From: Halopseudomonas xiamenensis
GTDB taxonomy: Bacteria > Pseudomonadota > Gammaproteobacteria > Pseudomonadales > Pseudomonadaceae
NCBI RefSeq assembly: GCF_014219065.1
Contig: NZ_JACLGO010000010.1
Location: 72,157 to 136,156 of the forward strand
Length of the DNA: 64,000 nt
Direction of reading: 5' to 3'
The notes beneath the pieces were generated by a model. That model did not search any database. It had not been told where the DNA came from and was given only the letters and a program-made list of their open reading frames with translations. Within the stretch, counting starts at the first letter, position 1; each line of letters begins with the position of its first letter. Below, in pieces: positions 1 to 64,000 of this stretch. The position numbers and the translations under genes were made by a program.

Positions 1-1482
1 GGTGAAACCAGCACGATCACCATCACCTTCAGTGAGGCGGTGACCGGTCTGGATCTGGCCGACTTCAGTGTTGCCAACGGCGTTCTCAGCGGACTCAGCT
101 CCAGTGATGGCGGTATCATCTGGACCGCGACCCTGACGCCGGACGCCAATATCGAAGACACCAGCAACCTGATCACCCTGGACAATACCGGCTATACCGA
201 TACCGCCGGTAATACCGGCAGCGGCACCACCGACTCCAACAGCTACGCCATCGATACCCAGCGTCCGACGGCCAGTATCGTGGTCAGCGATACCGCACTG
301 GCGGCTGGCGAAACTGCCACGGTGACCATCACCTTTAGTGAGGCGGTGACTGGACTGCTCACGGCGGATTTCAGCGTTGCCAACGGTAGCCTTAGCGGAC
401 TCAGCTCCAGCGATGGCGGTATTACCTGGACGGCAACCTTGACGCCCAGCGCCAACGTCGAGAATGCAGCGAATCTGATCACGTTGAACAACGCCGGGTA
501 TATCGATGCGGCGGGCAACACCGGCACTGGCACCACCGACTCCAATAACTATGCTATCGATACCCAGCGTCCGACCGCCAGCATCGTGGTGAGCGATACT
601 GCATTGGTGGCTGGTGAAACCGCTACGGTCACCATCACCTTCAGTGAGGCGGTCACCGGACTGACCACGGCGGACTTCAGCGTTGCCAACGGTAGCCTCA
701 GCGGACTCTTCTCCAGTGATGGCGGTGTCACCTGGAGCGCGACACTGACACCGGACGCCAATATCGAAGACACCAGCAACCTGATCATCCTGGACAACAC
801 CGGCTATACCGATACCGCCGGCAATACCGGCACTGGCACCACCGACTCCAATAACTACGCCATCGATACCCTGCGTCCGACCGCCAGCATCGTGGTGAGT
901 GATACCGCCCTGTCGATCGGCGACACCGCCACGGTCACCATCACCTTCAGCGAGGCGGTCAGCGGACTGGACGTAGCTGACTTTACCATCGCCAATGGCA
1001 CATTGAGCGGGTTGACCTCGGCAGATGGAGGCATTACCTGGACCGCGACACTGACACCGAATGCCAATGTCGAAGATACCGCTAACCTGATTACCCTGAA
1101 CAATGCTGCGGTGCAGGATGCCGCCGGTAATAGCGGCAGCGGCACCACCGACTCCAACAGCTACGCCATCGATACCCAACGTCCGACGGCCAGTATCGTG
1201 GTAAGTGATACCGCCTTGGCGGCAGGCGACACCGCCACGGTCACCATCACCTTCAGCGAGGCAGTCAGCGGGCTGGACATAGCAGACTTCACCGTCGCCA
1301 ACGGCACATTGAGCGGGTTGACCTCGGCAGACGGAGGGATTACCTGGACGGCCACGCTGACGCCGGACGCCAATATCGAAGACACCAGCAACCTCATTAC
1401 TCTGGACAATACCGGGGTGACCGACTTGGCGGGTAACGCCGGCAGCGGCACCACCGACTCCAACAACTATGTCATCGACACG
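1..1482 (+). repeat. 306-bp in-frame tandem repeats encoding Ig-like domains
   Basis: The junction CAGCGTCCGAC (with small variants) recurs at 259, 565, 871, 1177 and 1483, a period of exactly 306 bp or 102 codons. Units start at 259, 565, 871 and 1177, with a partial unit from base 1. Neighbouring units are very similar at the DNA level, which points to recent duplication or gene conversion and makes copy number prone to assembly collapse. Confidence 0.9.
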
Positions 1483-2679
1483 CAGATACCTACCGTCAAC
1501 AACGTAAGTGTCCCGCTCGCCGTACACTACAGTGCCGGCGACACATTGACCTTCGTGGTCAATACCAGTGAAGTGGTCATCATCGATGGCACACCGCGCC
1601 TGGTCCTGGATATTGGTGGCACCATGGTGTTCGCCGACTATGTGGCGGGCTCCGGCACCAATGCCCTGGTCTTCCAATACAGCGTGCAGGCCGGCCTCAA
1701 CGATGCCGATGGCATCGCCGTCAATGGCCTGGAGATAAACGGTGGCAGCCTGCATGACGTCAGCGGCAATGCCATGGATCTGACGTTGAACAATGTGGGC
1801 GACACCAGCGGGGTGATCGTGGATACCACAGCACCCAGTGTCAGCGCGATCGTCACCATGGACCCATCACCTACCAATGCGCGCACTGTGCGTTATACCG
1901 TGACCTTCAGCGAGGATGTGAGCGGTGTCGACCTGTCCGACTTCGGCCTGGTGACTACCGGCAACGTCATCGGCAACCTTGGTAATCTGGTGCAGATAGA
2001 TGGGCGTACCTACCAGGTGACCATCAATGATGTAGCCGGAAACGGAACCTTGGCGCTTGCATTGGCGGACAGCGGTACCTTGATTACTGATGCCGCTGGT
2101 AACGCCCTCACCAGTGGCCTGATCGGGCAGAGCTACATATTGGCAGCAAGCACAGGTGATCCCGAGTTTCGCGCCTATCCGCCGAGCCATAATGTCGATA
2201 CGCCGAGCGTATCCTTGCAGCCCGCGCTGCCAAGCGTGCCACCGCCCACCACGACCTCGCCATTGTTGCCACCACCACTATTCGAGGTGCCGACGCTGGG
2301 TAGCGGCATTCCCACACTGGGCAATATCTTCATCAACCAGAACCCACTGGCACCGAGTTATATCGCCCAGGTCTTCGCCAGTTCCAGTGATGTGGGCGGT
2401 GATGGCTCGGGCATCGGTTTCCTCGGCTTTGGTGGCGGCGACGGTGGGGTGTTCGGCTCCAGCAGTCTCTCCAGCCTCTTCGGCCAGGACGTACTGCAAG
2501 AGAGCGAGCAACTGGAAGTCTTCGATGGCAAGAAATGGGGTGCTGGCCATGACGGCGGCATTTTTGGCGCACCCACGCTGGGTCAACAGTTGAACGATCT
2601 GCGAGAGGGCGAACAGAGTCAGCTCCGAGAGTTGGCCCAGGCTCTGCAACAAATAGCGGCGGCTCAGTCGCCAAGCTGA
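1..2679 (+). CDS. Large Ig-like repeat surface protein, 3' part
   Basis: The reading frame is open from base 1, so the 5' end lies outside the window. The visible 892 residues begin with about five near-identical 102-residue bacterial Ig-like domains. Each contains the sequence TVTITFSEAV, a DFSVANG-like strand and an NLITLDNTG-like strand, and ends in AIDTQRPTASIVV. Two more divergent Ig-like domains follow, then a proline-rich linker (residues about 735-760), a glycine-rich stretch and a charged helical tail. The architecture fits a large secreted adhesin or biofilm protein. I see no RTX nonapeptides or LPXTG anchor in the visible part. The TolC-type gene 60 bp downstream suggests export by a type I system whose inner-membrane parts are not in the window. 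Confidence 0.8.
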   Translation, partial: GETSTITITFSEAVTGLDLADFSVANGVLSGLSSSDGGIIWTATLTPDANIEDTSNLITLDNTGYTDTAGNTGSGTTDSNSYAIDTQRPTASIVVSDTALAAGETATVTITFSEAVTGLLTADFSVANGSLSGLSSSDGGITWTATLTPSANVENAANLITLNNAGYIDAAGNTGTGTTDSNNYAIDTQRPTASIVVSDTALVAGETATVTITFSEAVTGLTTADFSVANGSLSGLFSSDGGVTWSATLTPDANIEDTSNLIILDNTGYTDTAGNTGTGTTDSNNYAIDTLRPTASIVVSDTALSIGDTATVTITFSEAVSGLDVADFTIANGTLSGLTSADGGITWTATLTPNANVEDTANLITLNNAAVQDAAGNSGSGTTDSNSYAIDTQRPTASIVVSDTALAAGDTATVTITFSEAVSGLDIADFTVANGTLSGLTSADGGITWTATLTPDANIEDTSNLITLDNTGVTDLAGNAGSGTTDSNNYVIDTQIPTVNNVSVPLAVHYSAGDTLTFVVNTSEVVIIDGTPRLVLDIGGTMVFADYVAGSGTNALVFQYSVQAGLNDADGIAVNGLEINGGSLHDVSGNAMDLTLNNVGDTSGVIVDTTAPSVSAIVTMDPSPTNARTVRYTVTFSEDVSGVDLSDFGLVTTGNVIGNLGNLVQIDGRTYQVTINDVAGNGTLALALADSGTLITDAAGNALTSGLIGQSYILAASTGDPEFRAYPPSHNVDTPSVSLQPALPSVPPPTTTSPLLPPPLFEVPTLGSGIPTLGNIFINQNPLAPSYIAQVFASSSDVGGDGSGIGFLGFGGGDGGVFGSSSLSSLFGQDVLQESEQLEVFDGKKWGAGHDGGIFGAPTLGQQLNDLREGEQSQLRELAQALQQIAAAQSPS

Positions 2680-2739
2680 CCCAACACATAACAACGAATA
2701 ACCAGTGAGTTGGTGCCGTAGCGAGGAGGCGGCCCAAGG

Positions 2740-4224
2740 ATGAAAAAGAGCCAAGCACTATTTGCGGTCAGTTTGCTGACCCTGACCATCAGCGGCTGCG
2801 CTGTAACCAGCCAGCCCATTGAGCGCAGTGTCAGCGAGCAGCGTGCGCAAAGCGATCTGCAAACCATGTTTGCCGATCAGGAATCGCTCAGCGCCCCGCT
2901 GACCCTGCACGAAGCCATGGCGCGTGCGGTGAAGTACAACCTCGAAGCGCGTCTTAAGGTAATGGAGGAGGCCATGGCCCAGCGCCAGGTCGACCTGGCC
3001 ACCTTCGATATGCTGCCGCGCATGGCTCTCTCGGCCGGGTATGCCGGACGCAGCAATGTCAGCGCCTCAAGCAGTCGAAGCGTGGAAACCGGCACCCAGT
3101 CGCTGGAACCATCTACCTCGCAGGATCGCGATCGCGGCGTTGCCGACCTGACCATGGTATGGAACGTGCTGGACTTTGGTGTCAGCTACGTCAGCGCCAA
3201 ACAGCAGGGTGACCAGCGCTTGATCGTTCAGGAACGTCGGCGCAAGGTGGTTCACACCATTGTTCAGGACGTGCGCTCCGCCTACTGGCGCGCAGTCGCC
3301 GCCGACCGTCTGCTGACGCAGATCGATAGCCTCATGGCGCGCGTCGCCCAGGCCCGTGACAACAGCCAGCGTCTCAGTGAACAGCGTATTGGCGATCCTA
3401 TTCAGGCATTGAGCTACCAGCGTGCCCTGATCGAAGCCACTCGCCAGTTGGAAGAGCAGCGGCGAGCACTATCGCTGGCCAAGACCGAACTGGCCACCTT
3501 GATCAATCTGCCCCTGGGCACCCAAGTGGAACTGGCTCCCGAGGAGGGCTATCAGGTACCGGAGCTCAAGGTCGAACTGAGTAGACTCGAGCAGGAAGCG
3601 TTGGCCAGCCGCCCCGAGCTGCGTGAGCAGGACTACCATGCCCGCATCAGCGCCGCAGAAACGCGCAAGGCCATGCTGCGCCTGCTGCCAGGCCTGGAAT
3701 TCTCGACCGGTGGACATTACGACAGCAACTCCTTTCTGGTTAACCAGAGCTGGGCCGACTACGGTGTGAAGGTCACCTGGAACCTGTTCAATGTTCTCTC
3801 GGCACCGGCTGCTATCGACGTGGCCAAAGCTGGGCAAGAGGTCGCGGATGCTCGTCGACAAGCCATGTCGATGGCAGTCCTTGCCCAGTTGCATGTGGCC
3901 AATGCCAATTTCCGTGAGGCCCAGCGCCAGTTCCAGACCAGCCAGCAACTGGCCGGCCTGGATGGGCAGATCGTTGAGCAGCTGCGTAACCGCTATCAGG
4001 CCCAAGGCATCGGGGAGCTGGAGTTGATCCAGGGAGAACTCAATACCCTGCAAGCCGATCTACGCCGCGATCTGGCTTATGCAGAACTGCGCAACAGCTA
4101 TGGGCAGCTTTTTGCCAGCGTTGGCCTCGACCCACTGCCGGAGAGTATCGCCTCCGACAGCGTGGCGGATATCGCGGCCGCTTTTGCCAGCCGGGAAGCA
4201 GAGTGGCAGGCCGGTCAGTTGTAA
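2740..4224 (+). CDS. TolC-family outer membrane efflux lipoprotein
   Basis: This 494-residue protein has a lipoprotein signal ending in ISGC (Cys about 20), so it should be lipidated and inserted in the outer membrane. Two repeated halves carry the long alpha-helical hairpins typical of TolC/OprM (residues about 55-270 and 290-460). An AGGAGG sequence lies upstream of the ATG. The family forms trimeric exit ducts for type I secretion or RND efflux. Lying 60 bp downstream of the Ig-repeat protein, it is probably the exit channel for that protein. No ABC transporter or membrane-fusion gene is visible beside it. Confidence 0.85.
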   Translation: MKKSQALFAVSLLTLTISGCAVTSQPIERSVSEQRAQSDLQTMFADQESLSAPLTLHEAMARAVKYNLEARLKVMEEAMAQRQVDLATFDMLPRMALSAGYAGRSNVSASSSRSVETGTQSLEPSTSQDRDRGVADLTMVWNVLDFGVSYVSAKQQGDQRLIVQERRRKVVHTIVQDVRSAYWRAVAADRLLTQIDSLMARVAQARDNSQRLSEQRIGDPIQALSYQRALIEATRQLEEQRRALSLAKTELATLINLPLGTQVELAPEEGYQVPELKVELSRLEQEALASRPELREQDYHARISAAETRKAMLRLLPGLEFSTGGHYDSNSFLVNQSWADYGVKVTWNLFNVLSAPAAIDVAKAGQEVADARRQAMSMAVLAQLHVANANFREAQRQFQTSQQLAGLDGQIVEQLRNRYQAQGIGELELIQGELNTLQADLRRDLAYAELRNSYGQLFASVGLDPLPESIASDSVADIAAAFASREAEWQAGQL

Positions 4225-4527
4225 TTTTCGCATGAGACTGGCGATCCGGTAGTTGAGCAGCCCATGTCGTTGCAGACGGTGTGGGCTGTGAGGTGTCCGC
4301 GCCTGACTGACCTCTATCAGCAGGGCTTGCTGGTCTCGTAAGCGCTGCGGCTATGGGGTGTAGCGCGCCTGCAGGCCATGCGGGAGTGCAGAGGCCCGTC
4401 GTCGAGTCGAGCGCGACCCGGTCCAGCGCGACCCGGTCCGATCGCGGCCCTAGGCGCTCGACAACCCAAGGGGGCGCTGTGTCTGCATCATCTCGATCGA
4501 TATCCGGATCATCCTGTCCGGGTTTCC
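4225..4527. other. Non-coding gap after the TolC-like gene
   Basis: I see no convincing gene here. The only notable structure is a 15-bp perfect tandem duplication, AGCGCGACCCGGTCC, at 4410-4424 and 4425-4439. There is no clear T-tailed terminator after the TolC-like gene. The downstream part of the intergenic region (4528-4713) holds the regulatory elements of the catabolic island and is annotated separately. Confidence 0.5.
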
Positions 4528-4557
4528 TATTGCACTGAACGATTTCATATTGCACTG
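4528..4557 (+). promoter_or_regulatory. Candidate activator site: 20-bp-spaced direct repeats
   Basis: TATTGCACTG occurs twice, at 4528-4537 and 4548-4557, exactly two helical turns apart, with GATTTCA between. The right half (TTTCATATTGCA) is nearly the same as half of the 17-bp inverted repeat at 10297-10336. It lies about 80-100 bp upstream of the sigma-54 -24 element at 4633, the usual place for an enhancer-binding protein. The PrpR-type activator encoded at 26026 is the obvious candidate. Confidence 0.55.
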
Positions 4558-4631
4558 CTCGCTGAGTTGTCCTGCCAGATCCCTACCACCAGAACCACAC
4601 GCTTCAAGGGCTGGAGCGATTTGTCCAGACT

Positions 4632-4647
4632 TGGCCGCCATATTGCA
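4632..4647 (+). promoter_or_regulatory. Sigma-54 promoter of the first catabolic operon
   Basis: TTGGC, N8, TTGCA: GG at 4633-4634 and GC at 4645-4646 are separated by exactly 10 bases, as the -24/-12 sigma-54 consensus requires. Transcription would start near 4658, about 55 bp before the racemase-like gene. Related upstream elements and a sigma-54 activator gene in the same island support the call. Confidence 0.65.
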
Positions 4648-4658
4648 TCGCCTTCGAC

Positions 4659-4669
4659 AACAACAATAA
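4659..4669 (+). promoter_or_regulatory. Crc/Hfq-type A-rich leader motif
   Basis: Two overlapping AANAANAA motifs (AACAACAA at 4659-4666, AACAATAA at 4662-4669) sit at the predicted 5' end of the mRNA. In Pseudomonas, Hfq with Crc binds such motifs near translation starts of catabolic genes to repress them when preferred carbon is present. This is the first of seven such sites in the island. Confidence 0.5.
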
Positions 4670-4713
4670 AGGGCGTACGGCCAGACAAGCCATGGCGCCA
4701 GGAAGGAGACATC

Positions 4714-5460
4714 ATGACGTATCGTATCAAGGTCATTATTCCGATCCCCATGGATCAGGCCGGTGCCATGAATCGTGCCTCGCAGCTACCCGACAGTCTT
4801 ATCCTGCCGGGCTTTCATCCGGAGTTCGTGCCCGTGGCCAGGGGTGCCTCCCTGGCTGACAGTGCCTATGACGTGTTATTGATGGACTTTTCGGTGGTCG
4901 AGGCTGGCATCCGTGCCCAGGAAGAGGGCTACAGCGCCGTCTGTATCGACACGGTAAGCGACTCCGGGCTGGCGGCCCTGCGTTCCCGTCTGGATATCCC
5001 GGTGATTGCCCCCGGCATGTCGGCCTTCTACATGGCCTGCATGCTGGGCAAGAAGTTCAGCGTCATCACCATGTGGGACGAGTGGTTCCCCCTGTATGAG
5101 AAAACCCTGACTGAATACCGCTTGTGGGATCGTGTGGCCTCGCTGCGTTCGATCAAGACCCGCCCCGATCTCAAGGAGCTGCTGGGCGGCAAGGAAGATA
5201 TCGTGTTCGCCAAGCTGGAGGCCGAAGCGCGCAAGGCCATGGAAGAAGACGGCGCTGACGTCATCGTCCTCGGCTCGACCACCATGCACCAATCCCATGC
5301 CTATCTGAGCGAGCACCTGCCGATTCCGGTAATCAATCCCGGGCAGGTCTCCTACAAGCTGTGCGAACTGATGCTCAGCCTGGGGCTGAGCCAGAGCCGC
5401 AAGGCCTATCCCGCACCGGAAAACCCCAACGATGCGGCCTACCACGCCTTTGTTGACTGA
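4714..5460 (+). CDS. Asp/Glu/hydantoin racemase-superfamily protein lacking both catalytic cysteines
   Basis: This 248-residue protein has the racemase-superfamily fold signature: DIPVIAPGMSAF after the first active-site loop, a KFSVIT segment, and a second loop DVIVLGSTTM. The ATG at 4714 follows GGAAGGAG at 4701. In hydantoin and glutamate racemases the two catalytic residues are cysteines (loop ..IAC..DPGL and ..LGCAGM). Here the aligned positions are Thr (CIDTVSDSGL) and Ser (LGSTTM). The superfamily also contains maleate isomerase and arylmalonate decarboxylase, so a reaction other than two-base racemisation is likely. It is first in an operon with two flavin reductases. The substrate is unknown; a role on a diacid or cyclic imide intermediate is inferred. 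Confidence 0.75.
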   Translation: MTYRIKVIIPIPMDQAGAMNRASQLPDSLILPGFHPEFVPVARGASLADSAYDVLLMDFSVVEAGIRAQEEGYSAVCIDTVSDSGLAALRSRLDIPVIAPGMSAFYMACMLGKKFSVITMWDEWFPLYEKTLTEYRLWDRVASLRSIKTRPDLKELLGGKEDIVFAKLEAEARKAMEEDGADVIVLGSTTMHQSHAYLSEHLPIPVINPGQVSYKLCELMLSLGLSQSRKAYPAPENPNDAAYHAFVD

Positions 5461-5461
5461 C

Positions 5462-5469
5462 AATAACAA
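5462..5469 (+). promoter_or_regulatory. Crc/Hfq-type A-rich motif before the NTF2-like gene
   Basis: AATAACAA fits AANAANAA. It lies 14 bp before the ATG at 5483 and just upstream of the CAGGAG ribosome binding site, a place where Hfq/Crc binding would block translation. Confidence 0.4.
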
Positions 5470-5482
5470 TCAGGAGAGTGAC

Positions 5483-5872
5483 ATGACTCGTTTGACCCGT
5501 GAACAACTGACCGACCTGGCCATCAACTCGTACTTCGGCAATGTCGACAAGAAGAACATGCAGCAGGTGTTGGATTGCTGTCATGAAGACGTGCAGTTCA
5601 CCATCCAGACCGACAACCTTACCCATAGCGGTCAGTCGGGTGTGCGCAAGATGTTCGATAACCTGTTTTCCGGTTATGAGGAAATCTGGCATGGCGACTT
5701 CGAGGTGGCTGCCGATGAAGTCACGCAAACCGTCTGCGCCCGCTTCAACGTCTACCTGAAGGATCACCAGGGCAATGAGAACCGCCTGCGCAACTGCAAC
5801 TTCTGGTATGTCGAGGATGGCAAGTTTCGCCGGGTATTCGTGTTCATGAGTGGGGAGAACGTATTGCGCTGA
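5483..5872 (+). CDS. NTF2-like / SnoaL-type protein
   Basis: This 129-residue protein starts at ATG 5483 after CAGGAG. Length and pattern (an N-terminal helix, then Y-FGNVDKKN, then alternating beta strands ending in KFRRVFVFMS) match the NTF2-like superfamily of SnoaL/ketosteroid-isomerase folds. Members are small cone-shaped enzymes or binding proteins for hydrophobic ring compounds. It is 22 bp downstream of the racemase-like gene and 95 bp upstream of the first flavin reductase, so it belongs to the same operon. No catalytic residue can be assigned with confidence. A role in isomerising or binding the pathway substrate is an inference. Confidence 0.7.
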   Translation: MTRLTREQLTDLAINSYFGNVDKKNMQQVLDCCHEDVQFTIQTDNLTHSGQSGVRKMFDNLFSGYEEIWHGDFEVAADEVTQTVCARFNVYLKDHQGNENRLRNCNFWYVEDGKFRRVFVFMSGENVLR

Positions 5873-5944
5873 CGCCCTCAAGGCAACGGGCTGCCCGGCC
5901 AATCCTTGATTTCCCCGGGCTGGGCGGCCCTCTTCCTGAAATAC

Positions 5945-5952
5945 AACAATAA
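5945..5952 (+). promoter_or_regulatory. Crc/Hfq-type A-rich motif before the first flavin reductase
   Basis: AACAATAA, an exact AANAANAA match, is followed by further A residues and lies 16 bp before the ATG at 5968, beside the ribosome binding site. Confidence 0.45.
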
Positions 5953-5967
5953 AAAGGATGAGGCAGG

Positions 5968-8085
5968 ATGAACCAACCCAAACAGCCTGGGGAGCTACGC
6001 TACCCTTCGCTCTTTACGCCGCTGAAGATCGGCAATATCACCATCCGCAACCGCCTGATGCAGACCGCCCACGCCAAGGGCTTCGCCTCGGCGGATGGCC
6101 TGACCAACGATCGTGATATCCATTACCAGGCCGAGCGCGCCAAGGGCGGCATCGGTCTGATCGTGACCGGTGCACGTCATGTCCATCCCCAGTCCACCGG
6201 GCCGAACCGCTCGCTGGCGCGGGGTAATCGTCACGAGATGATCGAACGCGATGCGGAAATGGTACGGGCCGTACACAGCTTCGGTGGGCGGATTTTCGCT
6301 CAGCTGATCCATTTCGGCCCGCAGGGGCGCAGCGGTGCGCTGGATGATTATCGCGTGCTGGTGGGGCCGTCCACCATGAAGTCCCCGGCATACAACGAGT
6401 GGGCCAGGGAAATCACCAAGGCCGAGATGGACGAGGTCTCGGATCATTTTGCCCTGGCTGCCTGCAATGCCAGGGCGGCCGGCTTCGATGGCGTCGAGCT
6501 GCACTATTCGCACGGCTATCTGCATCAGCAATTTCTGTCGTTCGTCTACAACAAGCGTACCGATGAGTACGGCGGCAGCCTGGACAATATCGTGCGTTTC
6601 CCGATCGAGACCATGCAGCGGGTGCGCGACGCGGTAGGGCCTGATTTCGTGGTTGGCATCCGGGTCTCGCTGGATGAATGCACGGTGGACGGCATGCACG
6701 CCGACACCGCGATCCAGATGACCCGCAAGATGGTCGAAACCGGGCTGATCGATTATGTCAGTGCCACCGCCGGTACCTACGCCGCGCATGCCGACCAGAT
6801 TCCGCCTGGCGACTATCCGGAGAACTGGCTGGTAGAGGATGGCGCCCGGCTGCGCGCCGCGCTGCGTGAGATCAGCGATATTCCGGTGTTCATCGTTGGT
6901 CATATCGTCGATCCGGACAAAGCTGAGGCGCTGGTCGCCGAAGGGGCCACCGATATGGTCGCCATGACCCGCAGCCAGATCGCCGATCCGCAGTTCTGCA
7001 ACAAACTGCTCGAAGGGCGCGAGGACGAGATTACCCACTGCATCCGTTGCAACCAGGCCTGCATCGCCCGGTTGATGGCGGGCAACGCCATCTCCTGCGT
7101 GGTCAATCCCGCCGCGGGACGCGAACAGCGCTTCGGACTGCATACCCTGCAGGCCGCCGGGCAGCCGGGGAGTTGGCTGGTGGTCGGCGGTGGCCCGGCG
7201 GGCATGAAGGCGGCACTGACCCTGCGCCAGCGAGGGCACCAGGTCACCCTGGTGGAGCGTGCTGCGCAGCTGGGCGGGCAGACGCTGCTGGCGGCGCAGC
7301 TACCGCGCCGGCAGAAGTTCGGCTTCATCGCCCGCGACCTGGAGCGCCAGTTGCGTAAGGCCGGGGTGGAGATCTGCCTGAATACCGCCATGGACGCCGA
7401 GGCCATCATCGGTGCCGGCGCCGATGGCGTGATCCTGGCGACGGGCTCGATCCCCCTGAAGACCGCATTCACCTCCACCCGGCCTGCGCTGGACCGGGTG
7501 CCGGGTACCGAGCAGGACAATGTGCACAGTGTCATCGAGGCATTGCAGGCGCCGGAGCGGCTCGGCAAGCGGGTGGTGCTGTTCGATGAGGATGGTGGCC
7601 GCTATGCCCTGGGCACCGCGGAGTTCCTGCTGGACCGCGGGCATGAGGTGCACTTGGTCAGCCGCTTCACCGCGTTGGCTCCCAACCTGGCGTTGACCCT
7701 GGATCTGCCGGTGAACTACCGGCATGTGTTCGCCAAGGGCCTGCGCTACACCCTCAACAGCTGGGTGCGGCGTATCGACGGCGGGCGTGCCCAGTTGCTC
7801 AACCTGTTCACCGACGAGGACAGCGAGCTGCTGGAAGCTGACAGCTTCATCATCGCCGCCGGACATCAGCCGGATGATGCGCTCTACCGCCAATTGCAAG
7901 GTCGGATCGAGCGACTGTATTGCATCGGCGATGCCAACCTGCCGCGTCCACTGCAGGACAGCCTGTACGAGGGCATGCTGGCTGGCCGCGAGCTGCTGGA
8001 TGACCCGGCGCGCTTCATCGAGCAGGGCGAGCTGGAGGGCTTCGGTGCCGACTGGCATACCGCCATGGGCGCTACTGGCAGTTGA
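5968..8085 (+). CDS. FMN/4Fe-4S/FAD old-yellow-enzyme reductase (2,4-dienoyl-CoA reductase type), copy 1
   Basis: This 705-residue protein has the three-part architecture of FadH and trimethylamine-dehydrogenase relatives. An FMN TIM barrel (about 1-330) contains AKGGIGLIVTG and the HGYLHQQFLS segment, with Tyr at the FadH active-site position. A 4Fe-4S motif CIRCNQAC...C follows at about 352-370, then an NAD(P)/FAD Rossmann module opening with VVGGGPAGMKAA at about 403. Such enzymes reduce conjugated C=C bonds or oxidatively demethylate amines. A second copy follows at 8141. The operon context suggests ring or side-chain double-bond reduction of the substrate. FadH itself is unlikely because no beta-oxidation genes are nearby. 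Confidence 0.8.
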   Translation: MNQPKQPGELRYPSLFTPLKIGNITIRNRLMQTAHAKGFASADGLTNDRDIHYQAERAKGGIGLIVTGARHVHPQSTGPNRSLARGNRHEMIERDAEMVRAVHSFGGRIFAQLIHFGPQGRSGALDDYRVLVGPSTMKSPAYNEWAREITKAEMDEVSDHFALAACNARAAGFDGVELHYSHGYLHQQFLSFVYNKRTDEYGGSLDNIVRFPIETMQRVRDAVGPDFVVGIRVSLDECTVDGMHADTAIQMTRKMVETGLIDYVSATAGTYAAHADQIPPGDYPENWLVEDGARLRAALREISDIPVFIVGHIVDPDKAEALVAEGATDMVAMTRSQIADPQFCNKLLEGREDEITHCIRCNQACIARLMAGNAISCVVNPAAGREQRFGLHTLQAAGQPGSWLVVGGGPAGMKAALTLRQRGHQVTLVERAAQLGGQTLLAAQLPRRQKFGFIARDLERQLRKAGVEICLNTAMDAEAIIGAGADGVILATGSIPLKTAFTSTRPALDRVPGTEQDNVHSVIEALQAPERLGKRVVLFDEDGGRYALGTAEFLLDRGHEVHLVSRFTALAPNLALTLDLPVNYRHVFAKGLRYTLNSWVRRIDGGRAQLLNLFTDEDSELLEADSFIIAAGHQPDDALYRQLQGRIERLYCIGDANLPRPLQDSLYEGMLAGRELLDDPARFIEQGELEGFGADWHTAMGATGS

Positions 8086-8140
8086 ACAAGCATAACGATA
8101 AGGGGCCGGCGTCGGTGCGCCGAGCCCGGAGGAAGACCTG

Positions 8141-10219
8141 ATGACCGTTGAGCGTTATCCCAATCTGTTCTCGCCGCTGAAGATCGGCAATATCACGGTG
8201 CGCAACCGTATCATGCAATCGGCGCACGCCATGGCCTTCAATTCGCCGGAAGGCCTGACCACCGACCGCGATGTCTACTATCATGCCGCCCGGGCCAAGG
8301 GCGGCATCGGCCTGATGATCACCGGCAACCGCCTGATCCACCCTACCTCCAATACCTTCTGCCGCGGCTACTCCTATGGCTACCGGCCGGAGATGGTAGA
8401 GCGCGATCGCGCCCTGACCGATGTGGTACATGGCTTTGGCTCGCATATCTTCGCCCAGCTCAACCATTTCGGCGTCATGGGTGAAACCCATGCCATGGAC
8501 GATTACCGGGTGTTGTGGTCGGCATCCAACATCAAGTCGCCGGTATTCGGTGAAATGGCCAAGGCCATGGAGCGTAGCGACATGGATGAGGTGCTCGATG
8601 GTTGGGTGGTCTCGGCCGATTATTCGAAGCAGGCGGGCTTCGATGGTGTCGAGGTGCATCTGGCGCACAGTTATCTGCTGCACCAGTTCATCTCGCCGCT
8701 GTTCAACAAGCGCGATGATGAATATGGCGGCAGCTTCGAGAACCGCATGCGTTATCCACTGGAAGTGATACGCGCGGTGCGTGAGCGGGTCGGGCCGGAT
8801 TATGTGGTGGGCATCCGCCTGTCGATGGACGAGATGGTGCCCGGCGGCATGGAGATCGACGACTGGATCGAGGTGGCCCGTACCGTGGAGGCGACCGGGG
8901 ATATCGATTACATCATGGCCACCGCCGGTGTGTACCAGTCGGCCACCTACATCATGCCGCCGTACGATGTGCCCAATGGCTGGCTGGCCGATCCGGTGGC
9001 GCGGCTCAAGCGGGCGGTGCAGATCCCGGTATTCTGTGTGTCCGGGATCGGCAGTGCCGGTGAGGCCGAGGCGATCCTGGCCCGTGGCGGGGCGGATATG
9101 GTGGCGATGACCCGGGCCCAGATCGCCGATCCGGAGTTCGCCAACAAGACTGCGGAGGGCAGGGAAGATGAGATATACCACTGCCTGCGCTGCAACCAGG
9201 GCTGCGTGTCACGCCTGTTCCATGGCACCTCCATGACCTGCCAGATCAATCCGGCGACCGGTCGCGAGGAGGTGTTCGGTCCGCAGACGCTGGAGCTGGC
9301 ACCGGTCAGCAGGCACTGGGTGGTGGTTGGCGGCGGGCCGGCTGGCATGAAGGCGGCGGAGGGGCTGGCCAAGCGCGGGCATCGGGTCACCCTGCTGGAA
9401 AAGGGGCCTGAGCTGGGTGGCCAGGTCAACCAGATCGTCAAGTTGCCACGCCGCGACTCCTTTGCCTGGATCACCGAGGACCTGAAGGTGCACATGGCCA
9501 AGCATGGGGTCAAGGTCAGGCTCAACTGCGAGGCCGATGTCGGGATGATCCAGGCCCTGAACCCGGACGGGGTGATAGTTGCCACCGGCTCGGTGCCGGA
9601 TCGCAGTGGCTATTCCGATATCAACCCGCTGGTGGAGCAGGTGCCCGGCCTGGATAGCGACCGGGTGCTGACCGCGCTGGATGTGCTGGCGCACCCGGAG
9701 CGGGTCGGCAAGCGGGTGCTGGTGCTGGATGAGGAGGGCAACCGCTACTCTGCCGGGATCAGCGAACTGCTGGTGGAAAATGGCCATCAGGTGCATGTGC
9801 TGACCCGCTGGAACGCGCTGTTCCATCGTCTGGGTACGACCCTGGACCAGCCGGTGGTCTATGCCAACCTGTTCAGCCAGGGGCTGACCTACACCCTCAA
9901 CGCCTGGGTCAGCCAGGTGCGCGACGGCGATGTGGATATCTTCAACCTGTATACCGGCGATGAGCAAACCCTGTCGGGCTTCGACAGCATAGTGCTGGCG
10001 GTGCGGCATCTGCCGGTGGACGCTTTGTACCATCAACTGAAGGCGGTCCTGCCGAACGTGCACCGGGTCGGCGATGCCGTGGTGCCCCGCAAGACCGACC
10101 ATGCCATCTTCGAGGGCTTTCTCGCTGGACGGGAGATCTTCGACAACTGGAAACGCTATATAGAGCCGGGGTCCATCGAGCAATTCAGTGGGCCGATGGA
10201 GTTGGCTCGTTTCGGCTAA
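8141..10219 (+). CDS. FMN/4Fe-4S/FAD old-yellow-enzyme reductase, copy 2
   Basis: This 692-residue paralogue is colinear with the preceding gene, 55 bp away. It shows the same barrel start (PNLFSPLKIGNITVRNRIM), the HSYLLHQFISP active-site segment, the cluster motif CLRCNQGC...C and the dinucleotide-binding sequence VVGGGPAGMKAAEGLA. The two copies differ throughout, so this is an old duplication with probable division of labour rather than a recent copy. It may act on a second double bond or a different intermediate. It is the last gene before a strong terminator, which closes the first catabolic operon. Confidence 0.8.
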   Translation: MTVERYPNLFSPLKIGNITVRNRIMQSAHAMAFNSPEGLTTDRDVYYHAARAKGGIGLMITGNRLIHPTSNTFCRGYSYGYRPEMVERDRALTDVVHGFGSHIFAQLNHFGVMGETHAMDDYRVLWSASNIKSPVFGEMAKAMERSDMDEVLDGWVVSADYSKQAGFDGVEVHLAHSYLLHQFISPLFNKRDDEYGGSFENRMRYPLEVIRAVRERVGPDYVVGIRLSMDEMVPGGMEIDDWIEVARTVEATGDIDYIMATAGVYQSATYIMPPYDVPNGWLADPVARLKRAVQIPVFCVSGIGSAGEAEAILARGGADMVAMTRAQIADPEFANKTAEGREDEIYHCLRCNQGCVSRLFHGTSMTCQINPATGREEVFGPQTLELAPVSRHWVVVGGGPAGMKAAEGLAKRGHRVTLLEKGPELGGQVNQIVKLPRRDSFAWITEDLKVHMAKHGVKVRLNCEADVGMIQALNPDGVIVATGSVPDRSGYSDINPLVEQVPGLDSDRVLTALDVLAHPERVGKRVLVLDEEGNRYSAGISELLVENGHQVHVLTRWNALFHRLGTTLDQPVVYANLFSQGLTYTLNAWVSQVRDGDVDIFNLYTGDEQTLSGFDSIVLAVRHLPVDALYHQLKAVLPNVHRVGDAVVPRKTDHAIFEGFLAGREIFDNWKRYIEPGSIEQFSGPMELARFG

Positions 10220-10243
10220 GCAGCTGCTCCGCCAGTAGGCGTT

Positions 10244-10272
10244 GCCGGCACCTTCGGGTGCCGGCTTTTTTT
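10244..10272 (+). terminator. Rho-independent terminator of the first catabolic operon
   Basis: A 9-bp perfect stem, GCCGGCACC / GGTGCCGGC, with a TTCG tetraloop is followed directly by seven T residues. It ends transcription 25 bp after the second flavin reductase. Confidence 0.92.
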
Positions 10273-10296
10273 GGGTCCGCCTTGCCGCTTTATTGC

Positions 10297-10336
10297 GAAG
10301 TTGCAATGTGAAACGGGTATTTCACATTGCAACTTC
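10297..10336. promoter_or_regulatory. 17-bp perfect inverted repeat, probable activator (enhancer) site
   Basis: GAAGTTGCAATGTGAAA at 10297-10313 is repeated exactly, inverted, at 10320-10336 around a 6-base centre. No T tract follows, so it is not a terminator. It lies about 105 bp upstream of the sigma-54 -24 element at 10421. Its half site TGCAATGTGAAA matches the upstream element of the first operon (4546-4557, reverse strand) in 11 of 12 positions. Binding by the island's PrpR-type regulator is inferred. Confidence 0.7.
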
Positions 10337-10419
10337 AGCTTCTCGTTTGGTTTGTTCTGCAGTCTTTTTTGTATTTATAACTTGTTTAAAAACAATGAGT
10401 TATTTGTTTTCAAGGATGT

Positions 10420-10435
10420 TGGCAAGGTGCTTGCT
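10420..10435 (+). promoter_or_regulatory. Sigma-54 promoter of the second catabolic operon
   Basis: TGGCA, N7, TTGCT: GG at 10421-10422 and GC at 10433-10434 are 10 bases apart, and the flanks match the TGGCAC-N5-TTGCW consensus well. The start would be near 10446, about 30 bp before the CoA-transferase ATG. Confidence 0.75.
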
Positions 10436-10477
10436 TGAGGGATTGCAGAACGCAAATAAATATAAAAGAGAAAAGCC

Positions 10478-11677
10478 ATGAGTAAACCGCTAGAGGGGAT
10501 TCGCATCCTCGATCTGACCCACATGCTGTCCGGTCCCTACGCCGGGATGCTGCTGGCAGATCTCGGGGCTGAGACCATCAAGGTCGAGCCGCTATCGGGG
10601 GAGGGTACCCGCGCCTTGCTGGCGACTGATCCCAAGCATTCCTACAAGGGCATGGGGGCGTACTTCCTGACGCTCAACCGCAACAAGCAGAGCGTCTGTA
10701 TCGATCTGAAGAACGAGCAGGGGCGCGCGGTATTCTATGACCTGGTGCGCCATGCCGATGTGGTGCTGGACAACTTCAGCGCCGGCGTACCGCAGAAGCT
10801 CAAGATCGACTTCGAGCAGCTCAAGCATATCAATCCGCGGATCATCACCTGCTCGGTCTCCGGCTTCGGTCAGGACGGGCCCAACTACCTGCGGCCGGCC
10901 TTCGACCAGGTGGTGCAGGGGATCGGTGGCGGCATGTCGATCACCGGCCTGGATGAGCAGACACCCACCCGCGCGGGTATCCCGATCGGCGACCTGGGCG
11001 GCGGCATGTTCGCGGTGATGGGCATATTGGCTGCCCTGCAGGCCCGTCACAGCAAGGGACACGGCCAGCATGTGGATATCAGCATGCTCGACTGCCAGAT
11101 CAGCATGCTCAACTACATGGCCACCATGCACCTGCTCAGCGGCGAGAACCCCACGCCACTGGGCAATGGCCACTTCGTGCATGTGCCCTACAACACCTAT
11201 ACCACCGCCGATGGCTTCATCGTCATTGCGGTCATTTTCGACAGTTTCTGGGACAACCTGGTGGGGTTGCTGGACGTCGATGAGCTGAAGGACCCCAAAT
11301 ACAAGACCCAGCCCGTGCGTCTGGCCAACAAGCCACTGATCGACGGGATTCTCAATGAGGCGCTGCGCAGCAACACCACCGCCTACTGGGTCGAGCGCCT
11401 GGCCGAGGTGCGGGTGCCCTGTGGCCCGGTCAATCGCTTCAGCGAGGCGTTGGCCGACCCGCAGGTACGGCACCGGCAGATGGTGGTGGATATCCCCCAT
11501 CCGCTGGGCGGCAGGGTCGAGGTGCCCGGCAACCCGATCAAGCTCAGTGCCGACAATGCCGACACCTACAGCGCACCACCGCTGCTGGGCGAGCACACCG
11601 ACCAGGTGCTGCAGCAGGTCCTGGGTTATGACGCCGAGCGCATCGCCGGCCTCAAGCAGCAGAAGGTGGTGGGCTAG
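10478..11677 (+). CDS. Type III (CaiB/BaiF) CoA-transferase
   Basis: This 399-residue protein has the family start (LEGIRILDLTHMLSGPYAGMLLADLGAETIKVE) and the sequence GQHVDISMLD, whose Asp (about 203) is the expected nucleophile forming the acyl anhydride and CoA thioester. Such enzymes move CoA from a donor such as succinyl-CoA to a carboxylic acid and need no ATP. It is two bases from an HMG-CoA-lyase-like gene, and a LeuCD-type hydro-lyase lies in the same operon. That trio resembles malate- or citramalate-type CoA activation and cleavage, as in (R)-citramalate CoA-transferase pathways. The exact acid is not determined. Confidence 0.8.
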   Translation: MSKPLEGIRILDLTHMLSGPYAGMLLADLGAETIKVEPLSGEGTRALLATDPKHSYKGMGAYFLTLNRNKQSVCIDLKNEQGRAVFYDLVRHADVVLDNFSAGVPQKLKIDFEQLKHINPRIITCSVSGFGQDGPNYLRPAFDQVVQGIGGGMSITGLDEQTPTRAGIPIGDLGGGMFAVMGILAALQARHSKGHGQHVDISMLDCQISMLNYMATMHLLSGENPTPLGNGHFVHVPYNTYTTADGFIVIAVIFDSFWDNLVGLLDVDELKDPKYKTQPVRLANKPLIDGILNEALRSNTTAYWVERLAEVRVPCGPVNRFSEALADPQVRHRQMVVDIPHPLGGRVEVPGNPIKLSADNADTYSAPPLLGEHTDQVLQQVLGYDAERIAGLKQQKVVG

Positions 11678-11679
11678 CC

Positions 11680-12603
11680 ATGAGAGATTTCGTCAAGATC
11701 AACGAGGTCGGCCCGCGTGATGGCCTGCAGAGCCAGGGGCAGACGCTGAGCCTGGAGCAGCGCCTGCGGATGATCGAGGTGCTGTTGCAGGCCGGTATCC
11801 GGGCTGTCGAGGCAGGCAGCTTCGTATCGCCCAGGGCGGTGCCGCAAATGGCCGGTACCGGCGAGCTGTTTGCTCGCCTGCCGATGCGCGCCGAGGTCGA
11901 CTATTCGGCACTGATTCCCAACCTCAAGGGCTATCAACTGGCCCGGGATGCCGGGGTGGAGTCGGTCGCTGTGGTGCTGTCGGCCACCGAAACCATGAAC
12001 CAGCGCAATATCAACATGAGCCTGGCGCAGACCACCGAGGTATGTGCCCAGCTGATGCAGCAGGCCCGCGCCGACGGGGTGAATGCCCGGGCCTATGTCG
12101 CTGTCGCCTTCGAATGTCCGTTCGAGGGTCCCACGCCGCCGCAGGTGGTGCAGGCCCTGACGCACAGGATGCTGGATGCCGGGGCGGATACCGTGATCAT
12201 CGCCGACACCATAGGCGCGGCCAATCCGGCCGCGGTACAGCGGCTGCTGCAACTGCTGGCGCAGGGGTGCCAGGCCGATCGGCTGTCCTGTCATTTCCAC
12301 GATACCCGGGGCATGGCGCTGGCCAATGTGCTGGCGGCCCTGCAATGCGGTGTGCGCGAGTTCGACAGTTCCATTGGTGGCCTGGGCGGTTGCCCGTTTT
12401 CCCCCGGTGCCACCGGCAACCTGGCTACCGAGGACCTGGTGCTGATGCTGGATGCCATGGGCTACCGCACCGGGATCGAGCCGCTCGCGCTGGTCGAGGC
12501 GGTACACCAGGTTCAACTGCTGACCGGAGGGCAGCTGGGTGGACACGCGTTCCGCTGGCTCGAGCGCCAGTGGCACAAGCAACAGGAGGCTCGCAATGTT
12601 TAG
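11680..12603 (+). CDS. Hydroxymethylglutaryl-CoA lyase-like enzyme
   Basis: This 307-residue protein has the HMGL TIM-barrel motifs: NEVGPRDGLQ near the N-terminus (catalytic Arg-Asp), SCHFHDTRGMALAN (metal-binding His residues) and GLGGCPFSPGATGN (catalytic Cys loop). The family cleaves 3-hydroxy-3-methylacyl-CoA esters; relatives cleave citramalyl- or alkylmalyl-CoA. It is tightly coupled to the CoA-transferase (2-bp gap). In this setting it probably splits a hydroxylated dicarboxyl-CoA into a short acyl-CoA and an oxoacid. Leucine breakdown is less likely because no methylcrotonyl-CoA carboxylase genes are present. Its stop overlaps the next gene by 8 bp. Confidence 0.8.
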   Translation: MRDFVKINEVGPRDGLQSQGQTLSLEQRLRMIEVLLQAGIRAVEAGSFVSPRAVPQMAGTGELFARLPMRAEVDYSALIPNLKGYQLARDAGVESVAVVLSATETMNQRNINMSLAQTTEVCAQLMQQARADGVNARAYVAVAFECPFEGPTPPQVVQALTHRMLDAGADTVIIADTIGAANPAAVQRLLQLLAQGCQADRLSCHFHDTRGMALANVLAALQCGVREFDSSIGGLGGCPFSPGATGNLATEDLVLMLDAMGYRTGIEPLALVEAVHQVQLLTGGQLGGHAFRWLERQWHKQQEARNV

Positions 12604-13573
12604 TTCTCTCGGAGGCTGGCTGGCGCGCCTGGCGCCATGGATGGTGATTGGAGGCCTGGCCTATGCGGCCGTGTTCATCAAGCCCTCGGTCGACCCGGTG
12701 CCGCTGGACCAGCCATTGCTGGAACGCCGCGATGCCTTCTTCGACGGCGCCGTGCTGGGCAGCAACATCTGGATCGTCGGGCAGAACGGCGCGCTGCTGA
12801 CCAGCGAGGATGCCGGGCAGCACTGGGTCAGGGAAGAGCTGCCGCAGCGCAGCAACCTGCAGTCGATTGCCGTGTCGCCCGCTGGCCAGAAGGTGGTGGT
12901 GGGTAATGAGGGGCAGATGTGGGTCCGCGTGCTGGATGGGCCATGGAAGCATCTCGAGCTGCAGGTGTCGGATCTCGCCGGCAAGTTGCAGAACGTCAAG
13001 TTCATCGATGGTGAGTTCTGGGTGGTCGGGGAAATGGGCGCCCTGTTTCGTGGCTCCGCGGACGCCAGCGACTGGCAGATGCTGGGGCTGGACGAAGACA
13101 TCAACCTGAATTTCATCAGCGCCGGCGTGGATGGCGATCTGTGGATAGCCGCCGAGTTCGGTCGCCTGTTGCGTAGCCGCGATGGTGGTCGCACCTGGAG
13201 CGTTCAGGAGCTCGGCAGCGAAAGCCTGCGTGCGCTGCACTTCCACGACAGCACGGGTATCGCCGTGGGTAATCGGGGCCAGGTATTCATCAGCCATGAC
13301 GCCGGTGACCACTGGAAGCAGCTGCCGGCCTTCACCAGCGAGCACCTGTTCGACGTGGTTGAGCGCGACGGTCAATGGCTGGTCACCGGGGCGCGTGGCG
13401 CACTGTTCAGGACCGATGATCCCGAGCGGCAATGGCAGGCCTGGGCTCCGGAGGGACTCGACATGAGCTACCACAACCGCCTGTTGGCCACCGCCGACGG
13501 TGTGGTGTTGATCGGGCAGCAGCTGGGACTGCTGCATGGGGACCAACTGCAAATCTGGCCCGGAGAACAATAA
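12596..13573 (+). CDS. YCF48/BNR-repeat beta-propeller protein
   Basis: This 325-residue protein starts at ATG 12596 after AGGAGG, inside the end of the preceding gene. One N-terminal hydrophobic segment (about 12-26) should anchor it or direct it to the periplasm. At least five repeated blades follow, with the pattern G..GAL..S.D.G..W (for example NGALLTSEDAGQHW and GQVFISHDAGDHW), as in photosystem II assembly factor Ycf48 relatives. In proteobacteria this family often travels with an MMPL transporter and DUF1302/DUF1329 proteins, exactly the order seen here. It probably supports assembly or function of that envelope transport system. Confidence 0.8.
   Translation: MFSSLGGWLARLAPWMVIGGLAYAAVFIKPSVDPVPLDQPLLERRDAFFDGAVLGSNIWIVGQNGALLTSEDAGQHWVREELPQRSNLQSIAVSPAGQKVVVGNEGQMWVRVLDGPWKHLELQVSDLAGKLQNVKFIDGEFWVVGEMGALFRGSADASDWQMLGLDEDINLNFISAGVDGDLWIAAEFGRLLRSRDGGRTWSVQELGSESLRALHFHDSTGIAVGNRGQVFISHDAGDHWKQLPAFTSEHLFDVVERDGQWLVTGARGALFRTDDPERQWQAWAPEGLDMSYHNRLLATADGVVLIGQQLGLLHGDQLQIWPGEQ
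13566..13573 (+). promoter_or_regulatory. Crc/Hfq-type A-rich motif at the RND transporter start
   Basis: AACAATAA is an exact AANAANAA match. It contains the stop codon of the upstream gene and ends two bases before the ATG at 13576, so bound Hfq/Crc would cover the ribosome site. Confidence 0.45.
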
Positions 13574-13575
13574 TC

Positions 13576-15993
13576 ATGAACTATCTTGCAACCCGCACGG
13601 CGCGCCTGAGCGCCTGGGCCATTCGTCATCGGCTGCTGGTGCTGAGCCTGGTCGGGCTCATCACCCTGGGCTTTGCCCTGGTACTCAGTGGCCTGGATAT
13701 ACGCACCCGCTTCAGTGACATGGTTCCCCATGACCATCCCTATGTGAAGGTGCACCAGAAATACCAGGACAGCTTCGCTGCCAGTAACCGCGTGACCATC
13801 CTGGTCAAGGCGCGCGAAGGTGACATCTTCCGTCAGGAGATTCTCCGGGAGATCCAGCGCATCACCGTCGGCCTGCAGCAGGTGCAGGGGGTCAACCCCA
13901 TGCAGATCACCTCGCTGGCATCGAAGAAGCTCAAGCGCGTCAATGCCTCCAGCGAAGGTATTGAAACGCGGCCGCTGATGTGGCCCGACCTGCCCAGCAC
14001 CGCGGAGCAGATGCGTGACCTGCGCCAGGCGGTGCTGAACAACCCGCTGGTGTATGGCCTGTTCGTCGATCGGGACCTGGGCTCCGCGCTGATCCAGGTC
14101 GACTTCTACGATCACCTGGTGGACTACAGCAAGATCTTTCCGCAGATCCAGGCCTTGCTGGATGCATCACCGGTTGCCGATCAGGTGAGCCTGCATCTGG
14201 TCGGTGAGCCCATCCTCTACGGCTGGGTGTCGCACTATCTGGATGAGACCGTGGGCATCGCCATCCTGTCGCTGGTGGCCATGCTGGTGCTGCTGTTCGT
14301 GTTCGCCCGTACCTGGCGGGGCACCATACTGCCGCTGATCGCCGGCGTGGTTGCGGCGATCTGGGCGCTGGGGATCGGCACCCTGCTGGGCTACAACTTC
14401 GATCCGCTGGTCATCGTCGTGGCCTTCATCATTACCGCCCGGGCGTTTTCCCACTCGGTGCAGATGATTACCCGCTTCGATGACCTGGTGCTCGAAGGCG
14501 GCGAGCCGGATACCCGCAAGGTGGCCGAGCAGACCATGCGTGAGCTGTTCCGTCCGAGCATGCTGGGGCTGTACGCCGATGCCGGCGCCATCCTGTGCGT
14601 GATGCTGACGCCGATCCCGCTGCTGCACAAGGTCGCCATCGTCGGCGCGATCTGGGTGATGAGCATTACCGTATCGGCGGTGTTTCTCACCCCCGTGCTG
14701 TTGTCCTATATCCGTCGTCCGCAGGGTTACGCCCACCCGTTCAACCTGGATGGCTTCATGCGGGCGATCCTGGTGGGCGCCAAGTGGGTGGTGCGTTCCC
14801 GTGCGCGCTACTGGGTTGGCCCGATCACCCTGGTGTTCGTGGCAGGTTGCATGTTCGAAGCCACCAGGATCAACGTCGGTGATGCCAGCGACGGCTCGCC
14901 GATCCTCTGGCAGGACTCGCAGTTCAACCGCGACAGCGCCCTGATCAACCAGCTGTACCCCGGCTCCGAGCAGATGTTCGTGGTGCTCGAAGGTGGCGAG
15001 CTGGACGCGATGAAGCGCCCGGAGGTACTGGACTGGATGCTGCGCTTCTCACGCTATATGGAGCGCCAGCCGGAGATCGGCGGTGCCGTGTCGTTGGCCG
15101 ATATCGTCATCGACATCCGGCGCAACCTCTACGAGGGCAATCCCCGCTACGGCGAGCTGGGCGCCAGCAGCATGGAGAACGGCGAGCTGATCAGCTTCTA
15201 TATGCAGGGAGCCGATCCGGATGACCTCAACCAGTTCGTCGACGTGGTATTCAACAATGCCTCGGTGACGCTGTTCTTCCGTGACCACAAGGGTGACACC
15301 CTGCGCAAGGCGACCCACTACGCCAACCAGTTCATTGCCGAGAACCCGCTGGAGGGCGTCGAGGTCAAGCTGTTCGGTGGCGTGCTTGGCATCATCGCTG
15401 CGGTCAACGAGATTCTGCTATCCGACCAGATCGAGGCGATCGCCCTGGCCTTCCTGGTGGTGGTGACCTGCTGCCTGGTGGTGTATCGCTCATCGGTCAG
15501 CGGTATCTTCTTCATCATCCCGGTGCTGATCTCCAACGTGGTGACCTTCGCCTTCATGGCCTGGCAGGGCATCGGCATGAGCATCAGTACCCTGCCGGTA
15601 GTGGCGCTGGGCATCGGCCTGGGGGTGGACTACGCCTTCTATATCGTCGATTCGATGAAGGAGTACCTGGAGAAGCACCCCGAGGCCGAGCACCTCGATG
15701 CCGTGCTGCAATCGCTGGGTTCGGCGGGCCGTGGTGTGGTGCTGACTGCCTTCACGCTATCGGCCGGCGTGCTGTTCTGGTCCTTTTCATCACTGCGTTT
15801 CCAGGCGGAGATGGGCATGTTGATCGGCCTGTGGCTGGCCGTGTCAGCGTTGACCTCGCTCTTCGTCATGCCTTCGCTTGCGCTGGTGTTCAAACCCAAC
15901 TTCATCTTTGGCGCCAGCCAGTCGAACCACGCCCCAACAGAGGGCAACCTCACCAACCTGAATACATCGGGAAATGAATATGAGCGCGTATAA
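13576..15993 (+). CDS. RND/MMPL-family transporter
   Basis: This 805-residue inner-membrane protein has two MMPL halves, each with one N-terminal membrane segment, a large periplasmic domain and a bundle of five to six membrane segments. Examples are TVGIAILSLVAMLVLLFVF in the first half and GIGMSISTLPVVALGIGLGVDYAFY in the second. The protein is shorter than HAE1 efflux pumps and matches the SSD-containing exporters of the RND superfamily. It sits between the YCF48 and DUF1302 genes. This grouping is common in clusters for hydrophobic substrates, so transport of a lipophilic compound across the envelope is inferred; direction cannot be read from sequence. Confidence 0.85.
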   Translation: MNYLATRTARLSAWAIRHRLLVLSLVGLITLGFALVLSGLDIRTRFSDMVPHDHPYVKVHQKYQDSFAASNRVTILVKAREGDIFRQEILREIQRITVGLQQVQGVNPMQITSLASKKLKRVNASSEGIETRPLMWPDLPSTAEQMRDLRQAVLNNPLVYGLFVDRDLGSALIQVDFYDHLVDYSKIFPQIQALLDASPVADQVSLHLVGEPILYGWVSHYLDETVGIAILSLVAMLVLLFVFARTWRGTILPLIAGVVAAIWALGIGTLLGYNFDPLVIVVAFIITARAFSHSVQMITRFDDLVLEGGEPDTRKVAEQTMRELFRPSMLGLYADAGAILCVMLTPIPLLHKVAIVGAIWVMSITVSAVFLTPVLLSYIRRPQGYAHPFNLDGFMRAILVGAKWVVRSRARYWVGPITLVFVAGCMFEATRINVGDASDGSPILWQDSQFNRDSALINQLYPGSEQMFVVLEGGELDAMKRPEVLDWMLRFSRYMERQPEIGGAVSLADIVIDIRRNLYEGNPRYGELGASSMENGELISFYMQGADPDDLNQFVDVVFNNASVTLFFRDHKGDTLRKATHYANQFIAENPLEGVEVKLFGGVLGIIAAVNEILLSDQIEAIALAFLVVVTCCLVVYRSSVSGIFFIIPVLISNVVTFAFMAWQGIGMSISTLPVVALGIGLGVDYAFYIVDSMKEYLEKHPEAEHLDAVLQSLGSAGRGVVLTAFTLSAGVLFWSFSSLRFQAEMGMLIGLWLAVSALTSLFVMPSLALVFKPNFIFGASQSNHAPTEGNLTNLNTSGNEYERV

Positions 15994-17665
15994 AAAGACA
16001 AAATCGAGCGCCATGCGGACTTCTCTTGCCTGTGCGGTAATGGCGGCAAGTATGGGAGCGCATGATCTAGCCAGCGCTGAAGGCGGGTTTTTCGAGGACT
16101 GGGAGGTCAGCGGTTATATTCGCGAACACCTCTCGTGGAACCTCGAGAATCCCTATCTCATGGATACACGGGACCCGAACGGGCTGGTAGGTGCCGAGCG
16201 ACGCGGCAACTATCGCTATGACCTGTCCATGGCCCGCACCATCCTCAAGGTCAACCTGTACAAGGACCTGGGCAATTCTCAGCTGTATATCTCCGGCCGC
16301 GCGGCCCGGGAGATCGAGACCAACTACCTCAAGGACCTGCAGCGGGCGATGGACCGCAACGCGGCATCGGACCTGTTCAGCAACCGCAACAAATCCGCCG
16401 TGGACCTGATGGACGATGTCTACAACAGCGAGGAGATCCGCGAGTTCTGGTGGCAGACCGATGTGCGACCCACTACCTCGCTGAAGCTGGGCAAGCAGCA
16501 GGTGGTCTGGGGCGAAACCGACTTCTTCCAGTCACTGGACGTGATTCACGGGTATGACAACCGTATTCGTTCCTTCCTGGAGCCGGAAAACGAGGACTCG
16601 CGCAAGCCGTTGTGGATGATCAATCTGGTGGAGCGGTTCGATAGCCTGGATGGCAGCCTGCAGGTGCTGTACATCCCCGGCCGGATCAACCGGGCGCGTG
16701 ACCGCGGCAACAGCTTCGACCTGGAAGGTGGGCGCTGGGCCAACAATCCGAACAAGGGCATCACCTTCGAATCCGCCACCTTCGGTGCCGATGTGCCGTA
16801 CAACTTCGACCACAAGAACGCGGATATGGACGATCCGTCCTACGGCCTGCGCTGGAAGGCCAGGGCCGGGGAATGGGAATACTCCCTGGGCTGGTTCCAT
16901 GGCCCCTCGGTGAACCCGGTGATCAACCCCAACCCGAACAACCCGCTGGGGGTGGGTGATGCGGCCAGTGGCCGGCGCTTCGAGGGCGCCTACAAAGGCG
17001 ATTACCGCTCTGACCCGAATTCCACAGTGGGCGAGTTGATCTTCCCGTTCGTGGATGTGTTCGGGGTGACGGCCAACCGCTATATCGAGTCGGTCGATGC
17101 GGTATTCTCGGCGGAAGTGTCCTATATCCCCGACTCGCCCTACAACGTTGGGGTACAGGCGGGCGAGGTCGGTGGTTGCGCCTTCTTCCCGGGTTTCTGC
17201 GGCATCATCGAAAAGGATGTGGTCAAAACCATGCTGCGCATGGACAAGCAGCTGAGCCTGCAGCGCTACCTCAAGACCAGCCGTCCGTCGTTCTTCTCGG
17301 TGCAGCTGTTCAACACCTGGATCACCAACTTCGACCGTGATGACGAAGTGGTCAACTCGGCCGGCTTCAGCGGTCGCGCCAAGGAGCATTCGACCATCGC
17401 CACGGCCATCCTGGCGACCAACTACGACAACGACCGGATCAACCCGGCGCTGGCGCTGGGTACCGACCTGAGCTATGGCGGCAGTTTCATCATCCCCAGT
17501 GTCGAGCTTGCCTATGGCGACCATTGGCGAGTGCGTGCCGAAGCGGACATCTTCTTCGATGACCAGCGGCAGAAGCGTGCCCTGCAGGGCTTCAATAACA
17601 CCAACCTGTTCGGTTACTTCCATGGCAACGACCAGTTGTCGCTGCGGATCACCTACCAGTTCTGA
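15980..17665 (+). CDS. DUF1302 outer-membrane protein
   Basis: This 561-residue protein has an export signal (about 1-35, ending near LASAEG) and a long beta-rich body ending in LSLRITYQF, with a C-terminal aromatic residue as in outer-membrane barrels. I chose ATG 15980, seven bases after GGGA; ATG 15974 in the same frame is possible. The gene overlaps the transporter end. DUF1302 proteins regularly pair with DUF1329 proteins, as here, and are thought to act in outer-membrane passage of hydrophobic molecules. The window also shows AKEHSTIATAILATNYDNDRINPAL, split by strands typical of the family. Confidence 0.8.
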   Translation: MSAYKKTKSSAMRTSLACAVMAASMGAHDLASAEGGFFEDWEVSGYIREHLSWNLENPYLMDTRDPNGLVGAERRGNYRYDLSMARTILKVNLYKDLGNSQLYISGRAAREIETNYLKDLQRAMDRNAASDLFSNRNKSAVDLMDDVYNSEEIREFWWQTDVRPTTSLKLGKQQVVWGETDFFQSLDVIHGYDNRIRSFLEPENEDSRKPLWMINLVERFDSLDGSLQVLYIPGRINRARDRGNSFDLEGGRWANNPNKGITFESATFGADVPYNFDHKNADMDDPSYGLRWKARAGEWEYSLGWFHGPSVNPVINPNPNNPLGVGDAASGRRFEGAYKGDYRSDPNSTVGELIFPFVDVFGVTANRYIESVDAVFSAEVSYIPDSPYNVGVQAGEVGGCAFFPGFCGIIEKDVVKTMLRMDKQLSLQRYLKTSRPSFFSVQLFNTWITNFDRDDEVVNSAGFSGRAKEHSTIATAILATNYDNDRINPALALGTDLSYGGSFIIPSVELAYGDHWRVRAEADIFFDDQRQKRALQGFNNTNLFGYFHGNDQLSLRITYQF

Positions 17666-17674
17666 TTGGGAGAC

Positions 17675-17682
17675 AACAATAA
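17675..17682 (+). promoter_or_regulatory. Crc/Hfq-type A-rich motif at the DUF1329 start
   Basis: AACAATAA overlaps the first base of the ATG at 17682 and lies just after GGGAGA. It is an exact AANAANAA match in the translation initiation region. Confidence 0.45.
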
Positions 17683-18938
17683 TGAAAAGCACCGTACATA
17701 GACTGACCGCAGCGCTGGCGCTGTCCTTCTCCATGGCTATGGTGGCACAGGCCGCGGAATTGGCGCCCGGTACCGTGATCAACAAGCAGAACCTCGATCA
17801 ACATCTGGGTGACAGCTTTGAAGGCCACAGCATCGACAGCCTGCTGACCGAGCGGATGAAACTGCTGATCCAGAATGAGGGCCTGAGCCTGCGGCTCAAG
17901 GCCTCCGAACCCGTCACCCTGGGCAGGGACTACATGGCGGCGACCCAGGCCAATGCCGGCAAGGCCGTATACGATCCCGATACCCGTCTGGTCGAGGGCT
18001 GGGTGGCGGGCATGCCCTTTCCCGATGTCAGCGAGGATGACCCGCATGCCGCGGCCAAGCTGATCTGGAACCACCACTACGCACAGCCGATCAAGAACAT
18101 GCAGGACTATCCGAACTTCGGCTACCTGTTCCTGAATGACAAGGTCGGCCTGGAGCGGCGTCAGCAGTGGGCATTCAAGCGCTACTTCATGAAGGGCCGG
18201 CTGGGTACCGACCAGGTGGTCGAGGGCGATGGCAGCATCCTGACCAAGACCCTGCTGTATGCGACCTATCCCAACGATATCCGCGGTCTGGGGCTGTTCA
18301 CTATCCGCTATGACTCGCCCAAGCTGGAGGACTCCTGGGCTTATGTGAAGTCGGTGCGGCGCACCCGGCGCCTGTCGGGCGGTACCTGGATGGACCCGAT
18401 CGGTGGTACCGACCAGCTCAACGATGACATCGAGATCTTCAACGCCCACCCGACCTGGTATCCGGAGTACAAGCTGCTGGGCAAACGCTGGATTCTGGCG
18501 GTCGCCAACTCCACCGGCGAGACCTGGAACCAGAAGGCCTCCGGCAACGCCGAGTTCCCGGTGGTGGATCTGGACAACTGGCCGCACTGGAACCCGAATG
18601 ATCACTGGGAGCCACGCCAGGTCTGGGTACTGGAGGCTACTACACCACCGGAGCACCCCTACAGCAAGAAGGTCATGTACATGGATGTCGAGTTCCCGCG
18701 CTTCTATCAGGCCGAAGCCTATGACCGCCAGGGGCAGTTCTGGAAGTGGATGAACTATCACCTCAAGACCATAGCGACCGAGGATGGTGATGTCGGCATG
18801 ATTTCCGCTGCGGGTTTCACCATCGATTACCAGCGGCGTCATGGCACGGTGTTCGTGCTCGGCGGGCCGCGACTGAACACACCCGGTGTCACCGGTGACG
18901 ACATTGCCCTGCGTGAACTGGAAAGAGCTGCACGCTAA
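17682..18938 (+). CDS. DUF1329 outer-membrane lipoprotein-sorting-like protein
   Basis: This 418-residue protein has a cleavable signal (hydrophobic stretch 10-22, cleavage after AQA near residue 26). The mature protein matches DUF1329 in length and in the sequence TWMDPIGGTDQLNDD and nearby tryptophan-rich strands. DUF1329 proteins share a LolB/outer-membrane-sorting-like fold and act with DUF1302 partners; the two genes here are 16 bp apart. A periplasmic or outer-membrane role in moving the hydrophobic substrate is inferred from the pairing. Confidence 0.8.
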   Translation: MKSTVHRLTAALALSFSMAMVAQAAELAPGTVINKQNLDQHLGDSFEGHSIDSLLTERMKLLIQNEGLSLRLKASEPVTLGRDYMAATQANAGKAVYDPDTRLVEGWVAGMPFPDVSEDDPHAAAKLIWNHHYAQPIKNMQDYPNFGYLFLNDKVGLERRQQWAFKRYFMKGRLGTDQVVEGDGSILTKTLLYATYPNDIRGLGLFTIRYDSPKLEDSWAYVKSVRRTRRLSGGTWMDPIGGTDQLNDDIEIFNAHPTWYPEYKLLGKRWILAVANSTGETWNQKASGNAEFPVVDLDNWPHWNPNDHWEPRQVWVLEATTPPEHPYSKKVMYMDVEFPRFYQAEAYDRQGQFWKWMNYHLKTIATEDGDVGMISAAGFTIDYQRRHGTVFVLGGPRLNTPGVTGDDIALRELERAAR

Positions 18939-18946
18939 GCTGATGG

Positions 18947-18970
18947 CCGGGGTGCCGTGCACCCCGGTTT
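18947..18970 (+). terminator. Hairpin after DUF1329, possible weak terminator or attenuator
   Basis: A 9-bp perfect stem CCGGGGTGC / GCACCCCGG with a 3-base loop is followed by only TTT. It may reduce read-through into the hydantoinase genes or protect the upstream transcript 3' end. Confidence 0.5.
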
Positions 18971-18990
18971 CCATAGCGCAACATAACGCC

Positions 18991-18998
18991 AATAAAAA
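18991..18998 (+). promoter_or_regulatory. Crc/Hfq-type A-rich motif before hyuA-like gene
   Basis: AATAAAAA fits AANAANAA and lies 15 bp before the ATG at 19014, directly upstream of the CTGGAGG ribosome binding site. Confidence 0.4.
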
Positions 18999-19013
18999 AG
19001 TGCTGGAGGCAAC

Positions 19014-21077
19014 ATGAGTTTTCGTTTGGGTGCAGACGTGGGCGGAACCTTTACCGACCTGCTTCTGATCAATGATGCAACCGGCGACAGTTACACCGCG
19101 AAGGTCCCTTCCACACCGCATGATCCCTCGATTGCGGTGCTCAACGGGATAGAGAAACTGTGCCGGAACTCCGGGGTGCAGCCCTCCGAGATCCGCTCGG
19201 TGATGCATGGCACCACGGTCGCCACCAATGCCATCCTGACTCGGCGTGGTGCCAGAGTGGGCCTGGTCACGACCAAGGGCTACAAGCAGGTATTGCATAT
19301 CGCCCGCTCCTTCGTGCCGGGCGGCCTGGGTGGCTGGGTTACCTTCAATAAGGGCGAGCTGCTGGCTCCCCTGGAATGGACGGTGGAAGCGGATGAGCGT
19401 CTCGATGCGCAGGGCAATGTGGTGCGCGAGCTGGACCGCGAGGCGATGATCCGGGAGCTGCACAAGCTCAGGGAGGCGGGTATCGAAGCCCTGACCATCA
19501 GCCTGGTCAATGCCTATGTCAGCGACGTGCATGAGCGGGCCGTGCTGGAACTGGCGCAGCAGGTGCTGCCGGGCGTGCCGGTGTCGCTGTCTTCCGAGGT
19601 GGTACCGGAGATGCAGGAATACGAGCGCACCGAAACCACCGTGGTCAACAGTTACGTACGGCCGGAAGTGGCCACCTATATGGAGCATCTGCAGAACGAG
19701 CTGGTGCAGCGCCTGCGCCCGGATGTGCAACTGTCCATCCTGCGCTCCGACGGTGGCCTGGCGACCAGCCAGTCGGCCGCCGCGACCCCGGTCAACATGC
19801 TGCTGTCCGGGCCGGCCGGTGGCGTCGCTGGGGCCATCTGGTTCTGTTCACGGGCCGGGTTCAGCAAGGTACTGACCTTCGACGTGGGCGGCACCTCGAC
19901 CGATGTGGCGCTGATCGATAACAACCAGGCGCGCATTCGCCGGGAAACCCGGGTCGGGGATGTCGCCGTGCGGGCACCGTCGGTAGACGTGCGCACCGTT
20001 GGCGCTGGTGGTGGGTCGATCGCCACGGTGCCCGAGTTGACCAGGGCGCTGCGGGTCGGGCCGGAAAGCGCCGGCGCTGTGCCGGGACCGGCGGCCTATG
20101 ACCGTGGCGGCGAGCAGGCCACGGTGACCGATGCCAACGTGGTGCTGGGCTATCTGCCGGTAGAACAGAAGCTCGGCGGTGATTTCCAGGTGCGCAAGGA
20201 CCTGGCCGTCGCTGCGGTACAGCGGATTGCCGATGCCATGGGGGTATCCCTGTACGATGCCGCCGAGGGTATCGTGCGCATCGCCACCGAACACATGTAC
20301 GGCGCACTGCGCCTGATCAGTGTCGAGCAGGGCTACGATCCTAGGGACTTTGCCCTGTGCGGCTTTGGCGGTGCCGGTCCGCTGCATGCCAACGCCATGG
20401 GTATCCTGATGAACTCCTGGCCGGTCATAGTGCCGCCATCGCCCGGTGTGCTGTGTGCCTATGGCGATGCCACCACGCGGGTCAAGGATGAGGCATCCCG
20501 CTCGCTGGTCAAGCGCATCAGTGATCTGGATACCGAGGAGGTCCTGCAACAGTTCCAGCAACTGGGTGATACCGTGCGTGACTCGCTGGCTTCGCAGGGT
20601 ATTCCCGCAGAACTGCAACAGCTGACCTGCCAGGCGGACGTGCGTTACCAGGGCCAGGCCCTGCTGCTGACGCTGGATGTGGATCTGCAGGCGGTGCGCG
20701 AGCAGGGCCTGGCAGCCATCGTCAGCGCCTTCGATGCCGAGCATGAGCAACTGTTCACCTTTGCCTTGAGTGAGGCGCACGAGCTGGTCAACCTGCGCGC
20801 CATTGCGCGTTCCCCGCGTCCGGAAATCACCGAGCGCATATTCGAAACCAGCGGCGTCAGCCTGCAGGATGCGGTGACTGGCACCTCGACCATCTACTTC
20901 TCCGGCAAGGACTACCAGGCCACCCTGTACCAGCGCCAGCGCCTGACCCCGGGGCTGGTGGTGCCCGGCCCGGCCATCGTCATGGAGATGGACTCGACCA
21001 CAGTGCTGTTCCCCGGTTACGAAGCCGCTGTCGATCACGTCGGCAACCTATTGATTCGCCCCCAGGGCCAGGAGTAA
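19014..21077 (+). CDS. Hydantoinase/oxoprolinase family subunit A
   Basis: This 687-residue protein opens with the actin-like ATPase signature GADVGGTFTDLLL and has a second phosphate-binding motif FDVGGTSTDVALI at about 288. The length fits HyuA. HyuA with HyuB forms ATP-dependent hydrolases that open cyclic amides or imides such as N-methylhydantoin or 5-oxoproline; related carboxylases (acetone, acetophenone) share the fold. The partner HyuB is 5 bp downstream and an isochorismatase-type amidase comes next. The same order of steps is known for creatinine-type breakdown (N-methylhydantoinase, then N-carbamoylsarcosine amidase). Here the neighbours suggest a different cyclic amide or imide. 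Confidence 0.85.
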   Translation: MSFRLGADVGGTFTDLLLINDATGDSYTAKVPSTPHDPSIAVLNGIEKLCRNSGVQPSEIRSVMHGTTVATNAILTRRGARVGLVTTKGYKQVLHIARSFVPGGLGGWVTFNKGELLAPLEWTVEADERLDAQGNVVRELDREAMIRELHKLREAGIEALTISLVNAYVSDVHERAVLELAQQVLPGVPVSLSSEVVPEMQEYERTETTVVNSYVRPEVATYMEHLQNELVQRLRPDVQLSILRSDGGLATSQSAAATPVNMLLSGPAGGVAGAIWFCSRAGFSKVLTFDVGGTSTDVALIDNNQARIRRETRVGDVAVRAPSVDVRTVGAGGGSIATVPELTRALRVGPESAGAVPGPAAYDRGGEQATVTDANVVLGYLPVEQKLGGDFQVRKDLAVAAVQRIADAMGVSLYDAAEGIVRIATEHMYGALRLISVEQGYDPRDFALCGFGGAGPLHANAMGILMNSWPVIVPPSPGVLCAYGDATTRVKDEASRSLVKRISDLDTEEVLQQFQQLGDTVRDSLASQGIPAELQQLTCQADVRYQGQALLLTLDVDLQAVREQGLAAIVSAFDAEHEQLFTFALSEAHELVNLRAIARSPRPEITERIFETSGVSLQDAVTGTSTIYFSGKDYQATLYQRQRLTPGLVVPGPAIVMEMDSTTVLFPGYEAAVDHVGNLLIRPQGQE

Positions 21078-21082
21078 CGACA

Positions 21083-22936
21083 ATGGTTGCGAAAATAAAG
21101 CAGACAAACAACACCCCGTTCCAACGTATCGAGGTGGACAATATCACCGTCGATATCGTCGAAAACGCCCTGGCCAACGCCCGTACCGAGATGGACGCGG
21201 TGCTGTTCCGTACCGCCATGAGTCCGGGTATCCGCGAGCAGGGCGATGCCTTCCCGATGATCGCCACCTCCGAAGGCAAGATGATCGTCGGCCAGTTCGG
21301 CTCCTTCATCACCGGCTTCCTCGACAGCTATGCCGGCGAGATCGAAGAGGGCGATATCTTCCTGACCAACGATCCCTATCTGTGCAATGGCGCGGTGAGC
21401 CACCTGCCTGACTGGCTGGTACTGATGCCGATCTTCAAGGATGGCCGGATCATCAACTACGCCGCCATGTTCGGACATATGTCGGATGTCGGCGGGAAGG
21501 TGCCCGGCAGCCTGCCGACCAACGCCAGCACCATCTGGGAGGAAGGTATCCGCATTCCGCCGGTCAAGCTGTACCGCCGCGGAGAAATGAACGCGGACAT
21601 GCTCGATGTCATCCTGCACAACGTGCGCATGCCGCGCTGGAACCGCTCCGACCTGAATGCCATCGTGGCGGCCTGCCGCACCGCGGGCAGGCGCTGCGTC
21701 GAGCTGGCCGAGCGCTTTGGCGACGATGCCTTCTACAGTGCGCAGCAGGAAATGCTCGATCGCACCCACCGCGCCATGCGCGAGGTCATCACCCGGGTGG
21801 TGCCCGAGCAGCGTCAGGAGTTCGAGGACTACATCTGTGACGATGGTGCCGGCTTGGGACCCTACACCCTGCGTTGCGCGCTGTGGCGGGAGGGCGACAA
21901 GGCCATCTTCGACTTCGAGGGCACCGACCCCCAGGCGCCGTCTTCGGTCAACTTCTACGTCAACGAGGAAATGTTCAAGATCTTCTTCGGCGCCTTGACC
22001 ATCAGCCTCTACGATCCGGCGATCCTGCTCAACGATGGTTTCTATGACCTGGTGGAGGTGCGCATTCCTCAGGGCTCCATCCTCAAGCCGAACTTCCCGG
22101 CGGCGCTGTCGTGTCGTACCCACCTGCTGGGGCGCATCTTCGACATGATGGGCGGGCTGCTCGGCCAGGGCACACCGGAGGCGATGAATGCCGCCGGCTT
22201 CTCCGACTCACCGCACTTCATGTATTCGGGTTACGACCAGAAGGGCGAATGGTTCCAGCTGTTCCAGATCGGTTTTGGCGGTATCCCCGGCCGGCCGGTG
22301 GGTGATGGGCCGGACGGCCACTCGTTGTGGCCGGGCTTTACCAACGTGCCCAACGAGTTCGTCGAGGCTTACTTCCCGTTGCGTATCGACACCTACGAGA
22401 CCCTGGCCGATTCCGGCGGTGCCGGGTTGCACCGCGGTGGCAATGGCCTGCGCGTGGCCTACCGACTGCTGGTGGACGGCGAAATCTCCATTCACGACGA
22501 CCGCTGGCTGACCTACCCCTGGGGCGTGAATGGCGGGGCGCCCGGCGCGCGCAGCCGCAAGGAGCTGCTGCGGGCCGATGGCAGCCGGCAGATCCTGCCG
22601 GCCAAGTGCGACAACATCCAGGTCAAGGCCGGCGACCTGCTGCTGTTCGACACCTGGGGTGGCGGCGGCTGGGGGGACCCGCTGGCGCGTGATCCGGCTC
22701 TGGTGCTGCGTGATGTGCGCAAGGGTCTGGTCACTGTCGAGGGTGCACGGCGCTATGGCGTGGTGATGGGTGATGACGCCATTGACCAGCAGGCCACCGC
22801 CGCACTGCGCGAGCAACTGGCGGCAGAGCGCGGCGAAACCCAGCTGTTCGATCGTGGTGGCACACTGGAGCAGCTCAAGGCGCGCTGTCTCGCGGAAACC
22901 GGCCTGCCGGCTCCGGCTACCCCGTCCTGGAACTGA
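21083..22936 (+). CDS. Hydantoinase/oxoprolinase family subunit B
   Basis: This 617-residue protein has the HyuB start (ALANARTEMDAVLFRTAMSP) and the conserved segments FLTNDPYLCNGAVSHLPD and GDLLLFDTWGGGGWGDP near the C-terminus. It forms the catalytic complex with the upstream ATPase subunit; the 5-bp spacing indicates coordinated synthesis. The length is normal for stand-alone HyuB. The substrate is not determined, but it should be a ring amide or imide opened at the expense of ATP. The downstream amidase would act on the open-chain product. Confidence 0.85.
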   Translation: MVAKIKQTNNTPFQRIEVDNITVDIVENALANARTEMDAVLFRTAMSPGIREQGDAFPMIATSEGKMIVGQFGSFITGFLDSYAGEIEEGDIFLTNDPYLCNGAVSHLPDWLVLMPIFKDGRIINYAAMFGHMSDVGGKVPGSLPTNASTIWEEGIRIPPVKLYRRGEMNADMLDVILHNVRMPRWNRSDLNAIVAACRTAGRRCVELAERFGDDAFYSAQQEMLDRTHRAMREVITRVVPEQRQEFEDYICDDGAGLGPYTLRCALWREGDKAIFDFEGTDPQAPSSVNFYVNEEMFKIFFGALTISLYDPAILLNDGFYDLVEVRIPQGSILKPNFPAALSCRTHLLGRIFDMMGGLLGQGTPEAMNAAGFSDSPHFMYSGYDQKGEWFQLFQIGFGGIPGRPVGDGPDGHSLWPGFTNVPNEFVEAYFPLRIDTYETLADSGGAGLHRGGNGLRVAYRLLVDGEISIHDDRWLTYPWGVNGGAPGARSRKELLRADGSRQILPAKCDNIQVKAGDLLLFDTWGGGGWGDPLARDPALVLRDVRKGLVTVEGARRYGVVMGDDAIDQQATAALREQLAAERGETQLFDRGGTLEQLKARCLAETGLPAPATPSWN

Positions 22937-22943
22937 GGTGACT

Positions 22944-23534
22944 ATGGCTCTGGATTCACGTGTCCTGACCCCGGCCCAGCGCTATGCGCTGGTGCTGGTT
23001 GACCTGACGGTAGGCTTTACCGACCCGCAACGCAGTCCGCTGGCCAGTTCCGCGGATGCAGTGGTGGCGGCCAATGCCCAGCTGCTGGCGGCGTTCCGCC
23101 GCCGCGGCTGGCCGGTGTTCTTCACTACCGTGGCGTATGACGATCCGGCCCAGGCCCGGGTGTTCCGGGAAAAGCTGCCGGTGCTGAACGTGCTGGCGGC
23201 GGACTCGCCGCTGGTGGCCATCGATCCACGACTGCAGCCCGCTGCGGACGAACCGGTGCTGGTGAAGTTCTGGGCCAGCGCCTTCTTCGGTACCCCGTTG
23301 GCGGAGCTGATCCGCCAGTCGGGGGCCGATGGCGTGATGGTCACCGGGCTGACCACCAGCGGCTGCGTGCGGGCGACCGCGGTGGATGCGCTGCAGCACG
23401 ACTTCCGGGTGCTGATCCCGGAGCAGGCGGTGGGGGATCGTGACGCGCAGGCGCATGCCGCCAACCTCAGGGACCTGGACCTCAAGTATGCGGACGTGCG
23501 CTCGCTGGAGGAATGTCTTGCGCTGGTTGGCTAG
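22944..23534 (+). CDS. Isochorismatase-family amidohydrolase
   Basis: This 196-residue protein contains the full catalytic triad of the cysteine-hydrolase family: Asp in LVLVDLTVGF (about 20), Lys in VLVKFWASAF (about 110) and Cys in TTSGCVRATAVDALQ (about 143). The TSGCVRAT loop is shared by N-carbamoylsarcosine amidohydrolase and maleamate amidohydrolase (NicF). ATG 22944 is 7 bp after the HyuB stop. It is expected to hydrolyse the amide or carbamoyl group exposed by HyuAB and release ammonia. Whether the substrate is an N-carbamoyl amino acid or a maleamate-like acid is undecided; the LeuCD-type hydro-lyase downstream favours the latter. Confidence 0.8.
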   Translation: MALDSRVLTPAQRYALVLVDLTVGFTDPQRSPLASSADAVVAANAQLLAAFRRRGWPVFFTTVAYDDPAQARVFREKLPVLNVLAADSPLVAIDPRLQPAADEPVLVKFWASAFFGTPLAELIRQSGADGVMVTGLTTSGCVRATAVDALQHDFRVLIPEQAVGDRDAQAHAANLRDLDLKYADVRSLEECLALVG

Positions 23535-23889
23535 CCCCTTGCTGCTGTGCCTGAGTGCCTGCGGCACTCACAGCGGTGGTGGCGCGCCTGCGGAGCTGCC
23601 CAGGCAGTCATCACTGTGCGAGCAGTACGTGGCGGCCTGGGTGGGGCACTTCCAGGCCAATGTCGCCCGTCTCGATGGCGCCGCAGCCGAGCTGAGGGGA
23701 ACCGAGCTGGAGCAGGCCAGGCAGGCGCTGGGGGTGGCTGGTGTGGATGAGCGCAGTTGTAGCCGCCCGTTCTGCATCATCCAGCCGCAGGCGGGGGGAA
23801 GGCTGACCAGTTACTGCGGCTACCGGGTGGCCAGCGGCACGTCCGACGAACTCTATCGCTGGGTTCCCTGGGTGCCCCAATCCCGTTGA
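23518..23889 (+). CDS. Small lipoprotein of unknown function
   Basis: This predicted 123-residue protein uses TTG 23518 as start, preceded by CTGGAGGA, and overlaps the amidase end by 17 bp. The N-terminus is a lipoprotein signal, LLLCLSAC, with the lipidated Cys near residue 15. The mature part has four further cysteines (LCEQY, RSCSRPFC, SYCGY), which could form two disulfides in the periplasm. I do not recognise a family. Its place inside the catabolic operon suggests an envelope helper for the transport proteins, but nothing in the sequence proves it. Confidence 0.55.
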   Translation: MRWLASPLLLCLSACGTHSGGGAPAELPRQSSLCEQYVAAWVGHFQANVARLDGAAAELRGTELEQARQALGVAGVDERSCSRPFCIIQPQAGGRLTSYCGYRVASGTSDELYRWVPWVPQSR

Positions 23890-23928
23890 GGTTGGGCGCG
23901 CTCCTGATAATTGATTCTCGAGGTAGGT

Positions 23929-25344
23929 ATGGGAGCAAAAACGCTCTATGACAAGCTCTGGGATCGGCACCGGGTGGCCGAGATGCCGGACGGTTCGACG
24001 CTGCTGTATATCGATCGCCATCTGCTGCACGAGGTCACCTCGCCCCAGGCATTCTCCAACCTGCGCCAGGCTGCGCGCCAGCCCTGGCGCCGCGATACCA
24101 GCCTGGCAACGCCGGATCACAACGTGCCGACGCTGTCCCGCGAGCAGGGCATCGGCGGTGTGGCTGACCCGATCGCCCGGCAGCAGATCGCGACCCTGGA
24201 AGACAACAGCCGTGATTTCGAGATCCCGTTGTTTTCCCTGGACGATGCGCGCCAGGGCATAGTGCATATCGTCGGGCCCGAGCAGGGTTTTACCCTGCCG
24301 GGGCTGACCCTGGTCTGCGGTGATTCCCACACCGCTACCCACGGCGCCTTTGCGGCGCTGGCCCATGGTATCGGCAGCAGCGAGGTGGAGCATGTACTGG
24401 CGACCCAGACCCTGCGCAGCCGCAAGCTGAAGAATTTCCGTATCCAGGTCAATGGCAGGCTGGCGCCGGGCATCACCGCCAAGGATCTGGCCCTGTACAT
24501 CATCGGCCACATCGGCACGGCTGGCGGCAGCGGTCATGCGCTGGAGTTCACTGGCACGGCGATAACCGCGCTGAGCATGGAAGGTCGCATGACCCTGTGC
24601 AACATGAGCATCGAGGCGGGGGCGCGGGTCGGACTGATAGCCTACGACGAGGTCACCGAGCGCTACGTTCGCGGTCGGCCCATGGCGCCGGTGGGCGAGG
24701 CCTGGGAGCAGGCGGTGGCATACTGGCGCAACACCCTGCATTCCGATGCGGATGCCGATTTCGACAAGCATATCGAGTTCGATGCCCGGGACGTGCAGCC
24801 ACAGGTGACCTGGGGTACCTCACCCGAGATGGTGGTCGCCATTGATAGCCGTGTGCCCGACGACGGGCAGGCCCGCGATGCCATCCAGCGCATGGACTGG
24901 CAACGCGCACGCAGCTACATGGGAGTCGAGCCGGGGCAGCCACTGGCCGGACTGCCGGTGGATCGCGTGTTCATCGGCTCCTGTACCAACGCGCGCATCG
25001 AGGACCTGCGCGCCGCCGTGGCGATCCTGCGCGACCGCCGGGTGCACAGTCGGGTTCGTCAGGCGCTGGTGGTGCCCGGCTCCGGACTGGTGCGCCTGCA
25101 GGCCGAGCGCGAGGGGCTGGATCGCATCTTCAAGGCGGCCGGATTCGAGTGGCGTGCGCCGGGTTGCTCCATGTGCCTGGGCATGAATGCCGACCGGCTC
25201 AACCCCGGGGAACGCTGCGCGGCCACCTCCAATCGCAACTTCGAAGGGCGCCAGGGCAAGGGCGGTCGTACTCATCTCATGTCCCCGGCGATGGCGGCTG
25301 CTGCCGCGGTGGCGGGTGAGCTGGTCGATTTCAGGAGCCTGTGA
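23929..25344 (+). CDS. LeuC-type hydro-lyase large subunit
   Basis: This 471-residue aconitase-superfamily protein has the family core: [38 protein letters not shown], and the three 4Fe-4S ligands in [12 protein letters not shown] and [14 protein letters not shown] 23929 follows GAGGTAG. The sequence is close to isopropylmalate dehydratase (LeuC). However, it lies inside a catabolic operon without leuB or leuA, beside CoA-transferase and HMG-CoA-lyase-like genes. Relatives hydrate citraconate or dimethylmaleate to the matching malate. I infer such a hydration step, while a second copy for leucine synthesis cannot be excluded. It partners with the gene 3 bp downstream. Confidence 0.8.
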
Positions 25345-25347
25345 CAC

Positions 25348-25986
25348 ATGCAACCACTGATCACGCATTCGGGAACCATCATTCCCTTGAACCGGGCCAA
25401 CATCGATACCGACATGTTGTTGCCCAAGCAGTACCTGAAAAGTCTGGAATCCCATGGCTTCGGTGCCTTTCTGTTCGATGACGAGCGTTATCTGGACCCG
25501 GGGGAAATCGACACGCCACTGGCCTCACGGCGGGAGAATCCCGATTTCATCCTCAACCAGGAGCCCTATCGACACGGCAGCGTGGTGCTGGCCCAGGCCA
25601 ATTTCGGCTGTGGTTCCAGCCGCGAACATGCGGTCTGGGCGCTACGGGATTTCGGCGTGCGGGTGATCATCGCCCCCAGCTTCGGCGATATCTTCAGCAA
25701 TAACTGCTTCAACAACGGCCTGCTGCCGCTGACCTTGCCCCAGGCTGACATCGACCAACTGTTCGCCCTGACACAGGCTGATACCGGCCTGCAGGCGCAG
25801 CTGGACCTGGTTGAAAAGACCCTGCGGGTCGGTAGCCATGACTGGGCCTTCGAGCTTGACGAGGGGCGTCGCCAGCGGCTGCTCAGCGGGCTGGACGAAA
25901 TTGGTGAGACTTTGCAATATGCTGGGCGTATAAAGGATTACGAGGCCGGAAGACGGCGGGAGGAGCCCTGGGTTTTCCGTGCCTGA
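25348..25986 (+). CDS. LeuD-type hydro-lyase small subunit
   Basis: This 212-residue swivel-domain protein contains the LeuD signatures NIDTDMLLPKQYLK, the substrate loop FGCGSSREHAVWALRDFGVRVI and SFGDIFSNNCFNNGLLPL. The length is normal. It forms the heterodimer with the preceding large subunit, completing an active site for reversible hydration of an unsaturated dicarboxylate. The gene lies 39 bp before the regulator and ends the enzyme-coding part of the island. Confidence 0.82.
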   Translation: MQPLITHSGTIIPLNRANIDTDMLLPKQYLKSLESHGFGAFLFDDERYLDPGEIDTPLASRRENPDFILNQEPYRHGSVVLAQANFGCGSSREHAVWALRDFGVRVIIAPSFGDIFSNNCFNNGLLPLTLPQADIDQLFALTQADTGLQAQLDLVEKTLRVGSHDWAFELDEGRRQRLLSGLDEIGETLQYAGRIKDYEAGRRREEPWVFRA

Positions 25987-26004
25987 GCACTGTTCCCTCC
26001 CTAT

Positions 26005-26012
26005 AACAATAA
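26005..26012 (+). promoter_or_regulatory. Crc/Hfq-type A-rich motif before the activator gene
   Basis: AACAATAA, an exact AANAANAA match, lies 13 bp before the GTG start at 26026, next to AAGAGG. Repression here would shut down the whole regulon through its activator. Confidence 0.45.
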
Positions 26013-26025
26013 AAGAGGTCAGAAG

Positions 26026-27888
26026 GTGGAATTTGCCAATGCGGAACTTGATCGGGTCAGGGTGTGCCTGATCGGCAACTCCAAGCTGAGCCGGCTGGTG
26101 CATAGCCTCATCCCCGAGTTCGAGGCCCTGGCCAGCATCACCATCATCGACAACATCTTCAACGATGCGGTGCGCGCAGCGCGGGATCTGATCGAACGCC
26201 AGGCGGTGGATGTGTTCATCAGCGCCGGCGCCAACGCCTTCTATCTGAAGGACACCTTGCCGATACCCGTACTGGGGCTGAAGGTGGAGCAGGCGGACCT
26301 GATCCAGGCGGTACTCACTGCCCGGCGGATTTCCTCGCGCATCCTGCTGCTCACCTACGAGCGGCAGGAAACCAACGTCGAAATGCTCGGACTGTTCGAT
26401 GACTTCGAGCTGTCGCACCACACCTACAGCACCGCCGAGCACGCCAAGGAACTCTTCCATAACCTGCGCGACCAGGGGTTCGGCGTGGTCATCGGCTCCA
26501 GTTATGCCTGCGATCTGGCCGAGCAATGGGGGCTGGATTCGGTATTGCTGTATTCGCGCGAGTCCTGCCGCAACCTGATCCGCAAGGCGATACGCCACGC
26601 TGGCGCGGCCAAGCGCCAGCAACAGCAGCGTGCGCTGGTGCAGTTTCTGCTGGAGCAGTCGAGCAATGCCCAGATACTGACCAACCGCGAGGGCGCTATC
26701 GTGGCCTGGAATACCGGCGCCACCAACCTGGTACCTTCGATAGCGCGCCGCCGTTGGCTGGATGGCCTGGTTGATGCCAGGGTGCTGGAAGCCGACAGCA
26801 TCAGCGCCGAAGGGCTGTTACTGGGTGAGCGCTTGTGCAGCCTCAGCAAGCAGCCGTTCGAGGTCGAAGGTGAGCGGGTCGGTTTCCTCTACCATCTGGT
26901 ACCCAGCCCGGTGGCCCTGGAGAAGGGCGACAACCGCCGGCTGGTATACCACTCCAGCCGCATGGCCGACGTGCAGAACCAATTGCTGATCTACGGGGCC
27001 ACGCCCAGTACCGTGCTGATCCGCGGCGAAACGGGTACCGGCAAGGAACTGGCCGCACGCCAGGTACATGACGTCAGTGCCCATGCGGACGGGCCCTTCG
27101 TCGCCATCAACTGCGGTGCCATTCCGGCCGAGCTGTTCGAGTCGGAACTGTTCGGTTATGCCGAGGGCGCCTTTACCAGCGCCAAGAGTGGTGGCAAGTC
27201 GGGCCTGCTGGAAAGCGCCAACGGCGGTACCTTCTTCATGGACGAGATCAACTCGCTGCCGCTGGCCCAGCAGGCCAAGCTGCTCAGGGTGCTGCAGGAA
27301 CGGGAGGTCTCGCCGGTCGGCTCGCGGCGTTCCATTCCGCTGGATATCAAGTTCGTTGCGGCGGCCAACGTCGACCTGATGGAGGAGGTACGGGCGGGGC
27401 GTTTTCGCGAGGACCTGTACTACCGCATCAGTACCTTCCAGGTGCACATTCCACCGCTGCGTGAACGCCAGGAGGATATCCCGGTGCTCACCGAGTTCCT
27501 CATGCGCAACGAGTCGCTGCGCTACGGCATCGAGGTGGCCATCGACGAACTGGTCAAGGGCGTCACGCCGATCTTTCGGCGCTACCGCTGGCCCGGTAAC
27601 GTGCGGGAACTGGAAAACTACGTCGAGCGCCTGGTGGTGTCGCTCAAGCTGTACGGCAACTGGGAGGTGCTGGTGGAAGCGCTGCCGCGAATCCTGCCCG
27701 AACTCTACGAGCAACCTCCGGCGGAGCCACGCGGTGGACACCTGCATAACATCGAGCAGGAGGAGATCGTCAAGGCCTTGCAGATGTTCGGCGGCAACAA
27801 GGGCCAGGCCGCAGAATACCTCGGCATCAGCCAGACTACGCTATGGCGGCGGCTCAAGCGCTTGCGTGGCGGCGAGGAGGAGCTATAG
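26026..27888 (+). CDS. PrpR-type sigma-54-dependent activator
   Basis: This 620-residue regulator starts at GTG 26026. Residues about 10-190 form a PrpR_N sensory domain, which in PrpR responds to 2-methylcitrate. A linker with PAS-like character follows (about 210-290). The AAA+ domain has Walker A GETGTGKE (about 336), Walker B GGTFFMDEIN (about 403) and a C-terminal Fis-type helix-turn-helix (GNKGQAAEYLGISQTTLWRRLKR). The loop that contacts sigma-54, normally GAFTGA, reads GAFTSA. It is the only regulator in the island and two sigma-54 promoters lie upstream, so it is very probably the pathway activator sensing a di- or tricarboxylate intermediate. Confidence 0.85.
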   Translation: MEFANAELDRVRVCLIGNSKLSRLVHSLIPEFEALASITIIDNIFNDAVRAARDLIERQAVDVFISAGANAFYLKDTLPIPVLGLKVEQADLIQAVLTARRISSRILLLTYERQETNVEMLGLFDDFELSHHTYSTAEHAKELFHNLRDQGFGVVIGSSYACDLAEQWGLDSVLLYSRESCRNLIRKAIRHAGAAKRQQQQRALVQFLLEQSSNAQILTNREGAIVAWNTGATNLVPSIARRRWLDGLVDARVLEADSISAEGLLLGERLCSLSKQPFEVEGERVGFLYHLVPSPVALEKGDNRRLVYHSSRMADVQNQLLIYGATPSTVLIRGETGTGKELAARQVHDVSAHADGPFVAINCGAIPAELFESELFGYAEGAFTSAKSGGKSGLLESANGGTFFMDEINSLPLAQQAKLLRVLQEREVSPVGSRRSIPLDIKFVAAANVDLMEEVRAGRFREDLYYRISTFQVHIPPLRERQEDIPVLTEFLMRNESLRYGIEVAIDELVKGVTPIFRRYRWPGNVRELENYVERLVVSLKLYGNWEVLVEALPRILPELYEQPPAEPRGGHLHNIEQEEIVKALQMFGGNKGQAAEYLGISQTTLWRRLKRLRGGEEEL

Positions 27889-27899
27889 CCGGCAGCAGC

Positions 27900-28292
27900 T
27901 CAGTCTGCGCGCGCCCCGCGCATGGCGATGGCCTCGATCTCGAACATGAGTTGCGGCATCGCCAGCGCCTTTACCTCGACAATGCTGTCGGCGGGATAGG
28001 GCGGCGAGAAGTAGCGTCGCCGCAGCTCGACCACCTCGGGAAAATACTGCATGTCGGTCATGAAGATGGTGACCTTCACCACCTCCTCCAGCCCGGAACC
28101 CGCCGCTTCGAGAATGGCGCGCAGATTGCCGAAGGCGGTTTCGGCCTGTAGCCGAAAGTCGCCGGCACCCACCACCTCGCCCTGAGCATCGAGCGCGGCC
28201 TGCCCCGAGACGAAGATCCACTGGCCAACGGCGATGGCCTGCGACAGGGCGAAAGGCTCGAAGGGGTCCGGTTGGGTATGTATACGCTGCAT
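27900..28292 (-). CDS. Rid-family protein (RidA/TdcF-like) lacking the catalytic arginine
   Basis: This 130-residue protein starts at MQRIHTQPDPF and has the Rid pattern (YFSPPYPADSIVEVKAL...MFEIEAIA). In true RidA imine deaminases the segment reads P-A-R-S with Arg binding the substrate carboxylate; here it is P-A-D-S, so the arginine is missing. It therefore belongs to another Rid subfamily whose reaction is not defined. It is convergent with the activator gene, 11 bp apart, and may handle a reactive enamine or a hydrolytic step of the neighbouring pathway. That link is inference from position only. Confidence 0.75.
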   Translation of the reverse strand: MQRIHTQPDPFEPFALSQAIAVGQWIFVSGQAALDAQGEVVGAGDFRLQAETAFGNLRAILEAAGSGLEEVVKVTIFMTDMQYFPEVVELRRRYFSPPYPADSIVEVKALAMPQLMFEIEAIAMRGARAD

Positions 28293-28616
28293 GACAAGAC
28301 TCCAGTGGCAGATGGCAGGGATAACGCAGCAAGAAACGCACCAGCAGGCGCAAAGCCTTGGTCCCAGCTGCCGGTTTGCCAATGGCTGTTCGCTGACAAG
28401 CAGTTGCCCACTGCAATCTGCAACGAAGCGCTTCATCCTGAACCGGCCCAGCGCCGTGACCGGGTACAGGGAGGCCGGGCTGGCGTGGCCGGCAAGACCT
28501 TGGCACTCATATTGCTGAAAGGGTTGTTGGCACCTCCGGTGGTGAAGGGCCGGAAGCTTTCGAGCTTCTGCCCGCAGCTGTGTACCGTCCGGAGAATCTG
28601 GGGGCAGGGGGAGAGC
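28293..28616 (+). other. Divergent intergenic region with structured, riboswitch-like leader
   Basis: No gene is evident between the Rid gene and the EamA gene. The plus strand carries a GAAGCT-TTCG-AGCTTC hairpin at 28553-28568. A stretch at about 28525-28592 resembles the cobalamin-riboswitch core: AAAGGG, then CCGGTGGTGAA..CCGG, then TGCCCGCAGCTGTGTACCG, compared with the family's CCCGCAACUGUAA block. The usual B12 box further downstream is absent because the EamA start follows. It may be a truncated or diverged element, or chance similarity. Confidence 0.3.
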
Positions 28617-29468
28617 ATGAATCGATTATGGGTCATGGCGGCGCTACCGCCGCTGGTCTGGGGCAGTACCTATCTGGTCACCACCGAATGGTTGCCGGCG
28701 GATCGGCCGCTGACCGCTGCGGTACTGCGCATCCTGCCGGTAGGGCTGTTGATGGTGCTGCTGACCCGCCACCGGCCGCAGCGGGCCGAGTGGCCGCGCC
28801 TGCTGTTGATCAGCGCGCTGTGCATGTCGCTGCTGCATTGGCCATTGTTCGTCAGCGCCTATCGCCTGCCGGGCGGGCTGGCGGCCTTGCTGATCTGCAC
28901 GCAGCCACTGTTGGTGGTGGTCTTTGCCTGGCTGCTATTCCGCCAGCACACCGCCAGGCAGACGGTGCTGGGCGTGTTGCTCGGCCTGATCGGGGTTGCC
29001 CTGGTACTGGTCTCGCCAAGCCGGCTGGTCTGGGACGGGGTCGGCATCTTCGCCGCCACGGTGGCGGCTGTCAGCATGGCGCTGGGCACCCTGTTGATCA
29101 AGCGCTGGCAGATGCCCATCCCGCTGCTGGCCTTCACCGGATGGCAACTGCTGCTGGGTGGATTGCTGTTGCTACCGTTGATGCTGTGGTACGAGGGGCT
29201 GCCACCTGCGCTGCATGCCGGCGAGCTGGGCGGTTATCTCTACCTGGCGGTGCTGGGCACGGGGTTGCCCTATTTGCTGTGGTTTCGCGCTCTGCGCGGA
29301 CTGGACCCGGTGTTCATGTCGATTCTGTTGCTGCTCAGCCCGTTGTCGGCACTGGTATTGGGCTATTGGTTCCTCGGCCAGGGGCTGACTGTCTGGCAAT
29401 GGCTTGGGGCTGGTTGTGTGTTTGCCGGGATAGTGTTTAGTCAGTGGCGTTTCAGGACTGAGTGTTAA
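28617..29468 (+). CDS. EamA/DMT-superfamily transporter
   Basis: This 283-residue inner-membrane protein has ten hydrophobic segments arranged as two EamA repeats. The first begins MAALPPLVWGSTYLVTTEWL, the family's typical G-S-T-Y start; the second begins near LGTLLIKRWQMPIPLLAFT. ATG 28617 follows GGGGGAGA. Members export amino acids, sugars or drugs, and the substrate cannot be assigned. It lies between the catabolic island and the CRISPR array and is transcribed away from the Rid gene. Confidence 0.85.
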   Translation: MNRLWVMAALPPLVWGSTYLVTTEWLPADRPLTAAVLRILPVGLLMVLLTRHRPQRAEWPRLLLISALCMSLLHWPLFVSAYRLPGGLAALLICTQPLLVVVFAWLLFRQHTARQTVLGVLLGLIGVALVLVSPSRLVWDGVGIFAATVAAVSMALGTLLIKRWQMPIPLLAFTGWQLLLGGLLLLPLMLWYEGLPPALHAGELGGYLYLAVLGTGLPYLLWFRALRGLDPVFMSILLLLSPLSALVLGYWFLGQGLTVWQWLGAGCVFAGIVFSQWRFRTEC

Positions 29469-29645
29469 AGTTGGCTAGTCCATTTATCGATAAGCTGAGA
29501 GTTACAATGTTAAGTTATCTCCTGTCTAAACTCGTAATGCTTCGATTGCTATGCGGCGATGAAACGTGACCGAAACTACAGGATGTCCGCTTCTTGATTA
29601 GTTGGCTACTGGGGTCAGAAGCTCCCAAGAAGATTGACTGGCCCT

Positions 29646-32480
29646 GATTTATCCCCGTAGGTGCGGGGAACACCACCGGGTTATAAAGCGTCACCACTCC
29701 GGCATCGGTTAATCCCCGCAGGTGCGGGGAACACCGCACGTCCGGTGCCAGTTTCTCGATACTCGACGGTTAATCCCCGCAGGTGCGGGGAACACACCTT
29801 GGTTCTGACCCGTTTAGTTTGCGCTTTCGGTTAATCCCCGCAGGTGCGGGGAACACGCTGCAACCTCCATCTACACCTCACTTCTTCGCGGTTAATCCCC
29901 GCAGGTGCGGGGAACACGTGCTGCCGACCATCTACGGCGAGGAGGGCATCGGTTAATCCCCGCAGGTGCGGGGAACACCGCTTGCTGTACCCGGCGCGGA
30001 TGGCCGCAGCCGGTTAATCCCCGCAGGTGCGGGGAACACTGTATGACCGGCACCCAGAGACCCCGGGCTTTCGGTTAATCCCCGCAGGTGCGGGGAACAC
30101 AGATCGGCAGAACAGCGCGGGCTGGCCTTTACCGGTTAATCCCCGCAGGTGCGGGGAACACCGCAGCAAAGCTGTACGACGCCACGCGTTTATCGGTTAA
30201 TCCCCGCAGGTGCGGGGAACACCTCATATCGTTTCTTGCTGGACATGATTCCTCCGGTTAATCCCCGCAGGTGCGGGGAACACCACCAGATATACCGCTG
30301 GCGGGTCCGGCCTTGCGGTTAATCCCCGCAGGTGCGGGGAACACGTTGGCGATGCGGTAGTCACGCTGCAGAACAGCGGTTAATCCCCGCAGGTGCGGGG
30401 AACACGCCAATCCGGTATCGCCAGCCTTGTCCGCTTTCGGTTAATCCCCGCAGGTGCGGGGAACACGCAAGCTGGATGGATGTCAGGAATGTTTCCATCG
30501 GTTAATCCCCGCAGGTGCGGGGAACACTACGCCGAATCCTGCACAAGACCGCGCTCCAGCGGTTAATCCCCGCAGGTGCGGGGAACACGATGAATCGCTG
30601 GCAGTGGATAAACACGCCGTCGGTTAATCCCCGCAGGTGCGGGGAACACGGATGACTGAGGGAGGGAATCGACACATTTGGCGGTTAATCCCCGCAGGTG
30701 CGGGGAACACGCCGGGTCAGTGATGGCGTGATCGGCAAGATCCGGTTAATCCCCGCAGGTGCGGGGAACACAGCCGAGGCTATGAACTGACATTCGGCGA
30801 TGCCGGTTAATCCCCGCAGGTGCGGGGAACACATCGACACACCCCGCGAGGGAATGCCCATGTACGGTTAATCCCCGCAGGTGCGGGGAACACGGCATGA
30901 CAAAGGCATCCAGCAACTTGCTGACCGGTTAATCCCCGCAGGTGCGGGGAACACCATGTCGTAACAGTTGCACATATCCCTCACCTCGGTTAATCCCCGC
31001 AGGTGCGGGGAACACGTACATGCTGGCGATGTCGCGCAGGTTGACCTCGGTTAATCCCCGCAGGTGCGGGGAACACCAGCTTGGTCATGCCGGTAGATAG
31101 GCTGTCCGCGGTTAATCCCCGCAGGTGCGGGGAACACCACCCCATGGACCTGAATGGCGGTGATCGGGACGGTTAATCCCCGCAGGTGCGGGGAACACGC
31201 AAGCACCGGCGCGGGGCCACGCTGAATGCGCGGTTAATCCCCGCAGGTGCGGGGAACACGCCGGACGCCTGATATCAACTAACCACGGCCCCGGTTAATC
31301 CCCGCAGGTGCGGGGAACACGACAGGGACGAATGGGTTGCCGAAAACGGTTGCGGTTAATCCCCGCAGGTGCGGGGAACACGTATCGGCAAGCTGGATCA
31401 GCTCAAGATGGAGCGGTTAATCCCCGCAGGTGCGGGGAACACGTCGTCACCGGCGTTATCCGCGCGCTCAGGCACCGGTTAATCCCCGCAGGTGCGGGGA
31501 ACACTGATGCAACAGCGGCAAGGCTGCCTAGCTTTTCGGTTAATCCCCGCAGGTGCGGGGAACACGCCAAAAGCACCCTGAGCTACCCGATAATGGGCGG
31601 TTAATCCCCGCAGGTGCGGGGAACACTACCAGAGCATCAACGTCGATCACGGCAGCAGCGGTTAATCCCCGCAGGTGCGGGGAACACTGTCAACGCCCAT
31701 AGAGACAAACACACTCCGGCGGTTAATCCCCGCAGGTGCGGGGAACACGGGAGCTCGCCATCCGCGATTGAGCGCATGATCGGTTAATCCCCGCAGGTGC
31801 GGGGAACACTCTGTCACGCTCGCGAATGTAGGCGTTGAATGCGGTTAATCCCCGCAGGTGCGGGGAACACTCCAGAGTGGGCGCCCTGGCCCCCGGCGTG
31901 TCCGGTTAATCCCCGCAGGTGCGGGGAACACAGGCTGACCAAGCGCGATCAGCAGATGGGTGACGGTTAATCCCCGCAGGTGCGGGGAACACATTTCCCA
32001 GACAACGCGATGCGCCAGCATAAGCGGTTAATCCCCGCAGGTGCGGGGAACACTTCGTCCAGGGTCATGCGGCCGCCCTCCACTGCGGTTAATCCCCGCA
32101 GGTGCGGGGAACACATCCCGACCTATGGGCGGCCCTGCTCGCCTGGCGGTTAATCCCCGCAGGTGCGGGGAACACATAGCTTGATTTCCACGAACGATAT
32201 AGCCGTCCGGTTAATCCCCGCAGGTGCGGGGAACACCGGTTGCGGATACCCAGCGTCTCGCTGATGGCCGGTTAATCCCCGCAGGTGCGGGGAACACTCC
32301 CCAGAGCCTTCCTCAGTCGAGGTGGTCAGCGGTTAATCCCCGCAGGTGCGGGGAACACTCGTGCAGGTCGGCATCCGGCCACAGACCTACCGGTTAATCC
32401 CCGCAGGTGCGGGGAACACGATCCGCGCCCATTCGAGGGCGATAAGGACCACGGTTAATCCCCGCAGGTGCGGGGAACAC
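29646..32480 (-). CRISPR. Type I-E CRISPR array, 47 repeats and 46 spacers
   Basis: By hand I count 47 repeats of 29 bp, at 61-bp spacing. Most spacers are 32 bp; the one at 31443-31475 is 33 bp and the first (29675-29705) is 31 bp. On the minus strand each repeat begins GTGTTCCCCGC, has an inverted GCGGGG arm and ends ATTAACCG, the I-E type seen in Escherichia and Pseudomonas. The repeat at 29646-29674 is degenerate (TGATTTATCCCCGTAGG on the plus strand), which marks the old, distal end. The leader and cas2 are at the other end. All other repeats appear identical, so the array looks well maintained. Confidence 0.97.
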
Positions 32481-32545
32481 TCTTAGCATAACCGACTGTT
32501 CCTTAAAGGAAAAATCGGCAGCTAAATTTCTACCAATTTTCCTTG
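32481..32545 (-). promoter_or_regulatory. CRISPR leader between cas2 and the newest repeat
   Basis: The 65 bp between the cas2 stop and the first repeat are AT-rich compared with the surroundings. Just before the repeat is a symmetric element, CCGA...TTCCTTTAAGGAA...TCGG (within 32493-32515). Orientation is fixed by the cas genes and by the degenerate repeat at the far end. I could not identify a clear IHF site or -10/-35 pair; part of the promoter may lie inside cas2. Confidence 0.6.
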
Positions 32546-33771
<1,226 letters not shown>

Positions 33772-33773
33772 GC

Positions 33774-34598
33774 TCAGTTGTCCTCACTGAGGAGCGGGGT
33801 GCGAGTGGTTTCAAGCAATACGCGCATTTGCCGAATGGCCAATTCATTCAACTTCTTCAGGCGGTCAGGCTGGGGTAAGCCTTCGGCAATAAAATGGGCA
33901 TTCATTGTTTCCATATTGGCCAGACAGACCAACTGGTGAATATTGGCATGATCCCGGATATTACCCTTCAGGGTCGGGTTTGCATCTCGCCATTGCTTGG
34001 CGGTGACGCCAAATAGAGCCATGTTGAGCAGATCGGCTTCGCTGGCATAGACAAAGCTGATCTGTTTGGGAGACAAGGTTTCGGGGATCAGGTTTTCGCG
34101 GATCGCATCGGTATGGATCAGATAGTTGACCTTGGCCAGGTTGCGCCGGATATCCCAGCCCAGCTGTTGAAACTCCTGCTCCTTGAGGCGCTGGAACTCC
34201 TTGATCAGGTAAAGCTTGAACTCCACCGAAATCCAGCTGGCGAACTCGAAGGCAATGTCTTTCTGGGCAAAGGTGCCTCCGCCGTAGCGCCCAGCCTTGG
34301 AAATCAGTCCGATCGCACCCGTCTGCTCAATCCATTGCTTGGGTGTCAGGGTGAAACTGTTGAGACCGGCTTGTTTTTTAAAGTCATCGAATTCGATGAC
34401 TTTAAAACTCGGATTGTTGAGCTGCTCCCAGATTCCGAGGAATTCGATAGTGTTACGGTTACGCAACCAGTTGCCGATAATGATGCCGGTTCGATCCCCA
34501 CCCTTGTAGCGCGCAATGTCTGTAATACAGATATATTCCACACCATTCTTGGAATGGGTGGCGATGTCCTGCTCCAGTACCTGCAGCTTGGCTTTCAT
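33774..34598 (-). CDS. KilA-N domain protein inserted in the cas operon
   Basis: This 274-residue protein has an N-terminal KilA-N domain (about 10-125), recognised by CITDIARYKGGD, NWLRNRNTIEFLGIWE, the GAIGLISKAGRYGGGTFAQKDIAFEFASWIS segment (given in parts) and FKLYLIKEFQRLK. The C-terminal helical part is unassigned. KilA-N is a DNA-binding domain known mainly from phages and mobile elements. The gene follows cas6e by 24 bp and ends 2 bp before cas1, so it is co-transcribed with the cas genes. It is not a standard I-E component. It could be a regulator, an accessory adaptation factor, or a passenger from a mobile element. The coding sequence contains a 32-bp perfect palindrome. Confidence 0.85.
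   Translation of the reverse strand: MKAKLQVLEQDIATHSKNGVEYICITDIARYKGGDRTGIIIGNWLRNRNTIEFLGIWEQLNNPSFKVIEFDDFKKQAGLNSFTLTPKQWIEQTGAIGLISKAGRYGGGTFAQKDIAFEFASWISVEFKLYLIKEFQRLKEQEFQQLGWDIRRNLAKVNYLIHTDAIRENLIPETLSPKQISFVYASEADLLNMALFGVTAKQWRDANPTLKGNIRDHANIHQLVCLANMETMNAHFIAEGLPQPDRLKKLNELAIRQMRVLLETTRTPLLSEDN
34376..34407. repeat. 32-bp perfect palindrome inside the KilA-N gene
   Basis: Two 16-base arms (TTTTAAAGTCATCGAA and its exact complement TTCGATGACTTTAAAA) meet with no spacer. The coding strand reads FKVIEFDDFKK across it. It is AT-rich in a GC-rich genome, and an ungapped symmetry of this length is far beyond chance. It may be a protein-binding site or a transcript hairpin. Confidence 0.9.
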
Positions 34599-34622
34599 GG
34601 CTCGTCTTCTTCCCTGTTGTAT

Positions 34623-35285
34623 CTACATGGGCTTGACCAGCAGCAGACCGCATCCGAACCCCTTGCTGTGACCGACACCTTCCAGTAATGCGGTGCGCAA
34701 ACGTTCCGGGTCGCTGACCTGGGCTACGCCCTGATAATCGAGACTGGAGTATTCGATATTGTTGCCCTTGCGTCGGAGCCGGTGTTGACGATAGCCATTC
34801 TGCAGCAGGCTTTCGGGCCTGATCGACAACCCCCAGTGTTCGGCACGTTCCAACAACCAGGCCCGGCCGGCTGCATCGCGTATCTCTGACAGCCGCTCCT
34901 GTTGCTGGCCAGTCGCGCTCTGTTTGGCATGCATCAGGACATCATGCCGGCGAGAGCGGCCACTTTCCTGGCGCACGCTGACCGTAGGATTGGCACGCAG
35001 ATCAAAGCGTAACCATGCCCCTTGTTCCAGTTGTGGTGCATAAGGTTTGCTCTTGATATCGAACAAGCCTGAGTCCGGTTGCGGTGGGCGGGCGGATACA
35101 ACGTAGAAGCTGCGCTCGTCCTCCAGGCGTCGAAACAGAAAGTCCCGGGGCATGTCATCCCCGGGAAACAGCCGCCAGATCAATGCGTGATCCCGGTAGG
35201 GCTCACCGTGTCGTGCCAGATTGCGCAGCCAGTCATCCTGTCTCAGGCTGGCCACCAGGCGGACATGGGAAAAATAATGGCTCAT
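34623..35285 (-). CDS. cas6e: Cas6e crRNA-processing endonuclease
   Basis: This 220-residue protein starts MSHYFSHVRLV; its ATG overlaps the cas5e stop as ATGA. It carries the family's early YRDHALIWRLFPGD segment with the catalytic-type His, and a C-terminal glycine-rich loop GVGHSKGFGCGLLLVKPM that positions RNA. It cleaves the repeat hairpin and stays bound to the crRNA in Cascade. Its recognition hairpin in this genome, CCCCGC...GCGGGG, is also present in the solitary repeat at 39607-39635. Confidence 0.93.
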   Translation of the reverse strand: MSHYFSHVRLVASLRQDDWLRNLARHGEPYRDHALIWRLFPGDDMPRDFLFRRLEDERSFYVVSARPPQPDSGLFDIKSKPYAPQLEQGAWLRFDLRANPTVSVRQESGRSRRHDVLMHAKQSATGQQQERLSEIRDAAGRAWLLERAEHWGLSIRPESLLQNGYRQHRLRRKGNNIEYSSLDYQGVAQVSDPERLRTALLEGVGHSKGFGCGLLLVKPM

Positions 35286-36049
35286 GCCTGCTCTCCCTCG
35301 CTCAGAGCTACCCATTCACGGCGCGGTGCGAACTGCCAGCGAGTACGTGACAGCGGCTGGTCGTGGCGCACCGCTTCGAAGCTGGGTTGCAGACCTGCTT
35401 CCATACCGTCCTCCCAGTAGTAGCGCACCTGTTTTATGCGGAACGCCTGGCGATCCTGTCGATTTGGCCAGCTCTGCTGCGGCTGGTGCTTATCCAGCAA
35501 CCCCAGCAATGAGGGCCATGTCATGTCATCCAGCGCCTCACGCAGAGTGGTGGTTGCCGCGCGTTGCGGTAATAACGGCAAGGCCAGTGGACAGGATTTG
35601 CGTCCCAGGTAGAGGGGAAAGTGCGGTTGGCGCAGTGCCTGCGCCAGCGTGTCCAGATCGGCAGGCGCCTCCGGCAAGGCTTCCACTGCCACCAGCGCCA
35701 GACTGTCGCAACGGTATTCCCGCGCAGAAAGGATGGTGTCTACCTTGGCTGCCGCCAGTTCCTGGCGGCGCGAGCGGAACTGGAACTTGCGCGGTGCAAC
35801 GCCTACCTGAATCGTATGGTAGTCACGCAACGGTGAGCCTGTGCTCTCCAGCTTGATACCGAAGCGATAGCCAGCGGTCAGCGCTCTCTGACCAGACTCA
35901 TCGTCTCGTGTGATGCCCAGTGTGGCACCCAGCAGCCCCAGCAGCGCAGAGCGAGAAGGGTGTGCCGCCGAGTGCCGCAATTCGCCCACCGCGATCTCGC
36001 CCCAGCTGGCCAGCGGCCCGTAGAGGCGCAGCAGCAGATAGTCTGTCAT
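35282..36049 (-). CDS. cas5e: Cas5e Cascade subunit
   Basis: This 255-residue protein has the typical Cas5 start LLLRLYGPLASWGE and the GELRHSAAHPSRSALLGLLGA region (given in part), the glycine-rich RAMP motif. It caps the 5' handle of the crRNA in Cascade. It begins 2 bp after cas7e and overlaps cas6e by 4 bp, giving a compact coupled operon. Confidence 0.93.
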   Translation of the reverse strand: MTDYLLLRLYGPLASWGEIAVGELRHSAAHPSRSALLGLLGATLGITRDDESGQRALTAGYRFGIKLESTGSPLRDYHTIQVGVAPRKFQFRSRRQELAAAKVDTILSAREYRCDSLALVAVEALPEAPADLDTLAQALRQPHFPLYLGRKSCPLALPLLPQRAATTTLREALDDMTWPSLLGLLDKHQPQQSWPNRQDRQAFRIKQVRYYWEDGMEAGLQPSFEAVRHDQPLSRTRWQFAPRREWVALSEGEQA

Positions 36050-36051
36050 GG

Positions 36052-37086
36052 CTACTCCTGAGCAACGAAGTCAAGCAACTCGGCCAGCGAGCCTTCGCCC
36101 GTAAGCACATTGAACTGGTTTCGGCTGTCGGCACAGGCGCCGTAAACCTTGTCCATGTTGTCGCGTACCTGCTCCAGCACCTGTACCGCAGCATGGGCAT
36201 AATCATCACCGGTGACCGGCTTGACGAAGGCCAGGGAAAGCGACCGGGGTTGCTGTGAACCCTTTTCCGCCAATGCATAGTGGGCATAGGCGCGGCTGGC
36301 GAAGCTGTTCTGCTTGCCGCTGGGGCCGACGGTCAGTGCGGCCTGCATGAGCGCGCGCAGTGCCTTTTGCGTGAGGGCTTCGTCGTCACCCAGATTCTGC
36401 TTCAACAGGTCACGGTCGATGCACAGGTACTGGTAGAACACGGCGGCGGCGAAGCCGGACTCACCAATATGAGCGGCGCCGGGATCGTCGCGGTTGAGAT
36501 CATCGACTGCGGTGAAGTAGTCATCTTCGATGGCAGAAGCATGTACGCCCAGGGCATGGGCTACCTGTACTGCGGCCTCGCCGTTGAATTGCGTCTTGGA
36601 GGCCAGCATGCGCCCGAACATGGCAATATCCACTGCCGTCTGGGTGTGCAGCAGACTGTCCAGCTCTTCATCGGTAGGGGCGCGCTTTTCCTGGGCCAGC
36701 GTGGCAACCAGCGCATCCAGAGTAGCTCGCTCCTGCGGTGCAATATGCACCAATTGCTCGATTTCCAGCGGATTGTCCTTCTTCGCTGCGCCGTAGACTC
36801 TGGCGATCTGCCCGGCCCAGTCCCTAGCCTGCTTTTCAGCGATGCCCGCAGTGGTCAGGGCATCGAACACTTCGACACCCAGACGCTTGGTGCGTGTGCC
36901 GATGTTGCCGGCCAGCTCCTGCTGGAACAGCTCCGATGTGCGCCAGGCACGCTTGAGGCTTTGCGAGGATACCCGCAGACGTTCGATACCTCCCATGCGC
37001 GCGGTCTTGGGGTTACCCAGGTCGTCGCGGTTGAGGTTGGCGGGCGGGTAGGAAATCAGCATATGCAGCTGGACGAAACGAGTCAT
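36052..37086 (-). CDS. cas7e: Cas7e (Cse4/CasC) Cascade backbone
   Basis: This 344-residue protein begins FVQLHMLISYPPANLNRDDLG and includes PKTARMGGIERLRVSSQSLKRAWR (in part), both diagnostic for CasC. Six copies form the crRNA-binding filament. The ATG overlaps the cse2 stop by 4 bp. Near residues 250-270 the conserved GPSGKQNSFASRAYA segment is present, so the protein looks intact. Confidence 0.94.
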   Translation of the reverse strand: MTRFVQLHMLISYPPANLNRDDLGNPKTARMGGIERLRVSSQSLKRAWRTSELFQQELAGNIGTRTKRLGVEVFDALTTAGIAEKQARDWAGQIARVYGAAKKDNPLEIEQLVHIAPQERATLDALVATLAQEKRAPTDEELDSLLHTQTAVDIAMFGRMLASKTQFNGEAAVQVAHALGVHASAIEDDYFTAVDDLNRDDPGAAHIGESGFAAAVFYQYLCIDRDLLKQNLGDDEALTQKALRALMQAALTVGPSGKQNSFASRAYAHYALAEKGSQQPRSLSLAFVKPVTGDDYAHAAVQVLEQVRDNMDKVYGACADSRNQFNVLTGEGSLAELLDFVAQE

Positions 37087-37724
37087 GCGGTCAACTCCTT
37101 GTTGGATACGGGTTCCACGGCTGCTGCCTGCTCCCGCTTGCTTAGGTAATAATCACAGGCCCAGTGAAACTTGATGCCATCACTGGCGCGAAGGGCGGAT
37201 TGCCCGAGTTCCATTTGCCAGTTCAACAGGTCGTCGGCCAGCCGCGCTACATCCGCCGAGCCCTCGGCCAGTTGAACTGCGCGCCGCCAATGACGGAACA
37301 GGTCATGCAGAGTAGAGCTGCGTTGCATGGTCTTGAAGCGCAGCTCGCTCATCCTGGGGCGCTCATTGTCCGCGCCGTGGCCAAGATGCCAGGCTAGGCT
37401 TTTATTGTCCTGCGCATCGCTCTTAATGGTAGCCAGCACACCCGCCACCCACGCCACTCGTTCATAGCTGATGGGCTGGTCGGACAGAAAGCCTGCATTA
37501 TCGTCCAGCGCAATCAGGCGCTCGGCCAGCAACAGGGTGGCGGCCTGACTCAGCAGTTCCTCGGCATCCTTGCAGCGACGCAGCTGGGCCCGCTCGCCGC
37601 GACCCATTGCCCAGAGTCCGCCGGGTAAAGGCGGATCTTCGGCCTGGCGTGGTTGCAAGGCTCGCCACCAATCGCGTACCCAGCGTTGCTGAGCGTCGTT
37701 CAGTTTGAGTCTTCTGGGTTTCAT
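37083..37724 (-). CDS. cse2: Cse2 (CasB, Cas11e) Cascade small subunit
   Basis: This 213-residue helical protein starts MKPRRLKLNDAQ; its ATG overlaps the cas8e stop (ATGA). It contains the I-E small-subunit segment LAWHLGHGADNERPRMSELRFKTM (seen in pieces) and RHWRRAVQLAEG. Two copies stabilise the target DNA R-loop. Length and operon position are normal. Confidence 0.92.
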   Translation of the reverse strand: MKPRRLKLNDAQQRWVRDWWRALQPRQAEDPPLPGGLWAMGRGERAQLRRCKDAEELLSQAATLLLAERLIALDDNAGFLSDQPISYERVAWVAGVLATIKSDAQDNKSLAWHLGHGADNERPRMSELRFKTMQRSSTLHDLFRHWRRAVQLAEGSADVARLADDLLNWQMELGQSALRASDGIKFHWACDYYLSKREQAAAVEPVSNKELTA

Positions 37725-39274
37725 GCCGGCTCCTTGTGATGGCGATTTACAACTTCCCACAACGGCTTCAACGTCTTGCCGCTGTTGAGGTCCCTGGTTA
37801 ACGCTGCCCTGGCCTTGATCACGCGCTGCATGTCCTGATGCTCGAATGGACTGCTCAATACCCAATGATCAAAGAGATCCAGCATCAGCCGACGTGTTTC
37901 CAGAAGCCAGCGGCGGTAGATAGGGGCCAGTTTTGCCTTGCTGTCGAAATCCAGCACGGCCAATTCATCCAGCAGTCGATAGAAAATGGCTTCCGAACCT
38001 TGCCAGAAGCTCTGTGGGACTGCGGGTTCATTACCGGCATCACCGGGACGGCGGAACCAGGCGGCCTTGACTTGTCTGTGTAATGTGCTCGCCATCTCCT
38101 CGGCGGAGTCGAGCAACTGTTTTACGGTCTTGGTGAAAGGGCGGAGCACATCAGATTCGATGACATGCACCGGCAGGGTGCTGTCGTACCAGCAAAGGGA
38201 CTTCATGTTCGACATCGAAAATCCGAAGCACCATAGCCGCGCCTGCGGGCTGCGCACCTTGGTTGTGAAGTGGGACACCACCTTGGCGGCGTCAGGCTGG
38301 TGGGTGTCGTTGCCCAATACCAACCCCAGCCAGTCTCGATAGCCGCGACCGGCTTGGTGCCCCTTGCTGGATATGGGCGGTTTTTCACCCTTGGCGTCCA
38401 GGCTATAGGGCGTCAGCGGATGTACCCAGGTGCCGGTATAGTTGGTGCCGCCATGGCGAGTGCGGTAGTGGCGAATCAAGCGTACGTTCGTCGCGGCGCA
38501 GACAGCGCATGGGCCCTGATCCACAGTCGAAGCATCCAGTCGGATACGACGGGGCATGCTCCAGTAGGCTTGTAACGGATGCACGGATTCTGGCGGAGTG
38601 TCCTGCCCGCTCTTGTCGTCGCTGGTGCGGGTGGGTGCCAACCAGGGCAGCACGTCGCTCAACTCTTTCACCGGCGGATGGTCAAGGGCGTCCAGTGGTA
38701 TCACATTGAGCCAGAGTTTCTGCCACAAGGTCGCGTTTTCATCGGCAGGCAGCAGTAGGGTGGTCAGCGGGCCGCCGCCACGCAGCGAGGTGCGAACGCC
38801 ACGCCCGCCGGAAGGCGCATTGATCTGCAGAGTGAGCAGCGCCTGGGTGAAGCAGGCTTCGCACAGTCCATGATCTGATGCCGGCTTGTTGAAATAACGG
38901 TTGCTGGAGGAGCCGGCGTCGATTAACAGCTCCAGTACCGGTAGCTGGTTGACTTCATCCGGCAGCGCCAGATCCTGCATGAAGGCAGGGCCGTCGTTTT
39001 CCAGCAGAAATGCATGTTTGAAGGGTTCGAAGGCTGCCTGCAGTTCCTCATGGGTTGGTGGCCTGTTGTAGCGGTCTCGCCACTCCTTCACATCCCGTGG
39101 GGCGTAAGCGATTTGCAGCAGGCCGATCAGGAACTGATAGAGCGCGCCGCGAAAGTCCGGGCGGGGCGAGTAGATATCCAGCCAATTGGCATCACCTAGC
39201 TCCGCTACTGATACTGCACCTTGGCCACCACGACTGCAGATCCCTTGCAACCAACGCTCTGCTGTTAAGTTCAT
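37721..39274 (-). CDS. cas8e: Cas8e (Cse1/CasA) Cascade large subunit
   Basis: This 517-residue protein has the Cse1 pattern: VSVAELGDANWLDIYSPRPDF near the start, the conserved NKPASDHGLCEACFTQALLTLQ region (in parts), a CAVCAATNVRLIRHYRTRHGGTNYTGTW zinc-like loop (in parts) and a C-terminal four-helix bundle. Cas8e recognises the PAM and recruits Cas3. Its ATG is only two bases after the stop of the -1 frame of the small ORF at 39277-39425, hinting at translational coupling with that peptide. Confidence 0.92.
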   Translation of the reverse strand: MNLTAERWLQGICSRGGQGAVSVAELGDANWLDIYSPRPDFRGALYQFLIGLLQIAYAPRDVKEWRDRYNRPPTHEELQAAFEPFKHAFLLENDGPAFMQDLALPDEVNQLPVLELLIDAGSSSNRYFNKPASDHGLCEACFTQALLTLQINAPSGGRGVRTSLRGGGPLTTLLLPADENATLWQKLWLNVIPLDALDHPPVKELSDVLPWLAPTRTSDDKSGQDTPPESVHPLQAYWSMPRRIRLDASTVDQGPCAVCAATNVRLIRHYRTRHGGTNYTGTWVHPLTPYSLDAKGEKPPISSKGHQAGRGYRDWLGLVLGNDTHQPDAAKVVSHFTTKVRSPQARLWCFGFSMSNMKSLCWYDSTLPVHVIESDVLRPFTKTVKQLLDSAEEMASTLHRQVKAAWFRRPGDAGNEPAVPQSFWQGSEAIFYRLLDELAVLDFDSKAKLAPIYRRWLLETRRLMLDLFDHWVLSSPFEHQDMQRVIKARAALTRDLNSGKTLKPLWEVVNRHHKEPA

Positions 39275-39276
39275 AT

Positions 39277-39425
39277 CTAATCCCTGTCAATGCTGATGGT
39301 CAGCCTAAATCTCTTTATCGTGGTGATAAATCCCCACAACAGAAGTGCCCCTACAAAAAAGCTAACAGGCCAAGTTCTGCGCCTCCTGCCTCAGAAATCC
39401 CAAGTCCAGCTATAAAAGCTCGCAT
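39277..39425 (-). CDS. Small membrane peptide upstream of cas8e, apparent -1 frameshift
   Basis: ATG at 39425-39423 follows GGAGGA with 7-base spacing. The zero frame encodes 24 residues (MRAFIAGLGISEAGG, AELGLLAFL) and stops at 39351. The final codons form the heptamer T TTT TTG in the correct frame for -1 slippage. The -1 frame continues for 25 residues, VGALLLWGFITTIKRF then RLTISIDRD, and stops two bases before cas8e. The joined 49-residue product would have one clear membrane segment and a basic C-terminal flank. It may be a programmed frameshift, a decayed gene, or a base-count error in the six-T run. CGA, ATA and TTA codons are unlike the neighbouring core genes. Function unknown. Confidence 0.45.
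39314..39330. promoter_or_regulatory. Short inverted repeat upstream of cas8e
   Basis: TTTATC / GATAAA arms surround GTGGT, about 40-60 bp upstream of the cas8e start. It could be an operator, or a small hairpin about 23 bases after the slippery heptamer. It overlaps the -1 frame of the small ORF, so any regulatory role is uncertain. Confidence 0.35.
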
Positions 39426-39432
39426 GCCCGTC

Positions 39433-39459
39433 TCCTCCAAATCCTGCAATGTTGGAGGA
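39433..39459 (-). promoter_or_regulatory. Hairpin sequestering the Shine-Dalgarno of the small ORF
   Basis: TCCTCCAA and TTGGAGGA form an 8-bp perfect stem around an 11-base loop. On the minus strand the 3' arm contains the GGAGGA that serves ATG 39425. The stem would therefore hide the ribosome site unless opened, so translation of the small peptide looks controlled. Confidence 0.6.
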
Positions 39460-39488
39460 AGTAAAACATTGAGAGGTATTTTTTTCAA
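39460..39488 (-). promoter_or_regulatory. Promoter for the small ORF and possibly the cas8e operon
   Basis: On the minus strand TTGAAA (39488-39483) and TTTACT (39465-39460) are separated by 17 bases, a good sigma-70 layout. Transcription would begin near 39453, right at the 5' arm of the Shine-Dalgarno hairpin. The plus strand here reads AAG followed by a stretch containing TGAGAGGT. The same octamer occurs in the sequence after the solitary repeat, so the promoter may be a Cascade target. Confidence 0.5.
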
Positions 39489-39606
39489 GGCTTGTTAGCT
39501 TTTTGAAATTTATTGTGAGGAACAAGCCCTTCACTTCAGATATCATTCTCCTAGCCACTTCCTTTCCTACAAGAGAGGATGAACCGGCTTGCTAGCTGTT
39601 CTAAGC

Positions 39607-39635
39607 ATGTTCCCCGCCTTTGCGGGGATTAGTTT
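39607..39635 (+). repeat. Solitary degenerate CRISPR repeat between cas3 and cas8e
   Basis: Aligned with the 29-bp array repeat, 21 positions match, including TGTTCCCCGC and TGCGGGGATTA as unbroken blocks. The differences are confined to the loop and the ends. The hairpin stem needed by Cas6e is intact. Orientation is opposite to the cas genes, so a crRNA-like RNA would be made from the plus strand and run into the antisense of the cas3 3' end. No second repeat follows within a spacer length. A simple terminator is an alternative reading, since TTAGTTTTATT follows the stem. Confidence 0.7.
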
Positions 39636-39641
39636 TATTGG

Positions 39642-39672
39642 AATGAGAGGTGTCAAAAATAGCGCCTCTCAC
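39642..39672 (-). terminator. Hairpin at the cas3 stop codon
   Basis: GAGAGGTG (39645-39652) pairs with CGCCTCTC (39663-39670), an 8-bp stem with one G-T pair and a 10-base A-rich loop. It covers the cas3 stop at 39669-39671. There is no T tract on the minus strand, so it may block 3' exonucleases or mark the cas3 transcript end rather than terminate strongly. Confidence 0.35.
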
Positions 39673-42398
39673 CAACTCAGCCCGCTGCGCTGGTCATAAC
39701 GCATCTCCAGAACCCTTCCCCGTTCATCTTGCACTTTCGCCAGCAATGCACCTTCTTTCTCCAACAACGGCAGAATGAATGCTGGCTCTTCCAGCAGTCG
39801 CCAACCGCTGCGCAGTTGCTGCAAAGCACTGTCGAATCGTTGTTGCCAATCCGGGGCCAGTGACTGGGCGTAGCCTGTGTGAATGCGCACTGCTGACTGC
39901 TCCCAGCAATAGGCGCCTTCATTGCGTAATGGCTGCAGTTCGCCGTCGCGCCATAGCGCCAGGTACAGGGTCAGCGTTTCATCGCCAAGCCGAGTCGGTA
40001 CCTGATGCTCTTCATACCAGCGATCGCTGCTGTCAATGCAATAGCCCTTGTTCAGTTTCAGCGCATTGAAATGCGCCTGGCTTTTCATCGCCATGTCCTT
40101 GCCGGCCTGATCCTGGCTGGCCTTGCTCAAGGCGTCGGGCACTTCTTCGGCCTGTTCGCCATACACTGCTTCGACCAGTTCGCGCACGGCACCGGGTTGT
40201 CCCGCTTCGCCGGGAGTGATGATGCAGCCGGCGTGCAGCAGTGCGCGAGCACCCCGCCAGAGCGCACCGGCATCCGGGTAGACGAAGCAACCCTTGGGAA
40301 ACATCGCTGCATACCAGTCTGCCTTGGCGTCGGCAACTGGCTCCGGTGTCAGCAGGCAGAGTACCGGGGCCGGGCGTTGCTCGACGCCGTCTGCAGCCGG
40401 GTTGCCATCGGCCTGTCTGGCATGGCGTTGCAGGCGCCCGGCGCGCTGGATCAGCAGGTCGATGGGGGCCAGATCGGACACCATCAGATCCACATCGAAG
40501 TCCAGGCTCTGTTCCAGGACTTGCGTGCCGACCAACACCCGTCCGGCCCGTTCGGCACCGGTGGAATGCTTGCCGAACCGTGCCAGCACCTCGGCCTCGA
40601 TATCCAGACGGTCGCCCATGGCATAACGGCTATGGAACAGCTGCAGGTGTTCGGGTGGCAGATGCTCGGATAGCAAACGGTGGGCGCGGCGGGCGTCTGC
40701 CACCGTGTTGCGAATCCAGGCAACGCAGCGCCCGGCGCGGGCCTGCTCCGTGATCATCTCCAGTACGGCGGCTTCTTCATGCAGTGCCTGTACCTGCACT
40801 TTGCGCCGCACCTGTGGGCGGGTGGCGCAGGCATGCGCAACCAGCTCGCGACCAGCCCGTACCGCGAGGGGATAGCGTGCATCTGCGAGTCCTTCTCCGT
40901 CGTCGGTATTCAGGCCGAAACGGTAGGCGGCCAACAATCTGTCACGTGCCAGCAGCGGCAGGGTGGCCGACAGCAGGATGACGCTGCCGCCCTGCCGTGC
41001 ATGGGCCGTCAGCAGGGTTTCCAGCAGGGACATCATATAGGCGTCATAGGCGTGCACTTCGTCCACCAGCAGCACTTTGCCCGCAAGGCCGAGCAGGCGT
41101 AATGACTGGTGCCGGGCCGGTAGTACTGCCAGCAGGGCCTGGTCCAGCGTGCCGACACCGACTTCGGCCAGCAGCGCCTTCTTGCGGTTGTCAGCGAGCC
41201 AGGCGTTGCATTGGGCACTGGCCGAGCCTTCACCGGGCTGATAGGTGTGATCGCTGGGCTGTTCTTGCAGAATGCTCTGGCGAAAACCATCTACCAGTTG
41301 CCGCGCGCCATGGGCGAGAATCAGCGACGGTTGCGCATCGCTTGCATACAGGCGTTGGTAGACGCTGCCGACGCGCTGATACATCTGGTTTGCAGTAGCC
41401 ATGCTTGGGAGGGCGAAGTACAGCCCTTGTGCCCGCCCTGCCTGCATAAGGCGCTGGGTCAGGATCAGAGCTGCCTCGGTCTTGCCAGCGCCTGTTACGT
41501 CCTCCAGCAAGAACAGCTGGGGCCCGCTTTCCAGCTCCACCGTCGCCGCGTACTGCTGCAGGGGAGTTGGTTCACGCAGGTAGTCGAACAGGGCCAGGGG
41601 AGCAGGCCATTCACGCACTCCCTGCCCATGCAGACCTGCCATCGAGATGGCCTGAGTAGCCTGCGCCTGTGCATATGTCCAATACTTCGCAAGTGATCCC
41701 GGCTCGGCCCGATAGGGAAAGAACGCCTGGTTGGAGCCCAGCCAGTCCGCCAGTACCGACAGCCCCGCCAATCGCCATGTATGGCGTTTCAGGGCGACCA
41801 GATGTTCCCGGCCCGGCAGCGGAATATCTGTGGGTAACAGCAACTCTGCGATGTCAGCCATGAAGGATCGTGCGGCCCGGCGATCCGCTCGCAGAAAAAA
41901 CTCGCCAGCGTCCTGGGCTATCAGCCCGCCGCCTTCGTGTTCTTGTGGTGGCTTGCCATGATGGCCGACCACGCTGCGCACCCAGACACTCCAGAATTCG
42001 CTGGCACAATCCGGCAGAAAGTCAGCTTGCATACTGTCAACGGCTTCTTCACGCCAGAACATCCACCCCAGGGTGTCATGCCGCTGGGTATAAGGTTTGT
42101 CCTCATCTGCCGGGACAAGGTCGGGTGACAGATCAGGTACCAGCCCCTGAAAGGCGCGGGCGAACTTGCCCAAGTCATGCAATGCCAGAAAAAAGACGAA
42201 CAGGTGTTCGACGATTGCGGGAGGCCAGTCCAGTTCCTCGGCAAGGGAGTTCAGCGAAAACTGTGGCAAATCCAGCAAGGCACGCCCACAGGCTGATACG
42301 TCAAGAGAGTGGTAGGGCAGGAGATGGAACAAGTCCATGCCCTCATTGGCAGGAGACGCTTTACCCCAGTAGCGAAAATATGGATGCTCATCCAGCAT
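39669..42398 (-). CDS. cas3: Cas3 HD nuclease-helicase, type I-E
   Basis: This 909-residue protein starts at MLDEHPYFRYWGK, with GGAGAG seven bases upstream. The N-terminal HD domain shows HDLGKFARAFQ and VVGHHGKPP. The SF2 helicase shows Walker A DVTGAGKTEAALILTQ, Walker B LLVDEVHAYD, motif III LLSATLP and a C-terminal domain. Cas3 is recruited by Cascade and degrades the target strand. All visible catalytic motifs are intact, so interference should work. It is separated from cas8e by a 394-bp region holding the solitary repeat and the small ORF, so it probably has its own promoter. Confidence 0.95.
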   Translation of the reverse strand: MLDEHPYFRYWGKASPANEGMDLFHLLPYHSLDVSACGRALLDLPQFSLNSLAEELDWPPAIVEHLFVFFLALHDLGKFARAFQGLVPDLSPDLVPADEDKPYTQRHDTLGWMFWREEAVDSMQADFLPDCASEFWSVWVRSVVGHHGKPPQEHEGGGLIAQDAGEFFLRADRRAARSFMADIAELLLPTDIPLPGREHLVALKRHTWRLAGLSVLADWLGSNQAFFPYRAEPGSLAKYWTYAQAQATQAISMAGLHGQGVREWPAPLALFDYLREPTPLQQYAATVELESGPQLFLLEDVTGAGKTEAALILTQRLMQAGRAQGLYFALPSMATANQMYQRVGSVYQRLYASDAQPSLILAHGARQLVDGFRQSILQEQPSDHTYQPGEGSASAQCNAWLADNRKKALLAEVGVGTLDQALLAVLPARHQSLRLLGLAGKVLLVDEVHAYDAYMMSLLETLLTAHARQGGSVILLSATLPLLARDRLLAAYRFGLNTDDGEGLADARYPLAVRAGRELVAHACATRPQVRRKVQVQALHEEAAVLEMITEQARAGRCVAWIRNTVADARRAHRLLSEHLPPEHLQLFHSRYAMGDRLDIEAEVLARFGKHSTGAERAGRVLVGTQVLEQSLDFDVDLMVSDLAPIDLLIQRAGRLQRHARQADGNPAADGVEQRPAPVLCLLTPEPVADAKADWYAAMFPKGCFVYPDAGALWRGARALLHAGCIITPGEAGQPGAVRELVEAVYGEQAEEVPDALSKASQDQAGKDMAMKSQAHFNALKLNKGYCIDSSDRWYEEHQVPTRLGDETLTLYLALWRDGELQPLRNEGAYCWEQSAVRIHTGYAQSLAPDWQQRFDSALQQLRSGWRLLEEPAFILPLLEKEGALLAKVQDERGRVLEMRYDQRSGLSW

Positions 42399-42523
42399 GG
42401 TCCACTCTCCTGTCAGGCCATCAGTGATATTGCATGGTGCCACTATTAGCATGGATGTGCTGCGCTTTCATACCACAGTATCCCGCAGTTCTAACTTAAG
42501 GTGTTCCGCTGTAATTGCCGCTA

Positions 42524-42549
42524 TGGGTTATGCTCTACCCCATAACCCA
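42524..42549. promoter_or_regulatory. 9-bp inverted repeat before aguB
   Basis: TGGGTTATG and CATAACCCA are perfect inverted arms around an 8-base centre, ending 16 bp before the aguB ATG. In Pseudomonas the agu operon is controlled by the TetR-family repressor AguR, and this symmetric element is a plausible operator. It could instead form a leader hairpin. The aguR gene is not in the window. Confidence 0.5.
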
Positions 42550-42565
42550 CCCACCGGAGAAAGCC

Positions 42566-43444
42566 ATGTCCCGCCTCGTTACCGTCGCCGCCACCCAGAT
42601 GAGCTGCAGTTGGGACCGTCAGGCCAATATCGCCAGGGCTGAACAGCTGGTGCGTCAGGCCGCTGCACAGGGAGCGCAGATCATCCTGATCCAGGAGCTG
42701 TTCGAGACGCCGTACTTCTGTCAGAAGCCCAACCCGGAATATCTGCAGCTGGCCACCACGGTGGAGGACAACCCGGCCATTGCGCACTTCCAGAAGATCG
42801 CCCGGGAGTTGCAGGTGGTATTGCCGATCAGTTTCTTCGAGCTGGCCGGGCGGGCGCGCTTCAACAGCATCGCCATCATCGATGCCGATGGGCGCAATCT
42901 GGGGGTGTACCGCAAGAGCCATATCCCGGACGGCCCCGGTTATCACGAGAAATACTATTTCAATCCCGGCGATACCGGTTTCAAGGTGTGGAAGACCCGC
43001 TACGCGACCATCGGCGTGGCGATCTGCTGGGACCAGTGGTTCCCCGAGTCCGCCCGTTCCATGGCGCTGCAGGGGGCGGAAATCCTGTTCTATCCCACGG
43101 CCATCGGCAGCGAGCCGCATGATGCCTCGATCACCTCCAAGGATCACTGGCAGCGGGTGCAGCAGGGCCATGCCGGGGCCAACCTGATGCCGCTGGTGGC
43201 CAGCAACCGGGTCGGTCGTGAGGAGCAGGATGGTTATGACATCACCTTCTACGGTGCATCCTTCATTGCCGACCAGTTCGGCGAGAAGGTGCAGGAGGCC
43301 AATGCCACGGATGAGACCGTGCTGGTGCAGCAGTTCGACCTGGATCAGTTGGAACATATCCGCGCCGCCTGGGGGGTGTTCCGCGATCGTCGGCCGAATC
43401 TGTATGGCCCACTGAAAACCCTGGATGGTTCGCTGGAGTCCTGA
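42566..43444 (+). CDS. aguB: N-carbamoylputrescine amidase
   Basis: This 292-residue nitrilase-superfamily enzyme contains the triad Glu (LIQELFETPYF), Lys (GVYRKSHIPDGPGYHEKYYF region) and Cys (GVAICWDQWFPE). The length equals Pseudomonas AguB. It converts N-carbamoylputrescine to putrescine, CO2 and ammonia. ATG 42566 follows CGGAGA. It is 3 bp upstream of aguA, so the two form the agmatine catabolic operon. Confidence 0.95.
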   Translation: MSRLVTVAATQMSCSWDRQANIARAEQLVRQAAAQGAQIILIQELFETPYFCQKPNPEYLQLATTVEDNPAIAHFQKIARELQVVLPISFFELAGRARFNSIAIIDADGRNLGVYRKSHIPDGPGYHEKYYFNPGDTGFKVWKTRYATIGVAICWDQWFPESARSMALQGAEILFYPTAIGSEPHDASITSKDHWQRVQQGHAGANLMPLVASNRVGREEQDGYDITFYGASFIADQFGEKVQEANATDETVLVQQFDLDQLEHIRAAWGVFRDRRPNLYGPLKTLDGSLES

Positions 43445-43447
43445 TTC

Positions 43448-44545
43448 ATGTACACCTTGCACAGCACACCCCGCGCCGACGGCTATGCCATGCCCGCCGA
43501 GTGGGCTCCGCACAGCCAGACCTGGATGCTCTGGCCGGAGCGGCCGGATAACTGGCGCCTTGGCGCCAAGCCGGCACAGGCCGCGTTCGCCGAAGTGGCG
43601 CGGGCGATTGCCGGCTTCGAGCCGGTGACCGTCGGCGTGTCGGCGGCGCAGTACAGCAATGCCAGCCTGCAACTGGATCACCCGGCGATTCGGGTGGTGG
43701 AGATCAGCAGCGACGACGCCTGGGTGCGCGACACCGGCCCGACCTTCGTCACCAATGGCCAGGGCGGCCTGCGCGGTGTGGACTGGACCTTCAACGCCTG
43801 GGGCGGCTTCGACGGCGGGCTCTATTGGCCATGGAATCGTGATGACCAGGTGGCGGACAAGATCCTCGGCCTGGAGCGCTGCCCGCGCTACCGCACCGAG
43901 GGTTTCGTGCTGGAGGGCGGGGCCTTCCACGTGGATGGCGAGGGCACCCTGATCACCACCGAGGAGTGCCTGCTCAACCCCAATCGCAACGCCCATCTGC
44001 AACGCCATGAGGTCGAACAGATGCTGCACGACTATCTGGGCGTCGAATGCATCATCTGGCTGCCGCAGGGCCTGTATAACGATGAAACCGATGGGCATGT
44101 GGACAACTTCTGCTGTTTTGTCCGTCCCGGTGAGGTGCTGCTGGCCTGGACCGACGATCCGGACGATGCCAACTATCCCCGCTGCCAGGCTGCACTGGCG
44201 GTGCTGGAGCAGGCGGTTGATGCCCAGGGCCGGCAGCTGACCGTGCACCGGGTGCCGATCCCCGGGCCGATTCATGCCAGCAAGGCGGAGTGTGAGGGGG
44301 TGGACCAGGTGCCGGGTAGCCAGCCGCGCTCGCCCGGCATCCGCCTGGCCGGCTCCTATGTGAATTTCCTGATCGTCAATGGCGGCATCATCGCGCCGGC
44401 CTTTGACGATCCGCAGGATGCAGAGGCCCAGTCCGTGCTGGAGTCGCTGTTTCCCGAGCGCCGGGTGGTGATGGTGCCGGGGCGGGAAATACTTCTTGGT
44501 GGCGGCAATATCCACTGCATCACCCAGCAGCAGCCGGCGGTGTAA
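43448..44545 (+). CDS. aguA: Agmatine deiminase
   Basis: This 365-residue protein of the guanidino-group modifying family has the substrate-binding [13 protein letters not shown], the catalytic region [23 protein letters not shown] and the C-terminal [13 protein letters not shown], whose Cys is the nucleophile. It hydrolyses agmatine to N-carbamoylputrescine and ammonia, the substrate of the adjacent AguB. Start spacing to aguB is 3 bp. Confidence 0.95.
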
Positions 44546-44653
44546 GCGAAGCGGCTGCCCAGCGGGGCAAAATCGGATTATAGTCTGCTCGCCTGTCCGG
44601 CAATGCCGTATTGTCGAGCGGGCCCTCTCAATCGAGTAGAAAAAGGACACCCC

Positions 44654-46003
44654 ATGCACTTTGCTCATCGTGCCGTTGCCCTGCCGCTGGCCGGGTTGGC
44701 GATCCTGCTGTCTGGCTGCAATGAACCCGCTGCTAAAACCGCCGCGCCGGTACGCGATATGCCGGCCAGCCTGGCCGGAGAGCTGACCAGCCAGAGTAAC
44801 GTCAACCTGAACGATGGTTCGCGCAACCAGAGTTTCGAACTGCAACTGCAGGCCGGTACGCTGTATCGGGTCAGTAGCAGTGGCGCCCTCAAGCAGCCAA
44901 CCTTGCTGTTACTGTCCGAAGACAACCGCCCGGTCAGCGGACCGCGGGCCGAGCAGCTCTACCTGCAGCCGGAGCAGGACGGTCTCTACCGCCTGGCGAT
45001 CAGCGGCAGCAGCCCCAGCGATTTCGGTCCGTTCCGCCTGGAGCTGAACACTGCGGAACTGACCAGCGAGGGTGAGCTGCAGCCGGGAGCGGATATCCTC
45101 GGACACCTGGGTTCCGGCACGAAGCAGGGCGGCAACCGCTACACCCTGCAGATTGCCGAGCCGGGGTTGTACGAGCTGCTGCTACGCTCCGACGAGTTCG
45201 ACACGGTACTGAAACTGCGTGGTGCAGGTGTCAACCGTACCGATGACGATGGTGCCGGCGGTACCGATTCTCGCCTGCTGACCATGCTGCAGCAGGGCAG
45301 CTACCAGGTCATCGCCGGTGGTATCGATGCGGCTGATGAGGGCATCTACAGCCTGAGCTTCAAGCGCTGGGAGATGCCCGAGGGTATTACTCTCAGCGAT
45401 GGGGACCAGCTGAAGCTCAATGAAGAGCGCTCCGGCATGCTCACCGGCCACCCGCAGAGTTATACGCTGGTGATCGAGCAGGCCGGGCTGCTGCAGGTGA
45501 GCATGCGCTCGGATGACTTCGACAGCCTGCTGGAACTGAATGGCCAGGGCATCAATACCCGCGACGATGACAGCGGCGGGGATCGTGATGCCTTGATCAG
45601 CGTGGCGGTCGAGCCGGGCAGCTACCGGATCAAGGCGGCGCAGCTCGATGGTGTGGACGGCATGTTCACCCTGGCTGCCGAGCTGTCCGAGGTGGCCATG
45701 CTGGGTGACAGCATCACGGCTGGCGAGACCCGGCTAGGTCGTCTGGTGACCGGACAGCCGGTCGCTACCCAACTGAACATCGGCGAGGCGGGGCTGTATC
45801 GCATTACCCTGCGCTCATCGCAGTTCGATGCGCTGCTCGGGTTGCAGGGTGCCGAGCTGGAAGAGCAGGACGATGACAGCGCCGGCGGCACCAACGCCCA
45901 GCTTGAGCTGTGGCTGGACGCGGGCGACTACCAGTTGCTCAGTGGCAGCTATGGCGATGAGGGAGAGGGCAGCTTCGTGCTGTCGGTCAGCGCGCCGCTG
46001 TAG
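44654..46003 (+). CDS. Lipoprotein with four tandem PPC-like domains
   Basis: This 449-residue protein has a lipoprotein signal with lipobox LLSGC (Cys about 20), ATG 44654 after AAAAGGAC. The mature part contains four similar beta-sandwich units, each with a strand like AGLYRITLRS..FDALL, an acidic turn (RTDDDGAGGTDS, TRDDDSGGDRD, EQDDDSAGGTN) and a closing strand such as GSYQVIAGG. This is the pre-peptidase C-terminal (PPC) domain pattern, usually attached to secreted peptidases; here it stands alone. The aspartate turns may bind calcium. An outer-membrane binding role is likely; the partner is unknown. Its 3' end overlaps a small opposing ORF. Confidence 0.75.
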   Translation: MHFAHRAVALPLAGLAILLSGCNEPAAKTAAPVRDMPASLAGELTSQSNVNLNDGSRNQSFELQLQAGTLYRVSSSGALKQPTLLLLSEDNRPVSGPRAEQLYLQPEQDGLYRLAISGSSPSDFGPFRLELNTAELTSEGELQPGADILGHLGSGTKQGGNRYTLQIAEPGLYELLLRSDEFDTVLKLRGAGVNRTDDDGAGGTDSRLLTMLQQGSYQVIAGGIDAADEGIYSLSFKRWEMPEGITLSDGDQLKLNEERSGMLTGHPQSYTLVIEQAGLLQVSMRSDDFDSLLELNGQGINTRDDDSGGDRDALISVAVEPGSYRIKAAQLDGVDGMFTLAAELSEVAMLGDSITAGETRLGRLVTGQPVATQLNIGEAGLYRITLRSSQFDALLGLQGAELEEQDDDSAGGTNAQLELWLDAGDYQLLSGSYGDEGEGSFVLSVSAPL

Positions 46004-46166
46004 GATCAGGCTGTTCCTGCTGCTCCTGTGCCAACTCGTCGAGCTGGCACAGGGTGCAGTCACCCTCATCCGGATGGTTGCTTTCCACATAGCGCACCCG
46101 GCGCCGTGCCGACTGCCGGTCGGCACTGACGCGATAACGCGGGCGGTCAGCTGATTCGCGCTGCAT
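45987..46166 (-). CDS. Small CxxC protein coupled to argH
   Basis: This 59-residue ORF starts at ATG 46166-46164, sharing one base with the argH stop (TAATG), so it would be translated by re-initiation after argH. The sequence is arginine-rich at first ([18 protein letters not shown]), then ends with a DCTLCQLDEL motif and an acidic, glutamine-rich tail. It overlaps the convergent PPC lipoprotein by 17 bp. The CxxC pair could bind metal. I do not recognise a family, but the coupling and lack of rare codons suggest a real gene. Confidence 0.5.
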   Translation of the reverse strand: MQRESADRPRYRVSADRQSARRRVRYVESNHPDEGDCTLCQLDELAQEQQEQPDPTAAR

Positions 46167-47560
46167 TACTGCCCCAGCAGCGCGCGGCCACGCTGTACCG
46201 CGGCCCTGACCTGGGCCGGTGCGGTACCGCCGATATGGTCACGCGCGTTCACCGAGCCTTCCAGGGTCAACACCTCGAACACGTCCTGTTCGATCTGGTC
46301 GCTGAAGCGGCGCAGCTCCTCCAGGCTCATCTCGGCCAGGTCCTTGCCGCTGTCCACACCGTATTTCACCGCATGGCCGACGATCTCATGGCAGTCGCGG
46401 AACGGCAGGCCCTTGCGCACCAGATAGTCGGCCAGGTCGGTGGCGGTGGAGAAGCCGCGGCGGGCCGCTTCGCGCATCACTTCGATGCGCGGCTGGATCG
46501 CCGGGATCATGTCGGCGAAGGCGCGCAGGCTGTCGCGCAGGGTGTCGGCGGCGTCGAACAGCGGCTCCTTGTCCTCCTGGTTGTCCTTGTTGTAGGCCAG
46601 CGGCTGGCTCTTCATCAGGGTCAGCAGGCCCATCAGGTGGCCATACACGCGACCGGATTTGCCGCGCACCAGTTCGGGCACGTCGGGGTTCTTCTTCTGC
46701 GGCATGATCGACGAGCCGGTGCAGAAGCGGTCGGGCAGCTCGATGAAGTTGAACTGGGCGCTGGTCCACAGCACCAGCTCCTCGGAGAAGCGTGACAGGT
46801 GCATCATCGCCAGCGAGGCGGCGGCGCAGAATTCGATGGCGAAGTCACGATCGGATACGCCGTCCAGCGAGTTGCCGGAAACGGCCTCGAAGCCCAGCAG
46901 CTCGCAGGTCAGGCTGCGGTCGATGGGATAGGTGGTGCCGGCCAGCGCGGCGCTGCCCAGCGGCATGCGGTTGACCCGCCTGCGGCAGTCGAGCAGGCGC
47001 TCGCGGTCACGGCACAGCATCTCGAACCAGGCCAGCAGATGGTGGCCGAAGGTCACCGGCTGGGCGGTCTGCAGGTGGGTGAAGCCGGGCATGATTACCG
47101 CCGCGTGCTGCTCGGCCTGCTCCAGCAGCCCGCGCTGCAGGCGCTCCAGTTCGGCGACGATGATGTCGATCTCCTCGCGCAGCCACAGGCGGATATCGGT
47201 AGCCACCTGGTCGTTGCGCGAACGGCCGGTGTGCAGCTTCTTGCCGGTGATGCCGATGCGCTCGGTCAGGCGTGCCTCGATGTTCATGTGCACGTCTTCC
47301 AGGTCCACCCGCCAATCGAACTGACCTGCCTCGATCTCGGTCTGGATCGCCTGCAGCCCGTCGATGATGCTGTCGCGCTCGGTTTCACTGAGCACGCCGA
47401 CCTTGGCCAGCATGCTGGCGTGGGCGATGGAGCCCTGGATGTCGTGTTTGTACAGGCGCTTGTCGAAATCGACCGAGGCGGTGAAGCGGGCGACGAAGGC
47501 GTCCACCGGCTCGCTGAAGCGGCCGCCCCAGGATTGGTTGGTAGTCTGATCTTGGCTCAT
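46166..47560 (-). CDS. argH: Argininosuccinate lyase
   Basis: This 464-residue protein of the fumarase/aspartase superfamily starts [18 protein letters not shown]. The substrate-binding segment [14 protein letters not shown], the catalytic-loop signature [15 protein letters not shown] and the [12 protein letters not shown] region are all present. It cleaves argininosuccinate to arginine and fumarate, the last step of arginine synthesis. It is divergent from algZ with a 93-bp shared promoter region, the same arrangement as in other Pseudomonas. Confidence 0.97.
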
Positions 47561-47653
47561 GTGTCGGATCGTTCCGCAGCTGTGATGTGAAAAGGCGCAT
47601 AGCATAGCATTTCCGGCTTGCGCCATGGCGCCCGGCTGGCGGACACTGCGCGG

Positions 47654-48715
47654 ATGAAGAATGGACTCTGGTCATTGTTGAGCAAGCCCCAGGCGGGGGA
47701 GGATTTCTTCCTCCCGGACCTGTGCTCGTCCGTGGCGGTGTTCACCCTGGTGGTGCTGGCCGAGCTGATGGTGCTGGTTCTGGTGCTGGCGCAGCCGATC
47801 GGCGACGGCTTCGACTGGCTGCAACTGGCGATGGCCTCGCTGTTCGTGCAGTGGATAGTGCTGCTGTCCGCGGCCCTGCTGTGTCGCCTGCGCAACTGGA
47901 TGCGGCGGCGCCCGCTGGGACTGGCGATCGCCTGCTGCTATGCGGTGGTGGTGGGGCTGGCGCTGCTGTTCACCGTACTGGCCGACTGGGTATTGCAGCA
48001 GGGCATGGCTGGACGCCCACCATTGCATGGCGAGCAATTGCTGCGCCACGGGCTGATCGCGCTGATCATGACCAGCCTGCTGCTGCGCTACTTCTACCTG
48101 CAGCAGCAATGGCAGCTGCATAACCAGGCAGCCCTGCAGGCGCGCCTGCAATCGCTGCAGTCGCGCATCCGCCCGCACTTCCTGTTCAACAGCCTCAACA
48201 GCATCGTCAGCCTGATCGGCAGCCAGCCGGCACGGGCGGAGAGCGCGGTGCTGGACCTGTCCGACCTGTTCCGTGCCAACCTCACCGATACCGATGCACT
48301 GGCCACCTGGGGCGAGGAGCATCGCTTGTGCCTGGGCTACCTGCGCATCGAGCAGTACCGCCTGGGCGAGCGCCTGCAGGTGTCCTGGCAGGTCGAGGAG
48401 CTGCCGGCGGCGCTGCCGATGCCGCTGCTGACCCTGCAGCCGCTGCTGGAGAATGCCATCCTGCATGGCCTGCAGCCGAGCATCAGCGGGGGCGATATCC
48501 AGGTCAGCGGCCACTACCGCGAGGGCCGCGTTGAACTGCTGGTCTCCAACAGTTGTCCACAGCAATCGGAGCACCAGGGAGCCAGCATGGCCCTGAACAA
48601 TATCCGCGCACGCCTGGCTGCCCTGTTCGGACCGGCGGCCCGGGTCGAAGCGTGGCAGGACGGGCCGCGCTACTTCAGCAGGCTGGTCTATCCTTGTAAG
48701 CAACCGTCCACTTAA
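47654..48715 (+). CDS. algZ: LytS-family sensor histidine kinase AlgZ (FimS)
   Basis: This 353-residue protein has an N-terminal membrane domain of about five segments (residues 25-150) and a His_kinase module with the phospho-acceptor site [17 protein letters not shown], followed by a divergent ATPase domain ([15 protein letters not shown]). It pairs with AlgR 21 bp downstream. In Pseudomonas this pair controls alginate, twitching motility and rhamnolipids. ATG 47654 is preferred; the frame is open slightly upstream. Confidence 0.92.
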
Positions 48716-48736
48716 CGCACAGGAAGTCATTCAGGC

Positions 48737-49486
48737 ATGAAAGTACTTATCGCCGATGATGAACCTCTTGCCCGGGAGCGTCTGGCCAGGCTGGTGTCCG
48801 CCTTGCCGGGCTACACCGCGCTGCCGGAGATGGCAGCCAATGGGCAGGAGGTGCTGGAACTGGTTGAAAAACTGCACCCGGACATCGTCCTGCTGGATAT
48901 CCGCATGCCGGGCATGGATGGCCTGCAGGCGGCAGCCCGCCTGTGCGAGATGCCCGATGCGCCGGCGGTGGTGTTCTGCACCGCACATGGCGAATATGCG
49001 CTGGAAGCATTCGCCGTCAGCGCGGTCGGCTATCTGCTCAAGCCGGTGCGCAGCGAGGACCTGGCCGAGGCGCTGGGCAAGGCGCAGAAGCTCAACCGCC
49101 TGCAGCTGGCCAGCCTTGGCAAGGCCGGCATCGCCAGCGAGACGCAGCAGGCGCGCAGTCATATCAGCGCGCGTACCCGCAAGGGCGTGGAGCTGGTGCC
49201 GATCGAGGATGTGCTGTATTTCGTCGCTGATCACAAGTATGTGACATTGCGTCACAGTGCTGGCGAGCTGCTGCTGGATGAGCCGCTGAAGGCGCTCGAG
49301 GATGAGTTCGGTGAGCACTTCGTGCGCATTCACCGCAATGCGCTGGTCGCGCGCAACCGCATCGGGCGGCTGCAGCGCAGCTCCATGGGGCATTTTCATC
49401 TGCACCTGAAGGGCCTGCCGGACGAGACCCTGACCGTCAGCCGGCGGCACGTGCCGGGGCTGCGCAAACTGATGGAAGGACTCTGA
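48737..49486 (+). CDS. algR: LytTR-type response regulator AlgR
   Basis: This 249-residue protein has a receiver domain with acidic pocket DDEP, phospho-acceptor Asp in DIVLLDIRMPGMDG (about 54) and Lys in YLLKPVR, followed by a LytTR DNA-binding domain (KGVELVPIEDVLYFVADHKYV in parts, FVRIHRNALVARNRI). The length matches Pseudomonas AlgR. It is activated by AlgZ and binds promoters of virulence and envelope genes. Gene order algZ-algR-hemC is conserved in the genus. Confidence 0.95.
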   Translation: MKVLIADDEPLARERLARLVSALPGYTALPEMAANGQEVLELVEKLHPDIVLLDIRMPGMDGLQAAARLCEMPDAPAVVFCTAHGEYALEAFAVSAVGYLLKPVRSEDLAEALGKAQKLNRLQLASLGKAGIASETQQARSHISARTRKGVELVPIEDVLYFVADHKYVTLRHSAGELLLDEPLKALEDEFGEHFVRIHRNALVARNRIGRLQRSSMGHFHLHLKGLPDETLTVSRRHVPGLRKLMEGL

Positions 49487-49566
49487 CGCCAGGTTGGCAG
49501 GCCGGCGCGCATGGATGATAGCCGGGGCATGGCGTATCATGCCGGTTGGTACAGGACGAGAATCCC

Positions 49567-50505
49567 ATGAGTCGACATCTGCGAATCGCCACCCGCAAGA
49601 GCGCACTGGCCCTGTGGCAGGCCGAATATGTGAAAGCGCGCCTTGAACAACTGCACCCCGAGCTGACCGTCAGCCTGGTGCCCATGGTCAGCCGCGGCGA
49701 CAAGCTGCTGGACGCACCGCTGGCCAAGATCGGTGGCAAGGGCCTGTTCGTCAAGGAGCTGGAAGCCGCACTGCTGGCCAACGAGGCCGACCTGGCGGTG
49801 CATTCCATGAAGGACGTACCCATGCAGTTCCCCGAAGGGCTCGGGTTGTACGTCATCTGCGAGCGGGAAGACCCGCGTGACGCCTTCGTTTCCAATACCT
49901 TCGAATCCATCGATGCGCTGCCCCAGGGCAGCGTGGTCGGCACCTCCAGCCTGCGCCGTCAGGCGCAACTGATGGCCCGCCGACCGGACCTGCAGATCCG
50001 CTTCCTGCGCGGTAACGTCAATACCCGCCTGGCCAAGCTGGATGCTGGAGACTACGACGCCATCATCCTCGCCGCCGCCGGGCTCAAGCGCCTGGGCTTC
50101 GACCAGCGCATCCGCAGCGCCATCGCCCCCGAGCTGAGCCTGCCGGCGGGTGGGCAGGGTGCGGTGGGCATCGAATGTCGCAGCGATGACAGCGAACTGC
50201 ACGAGCTGCTGGCGCCGCTGAATGACCTGGACAGCGCCCTGCGGGTACGCGCCGAGCGTGCGCTGAACAATCGCCTGAACGGTGGCTGCCAGGTGCCAAT
50301 CGCCTGCTATGCCGAGCGCAGCAATGGCGAGATCTGGCTGCGTGGCCTGGTTGGTGACCCGGATGGCCAGCGACTGCTGACCGCCGAGGCCCGCGGACCT
50401 GAATCCGAGCCGGAGCAGCTTGGCGTCGCGGTGGCCGAGGACCTGCTGCGCCAGGGTGCGCAACAGATTCTTGATGCGGTTTACCGGGAGGCCGACGGCC
50501 AGTGA
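49567..50505 (+). CDS. hemC: Porphobilinogen deaminase
   Basis: This 312-residue protein has the HemC core: [47 protein letters not shown], and the cofactor-binding Cys in [12 protein letters not shown] that holds the dipyrromethane. It polymerises four porphobilinogen units into hydroxymethylbilane in the cytoplasm. Its stop overlaps the hemD start. Confidence 0.97.
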
Positions 50506-51260
50506 GCGATGTGCTGCTGACACGTTCGCCGGAGGATAACCACCGCCTGGCTGCACTGTTGCAGCAGCACGGCATCACGGCGCGGAGCCTGCCGCTGCTG
50601 CAGATCGAACCGCAGCCGGAGACGCCGCAGCAGCGCAGCCTGATGCTGGAGCTGGACCGCTATCATGCGGTCATGGTGGTCAGCCCGATTGCTGCCCGCC
50701 TGGGCCTGGAGCGGCTGGATCAATACTGGCCGCAACCGCCGCTGGGGGTCGAATGGTTTGCCGTGGGCGGGGGGACCGCCGCGGTACTGGAAGACTACGG
50801 ACTGCCGGTGCAGATCCCGCAGGACGGCCAGGACAGCGAGGCGTTGCTGCGCTTGCCGGCCTGGCAGCGCCTGCTGGGCCTGCCCGATCTGCGCGTACTG
50901 ATCTGGCGTGGTGAAGGTGGTCGCGAGCATCTGGCCGGGACCATCCGCGACGCGGGCGGTCGCGTCGATCTGCTGGAGCTGTATCGGCGCGCCATGCCGA
51001 CGGCGCTGGCAGAGCAGCTCGGCAGCGCTGCCGCGGATGACTGCCGGGGCATAGTGATACTTAGTGGCCAGGCACTGCAGCATTGGCAGTGCGCGGCCGG
51101 AACAGCATGGGAGCAGCAGCGTCACTGGCGCTGCTGGGTCCCGGGGGAGCGGATCGCCGCACTGGCGCAGCAACTGGGCTGCACCGATGTGGTGTCCTGC
51201 CAGGGTGCCGACGACGCCAGCGTGCTGGCGGCGGTCGTTGCTCACCCGCTCACGCCATAA
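50502..51260 (+). CDS. hemD: Uroporphyrinogen-III synthase
   Basis: This 252-residue protein starts at GTG 50502, overlapping the hemC stop (GTGA). The family is poorly conserved, but the two-lobe pattern is visible ([58 protein letters not shown]). It cyclises hydroxymethylbilane to uroporphyrinogen III. Operon position between hemC and hemX supports the call. Confidence 0.92.
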
Positions 51261-51270
51261 GGGGAAATGC

Positions 51271-52470
51271 GTGGAACCGACCAAAGACAATAATCAGCAG
51301 AACGCCAACCCGCCAGCCACCGATGCCGTGCCGACAGCGTCGGCAACCGCAGCGCAGCAGACCGGCGACAAGCCTGCCGACAAGGCTGCCGGCAGCAGTG
51401 GCACCCCACCGCCCCGGGTGCCCCCGGCGAAGGCCCGGAAAACCACGGGTGGCGGACGTGGCGTGGGCCTGCTGGCATTGCTGGTCGCCGCCGCGGCGCT
51501 GGGTCTGTCTGGTTGGCAGTGGTACCAGACACAGCAGTCCGGCCAGGCCCAACAGCAGCAACTGGAAAACCGCCTGACCGAGCTGGCCAACACCCAGCGC
51601 CAGAACCAGAGCAGTGCCGAGCAACGCCTGCAGGGACTACCGGTGGCCGAGGAGTGGCAACAGCTGCAGCGCCTGACTGCCGACCTGCAACGCAGCCAGC
51701 AGGCGCTCAGCCAGCGTCTGGATACGCTGCAGGGGGATGCGCGGGCCGACTGGAAACTGGCCGAGGCCGAGTACCTGCTGCGCCTGGCCTCGCTGCGCCT
51801 GCTGGCCGCCCAGGACGTGGCCTCGGCCCGGGAGCTGCTGGAAGCGGTTGACGATATTCTGCAGACCCAGCCGGACAGCGGCGTGTTTGCCGTACGCGAG
51901 CAACTGGCGCGCTACCAGACCCAGCTTGAAGCCTTGCCGCTGGTCGACCGCTCCGGGCTGTTCCTCAAGCTGGCCGCGCTGCATGACCAGGTGGCCGAGC
52001 TGGTGGCGCTGCCGGTACCGGTATTCGACCCGGACGAGGTGACCCCGGAAGAGGAATTCGAGGATCGCCTGGCCCGGCGTACCCGTGGTGAACGCATGCT
52101 GATGCGCCTGGAGCGCTACGTACGGGTCGACTTCCAGCGTGGCAAGGTAATTACACCGCTGCTCGACGAGGCCGAGATGCAGCGCGTGCGGCGCACCCTG
52201 CAACTGACCTTGGAACAGGCCCAATGGGCGGTATTGCGGGGCGAGGGCGAGATCTATCGCGACAGCCTGGAGCGTGCCGGCGGCATGCTCGAACAGTTCT
52301 TCGAGCTGGATAACCCGCAGGTGCGGGCCGTGCAGAGCCGCTTGATGCAACTGGCCGGCGAGCGTGTCAGCGTCACCGCGCCGGACCTGGCTCCGCTGCA
52401 ACAGGGGTTGGCGGCCTATATGCAGAGCCGCAAGAGTCCCGCCGCCAGTGGGGAGAGCGCCGATGAGTAA
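51271..52470 (+). CDS. hemX: HemX-family membrane protein
   Basis: This 399-residue protein starts at GTG 51271 after AAGGGG. It has a long Pro/Ala/Gln-rich cytoplasmic N-terminus, one membrane segment (GVGLLALLVAAAALGLSGW, about 70-90) and a coiled-coil/helical periplasmic part rich in Gln. This is the HemX layout found between hemD and hemY in gammaproteobacteria. The molecular function is not established; an older methyltransferase claim for the family is not supported by this architecture. Confidence 0.88.
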   Translation: MEPTKDNNQQNANPPATDAVPTASATAAQQTGDKPADKAAGSSGTPPPRVPPAKARKTTGGGRGVGLLALLVAAAALGLSGWQWYQTQQSGQAQQQQLENRLTELANTQRQNQSSAEQRLQGLPVAEEWQQLQRLTADLQRSQQALSQRLDTLQGDARADWKLAEAEYLLRLASLRLLAAQDVASARELLEAVDDILQTQPDSGVFAVREQLARYQTQLEALPLVDRSGLFLKLAALHDQVAELVALPVPVFDPDEVTPEEEFEDRLARRTRGERMLMRLERYVRVDFQRGKVITPLLDEAEMQRVRRTLQLTLEQAQWAVLRGEGEIYRDSLERAGGMLEQFFELDNPQVRAVQSRLMQLAGERVSVTAPDLAPLQQGLAAYMQSRKSPAASGESADE

Positions 52471-53704
52471 AAGCTATATCGCGGTGCTGGTGGTCCTGCT
52501 GATCGCTGCCTTGCTGGGCATGGCGGTCGCCGAGGACCCCGGTTATCTGCTGATCGCCTGGCGCAATATGTCGGTCGAAACCAGCATCTGGGTGGGGCTG
52601 GCCTTCGTGCTGGCCCTGTGGCTGCTGTGGGCGCTGCTGCGGGCCACGGTGCGGGTGATCAACGCCTCCAGCCGCCGGGTCAATCCATGGTCGCGGCACA
52701 ACCGTGCCCGGCGGGCCAACCAGGTCACTACCCGCGGCCTGCTGGAGTTTGCCGAAGGCCATTGGGCCAACAGCCTGCGCCTGCTGCGCCGCGCCGCGCC
52801 GCATGCCGATCAGCCGCTGATCAATTACCTGGCCGCTGCCCGCGCCGCACACGAGATAGAGGATTATCGCGAGGCCGACAGCCTGCTGCGCGAAGCCTAT
52901 GAAACCACGCCCCAGGCCGATGTCGCCATCGCCGTGACCCAGGCGCAGTTGCAGATCGCCCGCGGCCAGCTGGAGCAGGCCCTGGCGACCCTGACCCGGG
53001 TGCGCAAGGAACATCCCAAGCACCTGTATGCGCTCAAGCTGATGGGGCAGTTGTATCTGCGCCTGGAGGACTGGGAACGGCTCGAACAGCTGCTGCCGGA
53101 GTTGCGCCGTCACCGCCTGTACAGCGAGGCGGACCAGCAGACCCTGGAGCGTCAGGTCTATGTCGCCCTGCTGACCCAGGCCGCGCAGCGCAGCGAGGGG
53201 CTGGCGGTCGGCGCCGCCAACCCGGTGAGCAGTGTCTGGGAGCGGGTGCCCAAGCCGTTGCGGCAGGATGCCGGGCTGATTGAAACCTACGCCCTGCAAT
53301 TGCGTGCCTCCGGCGCCGAGGTGCATGCCGAGAAGGTGCTGCGCGAGGCGTTGTCGCACTTCTACAGCGATCGGTTGGTGCATATCTACGGCCTGGTGCG
53401 CGGCGCCGATCCGGCCCGCCAGCTGGATACCGCCGAGCACTGGCTGGCCGATCATGCGCATGACGCCACGCTGCTGCTGGCACTGGGCCGGCTGGCGCTG
53501 CGCAACAGCCTGTGGGGCAAGGCCCGTGAGTACCTGGAGGCAAGCTTCGCCAGTCGCCGGGATATCCAGACCTGTGCCGAACTGGTACGCCTGCTCGAAC
53601 ACATGGGCGAGACCAAGGCGGCGCAGCAGGTACTGCGCCAAGGCTTTGCGCTGATGACCCACGATCTGCCACAGCTGCCGCAGCCGCGAGCATCCGGGGT
53701 GTAG
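52463..53704 (+). CDS. hemY: HemY-family protein with TPR repeats
   Basis: This 413-residue protein overlaps hemX by 8 bp. Two N-terminal membrane segments (about 5-25 and 42-64) make up the HemY_N domain, followed by helical TPR-like repeats (for example QLEQALATLTRVRKEHPKHLYALKLMGQLYLRL in parts). This gamma-type HemY is unrelated to the Bacillus protoporphyrinogen oxidase of the same name. A scaffold role for haem synthesis enzymes has been suggested for the family. Confidence 0.9.
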   Translation: MSKSYIAVLVVLLIAALLGMAVAEDPGYLLIAWRNMSVETSIWVGLAFVLALWLLWALLRATVRVINASSRRVNPWSRHNRARRANQVTTRGLLEFAEGHWANSLRLLRRAAPHADQPLINYLAAARAAHEIEDYREADSLLREAYETTPQADVAIAVTQAQLQIARGQLEQALATLTRVRKEHPKHLYALKLMGQLYLRLEDWERLEQLLPELRRHRLYSEADQQTLERQVYVALLTQAAQRSEGLAVGAANPVSSVWERVPKPLRQDAGLIETYALQLRASGAEVHAEKVLREALSHFYSDRLVHIYGLVRGADPARQLDTAEHWLADHAHDATLLLALGRLALRNSLWGKAREYLEASFASRRDIQTCAELVRLLEHMGETKAAQQVLRQGFALMTHDLPQLPQPRASGV

Positions 53705-53729
53705 CGCCCCGGCCTGCATTCGGGCGCTA
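53702..53729. terminator. Hairpin between convergent hemY and the reductase gene
   Basis: TAGCGCCC (53702-53709) pairs with GGGCGCTA (53722-53729) around a 12-base loop. It starts at the hemY stop and lies between two convergent genes, so it could stop transcripts from both sides, but no T tract follows on either strand. Confidence 0.4.
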
Positions 53730-53745
53730 TACCCCGACGCCGTGC

Positions 53746-54711
53746 TCAGCGTGGCGCGTAGGCGAACACATCCGAATGGATCTGCTGCTCCACTGCGCCG
53801 GCGGCGAGCAGCGCGTCCAGCGTGGCGTAGACCATGGGTGGTGAGCCGCACAGGTAGAAGTCGTAGTCGGCCAGGTTGCTCAGGTCCTCGCATACCGCCT
53901 CGGACAGCATGCCCTGGCGGCCCTCCCAGTCTGGCACGTCGCTGACCACCTGGTGCAGGTACAGGTTGGGCTGTTGCTGCCAGTGCGCCCAGTGCGGTGC
54001 CTGGTAGAAGTCCTCCGGCTGGCGTACCCCCCAGTACAGGTGCATGGGCAGTTGCAGGCCCTGATGCAGGCAATACTGGGCCAGGCTCTGCATCTGCGCC
54101 AGGCCGGTGCCGGCGGCGATCAGTACCAGGGGCCGCTGCGGCAGGCGGGGCAGGCTGCAGTCGCCCAGCGGTGCCTTGATGCGCACCAGGCGCTGCTGGC
54201 GGATATGCTCAACCAGCGCCCGGGTACTCTGCTCGCGGACCAGGATGTGCAGCTCCAGCACGCGCTCCTCGTGCGGGGCGGAAGCGATGGAGAAGGCCGA
54301 CAGCTCGCCATCGAAGCGCTCCAGCAGCAGGTACTGGCCGGCATGGTAGCGTAGCGGCTTGCCCGCCGGGGTGCGCAGCAGCAGGCGGCAGACATCGCCG
54401 CCGACATCCTGGATCTCGATCAACTGACAGGCCAGGCTGCGCAGTGGCAGCTCATCCGGCCCCAGCACACCTTCCCAGAGCAGCTCGCAATCCTCCAGCG
54501 GTTCGGCGACGCAGGTGAACAGCTCACCGCTGCGCCGCTCGGTGCCGTCCTGGCGCACCCGGCCGCTGATCAGGTTGGCGGCGCAGATATGGCAGTTGCC
54601 GTTGCGACAGCTCTGCGGCGCATCGAAACCCAGGCGCCGGGCGGCGTCGATGATGCGCTCGCCGGGCAACAGCTCGATCACATGCCCGGAAGGCTGCAGG
54701 GTGACTTTCAT
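53746..54711 (-). CDS. 2Fe-2S/FAD oxidoreductase (CDP-6-deoxyglucoseen reductase-like)
   Basis: This 321-residue protein starts [14 protein letters not shown]. An N-terminal plant-type 2Fe-2S domain has ligands in SCRNGNCHIC and CVAEPL; a FAD domain (YHAGQYLLLERFDGELSAFSIAS in parts) and an NAD domain (LVLIAAGTGLAQMQSLAQ) follow. It passes electrons from NAD(P)H through FAD to its iron-sulfur centre. The start overlaps the ubiD stop by one base, as in other Pseudomonas. A role supporting flavin chemistry of the UbiD/UbiX step or ubiquinone synthesis is possible but unproven. Confidence 0.88.
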   Translation of the reverse strand: MKVTLQPSGHVIELLPGERIIDAARRLGFDAPQSCRNGNCHICAANLISGRVRQDGTERRSGELFTCVAEPLEDCELLWEGVLGPDELPLRSLACQLIEIQDVGGDVCRLLLRTPAGKPLRYHAGQYLLLERFDGELSAFSIASAPHEERVLELHILVREQSTRALVEHIRQQRLVRIKAPLGDCSLPRLPQRPLVLIAAGTGLAQMQSLAQYCLHQGLQLPMHLYWGVRQPEDFYQAPHWAHWQQQPNLYLHQVVSDVPDWEGRQGMLSEAVCEDLSNLADYDFYLCGSPPMVYATLDALLAAGAVEQQIHSDVFAYAPR

Positions 54712-56177
54712 CAATCGATTCCCAGTTCGGACCAGATGGCGTCTATGCGCTGTTTTACCGCCGGGTCCTGCTCGATGGCGGTACCCCATTCGCGGCTGGT
54801 CTCGCCATGCCACTTGTTGGTCGCATCCAGGCCCATCTTGCTGCCCAGGCCGGAGACCGGCGAGGCGAAGTCCAGGTAGTCGATCGGCGTGTTGTCGATC
54901 ATCACGGTGTCGCGCTTGGGGTCCATGCGGGTGGTTATGGCCCAGATCACATCGTTCCAGTCGCGCACGTTGATGTCATCGTCGACCACGATGACGAACT
55001 TGGTGTACATGAACTGGCGCAGGAAGCTCCATACGCCGAGCATCACTCGCTTGGCATGGCCGGGGTACTGCTTCTTCATCGACACCACCGCCATGCGGTA
55101 GGAACAGCCTTCGGGCGGCAGGTAGAAGTCGGTGATCTCCGGGAACTGCTTCTGCAGGATCGGCACGAACACCTCGTTCAGTGCTACGCCGAGTACCGCC
55201 GGCTCATCCGGTGGACGACCGGTATAGGTGCTGTGGTAGATCGGCTTTTCCCGCTGGGTGATGCGCTCCACGGTGAATACCGGGAAGCTGTCCACCTCGT
55301 TGTAGTAGCCGGTATGGTCGCCGAACGGACCCTCATCGGCCATCTCGCCGGGGTGGATCACCCCCTCCAGCACGATCTCGGCCCCGGCCGGCACCTGCAA
55401 CTCGGAGCCGCGGCACTTGACCAGCTCGGTGCGCTGGCCGCGCAGCAGGCCGGCGAAGGCGTATTCGGACAGGGTATCGGGCACCGGGGTCACCGCGCCG
55501 AGGATGGTCGCCGGGTCGGCGCCCAGGGCCACCGCCACCGGGAACGGCTGGCCGGGATGCTTCTCGCACCACTCGCGAAAGTCCAGCGCGCCGCCGCGGT
55601 GGCTGAGCCAGCGCATGATCACCTTGTTGCGACCGATTACCTGCTGGCGGTAGATGCCCAGGTTCTGCCGATCCTTGTTCGGCCCGCGGGTAACCACCAG
55701 CCCCCAGGTGATCAGCGGCCCGGCATCGCCGGGCCAGCAAGTCTGCACCGGGATCTGTGCCAGGTCCACGTCATCGCCTTCGATCACCCGGGCCTGGCAG
55801 GGTGCATCACGCACCACCTTGGGCGCCATGGAGATGACCTTCTTCACCAGCGGCAGCTTGGACCAGGCGTCCTTCAGCCCCTTCGGCGGATCGGGTTCCT
55901 TGAGGTAGGCCAGCAGCTTGCCGATCTCGCGCAGCTCGCTGACATCATCGGCGCCCATGCCCAGGGCGACCCGTTCCGGGGTGCCGAACAGGTTGCCGAG
56001 TACCGGCATGTCGAAGCCGGTGGGGTTCTCGAACAGCAGTGCCGGGCCGCCCTTGCGCAGGGTGCGGTCGCAGATTTCGGTCATTTCCAGCACGGGGGAG
56101 ACGGGTGTCTGGATGCGCTTCAACTCGCCGCGCTGTTCCAGGCCCTTGATGAAGTCTCGCAGATCGGAGTATTGCAT
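54711..56177 (-). CDS. ubiD: Prenylated-FMN decarboxylase of ubiquinone synthesis
   Basis: This 488-residue protein starts [22 protein letters not shown] (in parts). UbiD signatures include [22 protein letters not shown], the [26 protein letters not shown] active-site stretch (in parts) with the conserved Glu, and [20 protein letters not shown]. It decarboxylates polyprenyl-4-hydroxybenzoate. It is followed by the coupled ferredoxin-type reductase gene. Confidence 0.96.
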
Positions 56178-56313
56178 GGCAGCTTCAGGCCTCAAGCTTC
56201 AAGCGGCAGGCTGACCGTGGTCAGCGCTGCCGCCCGTGAATGGGGTGTGCTACAGATACTGACACTGCGGCAATTCGGCGAGGCCGGCTTGCCGCTGGTA
56301 GCTGGCCGCTGAT

Positions 56314-57573
56314 TTACTTGCGCTTCATCGACAGGAAGAACTCGTCGTTGGTCTTGGTGTCCTTCAGACGGTCGAGGAGGAATTCGATGGCGGCGATCTC
56401 GTCCATGGAGTGCAGGATCTTGCGCAGGATCCACATGCGCTGCAGTTCGTCCTCGCTGGTCAGCAACTCTTCGCGACGGGTACCGGAGCGGTTGATGTTG
56501 ATCGCCGGGAACACACGCTTCTCGGCAATCTTGCGATCCAGGTGGATCTCCATGTTGCCGGTACCCTTGAATTCCTCGTAGATCACCTCGTCCATCTTCG
56601 AGCCGGTATCGACCAGCGCGGTGGCGATGATGGTCAGGCTGCCGCCTTCCTCGATGTTACGCGCGGCACCGAAGAAACGCTTGGGCTTCTCCAGCGCATG
56701 GGCGTCGACACCACCGGTCAGCACCTTGCCGGAGCTGGGGATCACGGTGTTGTAGGCACGGGCCAGACGGGTGATGGAGTCGAGCAGGATGATCACGTCC
56801 TTCTTGTGCTCGACCAGGCGCTTGGCCTTCTCGATGACCATCTCGGCGACCTGCACGTGACGGCTCGGCGGCTCGTCGAAGGTCGAGGCGACCACTTCGC
56901 CGCGCACGGTGCGCTGCATCTCGGTCACTTCTTCCGGGCGCTCGTCGATCAGCAGTACGATCAGATGGCACTCGGGATTGTTGCGGGCGATGTTGGATGC
57001 CACGTTCTGCAGCATCAGCGTCTTGCCCGCCTTCGGCGGCGCCACCAACAGACCGCGCTGGCCCTTGCCGATCGGTGCGCACAGATCGATGATGCGCGCC
57101 ATCAGGTCCTCGGTGGAGCCGTTACCGGCTTCCATCACCAGGCGCTCATCGGGGAACAGGGGGGTCAGGTTCTCGAAAAGGATCTTGTTCTTGGTGTTTT
57201 CCGGGCGGTCGAAGTTGATCGAGTCGACCTTCAGCAGTGCGAAGTAGCGTTCGCCATCCTTCGGTGGGCGGATCTTGCCGGAAATGGTGTCACCGGTGCG
57301 GAGGTTGAAGCGGCGGATCTGGCTGGGGGAAACATAGATATCGTCGGGGCCGGCGAGGTAGGAGGAGTCAGCCGAGCGGAGAAAACCGAAACCATCCTGC
57401 AGAATTTCCAGTACGCCGTCGCCGTGTATGTCTTCACCGCCTTTGGCGTGCTTCTTGAGGATGCCGAAGATCACATCCTGCTTGCGCGATCGGCCCATGT
57501 TCTCGAGGCCCATCTGGTCAGCGGTTTCCAGCAGTTCGGTTATAGGTTTTTGCTTGAGTTCAGTCAGGTTCAT
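56314..57573 (-). CDS. rho: Transcription termination factor Rho
   Basis: This 419-residue protein begins [15 protein letters not shown]. It contains the RNA-binding OB fold with GFGFLRS, Walker [15 protein letters not shown]-like region (APPKAGKT), Walker [17 protein letters not shown], and the C-terminal R-loop [20 protein letters not shown] (in parts). The hexameric helicase ends transcription of untranslated RNA. It follows trxA in the same direction, as usual in Pseudomonas. Confidence 0.98.
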
Positions 57574-57747
57574 AGGTTCGGTGAGTTGTGGCGTCTTTCG
57601 GCAGGACGGGGTTAGTAACAGCCGCCATGTGAGTATGGGGCGATGGTTTGGCAAGTAGGGAAGCCAGTTGCCGCAGGGTGCGACAGGGAGTTGGAAAGCA
57701 AATCTAGCACCGCTGCGCGACGCCGTCTACATTTGCGATCAAGAAAA

Positions 57748-57773
57748 TGCATCCCCGGCGGGCCGGGGATGCA
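57748..57773 (-). terminator. Terminator after trxA
   Basis: TGCATCCCCGG and CCGGGGATGCA form an 11-bp stem with a 4-base loop; on the minus strand ATTTTCTT follows. It lies 8 bp past the trxA stop and should separate trxA from rho transcription. Confidence 0.75.
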
Positions 57774-57780
57774 TGGCATA

Positions 57781-58107
57781 TCAGATATTGCTGTCGAGAA
57801 AGGCGGCCAGCTGGGACTTGGACAGGGCGCCTACCTTGGTCGCTTCCACATTGCCATCCTTGAACAGCATCAGCGTCGGAATACCGCGTACGCCATACTT
57901 CGGCGGGGTGTCGGTGTTCTCGTCGATGTTCAGTTTGCAGATCTTGAGCTTGCCTTCGTAGTCGCGGGCAATGTCATCCAGGACCGGGGCTATCATCTTG
58001 CACGGGCCACACCATTCAGCCCAGTAGTCGACCAGGACAGGGCCGTCGGCCTTCAGCACTTCAGCGTCGAAGCTGCCGTCGGTGACGTGCACGATCAAAT
58101 CACTCAT
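57781..58107 (-). CDS. trxA: Thioredoxin 1
   Basis: This 108-residue protein has the active site [16 protein letters not shown] (Cys about 33 and 36), the cis-Pro region [14 protein letters not shown] and normal length. It is the main cytoplasmic disulfide reductant, reduced by thioredoxin reductase. It is divergent from ppx with a 175-bp shared region and upstream of rho. Confidence 0.97.
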
Positions 58108-58282
58108 GAGTTTCTCCAGGGAAAAGGTTCGCTAGCTGATGCAGATGGAGCGGATGATAACATCCCCCTGCGCAACTGTGAAACGCACGATAAACCGGTA
58201 TCCGGCCGCGCAATTTGTCGCATGAGGCGGACACTGGCGGCCGAGGGGGGTAGAATTCCCCCACGACAGATAGGGGAAGCGC

Positions 58283-59788
58283 ATGGTGCAGACAGAACAC
58301 ACGGATTTTCCGTTGGTGGCGACCATCGACCTGGGTTCCAACAGTTTCCACATGGTGCTGGCCCGGGTGGACCACGGCGAGATACGGATACTCGAACGCA
58401 TCGGCGAGAAAGTGCAACTGGCGGCTGGTCTGGACGATGACGACAATCTCAGCGAAGAAGCCATGCAGCGCGGGCTCGATTGCCTGCGGCGCTTCGCCCA
58501 ACTGATCAATGGCCTGCCGGCGGGCGCGGTGCGCATCGTCGCCACCAACACGCTGCGTGTGGCGCGCAACCGCGCGGTGTTCATCCAGCAGGTCAAGCAG
58601 ATCCTCGGCCACCGGGTGGAGGTGATTTCCGGGCGCGAAGAGGCTCGGCTGATCTATCTCGGGGTGGCCCATACCCTGGCCGATGACGCCGGCAAGCGCC
58701 TGGTGGTGGATATCGGCGGAGGCAGTACCGAATTCATCATCGGCGAGCGCTTCGAGTCGGTGCTGCGCGAGAGCCTGCACATCGGCTGCGTGTCCTTCGG
58801 CCGCCAGTTCTTCGCCGATGGGCGCATTACCGCGTCGCGCTACAGCCAGGCGTATACCGCCGCGCGGCTGGAGCTGATGCAGATCGAGCAGGGTATCCAG
58901 CGGCTGGGCTGGCAGGAGGCGGTGGGCGCCTCGGGCACCATCCGCGCCATCGGCCAGTGCATCCGCAGCGCCGGGCTGGGCAATGGCGAGGTCAATCGCG
59001 AGGGCGTGCAATGGCTCAAGCGCAAGGTACTCAAGGCTGGGCAGGTGGACAAGCTGACCCTGTCCGGGCTCAAGGCCGAGCGGCGGGCCGTGTTGCCCTC
59101 CGGGCTGGCCATCCTCGAAGCACTGTTCGACGCACTCGACGTGCAGTGCATGCAGCACTCCGAAGGGGCGTTGCGCGAGGGCGTGCTGTACGAGCTGCTC
59201 GGTCGTCACCAGCATGAGGACGTGCGCGAACGCACGCTGTCGGCCCTGGCCGAGCGCAGTCATGTCGACCAGGAACAGGCGGCGCGGGTCGAGCACAAGG
59301 CGCTGAGCCTGCTGCACAAGGTGGCCGAACCCTGGGGGCTGACCGACAGCAAGCAGGCCGACCTGCTGCGCTGGGCGGCGCGGGTGCATGAGGTGGGCCT
59401 GGACATTGCCCACAGCCAGTACCACAAGCACGGCGCCTACCTGATCGAACATGCCGACCTGCCGGGCTTCTCCCGCCAGGAGCAGCAGTCGATGGCGCTG
59501 CTGGTACGCGGCCACCGGCGCAACCTGCCGGGCGAGGAGCGCATGGCCGAGCTGGGCGAGGATGGCCCGCCGCTGCGCCGGCTGTGCATGCTGCTGCGCC
59601 TGGCAATTCTCTACCACCACATCCGTGGCTACCAGGACATGCCGGAACTGGAAGCCGAGGCGGATGAGCACAGCATGACGCTGTGCTTCCCGCCAGGCTG
59701 GCTCGAGGAAAACCCGCTGACCCAGGCTGACTTCGCCCAGGAAGCGCAGTACTGGGCGAAGATCGGTTACACGCTGACGGTACGCTGA
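58283..59788 (+). CDS. ppx: Exopolyphosphatase
   Basis: This 501-residue member of the Ppx/GppA family has the actin-like phosphate loops [12 protein letters not shown] and [13 protein letters not shown] and a C-terminal HD-like helical region ([24 protein letters not shown] in parts). It removes terminal phosphate from polyphosphate. ATG 58283 follows AGGGGA. The 3' end overlaps the convergent ppk by 22 bp. Confidence 0.95.
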
Positions 59789-61992
59789 GGCGAGCTGGCC
59801 AGTTTCTCCAGCAGCGTGCCCTGCGCGCTGCGCGGGTTCTGGTTGCCGGTCGGGCTGCTGCGCAGGTAACTGCCATCGCTCTGCAGTATCCAGGCCTGGG
59901 TGTTGTCGCTCAGGTGCACCTGCAGCTCCTGCTTGGCCCGGGTGATCAGCTTCTTGCCTTCCAGCGGGAAGCAGGTCTCCACGCGCTTGTCCAGGTTACG
60001 CTCCATCATGTCCGCGCTGGACATCCACACCTGCTCCTGGCCTTCGTGCAGGAAGTAGTACACCCGGCTGTGCTCAAGGAAGCGGCCGATCACCGAGCGC
60101 ACGCTGATATTGTGCGACACGCCGGGCACGCCGGGGCGCAGGCAGCACATGCCGCGGATGATCAGGTCGACCTTGACCCCCGCCTGGGAAGCCTTGTACA
60201 GCGCCTTGATGATCTTGGCATCGGTCAGCGCGTTGGCCTTGGCGATGATGTGTGCCGGCTTGCCGGCCTGGGCCGCCAGGGTCTCGCGGTTGATCAGTTC
60301 GAGCAGCCGGCGCTTCAGGGTGAAGGGGGCCTGCAGCAGCTTCTTCATGCGCTGGGCCTTGCCCATGCCAATCAGCTGGTTGAACAGCTTGTGCACGTCC
60401 TCGGTCATGGCCAGGTCCGAGGTCAGGATGCTGTAGTCGGTATACAACCGCGCATTGCCGGCATGGTAGTTGCCGGTGCCCATATGCACGTAGCGGCGCA
60501 GGTCGTTATCTTCGCGGCGCAGGATCAGCATCATCTTGGCGTGGGTCTTGAAGCCGACCACGCCGTAGATCACCACCGCGCCGGCCTGCTGCAGACGGCT
60601 GGCCAGCTGCAGGTTGGACTCCTCGTCGAAGCGCGCACGCAGCTCGATGACCACGGTGACTTCCTTGCCGTTGCGCGCCGCCTCGACCAGGGCGTTGACG
60701 ATCTCCGAGTTGGCACCGGTACGGTACAGCGTCTGCTTGATCGCCAGCACGTTGGGGTCCTGGGCGGCCTGGCGCAGCAGGTCGACCACTGGGCTGAAGG
60801 ACTCGTAGGGGTGCAGCAGCAGGATGTCCTGCTTGCGGATGGCCTGGAACAGGTTGTCGGCGCTGGACAGCAGCTTGGGAATACCCGGGCTGAACGGCGG
60901 AAACTGCAGTTCCGGATGATTGTCCAGGCCGGTGATGGAGAACAGCCGGGTCAGGTTGACCGGACCGTTGACCTCGTACAGCTCCGACTCGCTCAGGCCG
61001 AACTGCTTGAGCAGGAACTCCGCCAGCGGCTTGGGACAGTTGTCGGCCACCTCCAGGCGTACCGCATCGCCATAGCGGCGTGACAGCAGCTCGCCGCGCA
61101 GCGCGCGGGCCAGGTCATCGACCTCGTCGGGATCGACGATCAGGTCGGCGTTGCGGGTCAGGCGGAACTGGTAGCAGCCAAGTACCTTCATGCCAGGGAA
61201 CAGGTCGTCGGCATGGGCGTGGATCATTGATGACAGGAACACGAAGTTGTCGCCACCGTCGCACAGCTCGTCGGGGATGCGGATCAGCCGCGGCAGCGAG
61301 CGTGGCGCCGGGATGATCGCCAGGCCACTGTCGCGCCCGAAGGCGTCGATGCCCTCGAGCTGCACGATGAAGTTCAGGCTCTTGTTCACCAGCAGCGGGA
61401 ACGGGTGGGTCGGGTCCAGTCCGATCGGACTGATGATCGGTGCGATCTCGTTGCGGAAGAAGCGCCGTACCCACAGGGTCTGCTTGTAGGTCCACTGCCG
61501 GCGCCGCACGAAACGGATCTTCTCCCGTGCCAGCGCCGGCAGCAGGATATCGTTGAGGATCGAATACTGCCGGCTGACCTGCTGGTGCGCGATCTCGCTG
61601 ATCTTGCTCAGCACCTGTTGCGGTTGCAGGCCATCGGGGCCGGTCTGCTCGCGGGCGAAGGTGATCTGCTTCTTCAGCCCGGCGACGCGGATCTCGAAGA
61701 ACTCGTCCAGGTTGCTGGAGAAGATCAGCAGGAACTTGAGCCGCTCCAGCAGCGGGTAGGATTCATCCAGTGCCTGCTCCAGCACGCGGATATTGAACTG
61801 CAGCTGGGACAGCTCGCGGTGGATGTACAGCTCGGGCGCATCCAGCGAGGGAACAGGCGTTTCCACCGGCTCCGGCGCGGCGACAACGGCCGGTACGGCG
61901 GACACCTGGTTGCGGGGTGCGGCAGGACTGTCGTCCGGCTGCGTGGTGGGGGTGTCGATGTGCAATTCAGGCGCGTTGTCAGTGTCCCGCAT
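59767..61992 (-). CDS. ppk: Polyphosphate kinase 1
   Basis: This 741-residue protein has the PPK1 domains: N-terminal [10 protein letters not shown]-type start (here [17 protein letters not shown]), head domain, and two phospholipase-D-like catalytic domains with [27 protein letters not shown] and the C-terminal [14 protein letters not shown]. Catalytic His residues are present. About 50 N-terminal residues are Pro/Ala-rich and may be an extension. It makes polyphosphate from ATP, opposing the convergent ppx. Confidence 0.96.
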
Positions 61993-62007
61993 GGTGTCCT
62001 CTGGTAG

Positions 62008-63123
<1,116 letters not shown>

Positions 63124-63134
63124 TCAGGCCTTCC

Positions 63135-64000
63135 TTATACGTCGAGATTATGACGGAATTGAGACAGTAAACGTAGGGCCATCTTGTCGCGCAGCGCGGC
63201 ATCGGCCTCGCTGCATATCTCTACGCGGTTGCGGCCCAGCGCCTTGGCCCGGTACAACGCGGCATCGGCGGCGGCCACCAGCGCGTTATAGTCATGCCCA
63301 TAGAGGTTGGTACCGGCCACGCCCAGGCTGATGCTGAGCATGACCGGCTGGTCGGAGATGTTCTCGGTATGGCTGTTGACCGCCAGGCGGATGCGCTCGG
63401 CCACCTCGCCGGCATCACCTACGTCGAGGCCCGGCAGCAGCAGTACGAACTCCTCACCACCGAAGCGGCCCAGCAGGTCGCCGGCGCGCATGTGCAGGCG
63501 GATACGGGTGACCAGGTGACAGAGCACGGCATCGCCGGTCTGGTGGCCGAACTCGTCATTGATGCGCTTGAAATGATCGGCATCGAGCATGATCAGCGTT
63601 GCCGGCAGTTGGCGCTGGAAGGTGACGTCGAGCAGCCCCTGGGCCTGGTCGTGCATGCTGCGGCGGTTCAGCGTGCCGGTCAGGGCGTCATGTTCGGACA
63701 ATTGCTGCAGCGCCATGATGGTGCGGTAATGGGTCATCAGGATGAAACCGCCGGCCATGCCGATCTGCGCCACCATCACCCCCAGCAGCGTGGCATTGTG
63801 CAGCGTCCGGCTGGTGGCCGCGTAATCCTGCAGCAGCCCCTGGAAGCCGGCGGTGGCCCGCAGCAGCAGGCCGATGCCACTCAGCAGCATGATGCCGCCG
63901 GTGAACCAGTAGGCACGCCGCAGCGGCGCGCGTGCCGGTACCAGCAGCTCACGTGCCGACAACAGGCACAATACGCCCAGGCAGATGGCGGTGGTGGTCA
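63135..64000 (-). CDS. GGDEF diguanylate cyclase, N-terminus cut by window edge
   Basis: The frame stays open to base 64000, so the start is outside the window. The visible part has at least two hydrophobic segments (for example AYWFTGGIMLLSGIGLLL and NATLLGVMVAQIGMAGGFIL), then a GGDEF domain beginning LSEHDALTGTLNRRSMHD. The active-site sequence is RFGGEEFVLLLPG, and an RAGD inhibitory (I-site) motif stands five residues before it, so the enzyme should be active and product-inhibited. It makes cyclic di-GMP at the inner membrane, relevant to the biofilm-type surface protein at the left end only in a general way. Confidence 0.9.
   Translation of the reverse strand, partial: TTTAICLGVLCLLSARELLVPARAPLRRAYWFTGGIMLLSGIGLLLRATAGFQGLLQDYAATSRTLHNATLLGVMVAQIGMAGGFILMTHYRTIMALQQLSEHDALTGTLNRRSMHDQAQGLLDVTFQRQLPATLIMLDADHFKRINDEFGHQTGDAVLCHLVTRIRLHMRAGDLLGRFGGEEFVLLLPGLDVGDAGEVAERIRLAVNSHTENISDQPVMLSISLGVAGTNLYGHDYNALVAAADAALYRAKALGRNRVEICSEADAALRDKMALRLLSQFRHNLDV

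Follow-up and report, generated by a model that had tools for sequence, protein, structure and literature searches.

The window analyzed here, the whole stretch of 64,000 nucleotides of Halopseudomonas xiamenensis DNA, contains a type I-E cas locus with a lone CRISPR-repeat-like hairpin between cas3 and cas8e, which raises the question of whether this hairpin belongs to a guide RNA of the CreA/CreR type and, if so, what the guide would recognize. The cas genes lie on the minus strand in the order cas3 (39669-42452), cas8e (37721-39274), cse2, cas7, cas5, cas6e (34623-35315, encoding the expected processing enzyme), cas1e and cas2e, and a further gene separates cas6e from cas1e. The main CRISPR array (29645-32480, minus strand) holds 47 repeat copies, and its repeat in the minus-strand reading is GTGTTCCCCGCACCTGCGGGGATTAACCG. 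The nearest named cas8e is that of Stutzerimonas stutzeri 95A6 (74%). Just upstream of cas3, a 774-aa open reading frame (42521-44845, minus strand) has no match in NCBIfam, Pfam or PHROGs.

Anatomy of the element

The hairpin had been described in an initial annotation as a solitary 29-bp repeat at 39607-39635 on the plus strand, and much of this description proved accurate. The element reads ATGTTCCCCGCCTTTGCGGGGATTAGTTT, shares 21 of its 29 positions with the array repeat, retains both hairpin arms, and lies in the cas3-cas8e gap 33 bp past the cas3 stop, about 7.1 kb from the array and on the opposite strand to it. A scan of the whole window identified it as the best repeat copy outside the 47 array copies; among the matches listed, the 13 further copies (scores 19-20) were 12 reverse-complement readings of array repeats and one at position 50242. 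Its hairpin folds better than 200 of 200 shuffles and, together with TTAGTTTTAT, scores as a plus-strand terminator. A search of positions 30000-52000 against Rfam returned nothing at gathering score. A second inverted repeat (GAGAGG...CCTCTC, ~39643-39673), between the element and the cas3 end and touching the cas3 stop codon, may form an RNA hairpin where cas3 ends.

The likeness to a repeat thus stood, but the element is not solitary: it is one half of a two-repeat mini-CRISPR on the plus strand, the other half being a degenerate first repeat found 20 nt upstream. This first repeat, R1 (39558-39586, plus strand; CTTCCTTTCCTACAAGAGAGGATGAACCG), has a re-paired 7-bp stem (TCCTTTC/GAGAGGA) and has kept the handle ATGAACCG (39579-39586, plus strand). 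Between R1 and the annotated repeat, hereafter R2, lies a 20-nt guide, GCTTGCTAGCTGTTCTAAGC (39587-39606, plus strand), which is 12 nt shorter than the array spacers and capable of partial self-folding. A weak candidate promoter of the mini-CRISPR (GGAACA-16 bp-TATCAT, 8/12 to consensus) is located at 39519-39546 on the plus strand. The initial annotation had taken the repeat as the 5' repeat of the guide and the bases from 39636 onward as a pseudo-spacer; neither assignment held, as R2 lacks the 5'-handle sequence and the gap offers the proposed pseudo-spacer no seed match flanked by AAG.

The target and a predicted mode of repression

The guide partially matches a protospacer, GCTTGTTAGCTTTTTGAAAT (39490-39509, plus strand), that lies 216 bp upstream of cas8e, the first cas gene downstream of it, and is preceded by the PAM AAG (39487-39489, plus strand). 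Overall 14 of the 20 positions match. Over positions 1-14 all 12 non-kink positions match; the two mismatches fall at 6 and 12, where type I-E crRNAs have their bases flipped out. The pattern of PAM plus seed occurs once in the 4.28-Mb genome, and among 5000 dinucleotide shuffles of the gap (39275-39557), with no PAM required, a single one reached 12/12.

Although seed and PAM are both matched at a site upstream of cas8e, the designation of this site as a cas promoter rests on a 9/12 candidate towards cas8e (39460-39488, minus strand), composed of TTGAAA (39488-39483), a 17-bp spacing and TTTACT (39465-39460). This candidate overlaps the PAM, is weak by consensus and was missed by a stricter scan. 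At the aligned place in the related locus L088, TTGTGG-17-TTTACT is kept, as judged by eye. The guide and target of L088 are both unlike those of the window, yet 9 of 10 seed positions match next to an AAG.

On the strength of these sequence features, it is very probable that the element is a CreR-type mini-CRISPR that represses its own cas operon. The CreA/CreR-type guide RNA proposed in the initial annotation thus finds strong support on the CreR side, from the AAG-flanked target, although the anatomy proposed with it was wrong. We infer transcription, processing, loading, repression and release of the following form. A short plus-strand transcript would be cut by Cas6e in R1 and R2, and the product would be a crRNA-like RNA with the 8-nt handle AUGAACCG, the 20-nt guide and the R2 hairpin. 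Cascade loaded with this RNA would bind 39490-39509 at the PAM AAG (the whole site being 39487-39509) and pair over approximately the first 14 nt, which is predicted to be enough to hold Cascade on the DNA and probably too little for Cas3-driven cutting, such that the limited pairing should prevent cutting. The bound Cascade would stop cas8e and the genes after it from being transcribed, and the block would be lifted when array crRNAs or anti-CRISPRs draw Cascade away.

Guides with this function are already reported for type I-E: in the available part of PMC13131331, which cites Liu et al. 2023, autorepression in types I-B, I-E and V-A is attributed to CreRs with partial complementarity to the promoter. 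The window shares with the CreRs of PMC13131331, PMC12948488 and PMC12737573, so far as the available parts of these papers describe them, a crRNA-like mini-CRISPR guide, limited complementarity at what would be the cas promoter region and a I-E effector, and it differs in its 20-nt guide, 12 nt below the array spacers, and in that repression in the window is predicted. Further CreR features seen in the window are a mini-CRISPR outside the array with repeats related to those of its own locus (R2 at 21/29, R1 by handle and stem) and an association with the cas operon that it would regulate, through its position in the cas3-cas8e gap. CreA genes, according to the available part of PMC8501985, have two degenerate repeats that yield an 8-nt 5' handle and a 3' handle. 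The layout of the window resembles that of the CreA of CreTA (PMC8501985, PMC9458426, in the parts available) in its two degenerate repeats, the first more diverged, and its partial match at a candidate promoter. Unlike CreTA, the window has no CreT with consecutive rare codons, and its target precedes the cas operon itself. No tRNA-sequestering CreT was found. Because CreRs are known for type I-E and the two-repeat layout is known from CreA, the window element adds to a known kind, and what is less ordinary here is the guide-length classes and the membrane peptides described below.

Short guides have precedents among engineered spacers. Spacers of type I-B of at most 24 bp repress without interference or priming (PMC10989794), and in type I-E, trimming the spacer by 6 or 12 leaves slow cleavage by Cas3 in place (PMC7296934), as stated in the available parts of these papers. 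The likeness is that short guides can repress, and the difference is that the window guide is natural. Because shortened I-E spacers keep slow cleavage, the limited pairing is the likelier safeguard against cutting.

Recurrence in related type I-E loci

In a first cross-locus scan, isolated elements resembling the repeat turned up in the cas3-cas8e gap, almost all of them on the strand opposite the cas genes. The two classes of lone repeat that it seemed to reveal, handle-only and hairpin-only, turned out to be R1 and R2 of one unit. Among 80 related named I-E loci, 35 carry a mini-CRISPR whose gap and relative strand are those seen in the window; these 35 were hand-picked from the output of a target-blind finder before targets were computed. 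Where the gap is 100 bp or longer they occur in 33 of 40 loci, and among the remaining 40 loci in 2 (hand count, with the gap measured to the nearest long upstream open reading frame). Counts were taken from gap-restricted finds, because the finder applied to whole loci also returns array remnants and chance matches in coding DNA. Matches with a weak stem or weak handle were dropped (L008, L037, L041, L052, L054-L058, L061, L062, L064, L068, L072, L078 and L080), and L028, L029, L048 and L051, with 6 of 8 handle bases, were retained for their two strong stems. The conservation in relatives anticipated by the initial annotation is therefore found across loci but fails within the genus: G016 and G036, the only other same-genus genomes with cas8e among 36 searched, both lack the element and have a gap of 47 bp. 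The same-genus loci without a guide (L003/L085 and L004/L086; cas8e 74% and 73%) offer natural comparison strains. Two genomes of the window's family (L089 and L090) carry the same mini-CRISPRs as Stutzerimonas stutzeri 95A6 and Azomonas macrocytogenes, which makes Pseudomonadaceae the probable family.

Targets were evaluated in 39 loci (the 35 plus the window, L088, L092 and L093). The best nearby site matched at 10 of 10 non-kink seed positions (positions 1-11) in 27 of the 39, against 3 of 1332 swapped pairs, and was preceded by AAG in 34 of 39, against 1.4% of swapped pairs. One of the 27 full seed matches, in L005, pairs with its own R1, and a weaker AAG site ranks second there. Among the five loci whose best site lacks AAG, of which L005 is one, L006 and L093 have no convincing target and L007 and L092 have only sites with other PAMs. 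When the guides were collapsed to 23 and their sites chosen without regard to PAM, AAG preceded 22 of 23; positions 6, 12 and 18 matched in only 7, 4 and 7 of these guides, against 20 and 21 at positions 13 and 14, and matching fades past approximately position 17. In 25 loci where the AAG target reads on the same strand as the guide, the median distance from the protospacer start to the downstream R1 is 60 bp (33-155), which places the target between the outward-reading guide and the cas genes.

A set of 53 other loci, from other genomes, gave 23 candidates, from which five repeats of earlier guides were left out (L095, L097, L103, L104 and L116). Six more were dropped after their targets had been seen: L118, L125 and L128 as weak and without AAG, L122 as array-like and with AAG, and L139 and L149 as the same or nearly the same guide, with AAG. 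The 12 remaining mini-CRISPRs had AAG in 12 of 12 and a 10/10 seed in 7, and with the six restored these counts become 15 of 18 and 9 of 18. A relaxed search that required an AAG target, applied to 12 loci, found a match in L011, compared with 1 of 60 control stretches, and none in the six gap loci without a pair (L008, L012, L018, L020, L021 and L036); this search also missed all five loci with a known pair that it covered (L005, L006, L007, L092 and L093), and its sensitivity is therefore limited. Among 29 loci without a cas3-cas8e gap, 4, all Xenorhabdus (L065, L066, L071 and L072, where cas3 and cas8e overlap), have a possible pair upstream of cas3, approximately 4 kb before cas8e; this mini-CRISPR is tentative, its targets being of low complexity.

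R1 and R2 were compared across 48 distinct mini-CRISPRs (L017, L030 and L063 collapsed; L089 and L090 omitted as copies of L005 and L007). The motif AACCG stands in register at the R2 end in none of the 48 (one base off in L093), against 31 R1 copies, the R1 count being partly selected because candidates were chosen on their R1 handles and, weakly, on their R1 stems, but not on R2 handles. Compared with a generic repeat, the first 11 nt at the 5' side have a mean identity of 5.10 in R1 and 8.96 in R2 (n = 48). R1 stems re-pair, with at least 5 pairs in 40 of 48 compared with 45% when halves were swapped, in a finder that required some R1 stem. The tails of R2, covered in 45 of the 48 copies, are somewhat T-rich (0.37 T; at least 4 T in 8 for 15 of 45).

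These patterns bear on two simpler accounts of the element. If it were the relic of an old array, a leftover of repeats and spacer with no function, its degenerate repeats and its absence from the two same-genus loci would be readily understood, but such a relic should not carry a guide with a PAM-flanked, kink-patterned match in the adjacent gap, nor should the same pattern recur in dozens of loci with different guides. The re-pairing rather than decay of R1 stems and a guide 12 nt shorter than the array spacers also argue against this account, and we consider it very improbable. Still less credible is that the element is a mere terminator or RNA hairpin near the cas3 end whose likeness to a repeat is secondary. 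The terminator score of R2 and the somewhat T-rich tails of its relatives agree with that account, which nonetheless leaves R1, the handle, the match of guide to target and the AAG unexplained. An R2 with a T-rich tail may additionally terminate the guide transcript, which is compatible with a CreR-type guide.

Guide-length classes and small membrane peptides

The guides of the 48 distinct mini-CRISPRs fall into two length classes, 19-22 nt (19 guides) and 31-33 nt (29 guides), with none of 23-30 nt, in a finder that permitted lengths of 14-44. By subunit arithmetic, we take the 12-nt step between the classes to fit two Cas7 units and perhaps one Cas11. The 31-nt guide of L006 (antisense, ~9790-9830) contains an 11-nt tandem duplication, a hint in its sequence of how one length class could become the other.

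Between target and cas8e, a conserved peptide with a single transmembrane segment (family A, ~36-44 aa; consensus MDxIKxLxExVNxFSPxPLAVIALALVLAIIxALK) is encoded in 12 of the 35 loci with a mini-CRISPR and, among the other 45, in L021 alone, in which no guide was found. Family-A loci are L016, L017, L019, L022, L024, L025, L026, L028, L029, L030, L038, L082, L099 and L021/L100, and of these L016, L017, L024, L026, L099 and L021/L100 were additionally found with a profile built from eight family-A peptides. Synonymous changes are in the majority in five of six family-A pairs (synonymous/other changes 18/3, 18/8, 12/5, 8/5 and 4/3; 19/23 in the most distant pair). No Pfam or NCBIfam family scored above cut-off for eight peptides that were tried. 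Elsewhere, weak matches to the peptide in 4 of 369 genomes of the class, three of them with in-frame stops, were taken as chance. In L016 and L017, a 71-aa open reading frame lies between target and cas8e, approximately 447 bp before cas8e, and may resemble a HicB antitoxin.

In the window itself, a tentative 24-codon open reading frame in the leader (39351-39425, minus strand) has a Shine-Dalgarno-like site, GGAGGAG, and is overlapped by a tentative open frame (39277-39390, minus strand) that has a hydrophobic stretch, lacks an ATG start and stops 2 bp before cas8e. A similar overlapping pair of frames is found in L088. In CreTA the targeted promoter drives a small RNA toxin that combines strong translation signals with rare codons in direct succession, whereas those of the 24-codon frame, CGA and ATA, are its codons 2 and 5 and thus not consecutive. 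The window was grouped by eye with L006, L013, L014, L015 and L088 as family B, whose profile scores are for this reason circular; the likeness between the window and L006 partly overlaps the ribosome-binding site of cas8e, and the pair L013-L014 shows 9/7 synonymous/other changes.

The extra gene between cas6e and cas1e encodes a KilA-N domain (33774-34598, minus strand; PF04383, E = 2.4e-17; phrog_2657), the sole KilA-N match in the genome. In 10 other loci, some of which have a guide and others not, tblastn places homologs (64-86% identity) approximately 4.7 kb past the start of cas8e (L006, L028, L046, L050, L051, L059, L063, L074, L085 and L086). A KilA-N toxin is repressed via a CreA guide in CrePA, as described in the available part of PMC12737573, to which the window is alike, by domain match, in having a KilA-N gene in its cas operon. 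A scan of the window found no second mini-CRISPR and no separate guide to the KilA-N gene, which may share the repressed operon.

Might the guide, then, act mainly as a CreA-like antitoxin that silences a small toxic peptide whose gene lies between target and cas8e, so that cells come to depend on Cascade? The single-transmembrane family behind the target (12 of 35 mini-CRISPR loci compared with 1 of 45 others) is consistent with such a role, as are the 24-codon frame with its Shine-Dalgarno-like site and the overlapping hydrophobic frame in the window and the similar pair in L088. However, the window frame is split and its hydrophobic part has no ATG, approximately half of the mini-CRISPR loci had no such peptide in the search made, and in L009, L010, L048, L077 and L084 a distance of only 40-59 bp from target to cas8e leaves no room for a peptide. 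We therefore regard an antitoxin as the main function of the guide as unlikely. A more inclusive idea, also rather unlikely, is that the CreR-type guide is more than a brake on the cas operon: the silenced transcript would open with a small single-pass membrane peptide, followed in the window by the KilA-N gene, to form a CRISPR-repressed toxin module. If this were true, a cell whose Cascade is lost or inhibited would be freed to make new Cascade and, with it, a membrane-active peptide. A module of this type was not met in the literature searched, nor was any paper on the locus, the guide-length classes or the membrane peptides, in a search that covered mainly open-access papers and is thus no proof of absence.

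What began as a lone repeat-like hairpin is now a complete guide-target pair, exactly placed in the window and open to testing, and many type I-E loci of gamma- and betaproteobacteria have the same device. The mismatch at every sixth position, left by the geometry of Cascade as a natural imprint, could serve to find such guides computationally. The two guide-length classes raise the question of how short guides repress, and the genes for membrane peptides under the same control raise the question of what else is released when Cascade fails.
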